Positions 1 through 64,000 of a stretch of DNA of 64,000 nucleotides are shown here, in pieces (the stretch's first letter is position 1; every line of letters starts with the position of its first letter). Source of the stretch: Labia minor (Eukaryota > Arthropoda > Insecta > Dermaptera > Spongiphoridae); contig OY720347.1 in assembly GCA_963082975.1 (NCBI GenBank), forward strand, positions 32,443,398 through 32,507,397, in the 5' to 3' direction. The notes beneath the pieces were generated by a model. The model had not been told where the DNA came from. It worked only from the letters and a program-made list of their open reading frames with translations, and did no database searches. Made by a program: the position numbers and the translations under genes.

Positions 1-492
1 TTTTTAATTTTATTTTATTTATAATATATTTATATGTAAGACCAGACTGTGACATCATGAATGGGTGGATGACGTCATATAATTTTAAATTAAGAAAAAA
101 CTAATAAAAATTATTTTTCTCGAGAATAAAACCAATACAAAGTACATGATTCGTGGTGATATGTATAAAATCTCATCATGTGAAATTTGGTGTGAAAATA
201 ACCCTTCCCTTCCTATCGTCGTTCGCTAATACTACCACTTCCGGTTTCCGGATTTGCACCAAAAGTGGATCAATTCATCCCACTGATGCATTAAGTAAAT
301 ATACCAAATTTCATCAATATCCGTTCAGCCGTTCAGGCTGTACACATCTATATGGACTGACGGACGGACAGAGATCATGCTAAAAATACTTTTTTCTGTT
401 AAGAAAATGCATGATTTGTGGAGATATGTAAAAATCTCCACATGTGAAATTTGGTGTGAAAACAATACCTCCCTTACTATCGTCGGTCGGTA
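1..492 (-). mobile_element. HINE-like family B element, copy B1, cut by window edge
   Basis: The right end reads CGTCGGTCGGTAAAAA, which is the 5' terminus ACCGACCGACG of family B on the minus strand. The interior has the two related blocks around CACACCAAATTTCACATG, the GTCCGTCC-type tract, and the GATGAAATTTGGTA box (here reverse-complemented). The 3' part with the terminal hairpin lies outside the window. No coding capacity is visible. The family is recognised from nine copies or fragments in this window. Confidence 0.8.
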
Positions 493-1635
493 AAAATATT
501 AAAAAAATCCATATGTGTCCGTTCGAGCATTTAATCATCAATCCAATAATAAAATAAAAACAAATATACAAACGGTAAGATAAGTATAAGTTTCTTTTTT
601 TAAATTCAATATTTATTCTTGCTCTTTTTAGCTTTCTATGGGCATTTTTATTCAATTTATTAATTTTATTTATTTTCAAATATTAAATTTAATGATATTT
701 AGGTAAGTTTATAAGAATTAAACTAATGTAAAAATGAATGCTATTTGTTTTCTTTCTTTATTTGATTTTGGAATTGTAATTTTATTTTTTGCTCAAAAGA
801 AACTCAAAAAAGTTTTCATTAAAAGAAATAAAAGTTAATACGTAGTCATTAAAAACGTAGAAAGTATAAAGAATTGTCAAAAAAAGATTCAATTTTGATT
901 TAAACTTCATTATCAGTCTTAGGAATAATAAATACGTCTAAATATTTCTACTATATGAATATTTAATTTAAGTCGATATATAGTGCTATTAGTACATATT
1001 TATAATAATACTTATTTTTTAATAAATAATACCTACATTTAAATTTTTGATATTATGTTATTATCTTATTATAATATTAGATAAATATTATATTATAAAT
1101 AAATACTATATAAACACGAGTATATTTAATTAGAATGAACTTAAGAAAAGAAGAAATTTATTAGCTTAAAATTTTACCATGACAATTTTAAGATTGAATT
1201 ATTTTGTTAAAAAATCAACAGCACCCACTCTGTAAATAATTATTTTGAAATTCACTTTTTGATTAATTAAAATATTTTAATAAATAAATTCGAAATTGTG
1301 TTCCTCTTTGAAAATTATAATTTAATTCAAAGTTACGAATCCAAAAAAAAAGATATTCACTTCTAATATTTTTCAATTACTTATTTATCTAAAATTAATC
1401 ATCAATATTATCTTAAATGAAGTTATTAGAAAATCCGATCTCGCTCTTGTTCAGTATTTATTCCATTTGAATTTTAATAATAAATGTGAATGGGTGCGAA
1501 GTTTTAAGCTAATAAATTCACTTTTCTTAGCTTGGTTTGAAATGAATGCATTGGTAACGGAATATCTATGATCTAACTTCCAACAGACTTGGCATATAAA
1601 TCACACTAATTGTATGAAATTATTGAGAAAATGTA
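493..1635. other. AT-rich DNA, nothing recognised
   Basis: Long A/T runs and short ATA/TTA repeats. I see no open frame with protein-like composition, no repeat shared with the rest of the window, and no RNA gene. Confidence 0.6.
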
Positions 1636-2085
1636 TGCTGCTTTCCTTTTTGCACATGTCACCTTTTACAGCATCACAAGAAGCCAAGAAGTGGGGTAAT
1701 AAATCGACCTTGCATTGGGACAAACGGGGGTAGGGGATCCTAAGTGGTTGGTTGTGCGTTCCTCCCATGCGTCGACCTAGTTAATCGTCAAACTTGTCCG
1801 TAGAATGTTTGTGACGCCAGCAGACGTGCTAGGCAAGGGCTATGCTCCTTATGGAATGCCTCCTCCCCCCCTTCCTCACCTCCAATTCAAATGCCCCTTG
1901 AACCTTCCTTCCTAAGCCAAGGTATCGTCATAGGACGAGCGTTAATTTCGCGGATCGCTGGAGCCCGAGATTGCCGACATACGGATTCTGCGTAAGGACG
2001 CCATTGTGGCACCACCTTGTGTTGAACACTTGGCTGTTCAATGTACATGGAAATAAACGTTAACAGCTAAGGATCTTGATAACCA
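1636..2085. other. GC-richer non-coding island
   Basis: About 450 bases whose composition differs sharply from the flanks, with CpG-containing words (GTCGAC, CGCGGATCG), a run of nine C near 1865 and no long open frame. It matches none of the repeat families found here. It could be an unannotated exon or UTR, a regulatory element or an old element end; the sequence does not decide. Confidence 0.45.
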
Positions 2086-2278
2086 TTTAGACTATTAAAT
2101 AATATTGGATTTCGGGAGCTCGTAAAAAGTTTCAATTAATTTGTCAACAATTCCTAAACTAGATAAATAGAATGAACTCGTGAGAATAAACACTAAAATT
2201 ATTAGATGACAGAACTATTTTTATTATTTTAAATGTTAGTTTTATTTCCAATCTAACGTAAAAGAAAACAATCAAAAA

Positions 2279-2893
2279 TTAGCTGGAGTGTCTCCACTCG
2301 ACTATCTCGCAATTTGAATTGGATTAAATAACATAATATATTATATTTAAATTAAATTTAATTAATCATAAATTATAAATAATAAATATTAAACCAGCGC
2401 ATGTTTGGCTTTTTATTGATGGCACCATGGCACGTGTTGGCGCGTGAGATTTGCAGTGTTAAAAAATTAATTCTGGTACTTTCAGCAATTCAATCAAGCT
2501 GAAATTCTATATATAGCAGTTTTATACAATTATTAATCATGTGAAAAATTATCAAACATATATTTTTATTTTTAGGGTCACTTTAGAGGAAAAAAAATCA
2601 AAACGTTGTAGGTAATGACCCTCTTCCGGTTGAGCTACATTTCTCAAAAGTTGATAGAAAACTATGAATTATTAATAATATCCATGTACCAAATTTCATC
2701 ATTCTAGCTCAAACCGTTTTTGCGTAATCTTGCCTACATACATACACACACACATACACACATACACACACACACACAGACATTTTTCTCAACCTTAGTG
2801 AAAGTGATTCAGGAACCTTCAAAACGTATAAAAACATCAAAATCTCAACATCGAAAATTTTCGTGATCGCAATACTATCTCTGGCGAGATAGT
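2279..2893 (-). mobile_element. HINE-like family A element, copy A1 (complete)
   Basis: On the minus strand it starts with ACTATCTCGCCAGAGATAGT-type sequence (right end) and closes with GCGAGATAGT, a GAGTG-GAGA-CACTC hairpin and CAGCTAA (left end). A (TG)n tract (CA on the plus strand, about 2740-2780) follows the 5' block, and the GATGAAATTTGGTA box comes after it. It is non-coding, about 615 bp. Subterminal inverted repeats, an internal microsatellite and a 3' hairpin are the hallmarks of non-autonomous Helentrons (HINE/DINE-1). No helicase or endonuclease is encoded here. Confidence 0.8.
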
Positions 2894-2981
2894 AATTAAT
2901 AATAATCATCAATAATCATTTCTGCTCTTAAAAGTTAATGAAATGTTGGCATATTTAAAAATAACCTAGACGAAATTTTAG

Positions 2982-3160
2982 TTCGTTTATAAAATCTATA
3001 TATCTGTGTGTCTGTCGCCAAAAATTTTCGATTTTTTAAATTTTGATTTTGGATTCGAGTAGAGCTTAAAAAAGTGTAAAGTGGTCTTGGTTTTTTAAAA
3101 TTCGGTTGGGAACATGGCCATATCGGCGGTCAAAGTTGAAAATTCCCCATATATTATAAC
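2982..3160 (+). repeat. dispersed repeat G, copy 1
   Basis: About 175 bp beginning TTCGTTTATAAAATCTATAT and continuing through GTGTGTCTGTCGCCAAAAAT. It matches 27312-27490 with small indels. It contains an A|TCTATATA word like the 5' ends of the composite elements, but the shared sequence starts upstream of that word, so this is not a proven terminus. Confidence 0.6.
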
Positions 3161-3235
3161 TACTGTAATTAGTGTTATTATAATGTAAAATTGCAAAGAA
3201 AAAATGTTTAGACATTATTGTAAACATTAAAAAAA

Positions 3236-3345
3236 TGCCCGGGAACATTAGGGAAATTCCCGGGAACATTGGGAGTATTCCTGGGAACATTGGAAAAATT
3301 CCCGGGAACATTAAGAAAATTACCGGGAATATTAAGAAAGTAAAT
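3236..3345. repeat. minisatellite, ~22-bp unit
   Basis: Five degenerate tandem copies of a unit close to CCCGGGAACATTRGGAAAAT. On the minus strand the frame reads as a repeated MFPGI motif, which I attribute to the repeat and not to a gene. It contrasts strongly with the surrounding AT-rich sequence because of its CCCGGG core. Confidence 0.75.
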
Positions 3346-3557
3346 TAAAGATATTAATTAATAATTAATTATTAAACAATTAAATTTATAAATTTCTCGT
3401 CAATATTAAAGCAAATATTTGTTGACGCAATTGCCAAACCGAGGTATAAAGGTAAAGTGTTTTACAAATTATTTGTCATTTGATGTCAAGCACACACACA
3501 AAAAGAGTACACATCAAAATTATTATTAATTATTAATTAATATCTTTAATTTAAAAA

Positions 3558-3765
3558 CATTGTTTCTTATTTTGATTAAAATTACATTTTCATTCTGTAA
3601 ATTAAATAATTTTATTTCATTTAAATAATATCTATTTTTAAATATATTTTGCTCTCTACATTATTGATCTAATTCTCACAATATATTAAGATCATATTAA
3701 TTGGAATTATTTATGCAATTTTATGATAAATATGAATAAAAGTTCGTTGATAGTAATGCTTCCTA
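3558..3765 (+). repeat. dispersed repeat E, copy 1
   Basis: About 200 bp from TTTTGATTAAAATTACATTT to AATAAAAGTTCGTT. It is almost repeated at 29463-29655, and its first half again at 6998-7111. No inverted ends or coding sequence were seen; it may be part of a larger element. Confidence 0.6.
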
Positions 3766-4225
3766 GCATTCCCAGATGTTTTTTAATTATAAAATAATGG
3801 AAATAATGATTTTAGATGAATTTTTAATAGAATATACAAGATATATACTTAATGGTTGATACAAGTTCATAAAATATAGGCTATAAAAAAGAACTTAATA
3901 AAGAATAGATTTGGAAGATGATTAACAACAATAAAAGAACGAACAAGGTTGAAATCTTAAAAAAGTAAACAAAAATATTAAATATTAAAACTTCCAATAA
4001 TATTGACACTTCAATACATACTCTGCATTTACACACCCGATCCATTTTTTAATATTCAATAAGTATTTTTTGGATTAAATTTTCAAATTTGTTCAAAAAT
4101 AGAAAGTAATTTATTAACATACTAAATATATATTAAAAATTAAAATAATTAAGTTAATTTATTGATTTTAATAGATTTTTATTTGAACACACATATATCG
4201 TATATTGTATTGTATATTTTTATGT
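3766..4225. other. AT-rich DNA, nothing recognised
   Basis: No shared repeat, RNA gene or protein-like frame seen. Confidence 0.6.
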
Positions 4226-4445
4226 TCAGAGTAGTTGAAAACAAAATTTTACATAAAATTTATAGGCCGAAAAAAATGAGGATATTGAATTACCAGGAAT
4301 CACAAGATTTCTAAGAATTCCAAACATACTTAGAGTAATAAAATCGATGAACGGTAAGGAATGGCTACTGAGATATTTGTTTGTTTTGAAACCAAGTGGT
4401 AAACAACCGTTGAGTAAAATCAAGGTCACATTGGGTTACAATATA
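4226..4445 (+). pseudogene. RTE-type retrotransposon 3' coding remnant
   Basis: The conceptual translation FRVVENKILHKIYRPKK, followed at a distance by RVIKS- and PSGKQPL-like pieces, resembles the C-terminal tail of RTE-type reverse transcriptases (FRVFENKILRKIYGPK, then RVIKSRRLRW, then GKRPLGRP). Several stops and frameshifts break it. It ends near the HINE fragment at 4605. This is a dead fragment with no start or ends defined. Confidence 0.55.
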
Positions 4446-4604
4446 AAGTTAGATAAGAGGGAATTAGAAGAAAATACTAATTAATTATATAATGATGCAG
4501 GAATGTGGTGTGGATATGACTAATATTCTTCCACTTCAGGAAGAGGAAGGAAGAGAATCCCAGATTGATAAAAAAAAAATTACAATTATATACACTCGCG
4601 GACA

Positions 4605-4695
4605 AAAAATAGAAAACTACGAATTTTGAGTAATGCCGTAATGCCCGTCTACCAAATTTCATTATTCTAGCTCAAACCGTTTTTCCATAATTTCG

Positions 4696-4729
<34 letters not shown>

Positions 4730-4836
4730 AACAGACAGACATTTTTCTCAACCTTAGTGAAAATGATTCAGGGACCTTCAAAACGTATAAAAACATTAAA
4801 ATCTCTACATCGAAAATTTTACTCTGGCGAGATAGT
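4605..4836 (-). mobile_element. HINE-like family A fragment, copy A5
   Basis: It has the 5' half of family A on the minus strand: ACTATCTCGCCAGAG at the right end, CTCAACCTTAG, an (AC)n tract at about 4700-4726, and the box CCAAATTTCAT. The short CGTGATCGCAATACTATCT block near the 5' end is missing, and the element stops after the AGAAAACTA block, so the 3' hairpin is lost. Confidence 0.75.
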
Positions 4837-5099
4837 AAAAAATGAATATATTTTTTTTTGGTTAAAATACGTAAAACTTATGTTGAAATGTTCAAAATAC
4901 ATACTATTATTGAGTATTCTTATTTTATATAACAAAAAGAAAATCTAGTAGTATTTTTAAAAAAAAATATAGGCAGCTATTGTAGTTCTATAATTCTCCT
5001 CCTTTGAATTAAGATAATTTAAATAAAAAGAAATTCAAATGCGGTAAGGATTTTTCAGTGACTTCAATTAAAAAAAAATATACCTCTTAACAATTTTTC

Positions 5100-5300
5100 T
5101 CGCCTGGATGAATAACTTGACGACATAGAGGGGACGCCGGCAACTCAACAGAATCCTAAATTGTATTTAATGTAAATGCCGGGGTTGTTAGCAATCACTT
5201 TCCGGGCTGATGCCGGTGACGGTATTTGCTTCACAATTTGCTGACAGTACAGATTTGGGGTTGCTAAATTCCACCCTTCGCCCTCTCCTCATTCTTTTAC
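5100..5300. other. GC-richer non-coding island
   Basis: Sequence such as GGGGACGCCGGCAACTC and TGATGCCGGTGACGG stands out from the flanks. There is no long frame and no match to other repeats in the window. Confidence 0.4.
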
Positions 5301-5876
5301 TCGTTTTTTTTTCTAGTGCCATTTCCAAACGTGCACATTTACCTCTTTCCTTGTCTATTCATTTTGCATAATTTTCACTCACAATTTTTACAGTTATTTG
5401 ACATATCATCTTCAATTCAAAATCAAAATCACGAAAATGAATATATTTTTTTTTGTTCAATGTTTAATAAAATTAGATTTATTAAATAATTATATAATAT
5501 GAAAACATATTTTTTATATATTATATACAATTTTTTATTATTTCCCTTATTTCAAGGATTATGCCAAGGTTTTTTACTTGATTGCTGATGTTAAAATCTT
5601 AATGCTTGAATGAACATTTCAAGAAATATTATTTACGAATTATGTCAAGATATAATATATAGTTTATATATCAATAAAGTAATAAAAAAAATATCAATAT
5701 TATTTGTATTCCTTCCTGTTATAGAACAAATACTGAAATCTTTCTCTACAATTTCAAAATCACAGAAATGAATCGCTCCGACAGGATGTGAATATTAAAT
5801 TTCAAGAAAAATAAATTTTAAAAATTGTTACTGTTAAATATCCATTATTGCCATGGTCATTTATTTTTAATTTTTT
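5301..5876. other. AT-rich DNA, nothing recognised
   Basis: Pyrimidine-rich near 5280-5380, then AT-rich. No gene-like feature seen. Confidence 0.6.
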
Positions 5877-6310
5877 ACCGACCGACTTAAGGGAGGTATT
5901 GTTTTCACACCAAATTTCACATGTGGAGATTTTTACATTTCTCCACGAATCATGTGCATTTTGATAACAGAAAAAAGTATTTTTAGCATGATCTATGTCC
6001 GTCCGTCCGTCCGTATAGATGTGCACAGCTTGAACGGCTCAACGGATTTTGATGAAATTTGGTATATTTACTTAATGCATCAGTATGATGAATTGATCAA
6101 CTTTTGGTGCAAATTCGGAAACCGGAAGTGGTAGTATTAGCGATCAACGATAGGAAGGGAAGGATTATTTTCACACCAAATTTCACATGAGGAGATTTTT
6201 TACATATCACCACGAATCATGCACTTTGTATTGGTTTTATTCTCGAGAAAAATCATCTTTATTAGTTCTTTCTTAATTTAAAATTATATGACGTCACATC
6301 CTGGTCTTTG
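5877..6310 (+). mobile_element. HINE-like family B element, copy B2, 3' truncated
   Basis: It starts TTTTTTACCGACCGACTTAA; the usual GATAG after the inverted repeat is lost. It keeps the (GTCC)n tract at about 5998-6012, the GATGAAATTTGGTA box, the GGAAACCGGAAGTGGTAGTA block and the second CACACCAAATTTCACATG block. It stops at TGACGTCACATCCTGGTCTT, so the 3' inverted repeat and hairpin are missing. Confidence 0.8.
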
Positions 6311-6871
6311 TAATCTTCCATTCCCTTTTCAAATATAAATCATTAATAGTTAATTAATAGGAGAGATAATAATTTAATTATTATTATTCCAAGGTATTCA
6401 TTGGTGGGCGTTAAGAGGGGCGTGTCTACAAGGTTTATTGACAAATTTTTAACATTTATTTTTTTCAAAAATTTTAGATTTAATTATGCATTTTTTCTAA
6501 AATTAAATATAGGTTATTTAAAATCAATGTTAATTGATATATAATTTAATTGAATGTAAATTTTAATATACATATGTTTCCCATATGAAAAAATAAAAAT
6601 TAAATTAATTTTATAAAATCTATTTTATAGAGGATTAAAAAAGTTTATTGTTTGTTAAGATATATCAAATATATTTTTTAATATTTATAATTAATATTTG
6701 AATTATGTATAAATTGTTTTTTTTTTTTTGATAAAGTTAAAATATCCACTAAGGTTGGGGAAAGGAATATAAGGAGTTTTAATGAAAAATTCAAAAATTA
6801 ATTTACTTATATACAAAAATATTTATTAAAATATAAAATTAAGAATACAATTATATTAATATAATATAATA
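6311..6871. other. AT-rich DNA, nothing recognised
   Basis: It includes a short GC-richer piece near 6398-6440 (GGTGGGCG, GAGGGGCGTGTC) that I cannot assign. Confidence 0.5.
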
Positions 6872-7215
6872 GTACCGGGACCCCGAGCCTCGGCTCGGTA
6901 CTTAAGTTAAAAAAAATGATTCATTATTATTGGGTTTGGCTGGTAATATTAATACCTGGGATACCGAGCTGTCGCTCGAAAAAATGTTTAGACATTATTA
7001 TAGACATTTTCATTCTGTAAATTAAATAATTTTATTTCATTTAAATAAATATCTATTTTTAAATAATTTTTCTCTACATTATTTATCTAATTCTGACAAT
7101 ATATTAAGATCACACCGGGACCCCGAGCCTCGGCTAGGTAATTAAGTTAAAAAAAAATAATTCATTATTATATTGGGTTTGGCTGGTAATATTAATACTT
7201 GGGACACCGAGCTGA
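6872..7215. repeat. two copies of short repeat D flanking a piece of repeat E
   Basis: Repeat D occurs at about 6872-6985 and 7113-7213. Each begins CCGGGACCCCGAGCCTCGGC, a near-palindrome able to fold, then AAGTT plus an A run, TTGGGTTTGGCTGGTAATAT, and ends with GGGAYACCGAGCTG. Repeat E (about 6998-7111) lies between them. A solo piece of the D end, on the other strand, is at about 15783-15810. The nature of D is unknown. Confidence 0.6.
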
Positions 7216-7329
7216 TATACAATTCTTTAATTATTTATTACAATTATTAAATGTTGCATCATTGCATGGAACTTGGGGTCCTCAATAATACATAAATATG
7301 TATTATTAGATATGTTTCTAAGTGCATGA

Positions 7330-8105
7330 ATATTTTTTTTTTATTGGAAGAATGATAAATATATATCGTAATTTATAATTATAAAATATTATTAAAATAT
7401 ATATTTTTAATTTTATTTCGAAATTAAATAAAAAATTTTAAAATATTTTAAATATAAAAAAAATATTAAAACAATATCTTTTAAAAAAAGGCGGGAGTCA
7501 AATTTCAATATGAGTGTCATTTGTCCATATATAAATTAAAAGATAAGATTAGTTAATTAAAATATATATATAAACAAAAGCAAAATTAAATAATAAAAAT
7601 TTATAAAATTTTGAATTAATATTAAATTATTAGTTAATGACTAATAAGTAATTAATAAAATAAAAAAAATAAAATTTATTACAATATTACAATTATTAAA
7701 TGTTGCATCATTTTAATTAATAAAATAAAATAAAAGAAATTAAATTTAATCAAAGAACAATGAATAAATAAATATAAAATAATAGATAAAAAAAAAAAAA
7801 AAATTTTTCCGCCGGTTTCGATCCTGCTAAGTTGACTATTCAAAACAGTGCCTTTACCCATTAGACTGATATATATTTAGTTAATTAACATGACATTTTT
7901 ACTCTCTTTGCAAGAATTATATGTTTTTTTGTTTTTGTTTTTGTTTTTTTTGAGAGTGATTAATAAATATATATATATATATTTTATTAAAAATAAATAT
8001 TTTTAATTTTATTTCGAAATTAAATAATGAATTTTAAAATATTTTAAATATATAAAAAAATGTTAATACAATTCATTTAAAAAAAAGCGGGAATCAACTA
8101 ACCGT
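7330..8105. repeat. dispersed repeat F, two direct copies
   Basis: Copies at about 7365-7500 and 7965-8100 share TTTTTAATTTTATTTCGAAA, then ATTTTAAAATATTTTAAATA and an AAAAAAARGCGGGARTCAA end. A third partial copy is at 10563-10655. The first two copies bracket the tRNA-like unit at 7796-7870. Confidence 0.55.
7796..7870 (-). repeat. tRNA-derived SINE-like unit (pol III boxes)
   Basis: On the minus strand TCAGTCTAATGGGTAAAGGC fits a pol III A box (around 7858-7870), and GGATCGAAACC resembles a B box (7814-7824). The segment does not fold into a convincing tRNA as read, so I call it a tRNA-derived SINE head or a tRNA pseudogene. A poly(A)-like run on the plus strand lies beside it. Confidence 0.5.
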
Positions 8106-8157
8106 ATTTTATTTTGTTAATAATTAATTAATTAAGATTAATAAATATATATATATA

Positions 8158-9062
8158 CTAGCTGCCCCGAGCGCCTTCGGCGCTCTCCGCACCTAGACGG
8201 GGGCTCCGCCCCCTGTACCCCCCGAGTAAAAGGTTTTCATCCATTTTGTTTCAATCAGTATATTACATAAAACATTCATTTCTTTTTGTGTTTTCTTATT
8301 TAAAATACATTTTAATTTAATCACTAAATTAATTATATATATTATTATTGTATATGTTATATCTATCTATCTATGTGACTCTAAGGAACTCGAAAGTTCT
8401 AGGCCGCAGCAACCACATTTCTCCAAGTGTCCCTATCCTGAGCCCTTGTCCCATCTCTCTTACGTCCCTTCCTACACGTCCTTGGTCTTCCAAGCGGACG
8501 TTTTCCAATCCAAAATCTTTTTCCTCTCCCATTCTAGCCGCGTCCCCTGCCTATCACAGCTTTTTCGCTTTTATAACCCTAACTATTTCTGAAGATGCAT
8601 AGAGGTCATGCAATTCCTCGATGTGCAGTCTCCGCCATTCCCCGGTGACCTCATCTTTCTTTGGCCAATAAATGCTGGAAAGAATAGTCTGGATCTACTC
8701 TCATCTCCCAGGGTCATAGACCTTGCGTCCTACCCATATAATACAACAGGCAAAATAATTGGTTTATATATTTTAATTTTGATTCCTTTTGATAATAATT
8801 TTGATGAGATAAGCCTGTTTACTGCATGATAACAGGTGTTTCCCGATTACAACTTCGATTTAAATATATATATTCTTCTCAAATATTATTATCCTTCGTG
8901 ATTACATTCAATTTTTCTACATATTCAAATTCTACATTTTGTATATAGATTTTGTTACTAAATATTTTTTCTTATCACCATTAATTTCAATCTGAATTAG
9001 AAGAAAATTATAAATTACCTCCTCTTGCAGCCCATTTACCTATCCAGGCATCTTAATTTCTT
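8158..9062 (-). mobile_element. composite RTE/Helitron-tailed element, copy C1
   Basis: On the minus strand the right part carries broken RTE reverse transcriptase C-terminal coding: TGYHAVNRLISSK-like sequence, an LHDLYAS region, GRPRT-like sequence and a final LRPRTFEF. After it comes a non-coding tail: ATTGAAACAAAATGGATGAA, hairpin GGGGGCGGAGCCCCC, hairpin GAGCGCCGAAGGCGCTC, and the end CAGCTAG|T at 8158. The far right (8990-9062) matches sequence upstream of the RTE part in C2. Many stops make it non-functional. Confidence 0.7.
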
Positions 9063-10227
9063 AACACTCCGTTTTTTTTAAATTTAAAATAAAAGGAGAT
9101 AAATAGTTTTAAATTATATTCGAATGGTCTATTATATTCTATATATCAGTATTTTTTTCTGAATTTAATACCAACTTGATTTTCAAAATGTTCCATTCGT
9201 TATCCATATGATTGATTACATGTGTTAAAATTTAAAAAAAATTCAAATATTCTAATTTTTAAATTTAAATACAATTGAATATTATTTTTTATTAATATCA
9301 TATCAAAAAAGAGAATTTATTAAAAATTAAAAATAAAAAAAGAAGCCTATTAATAAAAAAATATAATAGAATACAATAATTTTGATTTAAAACAAATTTT
9401 AATTTTAAAAAAAATACTCAATATAAAAAAGACATAAATTTAAAACATCTCGTAATATCATTTGTCTAAAAAACATATTTTAATTAACCAAGAAATCATT
9501 TTTGCACTTAAAATATATTTGTAATTAATAATTGAAACAAAAAAAAATAATAAAATTTTGTCATTTTAATTGAAGTTTTGAAAATATTTTTGTATTGATA
9601 AAAGTTTAAAAATAATATATTCAGTTTTTTTAAGCTTTCACTTTCAAATAGAAAAGAAGAAATATTCAATTATATAGAAAGAATAAATAAAAATTAAGTT
9701 AAATATGATCTAAATATTTTATTAAATAAATTTAAATGAGAACTTTTAGAATAAATTATTTAATTTAATTGATATTTAAATATTAGAATTTAAAATAAAA
9801 AGTGAAATATTATAATAATTTTTAAATTCTGAGCAATATGCAGACAAAAACCTTTTTTTTATATATAGATAGTCGAGCTGGGGATGGCAATATGGGTTTT
9901 TCCAAAAAAAGAAAGTTACCTTCCCCCCCCCCCCCCCCGAGGCCCTAGTAGGGATTAATTTAATTATTTATTATATTTCAAAGGAATATTTTAATATCAT
10001 TTTAAATGAATGAATGAAAATTCAAATTTTATATAGTTTTTTATATATGTTTATTTATGCAGAAAAAATTAATTGACATAATTATTAATTTAATAAAATA
10101 AAATTTAATAATAAAATTTAATTTAATAAAATAAAATTATTTTAATAATAAAATTTAATTTAATAAAATATTAAAATAATAAAAATTAATAAATTTAAAA
10201 AAAAAATATATAATACTTAAAGAAAAA
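9063..10227. other. AT-rich DNA with a poly-C tract
   Basis: Mostly featureless AT-rich sequence. A run of about 15 C lies near 9925-9940 within GTCGAGCTGGGGATGGCAAT...GAGGCCCTAG, a short GC-richer island of unknown origin. Confidence 0.5.
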
Positions 10228-10300
10228 AATGTGCCTTTGCAAGTTTCGAACTCAGGGTGCAAAGTCATAAGAAGACGCGCTAGCTCGCTCGGCCAGGAAC
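10228..10300 (-). repeat. tRNA-derived SINE-like head
   Basis: On the minus strand TGGCCGAGCGAGCTAGCG resembles a leucine-type tRNA A-box region (around 10279-10294), and GAGTTCGAAAC resembles a B box (10243-10253). The intervening length and lack of a clear cloverleaf suggest a retroposed derivative and not a working tRNA gene. Confidence 0.5.
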
Positions 10301-10344
10301 CGCTTTTGTTTGGAAGCTTCTTATAAGGGTATATATAAGATTTC

Positions 10345-10565
10345 AAATTTTTGCCACCAGCGCCTCTATGAGCTAGTATGGTAACTAAACTATTTTTAAT
10401 TAATTAGCATTTCCTGGACACACCTTACCAATTAGCGGTTTTCTAAAGGAAGTCTGACATGCCCTGAGACCTACTGAATATACATAAAAAATTTCATAAG
10501 AATCAGTCAAGCCGTTTCGGAGGAGTATGATTTCAAAGTTTTGTGACACGAGAATTTTATATATA
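10345..10565 (+). repeat. retroposon 3' region (SINE/LINE tail type)
   Basis: It contains TTTCATAAGAATCAGTCAAG, CCGTTTCGGAGGAGTATG and GTGACACGAGAATTTTATAT, words I associate with the 3' parts of abundant arthropod SINE/LINE repeats. That association is from memory of the family type. It lies directly beside the tRNA-like head, in the opposite orientation. Confidence 0.45.
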
Positions 10566-10648
10566 AGATATATATTATTAAAAATAAATATTTTTAATTT
10601 TATTTCGAAATTTATTTTATTTTAAAATATTTTAAATATAAAAAAAAT

Positions 10649-10746
10649 ATTAATTGAAGTAAAATTGATGACGTCACACCCATATATAATTTTCAAAAAA
10701 TATTAATTGAAGTAAAATTGATGACGTCACACCCATATATAATTTT
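10649..10746. repeat. ~50-bp tandem duplication
   Basis: The segment AAAAAATATTAATTGAAGTA followed by AAATTGATGACGTCACACCC and ATATATAATTTTCAA occurs twice head to tail. Each copy contains TGACGTCA, the palindromic CRE/AP-1-type word that also occurs in HINE family B. Confidence 0.7.
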
Positions 10747-11029
10747 CAATTAAGAAATTAATAATGAAGCTGTAAGTTTCAAGAGATGTGATCAATAAAA
10801 CTCAATTTTTCTTTATAAATACTATATCTAGTGTGAATTTGAAAAAAATCGTTAGAGCGGTTTTTGATTACCAATGGTTATAGATAAATATATAGATATA
10901 TAGATATATAGATACAATTTTAGCTAGCATAATAAGATAAGATTTACATAGGATTGGAGAATAGTAATATTATATAGATTTTACATTATTTATAATAAAA
11001 TAAAAATTAGATATTATATAAAAGAATAA

Positions 11030-11344
11030 TTAAATTCTTAAATTATAATAGAAATTTCTTTTTCTATGGACTCTATGACTTGTTAAGTCCAGATTTCTTC
11101 TCCTGGTCAGCCGACGATTAATCGGGTGATTGATCACCGTCTCGATGTCATCCTCGTTCGGCGGAATATTTTCTTTATTTGCCATTATATCTAAAAAATT
11201 GATGTCACCACCAACTAACCTTTCCGGGGTTTCAATTCTTATTGATTCATCGTGGAAAACATGGAAATGTTGTCTATGATGATAGTAATTGAGTCCTTCT
11301 TCTATGATATTGTGAAGAACATTCCACTCCTGTTTTAAATCCAT
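11030..11344 (-). CDS. small 104-residue protein with KEN-box and D-box-like motifs
   Basis: This is the best host-gene candidate. The frame is clearly less AT-rich than its surroundings and starts at the ATG after a pyrimidine-rich stretch ending TTTCAG, so the 5'UTR may contain an intron acceptor at about 11345. The protein is rich in H, R, N and acidic residues. N56-K57-E58-N59-IPP is a canonical KEN-box context, and R82-R83-N84-L85 fits RxxL. The C-terminal 30 residues are strongly basic. Together these suggest a short-lived nuclear regulator degraded by APC/C, which is inference. NKEN also fits N-x-x-N, so a Bearded-like Neuralized-binding role is a weaker alternative. No transmembrane segment or signal peptide is seen. 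I do not recognise the family. Confidence 0.5.
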   Translation of the reverse strand: MDLKQEWNVLHNIIEEGLNYYHHRQHFHVFHDESIRIETPERLVGGDINFLDIMANKENIPPNEDDIETVINHPINRRLTRRRNLDLTSHRVHRKRNFYYNLRI

Positions 11345-11494
11345 TCTGAAATCAAAAAATCAAAAACAAAAATAATTAATGATATATAATAAAATGAAGA
11401 GGATAGATGAGCGAAGAAATATTGAAAATAGTTTGGTTGTATTGGTCACACAGAGAATTCCTTGTAGAGCAACTGCTTGCTAAGAGAGCTGAAC

Positions 11495-11540
11495 ACTGAA
11501 TGACTCTTGACACTCAACACAAATTTTAGGTATATATAGT
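11495..11540 (-). promoter_or_regulatory. TATA box plus initiator upstream of the 104-residue gene
   Basis: On the minus strand GACTATATATACC (TATA at 11531-11538) is followed about 30-35 nt later by GAGTCATTCAGTG, which contains TCATT and TCAGT initiator-like words as in arthropod core promoters. Transcription would start near 11500, giving a leader of about 155 nt before the ATG. Spacing and order fit a focused pol II promoter. No experimental support is available. Confidence 0.5.
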
Positions 11541-11941
11541 CCCTTTTTAACAAAGGAATCCAATTTGCATGGGTCATACAGGTACCTTTTGTATTGTTAT
11601 TTTGTTTTGACCCTTTGAATAGCCAAAATTTTAGGGTAAATCTTTTCAATTCAAAATAAACATAAATTTGAAAAAAAAAAAATTTTTTTCTTTCATATAA
11701 TTTCATAAATATAATTGAAAATGTTTAGGCTATTTTTAAAATTTTGACATTTTGTAATATTTATGACTGTTCAATTTCTTATCTATTGTTATTATTTATT
11801 ATTTTTCTATTACAAATTGTATCTATCCTTTCTAACAAAATACAAATAATTTAAAAAACTAAAATTCATTGTTAAATGAACAATCCACAAAAGGAATTTC
11901 TTAATTAAAATAAAATTTTAAAAATTGACAATGATAAAAAA
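11541..11941. other. AT-rich DNA upstream of the promoter
   Basis: It includes a GC-richer piece (11540-11640, with GGTACCTTTTGTATTG) immediately upstream of the TATA box, which could be promoter-proximal sequence. The rest is featureless. Confidence 0.4.
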
Positions 11942-12554
11942 TTAGCTGGAGTGTCTCCACTCGACTATCTCGCAATTTGAATAGGATTAAATAACATAAT
12001 ATATTATATTTAAATTAAATTTATTTAATTATAAATTATAAATAATAAATATTAAACCAGCGCATGTTTGACTTTTTGTTGATGGCACGTCACGTGTTGT
12101 CGCGTGAGATATGAAGTGTTAAAAAATTAATTCTGGTAATTTCAGCAAATCAATCAAACTGAAATTCTATATATAGCAGTTTTATACAATTATTAATCAT
12201 GTGAAAAATTATCAAACATATATCTTTATTTTTACGGTCACTTTAGAAGAAAAAATATCAAAACGTCGTAGGTAATGACCCTTTTCCGGTTGAGCTACAT
12301 TTCTCAAAAATTGATAGAAAACTATGAATTTTGAATAATGTCCATGTACCAAATTTCATCATTCTAGCTCAAACCGTTTTTGCGTAATCTTGGTTACATA
12401 CACACACACACACACATACACACACACATTCACACACAGAGACATTTTTCTCAACCTTAGTGAAAATGATTCAGGAACCTTCAAAACGTATGAAAACATT
12501 AAAATCTCAACATCGAAAATTTTCGTGATCGCAATACTATCTCTTACGAGATCG
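11942..12554 (-). mobile_element. HINE-like family A element, copy A2 (complete)
   Basis: Same parts as A1. The left end TTAGCTGGAGTGTCTCCACT carries the 3' hairpin and CTAA terminus, GCGAGATAGT follows, then the TGACGTG/CGCGTGAG block, the GATGAAATTTGGTA box, a (TG)n tract at about 12400-12440, and a 5' end degraded to ACGATCTCGTAAGAGATAGT. It lies 600 bp upstream of the candidate gene. Confidence 0.8.
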
Positions 12555-12689
12555 TAAAAATAATACAAAAGTGCATTTTTTTTTATATTATGCAATTATT
12601 TAATTATAATAAGCAAATATTTTATTAAATAAATATTATTATATTTTTTAATTCTTTTTCATTTTTCTGATATAAAATAAGAAATTTTT

Positions 12690-12707
12690 ACTATCTCGCC
12701 AGAGATG
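12690..12707 (+). mobile_element. family A 5' end fragment (A7)
   Basis: TTTTTACTATCTCGCCAGAG followed by unrelated sequence: only the first about 20 bases of family A. Confidence 0.5.
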
Positions 12708-12818
12708 AAACCATAAAAGATTATTTAAGTCAATAAATTGTATACCAATAAAGCGTTAGGATAAGTATGCACAAATTTTAATCAAAATATTTAGAATAAA
12801 AAAGAATTTCAAATTATA

Positions 12819-12848
12819 ACAATACCTCCCTTACTATCGTCGGTCGGT
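12819..12848 (-). mobile_element. family B solo 5' end (B3)
   Basis: AACAATACCTCCCTTACTAT followed by CGTCGGTCGGTAAAAA: the first about 30-40 bp of family B only, on the minus strand. Confidence 0.6.
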
Positions 12849-13049
12849 AAAAAAAACACCTTGAGTTTAACTTTTGTTTATAATTAATATTCAATAGCAT
12901 AATAATATTGAATGTGTTATTGATATTTATAAATTTAAAGACACTTTAATCAATTAATCAGTTTTTCTTGTGAAAAATATTTAAAGAGAAAATAATTAAT
13001 TACTTTAAATTTCAACTTAAAATAATTTTGTTAAACAATATAATTGTCT

Positions 13050-13440
13050 AAATTAAAAAGTTTATTTTATTATATAATCAAAATATATGTATTAAAAAAT
13101 GAAAGTTTTAAGGTGTTTGAAAATGAAATTTTCTCTAAGATTTATAAGCCAAATATGAATTATTCTTCTTCGGAATGGTACATTATTACACTTACATTAT
13201 ATTTATCTCTAAATATAAGTAGTTATAATTATAAAATTGTGAAGAATGAATGAAGAATGTTGTGAGTGGTGAGCAGTAGTTCTAAGAGAGTTCTAATGGG
13301 ACTAGATTAATTAAAAGTTTGTGGGGGGAAGCAAATGAAAAACGACCAGTAAATATTATAAGAAGATAATATTAAATCAGATTGCAGAGATTAAAAATTG
13401 GATGAGCTAGAAAGCGATTTGATCATAGACTATTGAAAAT
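13050..13440 (+). pseudogene. RTE-type retrotransposon 3' coding remnant
   Basis: The conceptual peptide SFKVFENEIFSKIYKPNM resembles the FRVFENKILRKIYGPK tail motif of RTE-type reverse transcriptases. Downstream, pieces such as RLIKSLWGEANEKRPVN fit the RVIKS... and GKRPLGRP region. It is heavily mutated, with no ends defined. Confidence 0.5.
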
Positions 13441-14129
13441 TCAATCTATTATCTATCCTGAATTCATATATCTATAAATTTTTTAATTTTAATAAAATTG
13501 TAAATTTTACAATCTATTTTTATCATAATTTGATTTATTAGGTGATAGTGAATATAGAATAAATAAAGATATAGAGTTTAATATAAAGAGAAAATCATTT
13601 ATGATTTATATTTATAATTAATTTATTAATCAGTATTTAAGTAGAATAACCGTTGAATTTTGTTATGGACAAAGTTTCATTGAAAGGAAAATTTGGAAAA
13701 TTCATATATAGAATATAGTATAATATTTTAAAACGAAAGTGATATTATTATAAACTTGTTTCAATTGTTAGAAAACTTTAATCGTAAATTTTAATAATGA
13801 AATAGATACAAAATGTTATCAACCTTACTCTTATTTTACTATGAAAGATATGTATTCTAATTAAAAAAGTTAAATCTTTACTAATTACGAATAATATGTG
13901 TGATTGAAGTTAGTCTCATTTAAATTTCACCAATTATATTTGTTCTTTTTAATATTATTATTAATATTATTTCAAATTAGAATTTAAACACAAAATAAGA
14001 GAGATATAACTTTTCAAAAGAGAAAGAGAGAGAAAATCACTTGTTTTTTAGGGGTGTGGGAAAGTGATTTTACTTCGATGATTTTTAAACCTTTTGAAAT
14101 GAATTTTTAATAATACATTTATATTACAA

Positions 14130-14195
<66 letters not shown>

Positions 14196-14780
14196 ATTCT
14201 TCAAATAAATCATAAAATAACCTTTCAAAAAATTGATCAAAATCAGTCAATGGTGGTAATTGGAATCCAGTATGGGCCACGAAATGACCTGTGTGCACAT
14301 TTATTAATATATAATATTATAAAATATATATAATATTAATAAATAATAAGTGACATATATTATTTTAATGAAAATATGGATGAAATAGTTTTATATTTGT
14401 TTTATTTTAATCAAGTTATTAAAATTTTAATTTTTCTATTTGTTTTCTTTTTAATTTTTTAAATTAATCAATTAATTAATTCTATACTAAAATTTAATTA
14501 ATATAGCCTTTTTATTATGTGTAAAAAGGTTAAAATTTTTGTCTTTTCGATAAAAATATTTAATAACTTAGAATTTTTGAAAAAATTAATATAAAATCAA
14601 AATATTAAAAAATTAAATGGAGATGTTTAGACTGTGTTAATCTACTAAATGAATATCTTACAATTCTATATATTTTTGGATCTATATATGTAGTTTTATG
14701 AAAAATCGTAACTAAAATTTTCGATCACTGTGACGGTGGCCAATTTAAATCAGCAAGTAAAAAGTAAAGTTGCCCAATCC
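13441..14780. other. AT-rich DNA with (AT)n
   Basis: No gene-like feature. A pure (AT)n microsatellite runs about 14137-14189. A short unassigned GC-richer patch lies near 14265-14300. Confidence 0.6.
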
Positions 14781-15510
14781 TGTATAGTGTATCTTCTTCT
14801 TAGCCTTATTTCCCACGGGGTGAGGGGTCGGCTCTCGTTAATTGGCGCCAACTAAAGTTGTTGGCGTCGTCTGTAGAGAGACCAGATGCCATTAGATCTC
14901 CCGGCAGGACCAGCTGGTTTTAGGCCTCCCACGCGGTCTTTGGCGCTCAACCTTCGATGACGGTGATGATGGTGTTGACGACTTTTGATGTAGCTGTGGA
15001 CGATTTGAGTGAGGTTGATGGCAATGATGCTGATGCTGACCGATGTGACGATGTTCGTGTCGGTGATGATGTCGATGTTGATATTGATGTGGATGTGGAT
15101 GTGGATGTGGATGTGGATGTTGGACTATCTTCTTTAGCCCACCTCGTCCACAGGTGGGTAACCCTAACCCATTTCTCGCATCGCCCGGGTGCTGACAATG
15201 CGCGTCGCTTGCAGGGGACGCCCTAGCCGTTAACCGTATAACATTTCTCCATTAATTGTTGATGCGACGCGAAGATGATCCAGCCGGCCTGTCGCTACAG
15301 CCTGACGCGTGGTTTGGAAAGAAGGAAGAGGAAATAAAGGGGATTGGGTCTGGATGGATGATTTGGGTAGGGCATGCACTCCCTCGGTCGAGGAATGAGA
15401 GAAAATGCATGTGCTCGCGTAGGGCAGTGGGCGCCACTCTCTGAGGTAGATCTGTCTCTCACCGGGATCGTGAGAAGGTATCTACCCGCTACCCGCTGTA
15501 TATCATCACC
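14781..15510. other. GC-rich island with GATGTG microsatellite
   Basis: About 730 bp of far higher G+C than either flank. It contains TTCTTCTTAGCCTTATTTCC, the inverted pair TTGGCGCCAACTAAAGTTGT around 14840, a (GATGTG)n tract at about 15070-15120 coding DVDV.. in one frame and TSTS.. in the other, and GCATCGCCCGGGTGC. Short frames on both strands exist, but none has protein-like features beyond the repeat. It could be a mobile-element 5' region or a transferred or unassembled foreign fragment. Confidence 0.5.
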
Positions 15511-16610
15511 AAATATATTTATTCATGAAGTTAGCAACATAATATTCCATATGAACAATTATAAATTAATAAACTTTGAACTTCGTATATATAATTATTT
15601 ATATAATATAGGATCAAATATTTTATCAAGTAAATTTAAATATTTTTTTTAACTTGAAATGGAAATCGAGTTATTTTAATTAATATTTACCAATTTAAGA
15701 AACATTTATGTGTCATTTTTAGAAAACTCATTTAATAATTGTAATAAATAATTAAAAAATTGTAATACGAATATTTGTTTAAGGGATCGAGCGATAGCTC
15801 GGTGTTCAATATACTATTTGTTTAATATTAGTGTATTTGTAAGCACTGTTATAAAAAAATTAACACCAAATATCATAATTAAATTTTTAAAATAGAAAAT
15901 ATTAATGTGGCCCGAAGCAAATCGCAAACCGGCCCTCGGGGTAAATAGTTTAGCCCCTGATTGATGAATTGATTGATCTTCATTTCTTTAGTTAACAATG
16001 ATAAAATTATTATTATTATCAATTTTAAATACTTATTATTATTATTAAAACTGAAACTTTAATTCCAAAAAAATGTTTTAAAAACATATATAATCAATAT
16101 TTTAAATTAATTTTAAATTTTATAAATAATAAAAGAATTAAATATAAATCAATTAGTATTAAAAATATCCCATTCGGAGCATAAATAAATAAAAATTGTA
16201 AGCCCTGATAAAGGATGTCGGACATTCGGCAACAAATGCAGTAAATTCGATTTAGTGGCTGAGTGGCCGTACATCTATTGACAGGCTGAAAATAACACTT
16301 GAAAAATGCATTTCATTTTTTGACACAATCTATTTATGGGAGTGTTAATTCACACATAACTGTATTTTCGTATTTCATTTGAAATAATTAACATCAAAAA
16401 AAAAAAATTGTTGAAATTTAGTAATTCAAACTTATTTTTAAAGAATAAGTAAAAATTACGATACTATTTGATATTAAATTTATGAAATAAGTAAACAAGT
16501 GTACTGATTTTTTCTGAATTCCTAAAGGTAAATCCCCACTGTTTTTCGAATTTCAATTATAATCCCCATATATACTTATTTGTTCTCGTTAGTAGTTCTC
16601 ATTGATTTTT
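15511..16610. other. AT-rich DNA with a repeat D fragment
   Basis: GGGATCGAGCGATAGCTCGG near 15783 is the reverse complement of the 3' end of repeat D (6965-6985). A short CCCGAAGCAAATCGCAAACC piece is near 15910. Nothing else was recognised. Confidence 0.5.
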
Positions 16611-16730
16611 ACTATCTCGCCAGAGATAGTATTGCGATCACGAAAATTTTCGATGTTGAGATTTTGATGTTTTTATACGTTTTGAAGGTTCCTGAATCAT
16701 TTTCACTAAGGTTGAGAAAAATGTCTGTGT

Positions 16731-16797
<67 letters not shown>

Positions 16798-17260
16798 GGC
16801 AAGATTACGCAAAAACGGTTTGAGCTAGAATGATGAAATTTGGTACATGGACATTATTCAAAATTCATAGTTTTCTATCAACTTTTGAGAAATGTAGCTC
16901 AACCGGAAGAGGGTCATTACCTACAACGTTTTGATTTTTTTTCCTCTAAAGTGACCGTAAAAATAAAGATATATGTTTGATAATTTTTCACATGATTAAT
17001 AATTGTATAAAACTGCTATATATAGAATTTCAGCTTGATTGATTCGCTGAAATTACCAGAATTAATTTTTTAACACTACAAATCTCACGCGCCAACACAT
17101 GACGTGGTGCCATCAACAAAAAGCCAAACATGCGCTGGTTTAATATTTATTATTTATTATTTATAATTTATAATTAATTAAATTTAATTTAAATATAATA
17201 TATTATGTTATTTAATCCAATTCAAATTGCGAGATAGTCGAGTGGAGACACTCCAGCTAA
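16611..17260 (+). mobile_element. HINE-like family A element, copy A3 (best preserved)
   Basis: The 5' end ACTATCTCGCCAGAGATAGT (16611-16630) is itself a palindrome with a 4-nt loop. The 3' end has the inverted counterpart GCGAGATAGT (17229-17238), then hairpin GAGTG-GAGA-CACTC (17240-17253) and the terminus CAGCTAA before a T run. In between are a (TG)n tract of over 50 bp (16725-16795), the GATGAAATTTGGTA box, AGGGTCATTACCTACAACGT and a CACGCGCCAACACATGACGT block. It is non-coding; the frame through the TG tract is a repeat artefact. Insertion in a T-rich site fits Helentron behaviour. Confidence 0.85.
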
Positions 17261-17987
17261 TTTTATTTCAAATAAATAATAATATTTCATTTTAGATTAT
17301 TTTCTGATACCTCTGGATTTGATAATTGTTTTATTTAATATCATTGGATCATATTGAAAAGTTTATTTTAAATAAACCCATTCATATGATTTATATATTT
17401 AGCAATACATTGATAATTTATATATTTAACTTATGTTAATTTATTTATCGATGATGGTGATCGATTGTTTACATTTCAGAATAAAATATAATTTTATGGA
17501 GGCTGATGAAATAAAATTGATCATAATACAGTTTACTGTTTCCGTAGCTGTGCCCCGCTGAAGATGACTCTAAGCTGCTCTAGAATGTTTTTTTTTTGAG
17601 AAAATCTAATTAAAAACAATTTATGATGGACGATGGTTGATTAGTACTGGACTAATAATAATAAAAATAAAAAAACTAAACAACATCCAATATGATACCA
17701 ATACTTATTAAAAATTCAACTAAAAAGCATTCACCATTCTTATATAATTATTTTTTAATGATTACACATAGAAACTTTACCCTAATATATTTTTTTAAAA
17801 AACTTATTCCATTCTCTGGTTTTTATACATGTGTTTACTTCTTCCCTAAAATGCTCAAGTTACTAAATACTTTCATACTTTTTTTTCACTTTAATATTTT
17901 AAATTTTATTAAAGAATTGAGAATACTTGGAGAAGAGTGATTATAACTTGTGAGTTAGAGTTCAGGAAGAGGACACGATTTTATTAT

Positions 17988-18021
<34 letters not shown>

Positions 18022-18161
18022 GATACCTACCTTCATAAAAACAAAATGGCGTTTCTTTTTATTAAATTAAAAATTTTACAATATGATCGAAAAAATATTT
18101 TTTTTATAGAAATTTTATTGAAAAAGGTTTAAGATATTTGTTTTAATGATTTATTAGAAAA

Positions 18162-18204
<43 letters not shown>

Positions 18205-18224
18205 GTCACTTAAAATTAAATATA
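17261..18224. other. AT-rich DNA with short tandem repeats
   Basis: It holds a (TTTTTA)n stretch near 17985-18017 and an (AT)n tract at about 18168-18201. The 82-residue frame at 17692-17940 is F/I/L/K-rich, as expected from A/T-rich sequence, and has no recognisable motif. Confidence 0.5.
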
Positions 18225-18255
18225 AACAATACCTCCCTTACTATCGTCGGTCGGT
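18225..18255 (-). mobile_element. family B solo 5' end (B4)
   Basis: It carries the same first about 35 bp of family B as B3 (AACAATACCTCCCTTACTAT then CGTCGGTCGGTAAAAA), with nothing else of the element. Confidence 0.6.
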
Positions 18256-18776
18256 AAAAAGTATCTCAGTAATTTTAAATACTTTTATATCTCACACAGT
18301 ACAATCGTTTACTTTAATAAATCATTAATAATACAAGTATATTAATTATATATTATACATATCTATTTTCAGGTTGATTCATATTTACATGAATTCAACT
18401 GAAGGTGATCCTACTAATTTCCTTTTTCTTCTGTTTTCTAATTTGAAATTGTTTTTTTATTACAATTAGAATAAATACATAAATTTCAAGCTTGTTATGC
18501 AAATTATATTGTATATATTATTTATATTGGAGATACATTGGATTCTATAATAAAATATTATTTTTAAAAATTTGTTGAATTTCAAAATAGAATAAACATA
18601 CATACATGTCTACATCCTTTATACATAAAGGATAAAGAGAAACATGAAACCGATCAGTTAGGAATCTCCATGATGATATTCACTTTGGATAAACATTACC
18701 GAAATTTTAATAATAAACTTTAAAAATTGAAATTAGAAGGATAAGTAAGGATAATTACAAAATGAATTAAATAATA
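18256..18776. other. AT-rich DNA, nothing recognised
   Basis: No shared repeat or gene-like frame seen. Confidence 0.6.
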
Positions 18777-20136
18777 CTAGCTGCTCCGAGCGCCTTCGGC
18801 GCTCTTCACACCTAGACGGGGGCTCCGCCCCCTGTACCCCCGAGTGATACATAGTATTTGGTTGAAAGTCTGTATGTAAAAGATTTTCATCCATTTTGTT
18901 TCAATCAGTATAAGTAGATAAGACATGTATTTGTTTTCTTGTAAAATATATCTAATCCAAAACATACCTGTTAAAAAGGAGGAGTTATTTGTTTGCCTAA
19001 AAAAGGGTTCAAATCCATCCCAATGCCAAGTTTAGATGCACTTGTTTGTTAATTATCATCCCATGTCCCTTCCTTCATTGTCCACCCACCTTGGTCCTTG
19101 GTCTTCCACCGGATGTTTCCCAATCGGTTTCTCCCAATTTCTAGTTTCTCCAATTCCAACCACGTCCCCTTCCCATCCCAGCCTTCTTGATTTTATAACC
19201 TTAACTATATCTGGACATTATATCTCGTTATGCCATCTCCGCCATCCCCCTGTGACCTCATCTTCTTTTGGCCTATAAATGCTGCGAACAATATTAATCT
19301 CACAAATACTCCAAATCGCCTCCCAGAGTCATCGATAGGGTGACCAAACGTCCCGTCTTTAGGTGCTCTGTCCCAAAAGAGTCTTCGGGACACCCTACTG
19401 TTTTTTCAATATTTAGGACATTTCGTAATTATTTTTTCAAAATTTTTTCAATTTAGTTCTAAAAATAAAGGTATACCGTTTGTCCCGGTTTGGTGTTTTC
19501 ATCGATCAACATGAAAAATAATTGTTTTATATATTTTAATTTTGATCCTCTTTGATGAGATAAGCCCCTTTACTGCATAATAACAGGCGTTACACAATTA
19601 CAACGTCGATTTAAATTCTTCTCGAATATTATTATCCTTCGTGATTAGAGATCTTAAGTATTTAAATATTTATACTTTTTCAAATTCTACATTTTGTATG
19701 TTAATTGTATATAAGTCGTATCCGTATCATAATTCTTGAATTTTTTTGTTTAATTACATTTCGGTTGATTTTTGCCCAATTTCTCTAATCACATGTCTCC
19801 TCTTCCAGTCCAATTCATTTACCTGGCTTAAGAAATTTTTTAAAATTTTAAACAGAGGGAGAGAGAGAGGTTCTAATTATATATATATATCTGTTTCTAT
19901 GACAACAAAAAAGTAAACAAATTACATACATTACAAATACTCTCCTTTATATATATTTCTGGAAAATGGAACACCCGCAGCTCAGCTCAGGAGTTACCTA
20001 AGATTCTAATTTCTTTTTTATTTTTCATCATTTGAGGTACCCTTCACCTCAGAAAAATTTGGTTACCTTACTCCTTGTAGTTTAGGCTCTGGAGTTTTTT
20101 GCGTACAGACGGACACTATCGTATTAAATATATAGA
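18777..20136 (-). mobile_element. composite Helitron-ended element with captured RTE, copy C2
   Basis: Read on the minus strand it starts at 20136 with A|TCTATATATTTAATACG. About 170 bp later comes a second similar start, ATATATAAAGGAGAGTGTTT-like. Next are broken RTE coding (AFKS..NACY.AVKGLISSK, later NFRV-like) interrupted by a hAT MITE, then the tail with GGGGGCGGAGCCCCC and GAGCGCCGAAGGCGCTC hairpins, ending CAGCTAG|T at 18777. Sister copy C3 has the same two ends in unrelated flanks, so this is a mobilised unit. TC start, CTAG end, preceding hairpin and A/T insertion fit Helitrons; the RTE tail may instead be a LINE 3' end. Confidence 0.7.
19337..19498. mobile_element. hAT-type MITE nested in C2
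   Basis: It is flanked by an 8-bp direct repeat TCATCGAT (19329-19336 and 19499-19506), the hAT signature length. The left end is AGGGTGACCAAACG. In C3 the opposite end reads AGGGCGACCATATT, so the terminal repeat is AGGGYGACCA; C2 has lost part of its right end. It includes the paired words GTCCCAAAAGAGTCTTCGGG. No transposase. Confidence 0.7.
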
Positions 20137-20795
20137 TTGTTATGAATTCAAAAGATGAACTGTTGTAATGATTAATAAAATACGCTAAGTTTATATTTAT
20201 CACAAAAGATTTATCCTCTCCTTTGATGTTTCTGAAATTATAGGTTGAGATGATATTTAATCAAATTCCTTTTATCCCAATACAGTGTTTACATAGGTTT
20301 TTACAATGCTTGTTTGGTCTACTCATTGGTTTATATAATTTATTATAGGAATATAATTTAATTTTCGATGAAAAATTAAAACAAAAAACATAATCTCCCT
20401 GTATTTTCATTAGAAATAAAATAGGAATATAAGAGTTTACCGAGGTTATATATACAGTATATATAATAGAATTAGTAGACTACTTTAGATTAAGATTATA
20501 AAATCAAGAAAGCAGACATGAGTGAGAAACGTGACGCAAGGCAGAAAAGAAAGATTAGTAAGTATTTATAATAATATCATATTAAAAGAGACATCAGAAA
20601 AGTCATTTATATATATATATATATATATTACTATCAGATTTATCAGGGATATAATCACGTATTTTTGTGAGATTGTTTTCTCGACATTTCGGCACCCATT
20701 TTGGCACCATTTTCAAGAGATTATTTCCTCTGAGATGATGATAATGAAGGAAAATAATATCTAAATATTACTGATATTAATATATGATAATAATA
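20137..20795. other. AT-rich DNA with a TCGACATTTCGG motif
   Basis: Near 20676-20715 TTCTCGACATTTCGGCACCC then TTTTCAAGAGATTATTTCC resembles words found at ends of some Penelope-like or LINE repeats. A related word, TCTCGACGTTTCGGTCCCG, is near 39310. (AT)n lies at about 20610-20630. No gene seen. Confidence 0.35.
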
Positions 20796-21301
20796 CAGTA
20801 GAACCTCGATATTTTAAAGTCCAATAGAAACACAAAATATTTTAAGTTATAGAGGTTTTAAGTTATCAAGGGTCTATGTTAGGGATAGGTTAATAACATT
20901 TTTTTAAAGGCTAAATCATGTCGTTTCTTAAAATTCTCTCTCTCTGGCTTTAAATTTTTTGATTTTCAGCGAATTAGCGAACTATTCAGGTTTTTTTTCA
21001 GTATGGGTCCACTAACATTGATATTTTTGTTTCGGCACTGATTGAAACACTTAAACAAACATTGTTCTAAATTATGGAATTCGGCAATTTTTCGTCTTTT
21101 ACATTGAAGACTTTCTCCTGATTCTTGTTTCTTCAAGATTTCAGCTTCTGAGGGCCAATACAGAGATTACTTATTTAAATTATAGAGGTTGCGTATTTTA
21201 AGTTATTGAGGTTTTGGGCTCTGATGAGAAGGGAACATATTATTTTTTCAAGTTATAGAGGTTTTTAAGTTACCGAAGTTTGAGTTATCGAGGTTCTACT
21301 G
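20796..21301. mobile_element. pogo/Tigger-type DNA transposon, internally deleted
   Basis: The ends CAGTAGAACCTCGAT... and ...ATCGAGGTTCTACTG are inverted, with TA on both sides (794-795 and 302-303 of the respective kilobases), the target duplication of Tc1/mariner/pogo elements. About 505 bp. The interior contains further AAGTTATAGAGGTT repeats near both ends and a transposase remnant on the minus strand (about 20890-21170). It is too short to encode a full transposase. Confidence 0.85.
20890..21170 (-). pseudogene. CENP-B-type DNA-binding domain remnant of a Tigger transposase
   Basis: The minus-strand reading gives KRRKIAEFHNLEQCLFKCFN, then QCRNKNINVSGPILKK, a recognisable N-terminal helix-turn-helix (CENP-B/Tc5 type) region of pogo/Tigger transposases. 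In-frame stops follow, and a KRHD-like end is in another frame. The DDE catalytic domain is absent. Confidence 0.75.
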
Positions 21302-22009
21302 TAATAATACCATAAATGTTGAATTTCACGTATTAACTAATTTACTGCTTATGATAGATCTATATAAATAATTTATAAAAATCTATATTGATATTTAAAT
21401 ACTTGATAAAATTAATAAATGTCAATATCAAATACAAGATAATGTGAGTGATTTTAGATTGAATATATAACAAATAATAGATAATGGCTGTTATGAACTG
21501 TGAAGAACATAATCCGTACCAATATATGTTCACTATTCGTTAACTGACTCATTTTTATGTGAAATTGATTTATTCGATCTTTTTGCCTATAAATTTGTGA
21601 CATTTTGACAATTTCATATTCTTCTTTATCTTCACTAACTGCTTGACGATAATACGTTTTTAATTTTAATTTTTTTCTCCCTTTTGATCCGTTTAAATTT
21701 GCATATCAAGTCTTGAATTCTAACTCCTTGGATGACGATTTTGTTCTTTCACCAATTTCTCAAAATAATTTCTCATTTCTCATATAACATAGAACATTTA
21801 TAAAATTTATATTATTATGAATAATAAGGAAAATACGTTAGTTTTATTATTTTCATATGATTTTTATTAAATAAATTTATTTATTATTTACTTAAATATA
21901 ACATTTAATGAAATATCAATTGGATTGAATTATCTTTTTTTACTTAAGATCATTAATAATATCTACATTGTGTTCAATTAATCAATAATTAATAAAATTA
22001 AATTTATTT
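21302..22009. other. AT-rich DNA, nothing recognised
   Basis: No gene-like frame or shared repeat seen. Confidence 0.6.
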
Positions 22010-22230
22010 TCAATTGATTTCTATAATTAGTAAATGATTAAAGGCTGTTTTCTGTGGAGAAACCGCTCTCCGTCTTTGAATGCGTTGAGAATGACAACGG
22101 AATACTCTCCCCCATCCGCTCACCTGCCAGTAGCCTGGCGAAAGTGTAAGGAGGGAAGAAGGAAGAGAGACCAAGAGAAAGAGAGAGAGAGAGCACACCA
22201 TCAAGAATTTCCCTTTGCCAATACTTTACA
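22010..22230. other. purine-rich / GC-richer patch
   Basis: It contains GAAACCGCTCTCCGTCTTTG, CTCACCTGCCAGTAGCC and a GAGAGAGAGA run at about 22178-22192. Frames on both strands are short and without motifs. It may be an exon or UTR, or a conserved non-coding element; undecided. Confidence 0.35.
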
Positions 22231-22843
22231 AAATAATCATCAAATAATTAAAATATTATTTAATTAAATTTATTATATTATCAATTTTAATATACCATTT
22301 ATACTCGAACTATCTACAATATTGTTTTTATTTTATAACGATTTTATTTAAAATTTATTTTCTTACAAATAGAATATATAAAAAATGCATCAAATTCTAT
22401 TTTTCTATGTAAATTTCTATTTGTATTAATATCCTAAATGAAAAAATATAAATATAAACATTTAATATAATATATTGAAAATAATAATTTTTGTATCTTA
22501 TTGAAAGAAGTCAGCCCCCCCTCCACTTTATAATATTTTAAATTTTATCATGTATTTGTTTTCTACTGGATGCTCGAATAATAAAGTCTCAATATAAAAA
22601 TTAGGTTAGGAGAACCCAGATATATAATTTTGTAGTTGCCTTCAATTAGAAAACCAAATTTCGAACATTTATAAAGATAAACAAATCTAGAATAAGTTTT
22701 TTTATTATAATTTCTATTGTTCATATTTTTTCAAAATATAAAGTTATCACATCTTAACGCAATTTATCATACTTGAGAAAAATTCGAAAATTGCAAAGTG
22801 AGGTACTGGTCTAAAATGTTTTTTGTGTTTTATAGCAATTTTT
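22231..22843. other. AT-rich DNA, nothing recognised
   Basis: A short run of C (22517-22524) and AT-rich filler. No gene seen. Confidence 0.6.
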
Positions 22844-23435
22844 ACTATCTCGCCAGAGATAGTATTGCGATCACGAAAATTTTCGATGTCGAGATTTTGA
22901 TGTTTTTATACGTTTTGAAGATTCCTGAGTCATTTTCACTAAGGTATAGAAAAATGTCTGTGTTATGTGTGGACAAGATTACGCAAAAAGGGTTTGAGCT
23001 AGAAGAATGAATATTGGTAGACGGGCATTACTCAAAATTCGTAATTTTCTTTCAACATTTGAGTAATGTAGCTCATTCGGAAGAGGACCATTACCTACCA
23101 CGTTTTCATTGTGTGTGTGTGGGTGGGTGTGTAGACAAGATTACGCAAAAACGGTTTGAGCTAGAATCATGAAATTTGGTATACGGGCATTATTCAAAAT
23201 TCATAGTTTTTTATCAACTTTAGAGAAATGTAGCTCAACTTACTGGAATTAATTTTTTAACACTGCAAATCACGCACCAGCATGTGACGTGGTGTCATCA
23301 ACAAAGAGCCAAACATGCGCTGGTTTAATAAATAATATTTATTAATTTTAATTTATAATTAATTAAATTTAATTTAAATATGATATATATGTCAATTAAT
23401 CTAACTCAAATTGCGAGATAGTCGCACTGCAGCTT
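22844..23435 (+). mobile_element. HINE-like family A element, copy A4 with internal duplication
   Basis: The 5' end is ACTATCTCGCCAGAGATAGT. The block from the GTGTG tract through GCAAAAACGGTTTGAGCTAG to the TTCATAGTTTT/GTAGCTCA segment occurs twice in tandem (about 22965-23090 and 23105-23240). The 3' part has CACGCACCAGCATGTGACGT and GCGAGATAGT, but the hairpin has decayed to TCGCACTGCAGCTTA. Confidence 0.8.
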
Positions 23436-24714
23436 ATTTTATTATAATGTTAATCAAATTCCTTCGGGAATATAAATATCTATTTAATCCTACATAAGAA
23501 AATAAAAAATAAAATTAAAATATTTTAAATGAACAAAATTAAATTCAAAGAAATAATAGATGTATATATAAAGATAATATACATATCTATATATGTTGTA
23601 TTTTGTTAATTTATTTTTTTTTTTGAGGTCAATTATTTATTCAGAAAATGAATTCGCCACCAAGTGACTTTCCCCAACTTGTGGTAGCGATCTCGAAAGT
23701 CATATAATATAATTGGCCCGAACCTTATTTCAACTAGTTAATTTTAATATAAAATAAAATCAAGCTTAAACAGTGCCCGAGGTTATTCACAAACTTAAAT
23801 TAATTTGCATTAACTTAAACCCTTTATTTAAACATTTATACGTGTCCCCGTCTTTGGAAATGTTCTTCTCACCCTTCCTTTCAATATTCACGTTCACCCT
23901 TCTCCAATTTTCTGACACCGTTTATATAATCAAAATGAAAACATATAAAAATAATTGGTTATAAATTACTATCGCTTTGAACCAACAACATTTATCATTT
24001 GATCAAGTTTAATTAGGTGCTGTGTAGAAAAATTAGCTTTACAAAGTAAATACAATATAAATTAAACCTTATTTTTTTATATATTAGTTATTTAAACATG
24101 TAGTAGATAAGTTACAATAATACTATGATATATAAATATTATCGAATATAATAAACTATTCAATTCAAAGTTAAACTTTAATTTTTTATGAATAATTATT
24201 TCTGAAATGCTTTAAAATCTTAATAAAACTATATTCAGGATAGATAATAAATTAGATAGAAGGGATTTACATTTCAATTTTCAATCTCGGAATTAAATAC
24301 TAAAATAGAGATTAATTTTATTAAAGAAAGTTAATTTTCATTTAAAAAAACAATATACTAATGTAATTATAAATAAAAGTTATGAATTCAAAGTATTTTA
24401 AAAATTCGAAGTTTTAATCTAAAACCCTCTACTTTAGCGGTATTAGGTATTGGTATATATATAGTTCAGAGGGTGTAGTAAAAGAAAATTTGTAATAAAG
24501 AACAATTCAAAATTTTTCTAAGTAACAATAAAATTGTTAAGTTGTTTTGCAGGCCCCAAAAACCAAGAGAATGAGAACATCTTTCAGCTGAATTATGAAA
24601 ATTAGTAGTAGGGGTTTTAAATCAGAAGTGCCAACCGCTGAAAGTTTTCTTTTCTGAATTTAACAGGAAATAATTTTCATATTTATAATAATAAGATGTT
24701 ATAAAAGGTATTAT
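23436..24714. other. AT-rich DNA, nothing firmly recognised
   Basis: A GC-richer patch at about 23645-23730 (AATTCGCCACCAAGTGACTT, TGGTAGCGATCTCGAAAGTC) is unassigned. The 63-residue frame at 23773 lacks motifs. Confidence 0.5.
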
Positions 24715-25030
24715 AATACTCAATACTCCATAACGAGGAATTGCATGACCTCTATGCATCTCCAGACATAGTTAGGGTTATAAAATCGAGAAGGCTGCGA
24801 TGGACTTAGCTAGTAGAGGAGAGGAAAGAATGGAGAAAATATATTTGTGGGGAGACCGATTGGGAAACGCCCGCTTGGAAGACCAAGGACGCGGTGGGAG
24901 GATAATGTAGGAAGGGACGTGAGAGAGATGGGATAGGGTAGGGATTGAAGGGTTGTGACTCAGAATAGGGATACTTGAAGAAGTGTGGTTGCTGCGGCCA
25001 AGAACTTTCGAGTTCCGTAGGAGATAGATT
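24715..25030 (+). pseudogene. RTE-type 3' coding remnant without tail (C6)
   Basis: It starts EELHDLYASPDIVRVIKSRR-like, followed by broken R-x-G-RP and RIG.LEEVWLLRP pieces and ending with the AKNFRVP-type C terminus (GGCCAAGAACTTTCGAGTTC, about 24997-25016), followed by unrelated sequence. It is collinear with the RTE part of C1 but lacks the hairpin tail and CTAG end. Confidence 0.65.
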
Positions 25031-25804
25031 AAAACACTTTTATACAAAATTAATTTTTAAACAAAATATATATAAAACCAAAAAGATTCGAAATTTGACT
25101 CAAAATGTTTGCCATCTATAAATTTAATATAATTAATATATTTAATAAATTATTAATAGTTTTTTAATTATTAAAATCGCTTTTTGAAATGAATAAATAA
25201 AATCAAAAAAATTCACTTAAAATAAAATTAACAAAACTTATCAAGGTAAAGTTTAGAGTGTATATTATTGTGGTCACCTGTACTATTTTCCTTAGAAAAA
25301 GTAATAGTTCATCTATTTAACAAATGACAGGTAAATTTATAAAAATTGTATACATTTTTAATCACATATCTCTTGGAGATTATATTAAGATAATCATTTA
25401 GGAGGTGGGAGAGAGGAAAAGTAAAAAAAAAACATTTTTTAATTAATGTTTTATTATTTTTCTTATCGTTCTATTTTATCTTATTTTGTCATATTCGATT
25501 TTTGTTTTATTTTTTTAATGTTAATTAAATATTTACAATTTTAAAATCAAATTATAGATAAATAAGAATAAAATCTAAATTTAACTTTAAATTAGTAAAA
25601 ATATATATTTTAAATTATACAAATTAATTATTTAGATAGATATTCGTATTTGCCAATTTGTAGAAAATTAGTCTCAATCCAATAAAATTAATAAATAAAT
25701 CTTAGAAACAAATAAAAAATTTTAATATAAAATAAAATATGTAAATAGATTATTTTATAAAAAACTCATTTCAATACATTTTTCGAATCTTTTTAAGTAT
25801 TTTT
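25031..25804. other. AT-rich DNA, nothing recognised
   Basis: No gene-like feature seen. Confidence 0.6.
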
Positions 25805-26450
25805 ACCGACCGACGATAGTAAGGGAGGTATTGTTTTCACACCAAATTTCACATGTGGAGATTTTTACATATCTCCACGAATCATGCATTTTCTAAACAG
25901 AAAAAAGTATTTTTAGCATGATGTCTGTCCGTCCGTCTGTCCGTCTGTCCGTCCGTCTGTCCGTCCGTCCGTCCGTATAGATGTGTACAGCCTGAACGGC
26001 TCAACCGATTTTGATGAAATTTGGTATATTTACTTAATGCATCAGTGGGATGAATTGATCAACTTTTGGTGCAATTCCGGAAACCGGAAGTGGTAGTATT
26101 AGCGATCGACGATAGGAAGGAAAGGGTTATTTTCACACCAAAGGAGATTTTTTTATATATCACCACGAATCATGCACTTTGTATTGGTTTTATCCTCGAG
26201 AAAAATCATATTTATTAGTTTTTTCTTGATTTAAAATTATATGACGCCATCCAGCCATTCATGACGTCACAGTCTGGTCTTACATATATATTATAAATAA
26301 AATAAAATTAAAAATATTTATGTTATATCCATATCTGTTTTTTATTACATTAATAGATATATTAAAATTATTTGAAATTGTTTCTGTAGCTGGAAATTAA
26401 TTTATTTCAAACAGTCGGTCGGTTCGGACCTGGCCACAGGTCAACTTATT
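25805..26450 (+). mobile_element. HINE-like family B element, copy B5 (complete)
   Basis: It starts ACCGACCGACGATAGTAAGG after a T run and ends with inverted GTCGGTCGGT, a GACCTG-GCCA-CAGGTC hairpin (26427-26442) and AACTTATT. It holds an expanded GTCC/GTCT tetranucleotide tract (25925-25978), CCTGAACGGCTCAACCGATT, the GATGAAATTTGGTA box, GGAAACCGGAAGTGG, and two TGACGTCA-type words near 26245-26270. The CACACCAAATTTCACATG block occurs once intact and once shortened, so the element has internal duplication. Non-coding, 646 bp. Confidence 0.85.
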
Positions 26451-26970
26451 ATTTGTTTATCAATATTTATAGTTTGAAATTTAATTTTATTAATAGAAAT
26501 CGAAAATATCAATTTTCTAAATATATTTTTAAAACGCAATTTTCTAATTATATATATATATTGTAGTAAATAATAATAAACTTAAAATTTATATATATTA
26601 TACGTCTACGACAATTTTATTTTGAAATGAATATTAAATGAAAATGCCCTTAAATAATTTATAATATTATGATTATTCGTGACTGATATAATTTTAAGAA
26701 AAATCAAAAAAAATCATAAACAATAACAATATTCCTAAAAAATCATTTATTAGTATATATTAGTTTAAGCAAAAAGTTCAAACAAAATAAGTGAAATAAT
26801 GTCTGAATCAAAAACCTTATTAATGCATATTCAACAAAAAGAATTTCCAATTTTAGACATCACTTTTAATTAAAATGATCGAAGCTAATATGATATTTCG
26901 GGATATATGATTTTATTTTTTACGAATTTTGCATCGGAATGTTTCAATTAAAAAAAAAACAAAATCCTTA
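26451..26970. other. AT-rich DNA, nothing recognised
   Basis: No gene-like feature seen. Confidence 0.6.
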
Positions 26971-26978
26971 AAATAGTG

Positions 26979-27279
26979 CAGCGGTCGGGTAACCAGGGTA
27001 AATTACCCCAAATGGGGTAAAAATGCAACTTTTGTGACTAAAAAGTATATATTTTTAATTTGCTATTTTATATATCTGTTAGTATTTTTAGTAATATTGT
27101 TAGTATTTTTACAAATTAAATTTTTAGTTATTGTTTTCTTTTCAAAATTATTGGGGGGCTATAATAAGAAAGACGCTAAAAAGAGGAGATTTCGTGTTTT
27201 TATGCTCTTCACCATGGGGTAATATCAACCTACACAAAAATAATTTTGGTGTAATGATTAAAAAAGTTCCCGACCGCTG
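26979..27279. mobile_element. hAT-type MITE, 301 bp
   Basis: Terminal inverted repeats CAGCGGTCGGGTAAC and GTTCCCGACCGCTG match over 11 or more bases. Flanks are AAATAGTG (26971-26978) and GAATAGTG (27280-27287), an 8-bp target duplication with one mismatch, as expected for hAT elements. The interior has CACCATGGGGTAATATCAAC, but the frames there lack transposase motifs. Confidence 0.85.
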
Positions 27280-27311
27280 GAATAGTGTATTTATGATATT
27301 ATTTTCAACGA

Positions 27312-27490
27312 ACTTTTACTTCGTTTATAAAATCTATATACATATGTTTGTGTGTCTGTCGCCAAAAATTTTCGATTTTTTGATTTTGGATTCGAGTAGA
27401 GCTTAAAAAAGTGTAAGTGTAAAGTGGTCTTGGTTTTTTAAAATTGGTTTGGTCAAATCGGCGGTCAATGTTGAAAATTTCCCATATTTT
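27312..27490 (+). repeat. dispersed repeat G, copy 2
   Basis: It matches 2982-3160 (TTCGTTTATAAAATCTATAT, GTGTGTCTGTCGCCAAAAAT, GTAAAGTGGTCTTGGTTTTT, ATCGGCGGTCAA). It lies between the hAT MITE and composite element C3. Confidence 0.6.
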
Positions 27491-27548
27491 CAGCGCATAA
27501 TTATAAATATGCGATGTTTTCAGCGCATCTTCGATCGTATCATTATAA

Positions 27549-29368
27549 TCTATATATTTAATACGATAGTGTCCGTCTGTACGCAAAAAACTCCAGAGCC
27601 TAAACTACATGGAGTAAGGTAACCAAATTTTTCTAAGGTGAAGGGTACCTCAAATGATGAAAAATAAAAAAGAAATTAGAATCTTTAGTAACTCCTGAGC
27701 TGAGCTGCGGGTGTTCCATTTTCCAGAAATATATATAAAGGAGAGTGTTTGTATGTATGTAATTTGTTTACTTTTTTGTTGTCATAGAAACAGATAAATA
27801 TATATATAATTAGAACCTCTCTCTCTCCCTCTATTTAAAATTTTAAAAAATTTCTTAAGCCAGGTAAATGAATTGGACTGGAAGAGGAGACATGTGATTA
27901 GAGAAATTGGGGAAAAATCAACCGAAATGTAATTAAACAAAAAAATTCAAGAATTGTGCTACGGATACGACTTACATACAATTAACATACAAAATGTAGA
28001 ATTTGAAAAAGTATAAATATTTAAATACTTAAGATCTCTAATCACGAAGGATAATAATATTCGAGAAGAATTTAAATCGACGTTGTAATTGAGTAACGCC
28101 TGTTATTATGCAGTAAAGGGGCTTATCTCATCAAAGAGGATCAAAATTAAAATATATAAAACAATTATTTTTCATGTTGATCGATGAGAAGGGCGACCAT
28201 ATTTCGAAAACACCAAACCGGGACAAACGGTATACCTTTTTTACCGACCGACGATAGTAAGGGAGGTATTGTTTTCACACCAAATTTCACATGTGGAGAT
28301 TTTTACATATCTCCACGAATCATGCATTTTCTAAACAGAAAAAAGTATTTTTAGCATGATGTCTGTCCGTCCGTCCGTCCGTATAGATGTGTACAGCCTG
28401 AACGGCTCAACCGATTTTGATGAAATTTGGTATATTTACTTAATGCATCAGTGGGATGAATTGATCAACTTTTGGTGCAATTCCGGAAACCGGAAGTGGT
28501 AGTATTAGCGATCGACGATAGGAAGGAAAGGGTTATTTTCACACCAAAGGAGATTTTTTTATATATCACCACGAATCATGCACTTTGTATTGGTTTTATC
28601 CTCGAGAAAAATCATATTTATTAGTTTTTTCTTGATTTAAAATTATATGACGTCATCCAGCCATTCATGACGTCACAGCCTGGTCTTGCATATATATTAT
28701 AAATAAAATAAAATTAAAAATGTTTATATTTATTATTTATGTATCCATATCTGTTTTTTATTACATTAATAGATATATTAAAATTATTTGAAATTGTTTC
28801 TGTAGCTGGAAATTAATTTATTTCAAACAGTCGGTCGGTTCGGACCTGGCCACAGGTCAACTTATTTTAGAACTAAATTGAAAAAATTTTGTAAAAAAAA
28901 TTACGAAATGTCATAAATATTGAAAAAACGGGACAGTAGGCTGTCCCGAAGACATTTTTGGGACAGAGCAACTTGGAGAAACTAGAATTGGGAGAAACCG
29001 ATTGGGAAACATCCGGTGGAAGACCAAGGGCCAAGGAGGGTGGACAATGAAGGAAGGGACATGGGAGAGATGGGACAGGGTAGGATTTGGTGGATGCTGC
29101 GGCTAAGAACTTTCGAAAACTGTAGAGACACAGAGTTAGATAAATATAACATATACAATAATAATATATAATTAATTTACTCATTAAATTAAAATATATT
29201 TTACAAGAAAACAAATAAATGTCTTATGTACTTATACTGATTGAAACAAAATGGATGAAAACCTTTTACATACAGACTTTCAACCAAATACTATGTATCA
29301 CTCAGGGGTACAGGGGGCGGAGCCCCCGTCTAGGTGTGAAGAGCGCCGTAGGCGCTCGGAGCAGCTAG
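27549..29368 (+). mobile_element. composite Helitron-ended element with captured RTE, copy C3
   Basis: It begins A|TCTATATATTTAATACGATA (27549) and ends GAGCAGCTAG|T (29368) with the same hairpin tail as C1, C2, C4 and C5. The order is: 5' end; second 5'-like start ATATATATAAAGGAGAGTGT at about 27730; RTE coding (NNIREEFKST, NACYYAVKGLISSK); remains of the nested hAT MITE; HINE B6; RTE C terminus (KNFRK-like) near 29110; tail. Without B6 it is about 1.2 kb. Flanks differ from C2 on both sides, so the unit moved as a whole. Confidence 0.7.
28243..28866 (+). mobile_element. HINE-like family B element, copy B6, nested in C3
   Basis: Nearly identical to B5 over its length, with a shorter GTCC tract (28363-28382) and hairpin GACCTG-GCCA-CAGGTC at 28843-28858. 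C2 holds the empty site: reading GGTATACCTTTATTTTTAGA there against GGTATACCTTTT|element|TTTTAGAAC here places the insertion inside a T run with no visible target duplication. That fits Helentron insertion between T and T. Confidence 0.85.
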
Positions 29369-29462
29369 TTATAATTATTATTCCATTATTATTTAAACAT
29401 TTAATATTAAAATTTATATTTATATATTGTAATTATAAATCTTGAAAACATTTTAATCAAAA

Positions 29463-29655
29463 AAATGTTTTTTATTTTGATTAAAATTACATGTTCATTC
29501 TGTAAATTAAATAATTTTATTTCATTTAAATAAATATCTATTTTTAAATATTTTTTGCTCTCTACATTATTGATCTAATTCTCACAATATATTAAGAACA
29601 TATAAATTAGAATTATTTATGCAATTTTTTGATAATTATGAATAAAAGTTCGTTA
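29463..29655 (+). repeat. dispersed repeat E, copy 2
   Basis: It matches 3558-3765 closely, from TTTTGATTAAAATTACATGT to AATAAAAGTTCGTTA, and runs directly into HINE fragment A6. Confidence 0.65.
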
Positions 29656-29817
29656 TTTTAGCTCAAACCGTTTTTGCGTAATCTTGTCCAGACATACACA
29701 CAGACATTTTTCTCAACCTTAGTGAAAATGATTCAGGAACCTTCAAAACGTATAAAAACATCACAATCACGACACCGAAAATTTTCGTGATCCCAATACT
29801 ATCTCTGACGAGATAGT
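29655..29817 (-). mobile_element. HINE-like family A fragment, copy A6
   Basis: The 5' end is on the right (ACTATCTCGTCAGAGATAGT), followed leftward by the AATTTTCG, CGTTTTGAAGGTTCCTGAAT and TTTCACTAAGG blocks, a very short TG tract and GCAAAAACGGTTTGAGCTA, then truncation at repeat E. A second tiny piece of the same family (AGACATTTTTCTCAACCTTA) is at 29910-29939. Confidence 0.75.
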
Positions 29818-30207
29818 AAAAATTAAGGATATAAAAAAAAACAAAAATATTAATTTAACATATCCATAAAAGGGAAATATCATTTCAATATAAATATATA
29901 TATATATATAGACATTTTTCTCAACCTTAGTGAAAATGACTAAATATTTTTTATATAGTTTTTCTTAATCACTTAATTATAATATTGCAATTGCAAAATT
30001 ACAACTACATACTGTAAATGCATTAAAGTAAACTGTATATAAATAAAAATAAATTTTACTTTAATATATTCAATCAATATTTCTTTCAGAAAAGTTTGGC
30101 GAAACGCAACTTTTGCCATGTATTTGACATGACTAGTCTAAAGCAACGTTGCCATCGATATTTAATTTACATATATAGATACTTATTAAACTGGAACTGG
30201 TGAAATA
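29818..30207. other. AT-rich DNA
   Basis: It contains the small family A fragment at 29910-29939 and an AT tract. Otherwise nothing recognised. Confidence 0.5.
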
Positions 30208-30590
30208 GTGGTTACATTAAATATAGGGGGTACGTATTATCGACATCGAATACTCTTGTCACTAAGGAGGACGGTAATTGGAGTTGTCAACCTTTACTCC
30301 CTAAAACAATTCTACCATTCTATCCCAAAACAAAAAGGCTTAATTGTATATTTTATTCAATTATTTCTCTGTCTTAGGGGTGCTAAAAATATCGAATCAA
30401 TAGTAGCTTTAAAAAATAAAATTAGATCAGATAATTAACGAATTTCTTTTTACATTTAAGTCCAATTGGTTTTATAGAAAAACTTACTTAAATAATGAAT
30501 GACTCATCATCGAATAGTCTTGTCACTAAATAGGTCGGTAATTGGAGTTGTCAGCTCCTTTCCCTCCAAAAAACCTTCCAATAATCAATT
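30208..30590. repeat. imperfect ~75-bp direct repeat
   Basis: About 30242-30315 (ATCGAATACTCTTGTCACTA, GGTAATTGGAGTTGTCAACC) recurs at 30510-30585 (ATCGAATAGTCTTGTCACTA, GGTAATTGGAGTTGTCAGCT). A distant echo (ACTCTTGTCACTCGGCC) is near 41585. The 76-residue frame over the first copy has no recognised domain. Confidence 0.5.
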
Positions 30591-30734
30591 AAGTTTTTAT
30601 TAAAATATTTTTTTTTTATTTTTGAAGTTATACTTCTTTAGGCGCGTTATGGAAAATTGATGGGGAGTGAAATTTTAAGATGTGTGACACGAAAAATTAA
30701 CAGTTTTTTTGTTTTTCCAGAAAAATAAATTTTT

Positions 30735-30838
30735 ATTTGCCTGAAGTAGGATTCGAACCTACCATGTCTCTCTTCGACTACGTCATAGCGCTCAAAGCAA
30801 GCGAGCGCTCTACCCACTAGGCTATGACGAATCCCCAA
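30735..30838 (-). repeat. tRNA-derived SINE head with perfect A and B boxes
   Basis: On the minus strand TAGCCTAGTGGG (30813-30824) is a perfect pol III A box, and GGTTCGAATCC (30749-30759) a perfect B box within GTAGGTTCGAATCCTACTTC, a complete T-arm. The boxes are about 55-60 nt apart, with extra sequence where the anticodon arm should be. This is a tRNA-derived SINE or pseudogene and not a standard tRNA, though promoter function could remain. Confidence 0.65.
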
Positions 30839-30840
30839 CA

Positions 30841-30985
30841 TTATTATCTTATTTTAACCATATATGCCATCCCATGGATAGATTATTAACAATTTTTTAA
30901 TTAAACACAAAATATGAAGAATCTTGTTGAATTCTTGATGTCATATCTAATCTAAGGTGTGTAGAAAATTATAATAATTCCAAGA

Positions 30986-31023
<38 letters not shown>

Positions 31024-31850
31024 CAATCTAATACCAGACCAAATAAATAGATAGATAGATGTCAACATTTCGTTTCATTTGTGTTGTTTCTAATGGACCG
31101 CTTGAACATTTCATTTCGAATTATATATGTGTGCTAATAAATTATATTCAGTAGTGATTTAAATTGAATATTTTGATTGATATTACTTACTATTTGTGAA
31201 TATTAGTGAAAACAAAAAATGTGCTTATATACTTTTGAGGTTAACTATCCGTATGTATTATTTATTGATATAAATTAATTATTTAATATAATTAACACTA
31301 AATATTATTAAATTATTAATGTTAAATACTTATTATTATATATTATTATTAATAATATATTATTATATTATTTAAATTTATATTAAATGTATATATTAAA
31401 TATATTTTATTATATAAATATATTAATTTTCAATTTTTTTTTAATGATGCCAAAGAAGTATAACTTCTCACGCGCGTACATAAGTACACGCACCGCTTTT
31501 ATTATAAAAATCATATATAAAATTTTAGAGTACTTTTTTTGATCTTCACATATATATCTTTATACTATTACCTATCCCTTAAATATTTTATTTATTAAAA
31601 GAATAAATCGAGTTATGTTGTTTGTAGATTTTATTTATTTTTAATTTTTAAAAGCATCATAAAAGAGAGCAACATCTTTTAAAAATATTTTTCTAAATCA
31701 TATGCCAACAAATAATCCCATAGTGAAAGAGTTCTTATCAAAAATTTAAGCTCGAATATTAGACTAAAAAAAATAAAAATAAAAATAAATAAAAAAAAAT
31801 AAAATAAATAAAACGAGAGAAGAAATTAAAAAAAGGAAATTTCCTAAATG
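30841..31850. other. AT-rich DNA with (AT)n
   Basis: (AT)n at about 30988-31020; TTA/ATA-rich stretches to 31435; A-rich 31765-31815. No gene seen. Confidence 0.6.
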
Positions 31851-32330
31851 TGCAGTAGCTTAATCTAAGTAACACAAGGGGGTAGCGTTCGCTCGATAAA
31901 AAAGTGACAGGTTAAAACATTAGGGCCGATATCGCGTCAGCCATCTCTTAGGAACAATGAGTCAACATAAACCTGTTGGCAATTACTCATTACGCGTTGG
32001 TTCGATGCCCGGCCAAGACCGCCGCGTGCTTGAGACACGAAAGGTCGCCGGCACGCTAGAAAAAAAAAACACCCCCCGCCACCCCACATCTCTCCATGCC
32101 CGCCACCTCCTTCTCACTGTTCCATCTCCCTACCACCATCTCTATTTTGTTATCGGCTTGCGATCAGATATATTAAACTATATAAATAAAAGGGCAGGTA
32201 ACAGAGAGAATAAAAAGGGTAAGGAAGGGTGGGAATTCATTCAATAACATCGGGGTGCGTGCCGGCGTCTCCTCTTTCTTTCTTATTTACAGGGTGGAAC
32301 TGTGCATCGACCTTCGAAGCAAGTGCCTCC
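31851..32330. other. GC-richer island
   Basis: It contains GGGGGTAGCGTTCGCTCG, GGGCCGATATCGCGTCAGCC, GATGCCCGGCCAAGACCGCC and a C-rich stretch (32070-32135). The 96-residue frame at 31957-32247 lacks recognisable domains. It is a candidate UTR, promoter or non-coding RNA region; undecided. Confidence 0.4.
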
Positions 32331-32884
32331 TTTTACGAAAGAATAGAAGAATAAATAAAAAAACAATAAACAGATAAAAATATTACATTTTTTTCCTGAT
32401 GAAAATATTATCTATTTTTATTTTTATTATGTATTATTATATTATTTATTTTTTTTTTAATTTTCTACTCTTGTCAATTGAAATTATGATAATATTATGA
32501 CGTTTATATGTATCATTGAAATTTTTATAGTAATCAATAAAATAAAATATTTTGCAAGTTAAAGGAACCATATGGTTTTATTGATTTCAAAAATATTGAC
32601 ATTCTATCAGTTACATTATTTTTTTACCTTTAAATTTCATTTATGGATTATTAATTTTAAAAATAAAAGGATAATAAAGAAAAATTTTGTAGAAAAAACT
32701 TTTTATATATTATTAATAATAATATAAATATATTGTGATTTTCTTTTTTATAAGAAATGAGAAAATATTATACTTATTATAATATTTTTTGAAAGTATAT
32801 GTTTCAATCTAGAACAAAAAATTATTTATTCTAATTAACTCATGAAATTAATACTTAGAAGGTAACACATCTCAAAATAAAATA
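32331..32884. other. AT-rich DNA, nothing recognised
   Basis: No gene-like feature seen. Confidence 0.6.
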
Positions 32885-33378
32885 TGAGCTGTGAGCAAGC
32901 ACAGAACCGACCGACTTGAAATAAATTAATTTCCAAACAACATTATATATATAAGTAACAAAAAAAAATATTTTTCAAACTTGAATTAAATTATATTATC
33001 TATCTTAGTTTTTATTTCTAGTTTAATTACTCAATTATTAATAACTATTATATTTTAAGTGAAATATTTTGGGACAATTAATATAAAATTAATATTTGTA
33101 AACTACTACTTCCGCTTTCCGGATATACATCAAAAGTTGATGAATTCGTGGTACTGATATGCATTAACTAAATAAACTAAATTTTATCCAAATCCGTTGA
33201 GCCGTTTAAGCTAAACACGTCTATACGGACAAACAATGGACTGACGAACGGACAGACATCATGCTAAAAATACTTTTTTCTGTTTACAAAATGCATGATT
33301 CGTGAAGATATGTAAAAAAATCTCCTCATGTGAAATTTGGTGTGAAACAATACCTCCCTTACTATCGCGTTGGTCGGT
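32885..33378 (-). mobile_element. HINE-like family B element, copy B7, variant hairpin
   Basis: The right end GGTCGGTAAAAAA (33370-33383) is the 5' terminus, altered to ACCGACCAACGCGATAG. On the left, GTCGGTCGGT is followed by CTGTG-CTTGCT-CACAG, a hairpin of different sequence in the same position as in B5/B6. The middle keeps the GTCC-type tract (degenerate), the CGGCTCAACGGATT-type block and GGAAAGCGGAAGTAG, but the 3' half is deleted. Confidence 0.75.
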
Positions 33379-35094
33379 AAAAAATAACCTCCGACTTTTG
33401 TTTCTAGGTAAGCACAGCGCCCTTCACGTCAGTTGCCAAATGCGGTGAAGTTATTGTATTATACAATGGATTCTCTCAACCTTTATCTTGATTATCTTGA
33501 TCGGAAACTGTTACTTTTTATTTTAAATAGCTTCGGAATTTTGATTGCGCAGGCTTGGTGGACCTCATTCGCATAGAACTAAAGAGAACTTCACCATGAG
33601 TTTGGGAGTCAATCGTGTTGACCAAACAGCGTTTTGATGGTCTTTGTCTTTAATATTTAATATTTGTATAATTAATAAATAACTAGCCGTTACCGGCATC
33701 ATTGTTGCCATCGGCATAAAACTCCTCTTAGAATATAAAATTATTAACTTTATTCTTTAATTTTTTTATTTTTTTTTAAACTTAACAAAACAAAATTTTA
33801 AAAAAATGAAGTTAGTTACAAATTAATAATTCTGACAATTTGTAACTAACTTAATAATGTTACAGACATCACATACATACGACAGAAATTATATATTTTG
33901 ATAAATAAGAAAATCAATAAATATTCAGCAAAAAAGGTCCAATTTTCTTTAATATTTTTTTTTTTTTTTGGGATGAATATCAGATGCAACTGTAAATAAA
34001 TCTTCAGCTGACAGGCATTTGTTATAACGAGTAACAATAAATAAAAAGCTTTAAGCTATCTAGAAAGTTGGTAATCCAAAAAATAAATAATCCAAATACC
34101 AAAACATCTTGAATTGATTTTCTTATTCAATTAATTAAATGTGATTTGTAAAATTTTCTAATAATTTAAGATAATTTAATAAAACCAAACTAAAATAATT
34201 TCATTTTAAGAATTTTAGAAAAAAGTTTAGATGTTTTTTTTTAAATAAATTGAAACATAAAATTAAAATAGTAGTTTATGTGCGTATCACATTATTAATA
34301 ATATACCATATTATATTAGTTGATTATGAAAGATCTTATCGTTTAAATTAAAAAAAAAAAAAAATTATGTTTTATTTAATTTTTTAATGAATTCAAATAT
34401 CAAAAGACTTTATATTTTAAATGCATAGTTATATATATATTCCCCAACGTAAATGCCATTTTTTATATACCAAAATTTTCTTTAAATTAAATTACAAATT
34501 GGAAAATTTAAAAATCAAAAATAAGTTTATACAAACTAAATGAATATTATGAAAACTTTATTTATTTATTTATTTTTTTTTTTTTATTTTTATTTTAAAC
34601 TTCTCTAATTTATTATAAAAAAAAAATGAAAAAATTTAATATCTATTTATTTAATCTATTTATTATTTATTATATTTACACTTACTATAGTATTTCTCTA
34701 GAATTTATTTTAATTGATAGAATTTAGTTTTTTAAAATAAAATATCTTATATAATAAAACGCGATAAGCGATTATATATATTTATATTATTTTACTTTCT
34801 TTTTCTAATATCTCTTCTTTGTTTTCTCTTTACTTTTTTCTTTTTTCTTTTGATCTATTATCGTAAACTCTAAGAGTTCGCTATAAAAGTATCAAACCTG
34901 AGTACATATAAAGTTAAGTTATATAAAAAAAAGTAATATCATTAACGGTCCTTATAAGACTCCCTCATACCAGGTAACTAGCAAATTATTCAAACTTATC
35001 TTTAAAGAAAAAAAAAATTATTTCTATAATAACAGGTAATTATTATTTTAAAGCGAATCACACACTAACTATTCAATTTTGAAAAAAGGGGGAA
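33379..35094. other. mostly AT-rich DNA
   Basis: 33400-33650 is GC-richer (AGGTAAGCACAGCGCCCTTC, GGTGGACCTCATTCGC) without a frame. The rest is A/T-rich with no shared repeat. Nothing recognised. Confidence 0.5.
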
Positions 35095-35480
35095 CTAATC
35101 TAATTCCTCAATCACAACACGACATGGTGTCTTTATGCAGGTGGTGTTTGTTACTTTTGACCTCTGACCTCATTATCGAGGATTGCTATTTTAATGCGTG
35201 ATAGAAATCGAGAAAACCTATGCAAATTCACGTTTATTGAGTTCATAATTGCTTATCAAGTTTCAAATCGTATGACCTCTACATGACACGACAAAATGAA
35301 CTTTTTTCTACATATTAAAGATTAAATAAAAATTCAAAGAGTTGATTATAAGAATATTGTGCCTGTGATAACAAATGGAGGCACTTGATGTCAACGAGGA
35401 TTTGACTCGGAAAAAAAACATTCTTATACAATTGATAAATGAGGAATCATGAATCTTCACCATTTATTATTCATTGCATA
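35095..35480. promoter_or_regulatory. possible regulatory island with clustered factor motifs
   Basis: Within about 150 bp lie CAGGTG (E-box, 35139), TGACCTCTGACCT (35159-35171, reverse complement of a perfect AGGTCA-G-AGGTCA DR1 nuclear-receptor site) and ATGCAAAT (POU octamer, 35220-35227), in a stretch less AT-rich than its flanks and free of repeats seen elsewhere here. This composition fits an enhancer, but motif clustering alone is weak evidence. Confidence 0.3.
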
Positions 35481-36378
35481 ATGATGGATCCTGGTGGTAC
35501 CATATTATATATATATATATAAAAATACACCTTAACAAATTGTTATCTGTACTTAAAAGATTAAATAATCGTGAAATGGATACACAGAGAAAAGAAAAAT
35601 ATACACAAAGCTAAGAGTTGAGAGAGAATATTTTCTAATAAATCCTACTACTAGCATATTAAGTTTATTTTTTACAATAGACGAGAAAAAAAATTCAAAT
35701 TATTATTAATGAGTTTTAGAGATATTAACTTTTTAAAAAGGAAATTTTAATTCTATTCAATTTCATATCTCTGCAAAAAAATGACAAAGATATTTAATTA
35801 AAATATAGAATTACTTTATTAAATATTAATTATTTGATTAGAACAACAGGTATAATATTAATCAATCACATATTCAATAATATATACTAATTTATTTAAT
35901 TTTTTTATTAATAAATATTTCCTTTGTACTCGTCGAAGTTACTTTATATTTATATATCTAATATTTTATACCATTAATTGTAATCAATAATGAAATTAAA
36001 ATAAATAAATAAATAAATAATAATAATGTATTATATATTATATAAAATTTTGTGTTAATTTTATTGTAATTTTGTGTTGATAAAAGACTTTACATTATTC
36101 TATGTCATTATTAATACTATTCTATATTTTATAATATAAAATTATTTTTTTGTTTTTATGTAATTATATAAATGAAAATTTATATAGTCTAAAAAAATGT
36201 AAATTTTTATATTCTTTGGTATATGTGTGTTAAATTAGAATAAACGTGAATGTTATTAGCAAGTTTTTTTTAATTTCGTTGGTATATTTAAAAATTTGAA
36301 TATGGTCCCATAAAGATAGATATATGTGATAATACATGCACATCTCCATCTTCATTTCAAATTTAATATGACTTTTTT
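35481..36378. other. AT-rich DNA, nothing recognised
   Basis: Short (AT)n at 35507-35522 and (AATA)n near 36001-36025. No gene seen. Confidence 0.6.
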
Positions 36379-36968
36379 ACCGACCGACGATAGTAAGGGA
36401 GGTATTGTTTTCACACCAAATTTCACATGTGCACGAATGCATTTTCTTAACAGAAAAAAGAATTTTTAGCATGATGTCTGTCAGTCCGTCCGTCCGAATA
36501 GATGTGTACAGCCTGAACGGCTCAACGGATTTTGATGAAATTTGGTATATTTACTTAATGCATCAGTGGGATGAATTGATCAACTTTTGGTGCAAATCCG
36601 GAAACCGGAAGTGGTAGTATTAGCGATCGACGATAGGAAGGGAAGGGTTATTTTCGCACCAAATTTCACATAAGGAGATTTTTTATATATCACCACGAAT
36701 CATGCACTTTGTATTGGTTTTATTCTCGAGAAAAATCATTTTTATTAGTTTTTTTCTTAATTTAAAATTATATGACGTCATCCAGCCATTCATGACGTCA
36801 CAGCCTGGTCTTACATATATATTATAAATAAAATAAAATTAAAAATATTTATGTTATATCCATATCTGTTTTTTATTACATTAATAGATATATTAAAATT
36901 ATTTGAAATTGTTTCTTTAGCTGGAAATTAATTTATTTCGGTTCGGACCTGGCCAGAGGTCAACTTAT
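36379..36968 (+). mobile_element. HINE-like family B element, copy B8
   Basis: It starts ACCGACCGACGATAGTAAGG, with a deletion of the GGAGATTTTTACATATCTCC segment near the 5' end. It has GTCC repeats (36478-36496), the GATGAAATTTGGTA box and both CACACC/GCACCAAATTTCACAT blocks. The 3' inverted repeat is shortened to CGGTT, followed by the hairpin GACCTG-GCCA-GAGGTC (one mismatch) and AACTTATT. Confidence 0.8.
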
Positions 36969-39284
36969 TATTATTTAAAATCAATCAAATTTAATTTTTT
37001 TAAAATCCTCTATAGTCTAAAATTTTTAAAAAATTTACCTAGATTAGAAATTACATATATGTGGAGAGATAATATCATAAAACTTTAAAAACTATTTAGA
37101 TTCAATAATAATAATAATAATATAATAAGACAAATAATAAAATAAAATATTTGAACCAATATTTCTTTGTGTGAGGAGCCCTCTGCTACTAAATAAATAT
37201 ATCTAGAGAGTAAACAATAGAAAATAATATTTATCTCTTCATAATAAATAAGTTATAATATAAACAGCGATATATTCACAATATTATTTTAACTTTACTT
37301 ACGATTTACGATAGTTAGGAGTAGAATTAATTATAATTATTGATCAAATGATAAATTATTTTTTCCGCCAAAATATTGATTAAAATAAATAATGTTTTTT
37401 TATTTGGCAACCATTTTCTTGCATCTGCACAAAACCAATAATACATAGTATACAATTTTAAAAAAGTATTATCTAAGGAAGAATTAGAAAAAAGGGAGGG
37501 GGAAATTAATCAAGGTTAGAATAGGGCATATTACTCATTTTTATTCCAAATTACGGAATTTCTGCAAAAGTAGGTTCAACCAGGTTCTTTATTTCTACAG
37601 TTCATTAGGTTTAAGTCTTTTTAGACTTTTGTCTTTCACATCACAGATCGATACTAACCTATCTTAATAAATTATAAAAATTAATTTACTGTTAAAACAT
37701 GATGTCTAACACTATGTCGCTTTTGATAATTCTTGTTCGCAAAATTCACATTTCATTAATCCATCAATCCTTTATTCCTTACAATTCCTCCCTTTATCTT
37801 TTCAATTTGTTTTTTTTTTTAATTTATTTTTAATTTGAGGAATATTGACTACGAGCTCAAATTATTTAGCACCTATCAATTTTTATGTTAAATCTGGGTC
37901 TTTATTGGTCTGATATTCTAATTGTTTTCCCACATTATTAAACTTTCACTAATCTGACAGCAGTCATTCAAGATTAATGATCTGAAAAAAAAAAAATTAA
38001 AACAACAAATAATAATGTTAGAAATTTAAAATACTTTATGTACTTAAAAAAATAACAAGTTGTAATTATAAACATTGGATTTAATAGGAAAAGAAAGTCG
38101 TTTACAAATGATAACACAAAAAGGTTAAAAAGATTATAATATAATATTTAGGTTCTAATACATATATATTATATGCAAATTCAAATTGTAAATACAGGAA
38201 GGATATGAAAATTCAAATAAAATATAATTATGTAAAAGAATTAAAATACTTGGATTTGTTATTTGCATTAAGTTTTTGATCAATAAATTTATAATGTTAT
38301 TAATATATATATATATGTATTTTGTATTATATTTAAACTCATTGATATAATTATAAAATATTTTATTTATTTATTTGACAGTGCTGATTAAATGACCAAC
38401 TCTAAAGTGTATTTATCCTTTCAATATAATAAATAATCAATCATCATTAATATTTTTACATTTCATATTTTGTTAATAATATTGAACAATTTAAATAATA
38501 TCAACTGAAATGAAAAGAAAAATTTAAATTGATTTTCTCATTTCAACACAAAATATGTAGAAAAAATGTAGAAATAAAAATATTTTATAAATTTTTTTTA
38601 TACATATAATATATTTTCTTATTCATGATAAAATTTAAAATTTACATGTTTATTAAAATGATTGAGGAGATACTTGAGAATTCAATATTGACAAGCAATA
38701 CTCTATATGCCCACCATTTATCTAATGTTATCCGTGAGTTTATGATAGCATGATTGATTATCTCTTCACTTTGAAATACAAAAAAAAAAAAAAAAAAATC
38801 ATATGAAAAAAATGTTTGTATCGAAAATTATGTTTCCAATCGGCATGATGTTTATAAATGAGAAAGGATTTTCAAAAACAATTAGAAAATTGAATTTTTA
38901 TAAAATCTATTCGGTATTTTTATTTTTATGTTCACTCTTTGTAATATTTTAGATAATTATATGGCTTATATACGATATCGAATAATATATTTTTTTTTAT
39001 TCTTTTTCCTAATGCCTTTTTATTACAGGGTAAATGTGGATCATGTCTTCGATCAGTAAATAAGTATATATATATATATACTCTAATAATAACTTTTTAT
39101 GAATTAGACAAATTTATTCACATTAATCTTATACTACAATTGGCTATATTAACATTTATTATCATATCTCCAAATTATTGATCAAGTTAAATTTCTATTA
39201 AATTAAATTTAATTTGTACCGTTAAAAAAAATGTATTATGAATATACGGACAGCCAGCAGGATATGTGAACGTTTACAAATGAA
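36969..39284. other. AT-rich DNA, nothing recognised
   Basis: The longest stretch without a recognisable repeat or gene. 37530-37950 is slightly less AT-rich. Poly(A) runs at about 38781-38798 and (AT)n at 39066-39080. Frames are short and low-complexity. Confidence 0.6.
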
Positions 39285-39350
39285 ACTCTCTAAATTCTTT
39301 TTCAGTCAATGTCTCGACGTTTCGGTCCCGTGTTAGTACGTACTTCAAAT
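39285..39350. repeat. possible Penelope/LINE-type end motif
   Basis: TCTCGACGTTTCGGTCCCG then GTTAGTACGTACTTC resembles a word recurrent beside retroelement ends in animal genomes. A related word occurs at 20676-20715 and a weak one near 54120. The assignment is from memory only. Confidence 0.25.
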
Positions 39351-39622
39351 AACAAAATCAAAGTTCAGAAAATGTTGTTGATATTGAACCAAAACGACGA
39401 CACATTGATTTAAAAAGAATTTTTAGGGTTTCATTTGTTTTCTTGCTGGCTACTTGATCACTTATAATTAATTATTGATTTATAGCTATTAATTTATTAT
39501 TAATTAAAATATAGTACGATTTATAGAAATCTTATCTATCATCTAACATTAAATTACATCCAATTCATATTTATTGATATTATTTATTTATTTTGGATTT
39601 AAATCATTTAATTAAATATGTA
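39351..39622. other. AT-rich DNA, nothing recognised
   Basis: No feature seen. Confidence 0.5.
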
Positions 39623-39760
39623 TAGTAGAACTTTGATTATACTAACTAATATTGGAGAGGGTGTTTGAAAAACATGGATAATTGACTCATTGTTTACATG
39701 AATTTATATGATTTGTTTCATTCTGGTTGAATGATATCCCGAATAATCGAGGTTTTACTG
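39623..39760. mobile_element. pogo/Tigger-type MITE, ~138 bp
   Basis: The left end TAGTAGAACTTTGATTATAC and right end GAATAATCGAGGTTTTACTG form imperfect inverted repeats of the same CAGTARAACCTCGATTAT type as the element at 20796-21301, with TA on both sides. No coding sequence; a deletion derivative. Confidence 0.75.
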
Positions 39761-39762
39761 TA

Positions 39763-40131
39763 TCTAATATTATATTTCCCTTTTATTAATCTTTTATATA
39801 CGATATATTCAATTTTATATTTATTTATTTATTTATTTGTGAATTGAATGCCAGGAGTTATGTAATTAAAAAAAAACAAACGATTATTGATTAATATTCT
39901 ATTAAGATTTTAAATTAGTATCTTCTTTACATTAAAATATTCTTTGATATAAAATTAATTCATTTTTATTTTTTGGACTCATATATCAATGTATTTATAA
40001 AGTAAAATAAAATAATTTTAATTAAAAAAAAATGTTTTTATTATAGAATCTTTCTTTAAAATGAATTGAGATATATTAATAATTTATCACAAAATTCAAA
40101 ATCAATTTTATTATTTTAATATATATATAAG
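39763..40131. other. AT-rich DNA, nothing recognised
   Basis: No feature seen. Confidence 0.5.
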
Positions 40132-40341
40132 TATATATAAATTTTATAAAAAATTTAAATTTTCAAATTTCAATAAAATTATAAGTTTGAAAGGTATCTG
40201 GATCTAAAAAAAATGTCATTTTAGATTATAGCCTAAGTGTGTCTGTGTAAATACTATAAATATTTCAAAAGTAAAATCAAAGCATAATAAATAATTAAGT
40301 ATTCAAAGTGATTGGAAAGTTTACATACTATAGTATAAATA
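40132..40341. repeat. left copy of ~210-bp direct repeat around C4
   Basis: It runs from TATATATAAATTTTATAAAA to CATACTATAGTATAAATA. It is repeated at 40530-40736 with about six small differences. The two copies exactly flank the tail-only element C4, so they are best read as a very long target-site duplication. Confidence 0.8.
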
Positions 40342-40525
40342 AATTAAAATATATTTTAAATTAGAACACAAAAAGAAATGAATGTTTTATGTAATATACT
40401 GATTGAAACAAAATGGATGAAAACCTTTTACTACTCTTAACCAAATACTATGTACCAATCGGGGGTATAGGGGGCGGAGCCCCCGTCTAGGTGTGGAGAG
40501 CGCCGAAGGCGCTTGGAGCAGCTAG
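40342..40525 (+). mobile_element. composite/RTE tail-only element, copy C4
   Basis: It contains only the non-coding 3' region shared with C1-C3 and C5: AATTAAAATATATTTTAAAT, ATTGAAACAAAATGGATGAA, hairpin GGGGGCGGAGCCCCC, hairpin GAGCGCCGAAGGCGCT, end CAGCTAG. The truncated 5' side and the ~210-bp flanking duplication look like target-primed reverse transcription of a non-LTR element. They are not expected of a Helitron, which makes no duplication. Confidence 0.75.
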
Positions 40526-40529
40526 TATT

Positions 40530-40736
40530 TATATATAAATTTTATAAAAAATTTAAATTTTCAAATTTCAATAAAATTATAAGTTTGAAAGGTATCTGGA
40601 TCTAAAAAAATGTCATTTTAGATTATGGCCTAAGTGTCTGTGAAAATACTATAAATATTTCAAAAGTAAAATGAAAGCATAATAAATAATTAAGTATTCA
40701 AAGTGATTGGAAAGTTTACATACTATAGTATAAATA
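40530..40736. repeat. right copy of ~210-bp direct repeat around C4
   Basis: Partner of 40132-40341, offset by about 398 bp. Small substitutions and a 2-bp loss (TAAGTGTGTCTGT versus TAAGTGTCTGT) show that some time has passed since insertion. Confidence 0.8.
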
Positions 40737-43700
40737 TCAGATAAATTATAATGAATTAAAATTTTATAGATTTTTTTTTTCTAAACCCTGATAAAATTTA
40801 TACTTCAATTTCAATCTTGTATAGTACATAATAAATATTATATCATTAATAATTTCTATTGTTAAACAAATAAATAAATAAATCATTTATTATTATTATT
40901 AATTCATTAATAATGTGAAGATAGAATTTTGATCTGATTTTCACATCATGGAAATATATAAATAAATCCACATTATAACGTTCATTGCACATGAATAGTG
41001 ATTATGTAGGGTTTATTTTTTCCCAGATTGGATAAAAAATAAATTATCCTCTGAAATTACATCATAAGTACCTACTTTAGCAAGGTATATATCGTTTTTA
41101 AAAAAAAATTCGTAACATATGGTGTTAGATAGTTCATCGGTTTTAAATAAAAGTATCCTTCCGTAATTAAGTAATATCCTAATAACATATGATCAAAGAG
41201 AGTATTAATTTCATCAATATAGATAGATGCGTATTAAATCCAATGATTCAGTCATCGAACTTAACTAAGCTTAGAAGGAATTTGGAAAGGGAAACCAAAT
41301 CGAGAAAATACAAGAGTTTGCAGATTTTTTCTTATATTGAAAGCTTAAGTTCTTTATTTGTTATTTTATAACTTAAACTTTAAAAGGGTGGAATAGCTTC
41401 AGGTTTTATTAACAAAACAAAATTCCTTAAGAAAAGAAGAAAAAAGTAATCCATACATTAAATCATTGATTATATTTATGTGTATCTAACTACACTAAAG
41501 GAAGTCTTAACATTTTGTATAAGGTCTCTGATGTTAAGCTTATGTAGTTGACCTTTTGGTAGATGGACCCCTGGGAATACACACACTCTTGTCACTCGGC
41601 CTTTATAATTCAAGTCGTTTGGAGTTTCCAATTGGCAACATCACACAAATATTTACAGGTATTCCATCGAGTACAATTTCATATATTTATTATTTTATTA
41701 ATATAATTATTTAATATATCGACAAGTTTAGAATCATTCATTTAAATTTAAATTAATTTATTTAGTAAATCTATTATTATTATTATTAATAATAATAATC
41801 AAATCTCAAACTCCCAAACAATTTAGTATTTTTTTATCTTGATATTTTTATACGATTTGAAGATACGTATTATATTATAGAAATGATGAATATTTTAATG
41901 AGCTCCTTTCTAGTGCTTTATAAAAGCGGATTACTTTTATCGTAGCCAACTTATTTAGATTAAATACGTAGGCTATACAGAAGGTATTCTGTCGCACTTT
42001 TTATATTTAGAATACTTCACCTGCTTACCTCTTTAGTAACCAAATATCACCAAAATTATATAAGGATTTATCGAAGGTTATTGTATATATATAATAATTT
42101 TTTATTTTTAATAATAATAAAAAAACTCATCTCATTAGAAGATTTTCAAAGTAACATTTGAGTTTGTTTTTATTTTTAATTAGGTTATTAAAATGATCCT
42201 CCAAAACGATTTCATAAAATGAAGTCTATATAATTGGCTAAATAAGTCAAATATTATCATTGAGTTAAATATTTATAATAAGAAAATAATAATAATAATT
42301 GATTTAATCGTCGTCCCATGATAAATTTTCATTTAAAGGCTTCGTGGGGAGAATTTTTCTTCCGTTGGATTCCAATTACCTCAGTATTCATCGATAATAG
42401 AATTTATTTTCGTTCGATGAAAGAACGTTGCTCAAAAAAAAAAACGAAAAAAAAACTTTTCAAGAAGTACAAATCTCTGCACTCCAAGCTCCATTTACTC
42501 TTTCGTTAAATTTCTTTAGAAGAAAATTCATTTAAATTTTATTAAAACTTTTTTGGTTCGATTTAATAAAATTGTTGTTTTTATAAATTATTTATTAATA
42601 ATATTATATTTTTTTAATATGTAATTATTCAAATACTCTATGGAGATTAAATTGATATAAAAACTACTAAATGAAACAATAATTTTATCAAAATTTTATA
42701 ATTAACGTACAATTTTGTAGTTTTCATAATTTCGTACATAGAAAATTGGTAATATTATTGCATCTTCTAAGAATTTATATCAAAAGGTACAAATAGTTTG
42801 TTTTATTTTTATCTTTCATTTAATCCATTCAAATAAATACATTATAATTATTATTATAACGTTTATTATGGTTCAGTTGACCGGTTTTAATAGATTACTT
42901 ACAAAAAAAATTAACTATTTTATTTTTCTATTCATGAACCTAAGAATGAAAAAAGTCTATCAATCTTTTGTCATTTTAGTATTTTTTTATTGTTCTTATA
43001 GCCAGCCAGCCAGCTCTTTCCATTATGTTTATCCAATTCATTTGATCATATAATTGGAGATCTTCCTCATCCTCTGTATTTGCCTAATGTCCTCCGCTCA
43101 GTGATAATTTTAGATCATCTATTATTGTTTAATCTCGCCTCGTCGTTTCTATTTTCTTTGATAATTTGTCCGGGATTGGCCATGTTTGTGTTCCCAGTAA
43201 TTGGAATTCCACATTTTTGAAAAGTTTATTTATTCCAAGACCTATTCGTTTATTCAAGGTATATTGTATCTCTCTATTTTACATGTGCTAGTAATATTAA
43301 TATTGTATATTATTGTTTCCTTCCCAATTGATGTGAATATATTTTTTTTCTATTCATTTATAATCCTATTCGTTTACTTATTTGGTTTAATTTATTTAAA
43401 AGTTATATCATCACCAACCCAATTTATTATTTCACTTAAAATAGATAAAAAATTAATTATTATAATATAATGACAAAATATATTACTTGTTTAACTTTGC
43501 TCTATAATTAATATCTTTAATTATTCATATTAATTAATAATACTTATTAATAGGGGAGATTGTGTCTAGTTCGTACACCGCTTTCTATTTCCTCCCTCAT
43601 GGATGTAGAATGCTGTGAAAGGGGAAGGTATTTAAAGGAAGGGTTAGGATTGTTGTGATAAATCTAATTGAGGTCCTGTTGATGACAGTTTTGAAAAGAG

Positions 43701-43928
43701 TGGTCACATGCATATATCATAATCTTGAGTTTTTGATGTTAGGGTTTGTTAATTCATTTGGATTGGAAAATTCTTGTGGGTTCTGTTGCCAAAGCTCTGC
43801 ATTTATAAATTACGATTAATGGATAGAACTCCTTAAAAAAATACTCCAACGCATTACAATTTGATCCAGGAAAATCGTTGGACATTCCAATGATTGTGAG
43901 CACACAGTTTAATTTTAACCTATAAATA
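40737..43928. other. mostly AT-rich DNA, no gene recognised
   Basis: GC-richer patches lie near 41530-41640 (GGTAGATGGACCCCTGGG, ACACTCTTGTCACTCGGCC) and 43000-43200 (tandem CAGC in CCAGCCAGCCAGC, CTAATGTCCTCCGCTCAG, GTCCGGGATTGGCC). The 89-residue frame at 43201-43470 is hydrophobic and I/F/L-rich, which AT bias alone can produce; no family motif seen. 43550-43920 is moderately GC-rich and unassigned. Confidence 0.45.
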
Positions 43929-44547
43929 CGAGGGTCATTCAATATATAAGTAAAGAGACAAATGCTATAATATTAAAACTATTCAATGAATGTATAGAAT
44001 CTTTTCAGGGGTGTTACAAGTGGATCAATCGGTTTAAAAGTGTAAGTGATGAACCCCGATGTGGATGTCCAGTGGAAGATCAGCGGACTATCAATATTAG
44101 CAATACTACTCTGAGATGTTAGAAGACAGGGTTAGACCAACTATCTGGAGCAAACGCCTTGGACACTTGTAAAAAGGAGACATTATTCAGCAGGATAACG
44201 CCCGTTCTCATAAAACTTAGCTGACACGTGAAAAGCTTAGACAATTGAGTTGGGAGGTCTTACCTTATCCTGCCTACAGTCCCGACCTCGCCTAATCTGA
44301 TCTTTACCTGTTTGGACCCTCAAAGACGCCCTACGTGGAAAAAGATTTGTTAAGGAAGCGGTGCATAAGTGGCTTCGGAGTAAATCGAAAGAATTCTTCA
44401 CCAAGGGAATTAGGAAGTTGCACGAAAGGTGGAACATGTGTATCGCTGTGGGAGGGGGGGGGGAGTTTGTTGAAGAATAGCCAGAATTTTATAAGAACGA
44501 ATAAACTGTTTTTGAGCTATAGCTCTTTCCTTATTGAATGACTTTCC
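43929..44547 (+). mobile_element. mariner-family element, internally deleted and dead
   Basis: The left end CGAGGGTCATTCAATATATA and right end (reverse complement) GGAAAGTCATTCAATAAGGA form terminal inverted repeats continuing into AAAGAG, with TA on each side. Coding remains, plus strand: CYKWINRFKS then SDEPRCGCP (N-terminal domain junction), a gap, then QQDNARSH-, REKLRQL-W-VLP-PAYSPDLA- and RKLHERW-like pieces in shifting frames. The first catalytic aspartate region is deleted and several stops are present. Confidence 0.85.
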
Positions 44548-45589
44548 TACAGTTTGCATTATAAAAAAATTCGTATTCTCATTTTCAAATTCTCCAAGAA
44601 CTATTTTTTTCAAATAAAAGTTAATATTTAGAATGTTAAATTCATTTAGAATAATTGAATTTCATATAAGATTTTGGAGTTTGTATTTTTTTCATTTTCT
44701 CCGATTTATAAAATATCGTATAAAAAATAATATTTTAATATTTAACTAAAGGAAAAAAATAGTTAAACTTTAATAAACTTGAGAGATAATTCGTAGATAA
44801 AACAAAGGTAATATTCCAACATTGCTACATTTATATTATCATAAAATTGTTGGTTACTAGAGCTCTCTATAAACAGGAGAACTTCTCTAAGAAAATACTA
44901 AAGATACCTAAAAACCTCATCATCATCAATTTAACTATATATTTTTTAAATTACATTTTTTATAGATTTCTTTTTATTACTTTTTTGAAAATAAATTTTG
45001 ATATAAATTATCTTTATTGTTTTCTTCCTTTATCACTTATTTAATTAAGTAACCAAGAAAGTTACAGAACAAAAATAAAATGACCAAAATTATGATTGAA
45101 TTGATCTTAAACTTTCAAATGCATGGATTAGAAATTTGCAATCTTATAAATAAATATTTTAATTAATTTTGATTAGCAGGATAATGCCTTCTCCAGAAAT
45201 AAGTAGTCTATATCCCTAAATATTTTATTAATATAAATATTAGAAATAAACACTTTTTAATAAAAATACTATCAATGGAATGATACACTTTCCCTGGACT
45301 TTAAATGCAGGCGTATAATATCCCTCAGCTTAGATAAAGTAGTGAGAGATACTTAACCACCGTTATACAGCAATTCAGAATCCTCGTTTTCCAACATAAG
45401 AACTTGACAATAATCACAATCAACATCGATAAATCTAATATACCCTAATTTGCCAGATTCATTGTGCACATTTATCTTACCACAGTTCCAAGGGGGCATC
45501 TTTTACTATGAATAGGCCTGAGATATAATATTGAATGGATATAAGTCCGGCACTACCCTGCTGAATAATATCATAACAATAGGGTGTCC
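44548..45589. other. AT-rich DNA, nothing recognised
   Basis: 45290-45590 is less AT-rich but carries no frame I can assign. Confidence 0.5.
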
Positions 45590-45660
45590 ATGAGGATTTC
45601 CACACGTTATTAAAAAAAATGAATTTCAGTGACGAACCCAAATTCACAATTGGCTAAATT
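45590..45660 (+). pseudogene. weak DDE-transposase-like remnant
   Basis: Plus-strand reading GVHEDFHTLLKKMNFSDEPK resembles the region before FSDEATF in mariner-type transposases of the SPDLTPCDFFLWG group. It is short and isolated; chance similarity is possible. Confidence 0.3.
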
Positions 45661-47089
45661 TGAAGATGAAGAAATGCAACTCTAATATACAAAAATAGAA
45701 TATAGGTAGGGTACAAAGTTTGCCTATCAAGTCTTGCTAAGACCAATAAACTAAAAAAATATGGTAAATTCTGCCTCTCAAATTAAAATATTATATATTT
45801 AATCTTATAATCAATCTTTTATATATTAATAGAAGAAACTATTTTTTTTTATTTATAAAATGTAAAATAAATAATTTTTCAGTAAATTATATTTCGAAAT
45901 TCAGGTATTTAAAAAACCTTGTTATCATAAAATAAATTTGTTACAATTTCCGATAAAAGAAAACATTTTCTTTCCATAGAAAAAAAACTGTCGTTCAACC
46001 CACGATAAATAATACAATACAATGCAACTCAGAAAAAAATAAAGAAAAACATTCTATATACCATTCATAAGGAAATATACGTTATATTTACTAAATACTT
46101 ACGGAGGGGAGCAAACGAGAGATATTAAAGCTTTTGCATCTAATATTCACCTTCATTAGTCTTTTTTTGTTCTTATTGTTGGGGTTGATGATGTTTTTAT
46201 CTGTCATTTATAAAAAAAACAATCCGATTTTCAAAAGAGTTAAAATATATTCTTTATGAGTGTTTTTTTTATTGAAAAATCATTAAAAGAATATACATAA
46301 TCTCCCCTCGCATAGTTCTTTGTCTTTTTCTCTCATTTTGTTTTTTATATTTTTTTTTTTTTTTACTTTAACTTTAATAAATGACCGCCTCTAAGCCCAA
46401 TTTCATTTTAATGGCACCATAAAACTAAATATTGTTTAAATGCACGATTTTTTCTTGAATATACATAATTGTTTTGTGACATAGCAGTGGATTTAAATGA
46501 AAAATAAAAATTAATAATTTAAAGGGAGATGAAATAATGAGATATTTCTGTGAGATGTTATAAGAAATATATATATTTTTATCAATCCATATTTTTAAAA
46601 AGATTAAATGTCAAGAGTTTTTGAGTGAGCATGGTTAAGAATGATTTTTATGGTTATTATTGTTTTGTTATAATTTAAGAAAAAACATTAAGATAGAATT
46701 TACTGCAAGAAATTCTATATATGAATTTATAAAATAAGATTTAAGTTTCAAATATTATAATTATATCTTTTTTTTTGTAATTATTAAATTACATTAATTT
46801 TTTAATTAGAACCAACTATAATCTAAATTTCTAAGTAATATTCAAATATATAAAGCAATCATATAAGCCAATGTGTTATATTGATACAAAATATAAGTTA
46901 TAATGAAGAAGAATCGTTTAGAAAGTTTGAAACCTAGAAGGTAGAATCTCGGTAGCTCAATTTAAAGGGAGGAATGTGGTTGTTGCAGAATTTTTGAGTA
47001 CAATGCTCCAATATAGAGATAGATATATAATAGTGGGGAAACTTAAATAGCTGATTTAGAGGGTTAATAAAACAGAATTAGACAAGATA
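45661..47089. other. AT-rich DNA, nothing recognised
   Basis: No shared repeat or gene-like frame seen. Confidence 0.6.
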
Positions 47090-47400
47090 TAGACAAGGGA
47101 CTTAAGATATCCCCATAAGAAAAATCACAAGGGGCCAAATCCGGTGAACTTGGTAGCCTCTCAAAGATCTTCTTAGTCTTCCAGGAAACTTAACTTGCTG
47201 ATATAGAGAATTAGTAAAACAGAATTTAGTAAAGAAGAAGAAACAGAAAGATGATGAAGTGTTTCCTCAAAATCCCCATCTCAGGTAACGCCGTATGAGC
47301 TGCAGTCCGATCCTGATGGAACCAGATATCGTCTAAATCTCATTCTTTTGAACAGAGCAAAATCTAAGAAGGGGTCTTATTATGAGTGATATCCAAAGTT
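47090..47400 (-). pseudogene. mariner-like (DDE) transposase remnant
   Basis: Minus-strand readings give DDIWFHQDRTAAHTALPEMG (47270-47340), matching the WFQQDGAxAHTA motif around the second catalytic Asp. About 130 bp further on comes LPSSPDLAPCDFSYGDIL (47105-47160), matching SPDLTPCDFFLWGYLK around the third catalytic residue. Frameshifts and stops lie between them. No inverted ends identified. Confidence 0.7.
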
Positions 47401-47589
47401 CCGAAGGGTAAGTAAATATCTAAATTTTCTCAGCTTGCTACATAAGTTTAATAATTTTACAAAATCCATTATTGCAGGTGTAAAAATTTTATGAAGTTTT
47501 CTTTAAAGTGAGTGATAGAAAAGTTTGATAGAATTGCATTTTTAAAATTTCTCTGAAATATATATATATATATTATATGTATATATATA

Positions 47590-48068
47590 TGTAGGGAATT
47601 TCGTTGTCTAGGGGTTGTTTAGCAAAAAATATCTGTTTTGTTTAAATGGTTGCAAAAATATCGTTTTATTGAATAAAGATGAACAAGATAAAAAACAGTG
47701 TAAAAATAAATGAAAATGTAACTTCTTCGTTTCTTGAATACTTCTGGCGATGTACAAAGGACTGTAAAGTGTCGACTGTAAAACTAACTCGAATTGTGCT
47801 GGTGTCCTTTTTAAAAGGAAGTCCAAACAGCTGGAACTCGGTTGCTATTGGTCGGTGGCGTGGAGTGGGAGAATGGCGGCGACGGTGATGGTAGCGCATG
47901 GTGGGGAGGCGGCGACGGCGTCTGGGGCGCTCGCTGCTTGGAGCGGCGTTGAGAGGAAGCACCAACTCCGATGATATTGTGGTTGAGAATGGCTGACTTT
48001 GAGGCAGCAAGATGCGCCAGGCTTTTGATGAGTCGGACGGTGATGAGCCAAAAGGCTCCATTCCCACA
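47590..48068 (-). repeat. 3' LTR of the young element
   Basis: 479 bp, read as identical to 51101-51579. The minus-strand start is TGTGGGAATGG and the end CCCTACA. It contains a GC-rich core (47850-47960) and encodes the last ~130 residues of the Gag-PR frame, which stops at 47666 inside the LTR. Confidence 0.9.
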
Positions 48069-50737
48069 TTCGGCCGTCCTGCGATGTATTCGGCCTCGAA
48101 TACGTTAATCTTCTTTTCCTTATCTCTCCACTTCGCCTTCGTTTTTCGATATTTATCGATTTTTTTCTTCACGTAAAATAGTATATCTTGTGATTTGGAT
48201 AAATCATTTATGCCTGTTTCTAAATTTAAATCCACATTAAAATCTTCATTTTCTTTATTTAAAACACTATCTTCAGTTTCAACTTTACTTGCAGTTTGTG
48301 TTTTATCATTATCGTTAGAACTTTCTTCTTTAATTTCGTCTAATTTTAAAAGGACATTTGCTAAATTTAATTTTGCTTCTTTATTTTCTTCATTTGCTTG
48401 TTTTTCATAAATCACTTTTGCCAATTTTAAAACTTTCCAGGCGAATTTTAAATTAGTAACGTCATCTTCTTCACTGTCTTTCTCACCATCTTCACTTTCA
48501 GGCATTGTTTCATCAAGATAAAACATTTTATCATTGGGATCAATCTCTTCTTCACGAATTGTTTTATTTCGATCTTCTGAAGTGCTTTCATCCTTATCAA
48601 CTTCCATTGATTCATCGTCATTAACTTTATCCTCTTCATTAACTTCACTTTCGGTCTTTTTTTCATTATCAGTCGTTAGAGATTCTTTATCTTCATTCTT
48701 TTCTTCTTTGACTTGCTCTTTATCAGTCTCTCCTTTTTTATTAGATTCTTTCTTTTCAGTCTCTTCTTTTTTATCAGATTGTTTCTTATCAGTCTCTTCT
48801 ATTTTCTCCGATTCTTTCTTTTCAGTTTCTTCTTCTTTTTCAATTACTTCTTTCTTTTCTGGTTCTTCTTCTTTTCCTACCTCCATCTTTTCATTTTCAC
48901 TCTCTTCTTTCTTCTTCTCTTCAGAAGAGGGCTCTTTTTCTTCTTTAACTTCTGGTTTGGTTTCTTCTGCCTTTTTCACATCTTTTTCCTCTTTAGTTGT
49001 TTCTTTTTCTTTTGGTGTTTCATCTTTTTTTTCTATGGATTCATTTACTTTAGCTTCTTTCGTATCAATTTTCTCTGTTTTCTTTTTAGTTTGGGATTCT
49101 GTTATATTGTTTAAAGTGAGTTTTTCACTATCCTCTTCCTGTATCTTGTTTATGTATAGAGAAAGATTCGTCTCTGTTGAACTTTTTATCTCGGTGTTCA
49201 TTATCTCTGTTTCTTCGGTTATCTTCTTTAAAGTTATTCCTTGGGGACTTAATGTTGTTTCAGCTTGTACTAGGAGATCACTACCGATGATGACTGGTTC
49301 ATTTATTACTTCTGACGGGACAACATGAATTGGAACATCATAGCTGGATGAGTCAATTATGATTGGTGTCTGGAAGTATCCTAATGGTTGAATTTTAACT
49401 TTTCCTAGTCCGGTGAACACTTTTTTGGACTCTGTGAGGTCGGGATGGTTTATTTCATGCCATGCCGATTCGCTGACTAATGTTGCACAGGCTCCGGTGT
49501 CGATTAATGCTTTCATATGGTACCCGTTAAGCTGGATGTTTTTATGGTAATTTGTTTCACCATGATATGACACAATGTTGATATTTCTGTTTATGGACTT
49601 TTTCGGGCATTGAGGTGACTTGTGCCCAAATTCGTTGCAACTGAAGCACTTAGTCCCTTTGTCTTTGAATGGACATGTATTTGTCGAGTGTTGTGGGTCC
49701 CCACAATTGAAACATCGTGTTTTTATGACTGGCTTTGTTGATCTGATCTGGTTGGGTTTTTGTTCTTCCTGTCTTCTGGCGGGTGTAACCAATTCTTGAG
49801 GTTTTGTTTTTCTCATTCGAGCGCATATTTTAATTTTGCGCTTGAAAACCTCTAAACTAGATGCATCATGCAAGAACATTTTCTGGTTTGGATCAGGTAT
49901 TCCATTTATGACGTAATCCATCAAGACCTGATCGCTTGCATTTACTTGATTTGCCAATTCTTTCATTCGTAGATAATAAGCAAAGGCGTCTTCATTTTTC
50001 TCTATCATGGAGTTTCCGAGTTGTCTGAAAATGTCCGCTGCGTTAACTTTTTCAGAAAATTCTTTTAGCAGAATACTTTTGAGCTTCTTCCAGGAGTTTA
50101 TATTTTGTTCACTGTCCACCAAAGTTTTTGCTAAGCCTTGAATTGATCGTTTGGCAAGTATCAGCACGTGTCTGTCGTCCAAATCGTAGAGTGAAGCGGC
50201 TTCGTCGATTTCAGTGACCCATTTATTGATTGGATACTTGGTTGATCCATCGTATTTCTTAATTGTTGATTCGATGTCTTGTATTTGGACGTGTCTTCTG
50301 TAGTTGTTATGACTCGGTATAGGTTGTTCGGTTCGTGTGCTTCGAGCCGGAGAATGAACTATTTCCAGTTCTTCTTCTTCTTCTTCTTCTTCATCATCAT
50401 CTTCTTCTTCATCATCATCATCATCTTCGTCCAGTGTACATAACCAAGATAGAATTTTACCTCTAATTAGTTCGTCGCTGTCTTGCTCAGGAAGATTGAG
50501 TATATTAGATGTTTGATGTAGTTGCTTACTGGATAGTTTTTCCGTTAATTCTTCATATTTTTTCTCATATTCTTCAGAACCTTCAACAAAGTTGAACCCT
50601 TCAAAGTTGAGTAGGGTTTTTCTATTGAGGTGGCATGTTGCGTCACCGGTTATTATTGTTTTTAGTCCTTTCAATTCATATGGTTTGGCTTCAATGATGT
50701 TTTTTGCGATTTTTGTAAAATCAACCAATTTCACCAT
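47666..50737 (-). CDS. Gag-protease polyprotein with long acidic/lysine-rich domain (1023 residues)
   Basis: Structural protein of the LTR element. Residues 1-150: N-terminal region with a D/E tract (103-124). 155-310: retrotransposon Gag domain (WVTEIDEAASLY, WKKLKSILLKEF, YVINGIPD). Two CCHC zinc knuckles: C342/C345/H350/C355 and C364/C367/H372/C377. Aspartic protease with LIDTGA (D413) and VIIGSDLL (482-489). Residues about 540-760 are low-complexity E/K/S repeats of KKEETEKKES type, followed by an acidic region. The final ~130 residues come from the LTR and are R/S/P-rich. No RT follows: the E/K-rich region stands where pol would be. The start ATG lies about 360 nt after the 5' LTR. Confidence 0.9.
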   Translation of the reverse strand: MVKLVDFTKIAKNIIEAKPYELKGLKTIITGDATCHLNRKTLLNFEGFNFVEGSEEYEKKYEELTEKLSSKQLHQTSNILNLPEQDSDELIRGKILSWLCTLDEDDDDDEEEDDDEEEEEEEELEIVHSPARSTRTEQPIPSHNNYRRHVQIQDIESTIKKYDGSTKYPINKWVTEIDEAASLYDLDDRHVLILAKRSIQGLAKTLVDSEQNINSWKKLKSILLKEFSEKVNAADIFRQLGNSMIEKNEDAFAYYLRMKELANQVNASDQVLMDYVINGIPDPNQKMFLHDASSLEVFKRKIKICARMRKTKPQELVTPARRQEEQKPNQIRSTKPVIKTRCFNCGDPQHSTNTCPFKDKGTKCFSCNEFGHKSPQCPKKSINRNINIVSYHGETNYHKNIQLNGYHMKALIDTGACATLVSESAWHEINHPDLTESKKVFTGLGKVKIQPLGYFQTPIIIDSSSYDVPIHVVPSEVINEPVIIGSDLLVQAETTLSPQGITLKKITEETEIMNTEIKSSTETNLSLYINKIQEEDSEKLTLNNITESQTKKKTEKIDTKEAKVNESIEKKDETPKEKETTKEEKDVKKAEETKPEVKEEKEPSSEEKKKEESENEKMEVGKEEEPEKKEVIEKEEETEKKESEKIEETDKKQSDKKEETEKKESNKKGETDKEQVKEEKNEDKESLTTDNEKKTESEVNEEDKVNDDESMEVDKDESTSEDRNKTIREEEIDPNDKMFYLDETMPESEDGEKDSEEDDVTNLKFAWKVLKLAKVIYEKQANEENKEAKLNLANVLLKLDEIKEESSNDNDKTQTASKVETEDSVLNKENEDFNVDLNLETGINDLSKSQDILFYVKKKIDKYRKTKAKWRDKEKKINVFEAEYIAGRPNVGMEPFGSSPSDSSKAWRILLPQSQPFSTTISSELVLPLNAAPSSERPRRRRRLPTMRYHHRRRHSPTPRHRPIATEFQLFGLPFKKDTSTIRVSFTVDTLQSFVHRQKYSRNEEVTFSFIFTLFFILFIFIQ

Positions 50738-50801
50738 CTTGAATATATTTTTATTTCTTTAAACTTTACTGTATTAAATCTTGTATTTTCTTTCTTGCTG
50801 A

Positions 50802-51033
50802 TTATTCACAAAAAAAGAATCTTGAAAGTGAATAAGTTTTCAATCTTAAATCTTGTATCGTTTCCTTGACAATTATTCACAAAAATCTTGACAGTAAATA
50901 AATCTTCAATCTTGAATCTTGTATCTTTTTCTTAAGAATTATTCACAAAAATCTTGAAAGTGAATAAGACTTGAATCTTGAATCTTGTATCTTTTCTTGA
51001 AGATTATTCACATAAAATCTTGAGAGTGAATAA
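50802..51033 (-). repeat. four tandem hairpin units in the element leader
   Basis: A unit of about 65-70 bp is repeated four times between PBS and start codon. Each contains TTATTCAC...GTGAATAA (about 50802-50835, 50873-50902, 50939-50967, 51004-51033), able to form an 8-bp stem with a loop holding ATCTTGAAA. The second has one stem mismatch. The position in the untranslated leader suggests an RNA packaging or translation-control role; inference only. Confidence 0.75.
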
Positions 51034-51080
51034 GTCTAGGAATCTTCTTTTGCCCGAACGATAAACGAGTTGTTTTCAAT

Positions 51081-51100
51081 CACGGACTGAGCCTCCAATT
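51081..51100 (-). promoter_or_regulatory. putative primer binding site of the young element
   Basis: Immediately inside the 5' LTR the minus strand reads AATTGGAGGCTCAGTCCGTG. TGG two to three nt after the LTR end is the usual PBS position. I cannot name the matching tRNA. Confidence 0.5.
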
Positions 51101-51579
51101 TGTAGGGAATTTCGTTGTCTAGGGGTTGTTTAGCAAAAAATATCTGTTTTGTTTAAATGGTTGCAAAAATATCGTTTTATTGAATAAAGATGAACAAGAT
51201 AAAAAACAGTGTAAAAATAAATGAAAATGTAACTTCTTCGTTTCTTGAATACTTCTGGCGATGTACAAAGGACTGTAAAGTGTCGACTGTAAAACTAACT
51301 CGAATTGTGCTGGTGTCCTTTTTAAAAGGAAGTCCAAACAGCTGGAACTCGGTTGCTATTGGTCGGTGGCGTGGAGTGGGAGAATGGCGGCGACGGTGAT
51401 GGTAGCGCATGGTGGGGAGGCGGCGACGGCGTCTGGGGCGCTCGCTGCTTGGAGCGGCGTTGAGAGGAAGCACCAACTCCGATGATATTGTGGTTGAGAA
51501 TGGCTGACTTTGAGGCAGCAAGATGCGCCAGGCTTTTGATGAGTCGGACGGTGATGAGCCAAAAGGCTCCATTCCCACA
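51101..51579 (-). repeat. 5' LTR of the young element
   Basis: 479 bp, read as identical to the 3' LTR. The frame that forms the C terminus of Gag-PR is also open here. Confidence 0.9.
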
Positions 51580-52930
51580 TATATATATATAAATTTCATA
51601 TTTACATAAGTAAATATATATATATGAACGATTCATTCATCTCAATACCTTTTCATTACGAGGCTTTTAATAGAAAATTTACATTTTAATTTTCTATAAA
51701 ATTAAATTTAAAATACATTTAAATTCAAATACATACGTATACTTCAATGTATAATTTCATAATAGTATCATATTTTCAATATTGTAATTCATGCTCCTTT
51801 TTTATTTTTTTAGATTTTTTTTTAGGTGAGTTCATATATCACTTTCAAATAATACAATTAGAATAATATAATAAATAAATTTATCTTGAGTTAAGTGGGT
51901 GATCGGATCAATTGTCATGATTTTCAACTGTTTAGATTGATATACAAACTGACACCCATCATCCTGTCTCTTCATTTAGCATTCAAACTATTCCTATCCG
52001 ATTCGGGGTCATTTCATTACATTTAGTAGTTTCAAATTGTGTTGAGGTTTCGTTCTTGGTTGATAACTGTGCTTCCCATCTCTCCTTTTCCACTTGCATT
52101 CCATCCACCAAAACATCAACTCTTCTATTATCTGGTGATTAATTACATCGAATCATGAAACTTTCTAATAATGATATTCCTGTTCAAAGTTTTAGTCTTG
52201 AATCTATCTATCTTTCAAAGAGAAAGAAAAAACTAATAGCATGAAATTAAACATGTATTTATATGTAAATATACTTAGTTAAAATCAAAATTTAATATAG
52301 ATATTAAAAAAATAAAAATTCAATCGATTTTTGGTTAATGAGTAAAAACTAGTTATAACAGTAAAGCTTAAAAAAACAATTAGCAACTTTAACAAAAAAA
52401 AAAAAAAAATTATGTAAAATAGATAAAATAATGTAGCTATTTTTATAGTTAAATGTAATATTTTATCATTATTATTATTAATTGTAAAGGTAAATAATTA
52501 TAATAGATATTATAGGATAGGGTAAATATGTGTTATATTATACTGATCGTTTGAAATATCCAAATGTCTAAATAAAACTTAATTTTAATAAATCAACCAA
52601 GAAAAATATTTAAATATTTAAAAAAATATTCATTAAAATTCAAATCTTTCATATAATTTTTGTTTAATTAATTCAATATTTATTTATTATTAAAAATTAT
52701 TATTATTTTAATAAATGTATATTAAATATTAAATTAATATATAAAATTTAATGTATAAAAGTAGAAATTGAAAATTACATTTTTCTTTTTTTCCCTCTTC
52801 TATTTATTTTATTTTATTTAAAATGAAAAAAAATTCATTTTATTTTTATTTCATTTAAATACCAATTAATCTATTCAAATAATAATAACTAATAAAAAAT
52901 TATAAAGCATATATATTTCTATAGTATATG
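51580..52930. other. AT-rich DNA, nothing recognised
   Basis: 51890-52150 is somewhat GC-richer without a frame. No shared repeat. Confidence 0.55.
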
Positions 52931-53530
52931 GTAAGGGTTCTATACAAAATGGCTCTTGGGAATGTAACATTGACAATGCATTACCTGTATTTATAAATAT
53001 ATTCATATATATGTCTGCAAGCATACATAATCATTTTATCTCGTACATGCTCACACAATGAGAATAAGTGTAATAGAAATTGGCATAACTCTTATAAACA
53101 ATCAACCTTTAGACTTAAAATTCTATTTCACAAACTTTGGTCTGTCTTAATTGCCATACGTGACCCCTTGGTAAGGATTCTATACAAAATGGCTCTTGGG
53201 AATGTAACATTGACAATGCATTACCTGTATTGAAATAATTCGAAATTCACATATATATAACCATAATAATAAATAATAAAATTACACTTGACCTTTTTGG
53301 TTTATTATATAGTTGTAGTCAGGAGTAGAGAGTTATATAGTTGTAGACAGTATTAGAGAGGTAGACAGATAAATAGATAGATAGTTAGTGATTCCTCGAT
53401 ACTCATTTTTAGGTCATTTAAGGATTGTACTTGTATTTAGTTCACAAATAAATATATTTTTCTTTCTTTGATCAAATATTGCCTTTTATTCAACCTTTTA
53501 ATTATCCTCCATCCCAGCGAGTAAGGTAAA
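52931..53530. repeat. 70-bp direct repeat and possible LTR-like region
   Basis: GGTAAGGGTTCTATACAAAA, then TGGCTCTTGGGAATGTAACA and TTGACAATGCATTACCTGTA, occurs at 52931-53000 and again at 53171-53240 with one or two changes. Downstream is GTAGTCAGGAGTAGAGAG..., an AATAAATATATTTTTCTTTC block and ATTATCCTCCATCCCAGCG, an arrangement reminiscent of the R-U5 and primer-site end of a copia-type LTR. No coding region is attached, so this could be a solo or broken LTR. Confidence 0.4.
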
Positions 53531-54371
53531 GACATAATTGGCAAAGGAGGTTATCATAACTATATAAATAATAAAAATAATAATAAATACGTATATATAT
53601 ATATTAAATTTTAATAATGGAATTTGTTTGAAAATTGACAAGAGAGAAAGATTCGACATAATAATGTTTAAGAGAGAAGATGAAAAACGAATTAATTAAA
53701 ATTATATTCCATTCAATTAAATTGTAATATGAATGAAATTTATTGAAATATCTTTATTCATAAATTAAGTATTGATTAAAACTAAAAATAGGATATTATT
53801 ATTATATTCAGTCTGTTCATATCTAATTAAATTCTAATCAATTGTATGCATACTGTCAAAATTTAATTGATTAACTAAGGTTGTCTTAGTCAATTGGTTA
53901 GCCATGTATCTCATTCAAGAAATGTATATATACATATATATTTATAAATAATAAAGATTAGTGAAACATTATTATTACAATCTGTTATATTTCATATTAA
54001 TTTCATCAATATCATTGTGTTCTATTTCATTAACTGAATATTGATATTCCCGTAGATTTTACTAAAATTATAAGGGTGATTTTTATAATAGTGGGATGGA
54101 GTGAAAGATATATTTACAAAAAATGTCTCACAAATGTTTCGCAATTTTTTCGGCACCCAATAAGTGACTTTCTTGTGCTAACAAAAATGAAAATTTTATT
54201 TAAAATGTTAATAAATTTAGATATAAGAATATCTGTTCTAATTATAAAAATAAATGGAATAATAGGTTAGCTTTCATATTATATTTAGCAACCAAAATAA
54301 CAATAAATAGTTACACTATAAAAACTGAGATGTCATACTTCGATAATGAATTATGCTTTGTGCCATTTTTT
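53531..54371. other. AT-rich DNA, nothing recognised
   Basis: A degenerate TCACAAATGTTTCGCAATTT/TTTCGGCACCC word near 54125 weakly resembles the motif at 20676. No gene seen. Confidence 0.5.
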
Positions 54372-55006
54372 ACCAACCGACGATAGTAAGGGAGGTATTG
54401 TTTTCACACCAAATTTCACATGTGGAGATTTTTACATGTCTCCACGAATCATGCATTTTGTTAACAAAAAAAAATATTTTTAACATGATGTCTGTCCGTC
54501 CGTCCCTCCGTCCGTATAGATGTGTACAGCTTGAATGGCTCAACGGATTTTGATAAAAATTGGTATATTTACTTAATGCATCAGTATGATGAATTGATCA
54601 ACTTTTGGTGTATATCCGGAAACTGGAAGTGGTAGTATTAGCGATCGACGGTAGGAAGGGAAGGTTTATTTTCACACCAAATTTTTTTCACATGAAGAGA
54701 TTTTTTAGCTATCACCACGAATCATGCACTTTGTATTGGTTTTATCTTCGAGGAAAATCATCTTTATTAGTTTTTTCTTAATTTAAAATTATATGACGTC
54801 ATCCAGCCATTCATGACGTCACAGCCAGCGCCTCATATATTACATTATAAATAAAATAAAATTAAAAATAATTATTTTATATCCATATCTGTTTTTATTG
54901 CATTAATAGATACATTTAAATGATTTGAAATTATTTCTGTAGCTGGAAATTAATTTATTTCAAACCCTCAGTCGGTTCTGTGCCTGGCCACAGGTCAACT
55001 TATTTC
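54372..55006 (+). mobile_element. HINE-like family B element, copy B9 (complete)
   Basis: It starts ACCAACCGACGATAGTAAGG, with GTCC repeats (54492-54515), the GGTATATTTACTTAATGCAT block, TGGAAGTGGTAGTATTAGCG, and paired TGACGTCA-type words near 54795-54825. The 3' end is CAGTCGGTT, a CTGTG-CCTGGC-CACAG hairpin, then GTCAACTTATT. The hairpin combines features of the B5/B6 and B7 versions. Confidence 0.85.
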
Positions 55007-56436
55007 TAGAAGTTATATAGAATAATAATATTACTCTTTTAATTTAAAAAAAAAACTTCTCTCTACTTTTGCTGCTAAAAATTAACCTTTTCGAATTTAT
55101 GGCACTAACCATATTTTTAGATTCATAGAGATCATATAATTTCACATGATACACACTTTTTGGGATCCATAAATCATTATTAGTTATTTAGATAATTTAA
55201 TTATATTCTTAAAATTATAATCACATCTCTCTAATTATAATAATAGAATGAAAATTATCATCATTTGTTTAATTATAAAATACTTTTGATACTTATTTTG
55301 CAACAAGCTTTTAGATTTAACCAGCACATGACTTTTTTCAACCCTTTTAATCCATATAGGATATTTCATTGGGTCACCACCGTAAGCCGCTTTTATTGTA
55401 TTCAGTAGGTAGGAGGTTCGTTATAAATTGAATAATAATTATTTTAATCTGGCCTACAAGTAAGAAAATAAAAATATTAGTTCTAAAGTCAAGATGATAA
55501 TGAAAATAAAGTTTTTCAAAGGATAATTTTAACGGAAATTATTTCACACAGTAAAGGGACATTAAATATAGTTATAGGCTCAAATTTTGATAAATATAAA
55601 TATATCTACCTATATATTAAATAAAGAAAAATGAAATTCGAATATTTTATTATTTTCAAAAAGTGAATTATTCAATTTAATTAGAGATTTATTATCTCCT
55701 CCTATTCCTACCCCCCCCCCCCGAAATTTATTCGTTTATTTTTTTTCTACAATTACACATATTAAATATATCAACATGTAGAAATTGAGGTCAACCCCAT
55801 AAAATTAATCATCAAGGTAAGTTTTATGTTGTTGAAATCGGGTAAAAACAATTTTCATATATGAAACATATATGAAAGTGTTCTAATAAATGAAAGAGTA
55901 TTTAAAAGCTTTTTATTTTTAATAAAAATGTATTTAATCAATTATTGTATTTTGATTTTTTTTAAAGGGGTTTTATGTAAATAAAGACTTAATAATAATA
56001 ATAATAATAAATACTTATAAATAATAATTTAGTAATATAAATATTTATAGATTTTAAAAATATACATTTTTATTTCAATAAGCCCTACGGCTCATTCCGG
56101 ATGGTTTGCCAATTGAGAAAATTTAATTTAAACAAATACGTTCTTTTTGTATGATTAATAATAAATATATGTATTTGAAAATATAGAATGATATTTATTG
56201 TTATTTTATCGTAGTGAATATAATTTGATGAATTTAAGGTATTCTCAAATAATAATCGCGAAAACGAATATTTAATATTATTTATTATTCATTTTTATTT
56301 CCGATTTTAGCTCAGTTTCTCAGCAAATTGCTGGAACCACATTGGGCTTAAAGAATCTCCTTGAAATATCCCATTTTTATTGAAATTTCTCCGATATCAT
56401 GGCCATTTATTTTTAAATTAATCCTCCAACCATTCA
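55007..56436. other. AT-rich DNA with poly-C
   Basis: Run of about 14 C at 55710-55723; a slightly GC-richer piece near 55370-55420 and 56310-56350. (TAA)n near 55992-56010. No gene seen. Confidence 0.55.
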
Positions 56437-56520
56437 TCTATATATATAAAGGAGAGTGTTTGTATGTATGTATGTATGTATGTAATTTGTTTACTTTTTT
56501 GCTGTCATAGAAACAAACAA
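56437..56520 (+). mobile_element. Helitron-type 5' end fragment
   Basis: A|TCTATATATATAAAGGAGAG then TGTTTGTATGTATG repeats, ATTTGTTTACTTTTTTG and TGTCATAGAAACA match the second 5'-like start inside C2 and C3 (about 27730-27795). After about 85 bp the similarity stops. It begins with TC after A, as Helitron 5' ends do. Confidence 0.5.
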
Positions 56521-56610
56521 AAAAGAAATTTCCTACTTAACCGACACTTTACCGGTAATTTAAAATTATGAACATCAAAAAATAAGAAACGATTTCTATG
56601 AAATTACATC

Positions 56611-57471
56611 TGTAAGGAGGACCGTTTCAAGTTGGGGTCACTTTGTAGACGATCCTCTTACGTTGGGTGCCAATTTATAAGGGGATCTAAGTATGGGGCA
56701 CTTGTAATGATCCACGATGACCGTGAATTGTTAATTATGTTAAGTTAATGATGGGCGCCAACTTTGGATATCCCAAAGTATAAAATAGTGTTGAAAAATT
56801 AAGGGAAAAGGGAAAACACAATAATAATGTTCACATTAATTTACTTTAATTAAATAGATAAAAAAATTAACAAATTAAATATACAAATTTTAAATAGAAA
56901 AAAATAAGAAAATGTAATTCACTATTGTCACTGGAATTAGCAGAAATAATTATCACAGGGGGTGATGATAAGGATTATACACAAATAATTATATCACGGG
57001 ACGTGATAAGTATAGGTTATATCAGGATGATATCACTTGTTCGACTGTATCACAGGGTGTGATAAAAATGATTATATACAAAATAATTATATCACGGGAC
57101 GTGATAAATACCAGGTCATATCGGGATGATATCACTAGTTAAACTGTATCACAGGGTGTGATAATAAAAATGATTATATACAAAATAATTATATCACGGG
57201 ACGTGATAAATACAGGTCATATCAGGATGATATCTCACTAGTTCCACTGTCCATTCTCAACTGCTAAAAAATATTAAAACTTGGGATGGATCCTCCCCTT
57301 ATGTCGAAATATATCTCTATATATATATTACATTTTAAGAATAATGCGACCAAATAACTTTGTTAATAAAATAGGGGAATAGAAAAACAAAATAAACTAA
57401 AAAATAGATAAACAAAATAAAATGTATAATAAAAAAAAATAACTAAGAATAAAAATACTTTGTCCGTTACA
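56611..57471 (-). repeat. 3' LTR
   Basis: 861 bp, minus strand, ends TGTAA/TTACA. It contains palindromic satellite-like units (56951-57240) and three extra PBS-like words near its right (U5) end. Differs from the 5' LTR by about two substitutions. Confidence 0.9.
56951..57240. repeat. tandem ~100-bp units of ATCAC...GTGAT palindromes in the LTR
   Basis: Three tandem units, each with TATCACAGGGTGTGATA-type and TATCACGGGACGTGATAA-type palindromes and a GGATGATATCAC word. The copy in the other LTR is at about 60560-60850. Such clustered short stems could be transcription-factor sites or RNA hairpins; the function is unknown. Confidence 0.75.
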
Positions 57472-57485
57472 TCCTCCCCCTCTGA
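57472..57485 (-). promoter_or_regulatory. polypurine tract
   Basis: The minus strand reads AGAGGGGGAGGA directly before the TGTAACGG start of the 3' LTR, the expected plus-strand primer. Confidence 0.85.
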
Positions 57486-57515
57486 TTCCGAGGTCTTTTG
57501 ATTGAGGGATCAGCC

Positions 57516-58151
57516 TTAGGAACGGACAATTTTTGGCCTTCCTCGCTTACTTAGAGGAACTAGTGGAGTAGAACGCGTGTCGTGGCTTAGACGCAATGCT
57601 GATGAATGAGGGGGAACAAGTCCTTGAGTAAATAATTGTTTTTGAGTTTGTGGTGGCTCCATAACTCCTGGTGGGCCCCGATGGGCTCTCGGAGACCCCA
57701 CCAGCTGTCTATATCGGACAGCAGGATCTTCTTTGCTGATATTGGTACCGTCCATGGTTTCGACAGCCCTTTGCAGCGCATTCAAACAACCGCCTGTGTT
57801 TATATCATGTCCAGCGTAAGGAGTTGGCTCTCCCCCTGGTTGAAAGACAGTTTCATGTTCTTTTAATAAATGGGCAAGTTTTATGTTCTGTTCCTCAGTT
57901 AGCTGAATAGTGTTTTCAACAACAGTATTATTTTCTTCAGTGGTGCAGAGATTTTCTCGAATAAATTTGTATTTTCTCTTAGGATAATTATGAAAATACC
58001 AGCGATTGTTTCGCATATCTAATACTAAACCTGCTTTTCTGAGGAAGTCAAGACCTAATAGTGATCTATTTCCACTAACATTGGGTAGGAATATCATTTC
58101 TATATGTATTATTTGATTTTTGATTTTTACAGGAACTGTAGCTAATAACAC
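57516..58151 (-). pseudogene. pol remnant: protease end, RT start, fused to pol C terminus
   Basis: A minus-strand frame of about 211 residues. The first part (LLATVPVKI, NRSLLGLDFLRKAGLVLD) is the second half of a retropepsin. Then TEEQNIKLAHLLKEHETVF and PGGEPTPYAGHDINTG match the linker just before the RT domain in Ty3/gypsy Pol. At about residue 120 it jumps to a P/R/S-rich tail ending SKRGRPKIVRS, typical of the extreme C terminus of Pol after integrase. So RT, RNase H and integrase were removed by one internal deletion. It overlaps the gag frame by 10 nt in another frame; there is no start ATG (first codon GTG). Confidence 0.8.
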
Positions 58152-59485
58152 GGAATGTATACGCTTTTCCCGTCAGCTAGAGTTAAGGAAAGATTATCTA
58201 CTTTAAAATGTTCTCCTCGTTGTCTTAAATAGCTGAGAAGACGCTGACCGCCAATAGAGCGAGTGGCTCCGCTGTCAACGCAAATAGAACCAGAAGCTTC
58301 ATAGATGGAGGCTTCTATTAGAGCGAGTTTAGTATCTCTATCTGTAGTAACTTTACACTGTAAGGCTTGTGCGTTGGTAATTTCCTGGTTCGGATTGCAA
58401 GTTAGACACCTAGGTTTGGTGACTCCTGGAGTTCCGCAGCCGTAGCAACGAAGTGTTGAAGAGTCAGTCTCTTCTTTTTGTTTTTCACGAGGTTGTGAGT
58501 TTCTAAAGGGTTTCCGATCATAATATTTCGATTTAGGGGGTTCGATAGATTTATTTGAAGGGATTGTTTTTGAAAATGGGGCCCTTAAGTTATCATAGGA
58601 GTCGAATTTTTCTGCGAGATCGAGGGGATCTACCAGTGTTTCCCAAGAGTCGAGGAAGTGATCTTTGCATTCGGATGAACACTTTCTCTTCATTTGATCA
58701 GCTAGGATCAAATTTTTAAGTTGATCAAAATTTTCAATTTTTAGATCGGATAGCCAGGCTTCTAGATAACCGCGTAGATTGAAGTAAAAATCTTTCCAAG
58801 TGTTTTCCGATGTCTTCTTGGAGGTGGAGAAAAGTTTTCTTATTTTATCCGTAGTTAATTTAAATCGGTGAAGTAGGAGCTTCTTAATATGTTGATAGTC
58901 TTGGGCGACTTCATTTGGTTCTCTAATTATTAGAGTGGTAATATCTGTGGGTAAGACCGAAATAAGATAAGTGACCCATGCATCCTCAGATATGCCAAGA
59001 AAATTCATTTGTCTTTCGAAAAGACGCAGATACGTATTAATATCGTCATCGTTAATTTTAAATAGAGGTAAGAATTTCAATATATCTACTTTCGGTTGAA
59101 GTGGGGTTGGTGATTCTACCTGGTTCACTACGGTTTGAATTCGGAGTTTCTCTAGTTCAAATTGTCTTTCCTTCTCCTTTTCTTCTCTTTCATCTTTCTC
59201 CCTTTCCCTCTCTCTTTCTTCTTTCTCCCTTTCCCTCTCTCTTTCTTCTTTCTCTCTTTCCCTCTCTCTTTCTTCTTTCTCCCTTTCCCTCTCTCTTTCT
59301 TCTTTTTCCTTCCTATCCTCTATGATGGTCATAAGTAATTCCCGTGTAAGGTCTTCATCATAATCAGGCAATGACGTGATGTCATTTTTTATATCGATCC
59401 TACGAGAATCTAAATTCATAACTATTCCTAATTCCTGTGCTAAAAGGATAAGATCCTCCTTTTTCCCTTTGCCGAAAAATGACAT
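58142..59485 (-). CDS. Gag-protease N-part, SCAN-like Gag (447 residues)
   Basis: It starts MSFFGKGKKEDL. Residues 57-108 are a highly charged E/R/K coiled-coil made of about 9-residue repeats (27-bp DNA repeats at 59170-59310). 137-300 is a SCAN-like Gag capsid region as seen in some arthropod gypsy elements (YLRLFERQM, DYQHIKKLLLHRFKLT, YLEAWL, ILADQM). 347-363 is a degenerate Cys cluster (CYGCG, CLTC). 402-407 is the protease active site VDSGAT. The frame ends IPCY at the point where the protease continues in the -1 frame at 58151. No slippery heptamer is obvious, so a one-base loss is more likely than programmed shifting. Confidence 0.85.
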   Translation of the reverse strand: MSFFGKGKKEDLILLAQELGIVMNLDSRRIDIKNDITSLPDYDEDLTRELLMTIIEDRKEKEEREREREKEEREREREKEEREREREKEEREREREKDEREEKEKERQFELEKLRIQTVVNQVESPTPLQPKVDILKFLPLFKINDDDINTYLRLFERQMNFLGISEDAWVTYLISVLPTDITTLIIREPNEVAQDYQHIKKLLLHRFKLTTDKIRKLFSTSKKTSENTWKDFYFNLRGYLEAWLSDLKIENFDQLKNLILADQMKRKCSSECKDHFLDSWETLVDPLDLAEKFDSYDNLRAPFSKTIPSNKSIEPPKSKYYDRKPFRNSQPREKQKEETDSSTLRCYGCGTPGVTKPRCLTCNPNQEITNAQALQCKVTTDRDTKLALIEASIYEASGSICVDSGATRSIGGQRLLSYLRQRGEHFKVDNLSLTLADGKSVYIPCY

Positions 59486-60106
59486 TTTTAATAGGATAAT
59501 TAAATTTAATGTTAACCAAAGAGAAATAAAAAAAATTAATTAATTAATCAAAATTAAAAGTTATTTAGTCGCGTACAATTGAATTATACAATGTTTAATT
59601 ATAAAATAAGATAATTGAAATATAATTTAAAATATGTAAGAGTATTTAAATATTTGAAAATATAGTGATATTTTATCAATTTTATTAATTCATTAATTTA
59701 AATATAATGTAGTAGAATAAAATTTAAAGTTTAAAAAAAAAAATTTTTTTTTTTCACAAATTAAACATATAAATTGATTAATTATAATTAATTGATTATA
59801 ATTAATAATAATATTAATATATTCAAACTATTTTTATTGAATTAGAATTAAATAGATAAATATTCTATTTGTTAGATAAATGTGAAAATTAAAAATAAAA
59901 TAAAAAAATTAACAAGTGTTAAATCTTATTATATGTATTAAACAAGAAGATATAATTTATTTAAATTTAAAGTATAAAAGTAAAAGTTTTAAATTTCTAT
60001 TTTATTAATTAAATATTAAATTGTACTATAAGTCCGTTGAGATGAAAAAAAATGATGATACTGCTCACCAAAGATGAATAATGTACTTTTCTCAGGAGCC
60101 GTGGTG

Positions 60107-60219
60107 TACTAATCGGGCTTCACGTTGGGATGCCACTTTGTAAGGATGACTAATCGAGCCAAACGTTGGGCTGCCACTTTGTAAAGAGGACTAATCGAGC
60201 CCCACGTTGGGCGCCACTT
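60107..60219 (-). repeat. tandem PBS-like units next to the 5' LTR
   Basis: Three about 41-bp units, each carrying CTTTACAAAGTGG / CCCAACGT / CTCGATTAG. The unit touching the LTR (60199-60216) is the true PBS, and two degenerate copies lie inside (TGGCAGCCCAACGTTTGGC; TGGCATCCCAACGTGAAGC). Further PBS-like words lie inside the LTR (60232-60290 and about 60355-60375). Confidence 0.8.
60199..60216 (-). promoter_or_regulatory. primer binding site, tRNA-Lys type
   Basis: TGGCGCCCAACGTGGGGC on the minus strand, three nt after the LTR end. This is the well-known complement of a lysine tRNA 3' end used by many Ty3/gypsy-type elements and some retroviruses. Confidence 0.85.
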
Positions 60220-61080
60220 TGTAAGGAGGACCGTTTCAAGTTGGGGTCACTTTGTAGACGATCCTCTTACGTTGGGTGCCAATTTATAAGGGGATCTAAG
60301 TATGGGGCACTTGTAATGATCCACGATGACCGTGAATTGTTAATTATGTTAAGTTAATGATGGGCGCCAACTTTGGATATCCCAAAGTATAAAATAGTGT
60401 TGAAAAATTAAGGGAAAAGGGAAAACACAATAATAATGTTCACATTAATTTACTTTAATTAAATAGATAAAAAAATTAACAAATTAAATATACAAATTTT
60501 AAATAGAAAAAAATAAGAAAATGTAATTCACTATTGTCACTGGAATTAGCAGAAATAATTATCACAGGGGGTGATGATAAGGATTATACACAAATAATTA
60601 TATCACGGGACGTGATAAGTATAGGTTATATCAGGATGATATCACTTGTTCGACTGTATCACAGGGTGTGATAAAAATGATTATATACAAAATAATTATA
60701 TCACGGGACGTGATAAATACCAGGTCATATCGGGATGATATCACTAGTTAAACTGTATCACAGGGTGTGATAATAAAAATGATTATATACAAAATAATTA
60801 TATCACGGGACGTGATAAATACAGGTCATATCAGGATGATATCTCACTAGTTCCACTGTCCATTCTCAACTGCTAAAAAATATTAAAACTTGGGATGGAT
60901 CCTCCCCTTATGTCGAAATATATCTCTATATATATATTACATTTTAAGAATAATGCGACCAAATAACTTTGTTAATAAAATAGGGGAATAGAAAAACAAA
61001 ATAAACTAAAAAATAGATAAACAAAAAAAAATGTATAATAAAAAAAAATAACTAAGAATATAAATACTTTGTCCGTTACA
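60220..61080 (-). repeat. 5' LTR
   Basis: 861 bp partner of 56611-57471. Promoter and polyadenylation signals were not separately resolved. Confidence 0.9.
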
Positions 61081-61084
61081 CATC

Positions 61085-61755
61085 ACAATATTCTTATATA
61101 TCTCTATGGTAACATAGGCTATAGATTTTATTAATATCTAATTCTAATCAATAACCGCAGAATTTAATTTTTTAAAGTTTATATAGTTCTCCGTGTTGTT
61201 CATTCAAGAGCCAGGCGTGGCCCACTGACTGGCGGACTCATTTTACACAATGTATATAACTAGCAATCAAAGAATTATTATAATATTTAACTTTTTATTT
61301 TAAATTCTAATATTCAAATATCATTTCAATTAAATAATTTATTCTAAAAGTTCTCATTTTAATTAATATAATAAAATATTTAAATCATATTTAACTTAAA
61401 TTATTTTGTATTTATTCTTTCCATATTTGAATAGGTACTTCTTTAATTTTAAGGGAGGTAATTAACTATGATCTAAAAAAATTAATAAATGAACTTAATA
61501 ATAAAAAATCAAATAAATCCATTAATTTAAATTAATACTATTAATGAATGTATATATTGTTAATTTATCTTTAGTTTTATCAATACTTTTATACCGTTAA
61601 TTTTTATAAATTGTCTCAAGTCTCTAACTTTGCATTTTCTCAAATTTTATTATAATTAAAAATATTCAATAAAAATCAAGCAATGAAATTAAAATAACAA
61701 AATGAAATGATCAAGAAATATTATACTCTATTATAACATATACAATACTTATAAC
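61085..61755. other. AT-rich DNA, nothing recognised
   Basis: A short GC-richer word (GAGCCAGGCGTGGCCCACTG, a near palindrome) is near 61210. Otherwise featureless. Confidence 0.5.
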
Positions 61756-61759
61756 TATA

Positions 61760-62786
61760 GGCGGAGGAAATATTAGACGATATCATTGCGGGTTCATGCC
61801 AAATCGATCAACATTAATTAAGATATTTTCATTATGACAGATATTAAAAAAACCGCGAATTCAATATCTCTGTTCACTAATTATTTGTAGACTTTAGTAA
61901 AACCTACGCATGACTCAATAGATCCGGATAAACTTTTTCAAATTTTGATCTTAAAATATATCTTGAAGGTAGTAAAGAAAGAGTAAGATGCGGAAATCAA
62001 TTGTAAAATATTAGGTGACTCAGACGACTTAAATATAATAGGAGATTCGGCAATTGCAATTACAGATAGCGAGGAAAAATTAATCGAGGTAGGAAAAGAG
62101 ATGAGGTTTGAAATTAATAATGATAAATAAATATATTTAGAAACAAACAGGAGCAGTATTAACAAACAAAATGTAGAATTTGAATATGTAGAAAAATTGA
62201 ATGTAATCACGAAGGATAATAATATTTGAGAAGAATTTAAATCGAAGTTGCAATCGGGAAACGCCTGTTATCATGCAGTAAAGAGACTTATCTCATCAAA
62301 ATTATTATAAAAGGGAATGAAAATTAAAATATATAAAACAATTATTTTGTCTGTTGTATTATATGAGTGTGAGACATGGTCTATGATCTTAGGAGATGAG
62401 AGTGGATTCAGAGTATTTGAGAATAGGATTCTTCCCAGCATTTATGGGCCAAAGATGAGGACACCAGGGAATGACGTAAGAAAGATGGAACAGAGGCTCA
62501 GGATAAGGACACTTGGAGAAATGTGGTTGTAGCTGCCAAGAACTTTCGAGTAGATAGTTATAACATATTCAATAAAAATATATATAATTAATTTACTGAT
62601 TAAATTAAAATATATTTTAAATAATCACAGAATAAGAAATGAATGTTTTATGTTATACATTGATTGAAACAAAATGGATGAAAACCTTTTACTACTTTCA
62701 ACCAAATACTATGTGCCATTCGGGGGTACAGGGGGCGGAGCCCCCGTCTAGATGTGAAGAGCGACGAAGGAGCTCTGAGCAGCTAG
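61760..62786 (+). mobile_element. RTE-type non-LTR retrotransposon remnant with hairpin tail, copy C5
   Basis: This is the longest RTE coding stretch. AGSCQIDQH-like and TKPRIQY pieces (start of RT palm), SKYI-like sequence, GDSAIAITDSEEKLIEVGKE (thumb side, 62050-62100), EFEYVEKLNVITKDNN, FKSKLQSGNACYHAVKRL, then the clean frame 62317-62532 with KIKIYKTIILSVVLYECETW and FRVFENRILPSIYGPKM. The C-terminal NFRV is at about 62540. The tail with GGGGGCGGAGCCCCC, a mutated second hairpin and GAGCAGCTAG|T follows. The RT catalytic YxDD region is not intact. Confidence 0.75.
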
Positions 62787-64000
62787 TTAAATATATTAGG
62801 AAAGAAGGTGGATTATACTTTTATTTATTTTATAAATTTCAAGAGATTTCAACAGTCAATTATGAGGAATGGAGTCGAAAGCCTTTGAATAGTCATTGTA
62901 GCATGTGGATAAATTTCTTTTATTTTGACAAGCTTGTTTCATAATAATCGAATCTAGTATGAGTTGTTCCTTACATCCAAGGCTACCCTTTACGCAACCC
63001 TTCTATTCAAAAGCAAGGATGTTGTTTTGCTCACAATGTTTATATATTTTTTCATTGATTAAGGGAGTGAACAGCTTATAAAATACGGAAAGACATGTTA
63101 CTGGTCTATAATTTTTTGGGTCCAGAGGGTTTCCTTTTTTAAATAGGAGGTAGGTGGTACCTTTTGTTAGAAATTGAGGCAAACTATAGGGGTTTTTAAC
63201 AGCGTCAGAATAGATTTTAGCCAAAGATTCATGTATACATGAAAATCTTTTAAACCAAAAATTTTGGATTCCATCAGCTGACTTGATCGTCTTTTGAAGG
63301 ATAGTCTTGACATCCTTTTCCGAGAATACGACAGGTGACATTTCAGACACATCCCGATTGATCCCAACAACATCATCAATCCATGCTGCATCGAGATTAG
63401 CCCTAGCTGACCGCGAGCAAATAGACTCCTAATAGTCTCTACATCCTTCAAGATTCATCTCGGTGTAAGACTGTTCGCTTGAGTTTTTATTAAGTGATCG
63501 ATAAAACTGTTTTTCATTGAAACTGAAGATCTTATTTTGTTTCTTACGTTAATCGCATTCATTGTACCTTCTAGGTCTGGTACATTTTGCTTTTGCCTTT
63601 TGTCACAGTTCATCACGATAGTTATTTAATATATTGAAAAGATCCGGGGTATTCTGATTAATATTTAAGTTTTTTATAATAGCCTCAACTTTTCTTTTTA
63701 CTTTAGGTGATGTCCCTCATTTTAAGTATTGAGCAATTAGATCTGATTTAGCCCTAAATTTATCAATACTCTTTTGTAAACGTATTTTCCAGGACGGTTC
63801 TTTTATTATATTTTGTTGCTTAACGTGGCTACTTAAAGGTGGGAATAATTGTTGATAATTCAGTTGGTATACCGTGGCTGCTGCAACGTAAACACCCAAC
63901 AGGACTCTTTCAAATTTTGAATTTTCTTTGATGTATTTACTCAACACTTCATTTGTTTTGAGGATCGAAAGGACTGTGTTTTTAGCAAAAGCCAATTTAG
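62787..64000 (-). pseudogene. R4/Dong-like non-LTR reverse transcriptase remnant, runs off the right edge
   Basis: Read on the minus strand from the right edge: ILKTNEVLSKYIKENS..., YVAAATVYQLNYQQLFPP (63717-63995), then broken segments QFYRSLNK and ARANLDAAWIDDV, then EKDVKTILQKTIKSADGIQN, LTKGTTYLLFKKGNPLDPKN, YRPVTCLSVFYKLFT (63003-63350). After a stop come KGCVKGSLGCKEQLILDSI and LSTCYNDYSKAFDSIPHN down to about 62790. This is the N-terminal and finger/palm region of a non-LTR reverse transcriptase. The clade is uncertain, but the wording fits R4/Dong-type elements. C5 interrupts it at 62786/62787, so this relic is older than C5. Confidence 0.75.

What the first reader, a model, noticed from the sequence alone, without database searches (positions are those of the whole stretch)
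27549..29368. Composite mobile unit with Helitron-type ends carrying an RTE fragment
C2 and C3 begin at the same base (A|TCTATATATTTAATACG) and end at the same base (hairpin, CAGCTAG|T) in unrelated flanks, matching Helitron rules: TC start, CTRR end, 3' hairpin, insertion at A|T, no duplication. Inside they carry the C-terminal coding of an RTE retrotransposon and an ancestral hAT MITE. It looks like a Helitron that captured a retrotransposon piece and then multiplied, or a retrotransposon whose 3' end has become a functional Helitron terminator.
Basis: partly seen in the sequence, partly recalled or inferred. Interest (0 to 1): 0.75.

Follow-up and report, generated by a model that had tools for sequence, protein, structure and literature searches.

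The report
Helitron carrying a retrotransposon insertion
This is a non-autonomous rolling-circle transposon (a Helitron) that copies itself around the genome together with a broken piece of another jumping element that once landed inside its family; it is well documented here but is ordinary transposon biology.

Summary
C3 (27549-29368, +) and C2 (20136-18777, -) share exact ends, A|TC...CAGCTAG|T, with a hairpin 11 nt before the end. The 5' 17-mer occurs 1,345 times and the 3' 19-mer 3,253 times in the 604-Mb genome (reversed-pattern controls 1 and 0). They are non-autonomous Helitrons. An autonomous-looking partner was found: two RepHel elements (9,558 and 8,216 bp, open frames 2039 and 1722 aa) with the same 3' end (154 bp, 89.6%). 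Empty sites show clean A|T insertion in the copies testable. The RTE-like piece did not supply the terminator and was probably not captured by the Helitron: in a sister subfamily it is an 811-bp 5'-truncated LINE between 16-bp direct repeats (15/16 in the window copy), and two LINE-less Helitron copies show the pre-insertion site. The closest open-frame LINEs end without the tail. So a LINE landed in a Helitron and was multiplied with it. The C2/C3 subfamily has a newer 5' end upstream of a decayed older Helitron 5' end; several unlike 5' ends share this 3' end. New member of a known kind.

The parts
27549..29368 (+). C3, complete type I non-autonomous Helitron, 1820 bp
18777..20136 (-). C2, complete type I element, 1360 bp
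27549..27728 (+). type I 5' module, beginning TCTATATATTTAATACG after host A
27729..27792 (+). decayed type IV Helitron 5' end inside the element
   Evidence: 88-100% to type IV copies L071/L072 and RepHel locus L061
27978..28179 (+). LINE (RTE-like) coding piece 1
   Evidence: tblastn E 4.7e-6 for 27978-28133; blastn 83.8% to the type IV copy for 28039-28179
28187..28967 (+). hAT-like MITE lying in the LINE piece, itself split by the repeat 28237-28869
   Evidence: boundaries approximate
28237..28869 (+). dispersed repeat with Helentron/HINE look inserted into the MITE; absent from 8 of 8 type I loci L001-L008
28969..29144 (+). LINE coding piece 2 with the LINE 3' end
29145..29160 (+). 3' unit of the LINE target-site duplication, TATAACATATACAATA
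29161..29214 (+). Helitron body following the LINE insertion point, continuous with the unit in LINE-less copies L102 and L103
29215..29368 (+). Helitron 3' end shared with the autonomous elements
   Evidence: 89.6% over 154 bp to L092 and L093
29313..29327 (+). subterminal hairpin GGGGGCGGAGCCCCC
29341..29357 (+). terminal hairpin GAGCGCC-GTA-GGCGCTC, 11 nt before the end
29365..29368 (+). CTAG (CTRR) end, followed by host T
56437..62786 (+). type IV relative: 5' end at 56437, body resumes near 61078; the pieces are joined by inference across about 4.5 kb
61732..61747 (+). 5' unit of the LINE target-site duplication in the type IV copy
61748..62558 (+). 5'-truncated LINE insertion, 811 bp
62559..62574 (+). 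3' unit of the duplication (15/16)
8158..10568 (-). type II relative: same 3' end, 5' end TCTTATATATAAAATTCTCGTGTC after A, with LINE piece

Best explanation
C2 and C3 are non-autonomous Helitrons, moved in trans by a RepHel transposase of the same genome (the shared 3' end is shown; the movement is inferred). A 5'-truncated RTE-like LINE inserted into a Helitron of this family by target-primed reverse transcription (junction repeats and pre-insertion copies shown; the mechanism inferred). The Helitron kept its own TC 5' end and hairpin-CTAG 3' end and amplified with the LINE as passenger. In the C2/C3 lineage a new 5' end came to lie upstream of the decayed type IV one (shown by anatomy; order inferred), a hAT-like MITE entered the LINE piece, and C3 then took a further dispersed-repeat insertion.
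For: Exact common ends with host A and T in 10 of 10 complete elements; hairpin 11 nt before CTAG. Two RepHel elements with long open frames, Helitron_like_N at 6.7e-58 in L041, and the same 3' end in unlike flanks. Empty-site alignments for the autonomous C4 copy and type I elements L006 and L008. LINE junctions with TATAACATATACAATA on both sides, at least 252 copies of one 5' junction, and pre-insertion copies in 2 of 2 fetched. Type IV shares 357 bp of 5' region with the autonomous element at 84%.
Against: C3's flanks share 6 bases and no empty site was found for C3 itself. 14 of 35 tails have no recognised 5' end in the stretch searched. The type I 5' end agrees with the autonomous one in only 16 of 30 nt, so the partner's use of it is inferred; no RepHel element with a type I 5' end was looked for systematically. 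The donor LINE family was not found: the closest open-frame LINE is about 36-40% identical. The duplication in the window copy has one mismatch, and AT-rich sequence gives 15/16 somewhere within 60-nt pairs in 26 of 2000 shuffles and 5 of 2000 random window pairs, so the pre-insertion copies, not the repeat alone, carry that argument. The C-terminal half of the RepHel frame and its HUH motif were not inspected in one piece.
Confidence: 0.92

Rival explanations
1. The RTE-like retrotransposon's own 3' end evolved into a Helitron terminator, and the copies are basically retrotransposon insertions.
For: A LINE piece of 100 bp or more lies within 1.5 kb of 22 of 35 tails (four of the 35 also supplied the probes).
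Against: The tail ends RepHel elements that show no LINE between stop codon and tail in the stretch read. The LINE's own end lies inside, followed by the 16-nt repeat and Helitron sequence. None of 12 LINE loci holds either tail motif with up to 2 mismatches; these are 11 or so families, one or two copies each, and not the donor.
Confidence: 0.02
2. The Helitron captured the LINE piece at the DNA level (end bypass or filler-DNA repair).
For: Helitrons are reported to capture host fragments by read-through (passages of PMC4778049); the donor LINE copy was not found.
Against: 16-nt direct repeats at the junctions, a GATAGATAGA-like LINE 3' end, and LINE-less copies with a single unit are what LINE insertion leaves; capture predicts none of them.
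Confidence: 0.05
3. The subfamilies acquired LINE pieces independently.
For: Their 5' ends are unlike (as low as 7 of 30 nt), and LINE-region alignments between subfamilies run from about 74% to 95% identity.
Against: Types I, II and IV share the LINE 3' junction into TATAACATATACAATA and the following Helitron sequence (window 29145, 8361, 62559).
Confidence: 0.08

Closest known systems
Canonical animal Helitrons such as Helraiser/Helibat (PMC4778049, passages)
   Same: 5'-TC and CTAG-3' ends, palindrome 11 nt before the 3' end, A|T target, RepHel partner.
   Different: Different sequence families; no transposition was tested here; the cargo is a LINE insertion rather than a captured gene.
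Insect Hel1/Hel2 Helitron families (PMC6544945, passages)
   Same: Non-autonomous copies in insects between host A and T, 3' stem-loop, subfamilies defined by their ends.
   Different: There the 5' 30 nt are conserved and 3' ends vary; here one 3' end goes with several 5' ends. Sequences were not compared.
LINEs of the RTE kind in the same genome (L082, L083)
   Same: Closest open-frame relatives of the cargo, about 36-40% aa identity.
   Different: They end at TAGAGCCCAGGAG plus short repeats, without the Helitron tail; the cargo is decayed and truncated. RTE clade name recalled, not tested.
Helentrons/HINEs (PMC4067079, passages)
   Same: Rolling-circle relatives; the passenger repeat 28237-28869 has their look.
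   Different: C2 and C3 insert at A|T and end in CTAG, not at T|T.

Membership tests
Helitron | 5' end TC | tested here: met
   10 of 10 complete type I elements; the 5' pattern was the search key for 8 of them
Helitron | 3' end CTRR | tested here: met
   CTAG in 10 of 10 complete elements, found with up to 4 mismatches in the 18-nt tail, and in both autonomous copies
Helitron | hairpin about 11 nt before the 3' end | tested here: met
   17-nt hairpin, 11 nt from the end
Helitron | insertion between A and T without duplication | tested here: met
   A and T in 10 of 10; empty sites for L006, L008 and the autonomous C4 copy; not shown for C3 itself, whose flanks share 6 bases
Helitron | ends shared with a RepHel-coding element | tested here: met
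   3' end 28-29 of 30 nt; 5' end only 16 of 30
Helitron | rolling-circle transposition by RepHel | not testable with these tools
   needs a cell assay
RTE-type LINE (as identity of the whole unit) | unit ends in the LINE 3' end | tested here: not met
   the LINE ends inside, at 29144 in C3, followed by Helitron sequence
RTE-type LINE (as identity of the cargo) | LINE reverse transcriptase C-terminal coding | tested here: met
   RTE clade itself not tested
LINE insertion (as origin of the cargo) | target-site duplication and pre-insertion site | tested here: met
   15/16 nt in the window type IV copy; 2 of 2 fetched pre-insertion copies
Helentron/HINE (as identity of C2 and C3) | T|T insertion and subterminal inverted repeats | tested here: not met
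   host A and T in 10 of 10; such features were seen only in the passenger repeat

The most novel reading that the evidence does not exclude
In this genome Helitron evolution runs by turnover of the 5' end on one conserved 3' terminator: at least four unlike 5' ends (I-IV), besides that of the autonomous element, work with one hairpin-CTAG end, and type I arose by a new 5' end coming to lie upstream of an older one. The transposase would then need little of the 5' end beyond TC and an AT-rich stretch, and a resident LINE fragment can be handed from subfamily to subfamily.
Probability: 0.35. Interest if true: 0.45.

Novelty: new member of a known kind. Interest (0 to 1): 0.3.

Why it matters
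It is a clean natural record, with empty sites at two levels, of one transposon class landing in another and being amplified with it. It also shows that LINE sequence next to a Helitron terminus need not be a Helitron capture: looking for a duplication and a pre-insertion copy separates the two. The stepwise 5' ends offer material to test what a Helitron transposase reads at its 5' end.

Tried and rejected
I first took the sequence before the tail at C1:482149 for a helicase C-terminus (note). It is not; it resembles N-terminal RepHel coding, and that locus was dropped as the autonomous partner. A second RepHel family (L040, L042, L056, L057) starts A|TCTTATAAATAAAAATG in three copies whose start was fetched, but neither of the two 3' stretches fetched (L090, L091) holds the tail with up to 3 mismatches per motif; the same goes for the two 3' stretches of the L045 family (L096, L097). 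In L088, the fourth start stretch, the family's start was not seen. A first empty-site search with loose settings was noise and was replaced by a stricter one, both outputs being cut. ARAGORN found no tRNA in the window.

Literature: searches gave listings; passages were read of PMC4778049, PMC6544945, PMC3789558 and PMC4067079, none in whole. One search (Helitron, RTE, non-LTR, captured, non-autonomous) listed 9 papers, none showing such a case in title or abstract start; their bodies were not read, so no claim is made that it is unpublished.

Rows dropped: three tails with only a 45-bp LINE match (L014, L026, L037) are left out of the 22 of 35; with them it is 25 of 35.

Full report
Setting. 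The window lies at C5:32443398-32507397 of a 604-Mb genome in 71 contigs. The best two listed RepHel matches are insect proteins (Leptopilina heterotoma 63%, Macrosteles quadrilineatus 62%), so an insect is likely, but this was not tested.

Observation. C3 and C2 share exact ends. The 5' 17-mer occurs 657 + 688 times (reversed-pattern control 1 and 0), the 3' 19-mer 1561 + 1692 times (controls 0 and 0). Of 10 complete elements (8 loci and the 2 window copies) 10 have host A before and host T after; 7 share no flank bases, three share 4, 12 and 6, the last being C3 itself. A hairpin GAGCGCC-GTA-GGCGCTC ends 11 nt before the end; the last 64 nt fold with z -4.1 against 200 shuffles.

Autonomous partner. 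Helitron_like_N (PF14214) gives 104 matches in the genome, several in long open frames. L041 and L043 are 99.8% identical over the 3543 bases fetched, with open frames of 2039 and 1722 aa. In L041 Pfam gives Helitron_like_N at 6.7e-58 and the start of a PIF1 helicase just below its cut-off, the locus being cut there. Stretches fetched up- and downstream show elements at C5:34911465-34921022 and C4:72530932-72539147, both A|TCTATATATATAAAAAAAGG...CTGAGCAGCTAG|T in unlike flanks; the middle of each was not fetched in one piece. The last 154 bp of C3 match this 3' end at 89.6%, the last 136 bp of C2 at 92.6%. The last 30 nt agree 28 and 29 of 30; the first 30 nt of C3 agree in only 16. By the maize-based rule as described in PMC6544945 (family by 3' 30 bp, subfamily by 5' 30 bp) they are one family and different subfamilies; by that paper's own rule (family by 5' end) they would be different families (passages).

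Insertion sites. Flanks joined across the autonomous C4 copy align through the junction to uninterrupted sequence in the window and in L071-L073, L100 and L101, A next to T, without duplication. Type I elements L006 and L008 also have empty-site relatives; for L008 this rests on the last bases of a dispersed repeat. The output was cut, so this is a lower bound.

Several 5' ends. Among 35 tails (30 loci L009-L038, 5 in the window) the outer 5' end is type I in 9, type II in 6, type III in 5 and type IV in 1, with 14 unrecognised in the stretch searched, mostly 1.5 kb. Six of the 30 loci (L009, L023, L033-L036) hold elements also fetched by the 5' search. In 6 of the 9 type I elements, C3 included, the pattern test finds a type IV start inside; alignment finds it also in C2, at 181-245 of the element. 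The type IV start was seen with its host A in L071-L073, and a similar one stands at the head of RepHel locus L061. Type IV shares 357 bp of its 5' region with the autonomous element at 84%.

The LINE piece. Type IV copies share one LINE 5' junction: the 48-nt pattern occurs 136 + 116 times with up to 3 mismatches (controls 0 and 0). In the window copy the LINE spans 61748-62558 (811 bp) between TATAACATATACAATA and TATAACATATTCAATA. In L019, L031 and the window copy at 8361 the 3' unit is perfect and follows GATAGATAGA-like repeats. C3 keeps the 3' unit at 29145-29160; no second unit lies in C3, and C2 has none. A 15/16 match at the junction itself was reached by 1 of 20000 shuffles; anywhere in the two 60-nt flanks by 26 of 2000 shuffles, and by 5 of 2000 random window pairs. 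So the repeat alone is suggestive only.

Pre-insertion copies. The uninterrupted 36-mer gave 723 + 730 places with up to 3 mismatches (controls 0). Of the 100 listed, most read as the LINE 5' junction, and 8, by my reading of the table, look like pre-insertion sites. Two were cut out, L102 and L103. Both align with the type IV copy up to and through the unit, and again from the same unit on with the sequence that follows the LINE; the part missing is the LINE. L102 goes on to a diverged tail ending CAGCTAG|T. Two of two support insertion.

Control LINEs. Twelve LINE loci chosen from the 150 scored RVT_1 hits were read. L082 and L083, two copies of one family, are the closest to the cargo; their frames stop at TAGAGCCCAGGAG followed by TAAG or TAA repeats. 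None of the 12 holds either tail motif with up to 2 mismatches in the 1501 bases fetched. The donor itself was not found.

Later insertions in C3. A hAT-like MITE lies in the LINE piece (core present in 7 of 8 loci L001-L008) and is split in C3 by a repeat at 28237-28869 that 0 of those 8 loci carry.

Mechanism. Shown: ends shared with RepHel elements, A|T insertion in the copies that could be tested, LINE junctions and pre-insertion copies. Inferred: trans-mobilisation, target-primed reverse transcription, the order of events, and the replacement of an older 5' end. Helitron read-through is known from the Helraiser work (passages of PMC4778049), where new 3' ends arise; here it is the 5' end that changes on a constant 3' end.

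Noticed in passing
window 28237-28869, 36372-36973, 54366-55011, 5871-6301, 25800-26450 and 1-496 (-): Dispersed repeat of about 630 bp with T-rich borders, inverted ACCGACCGAC/GTCGGTCGGT near the ends (28243, 28830) and a palindrome ACCTGGCCACAGGT near the 3' end: the look of a HINE (non-autonomous Helentron)..
   Followed up: partly
L092 from about 890 to 1223, and L093: The autonomous element carries, 333 nt before its end, a second Helitron 5' start like its own (84% over 126 bp), so its 3' end may come from a short relative inserted downstream..
   Followed up: partly
L045-L051: RepHel family with seven nearly identical loci (99.94-100% in the pairs listed) and open frames of 1537-1652 aa; the two 3' stretches fetched repeat the frame end in tandem and hold no hairpin-CTAG tail of this kind..
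   Followed up: partly
L064-L067: Another RepHel group, 99.7-99.9% identical, open frames 1345-1785 aa, whose type was not determined..
   Followed up: no
G000:C5:46739897-46792979: Decayed Helitron_like_N matches with equal scores recur at about 9.8-kb and 5.7-kb steps, like a tandem array..
   Followed up: no
L012, L013, L022: Type III elements with two or three successive A|TC starts before one 3' end..
   Followed up: no
L024, about 278 nt before its tail end: Sequence shared with other tails starts inside the LINE piece at A|TCTCTAGATATAGG: a possible new TC start or a plain truncation..
   Followed up: no
window 56437-62786: Type IV copy whose two parts lie about 4.5 kb apart, probably through a later insertion..
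   Followed up: no
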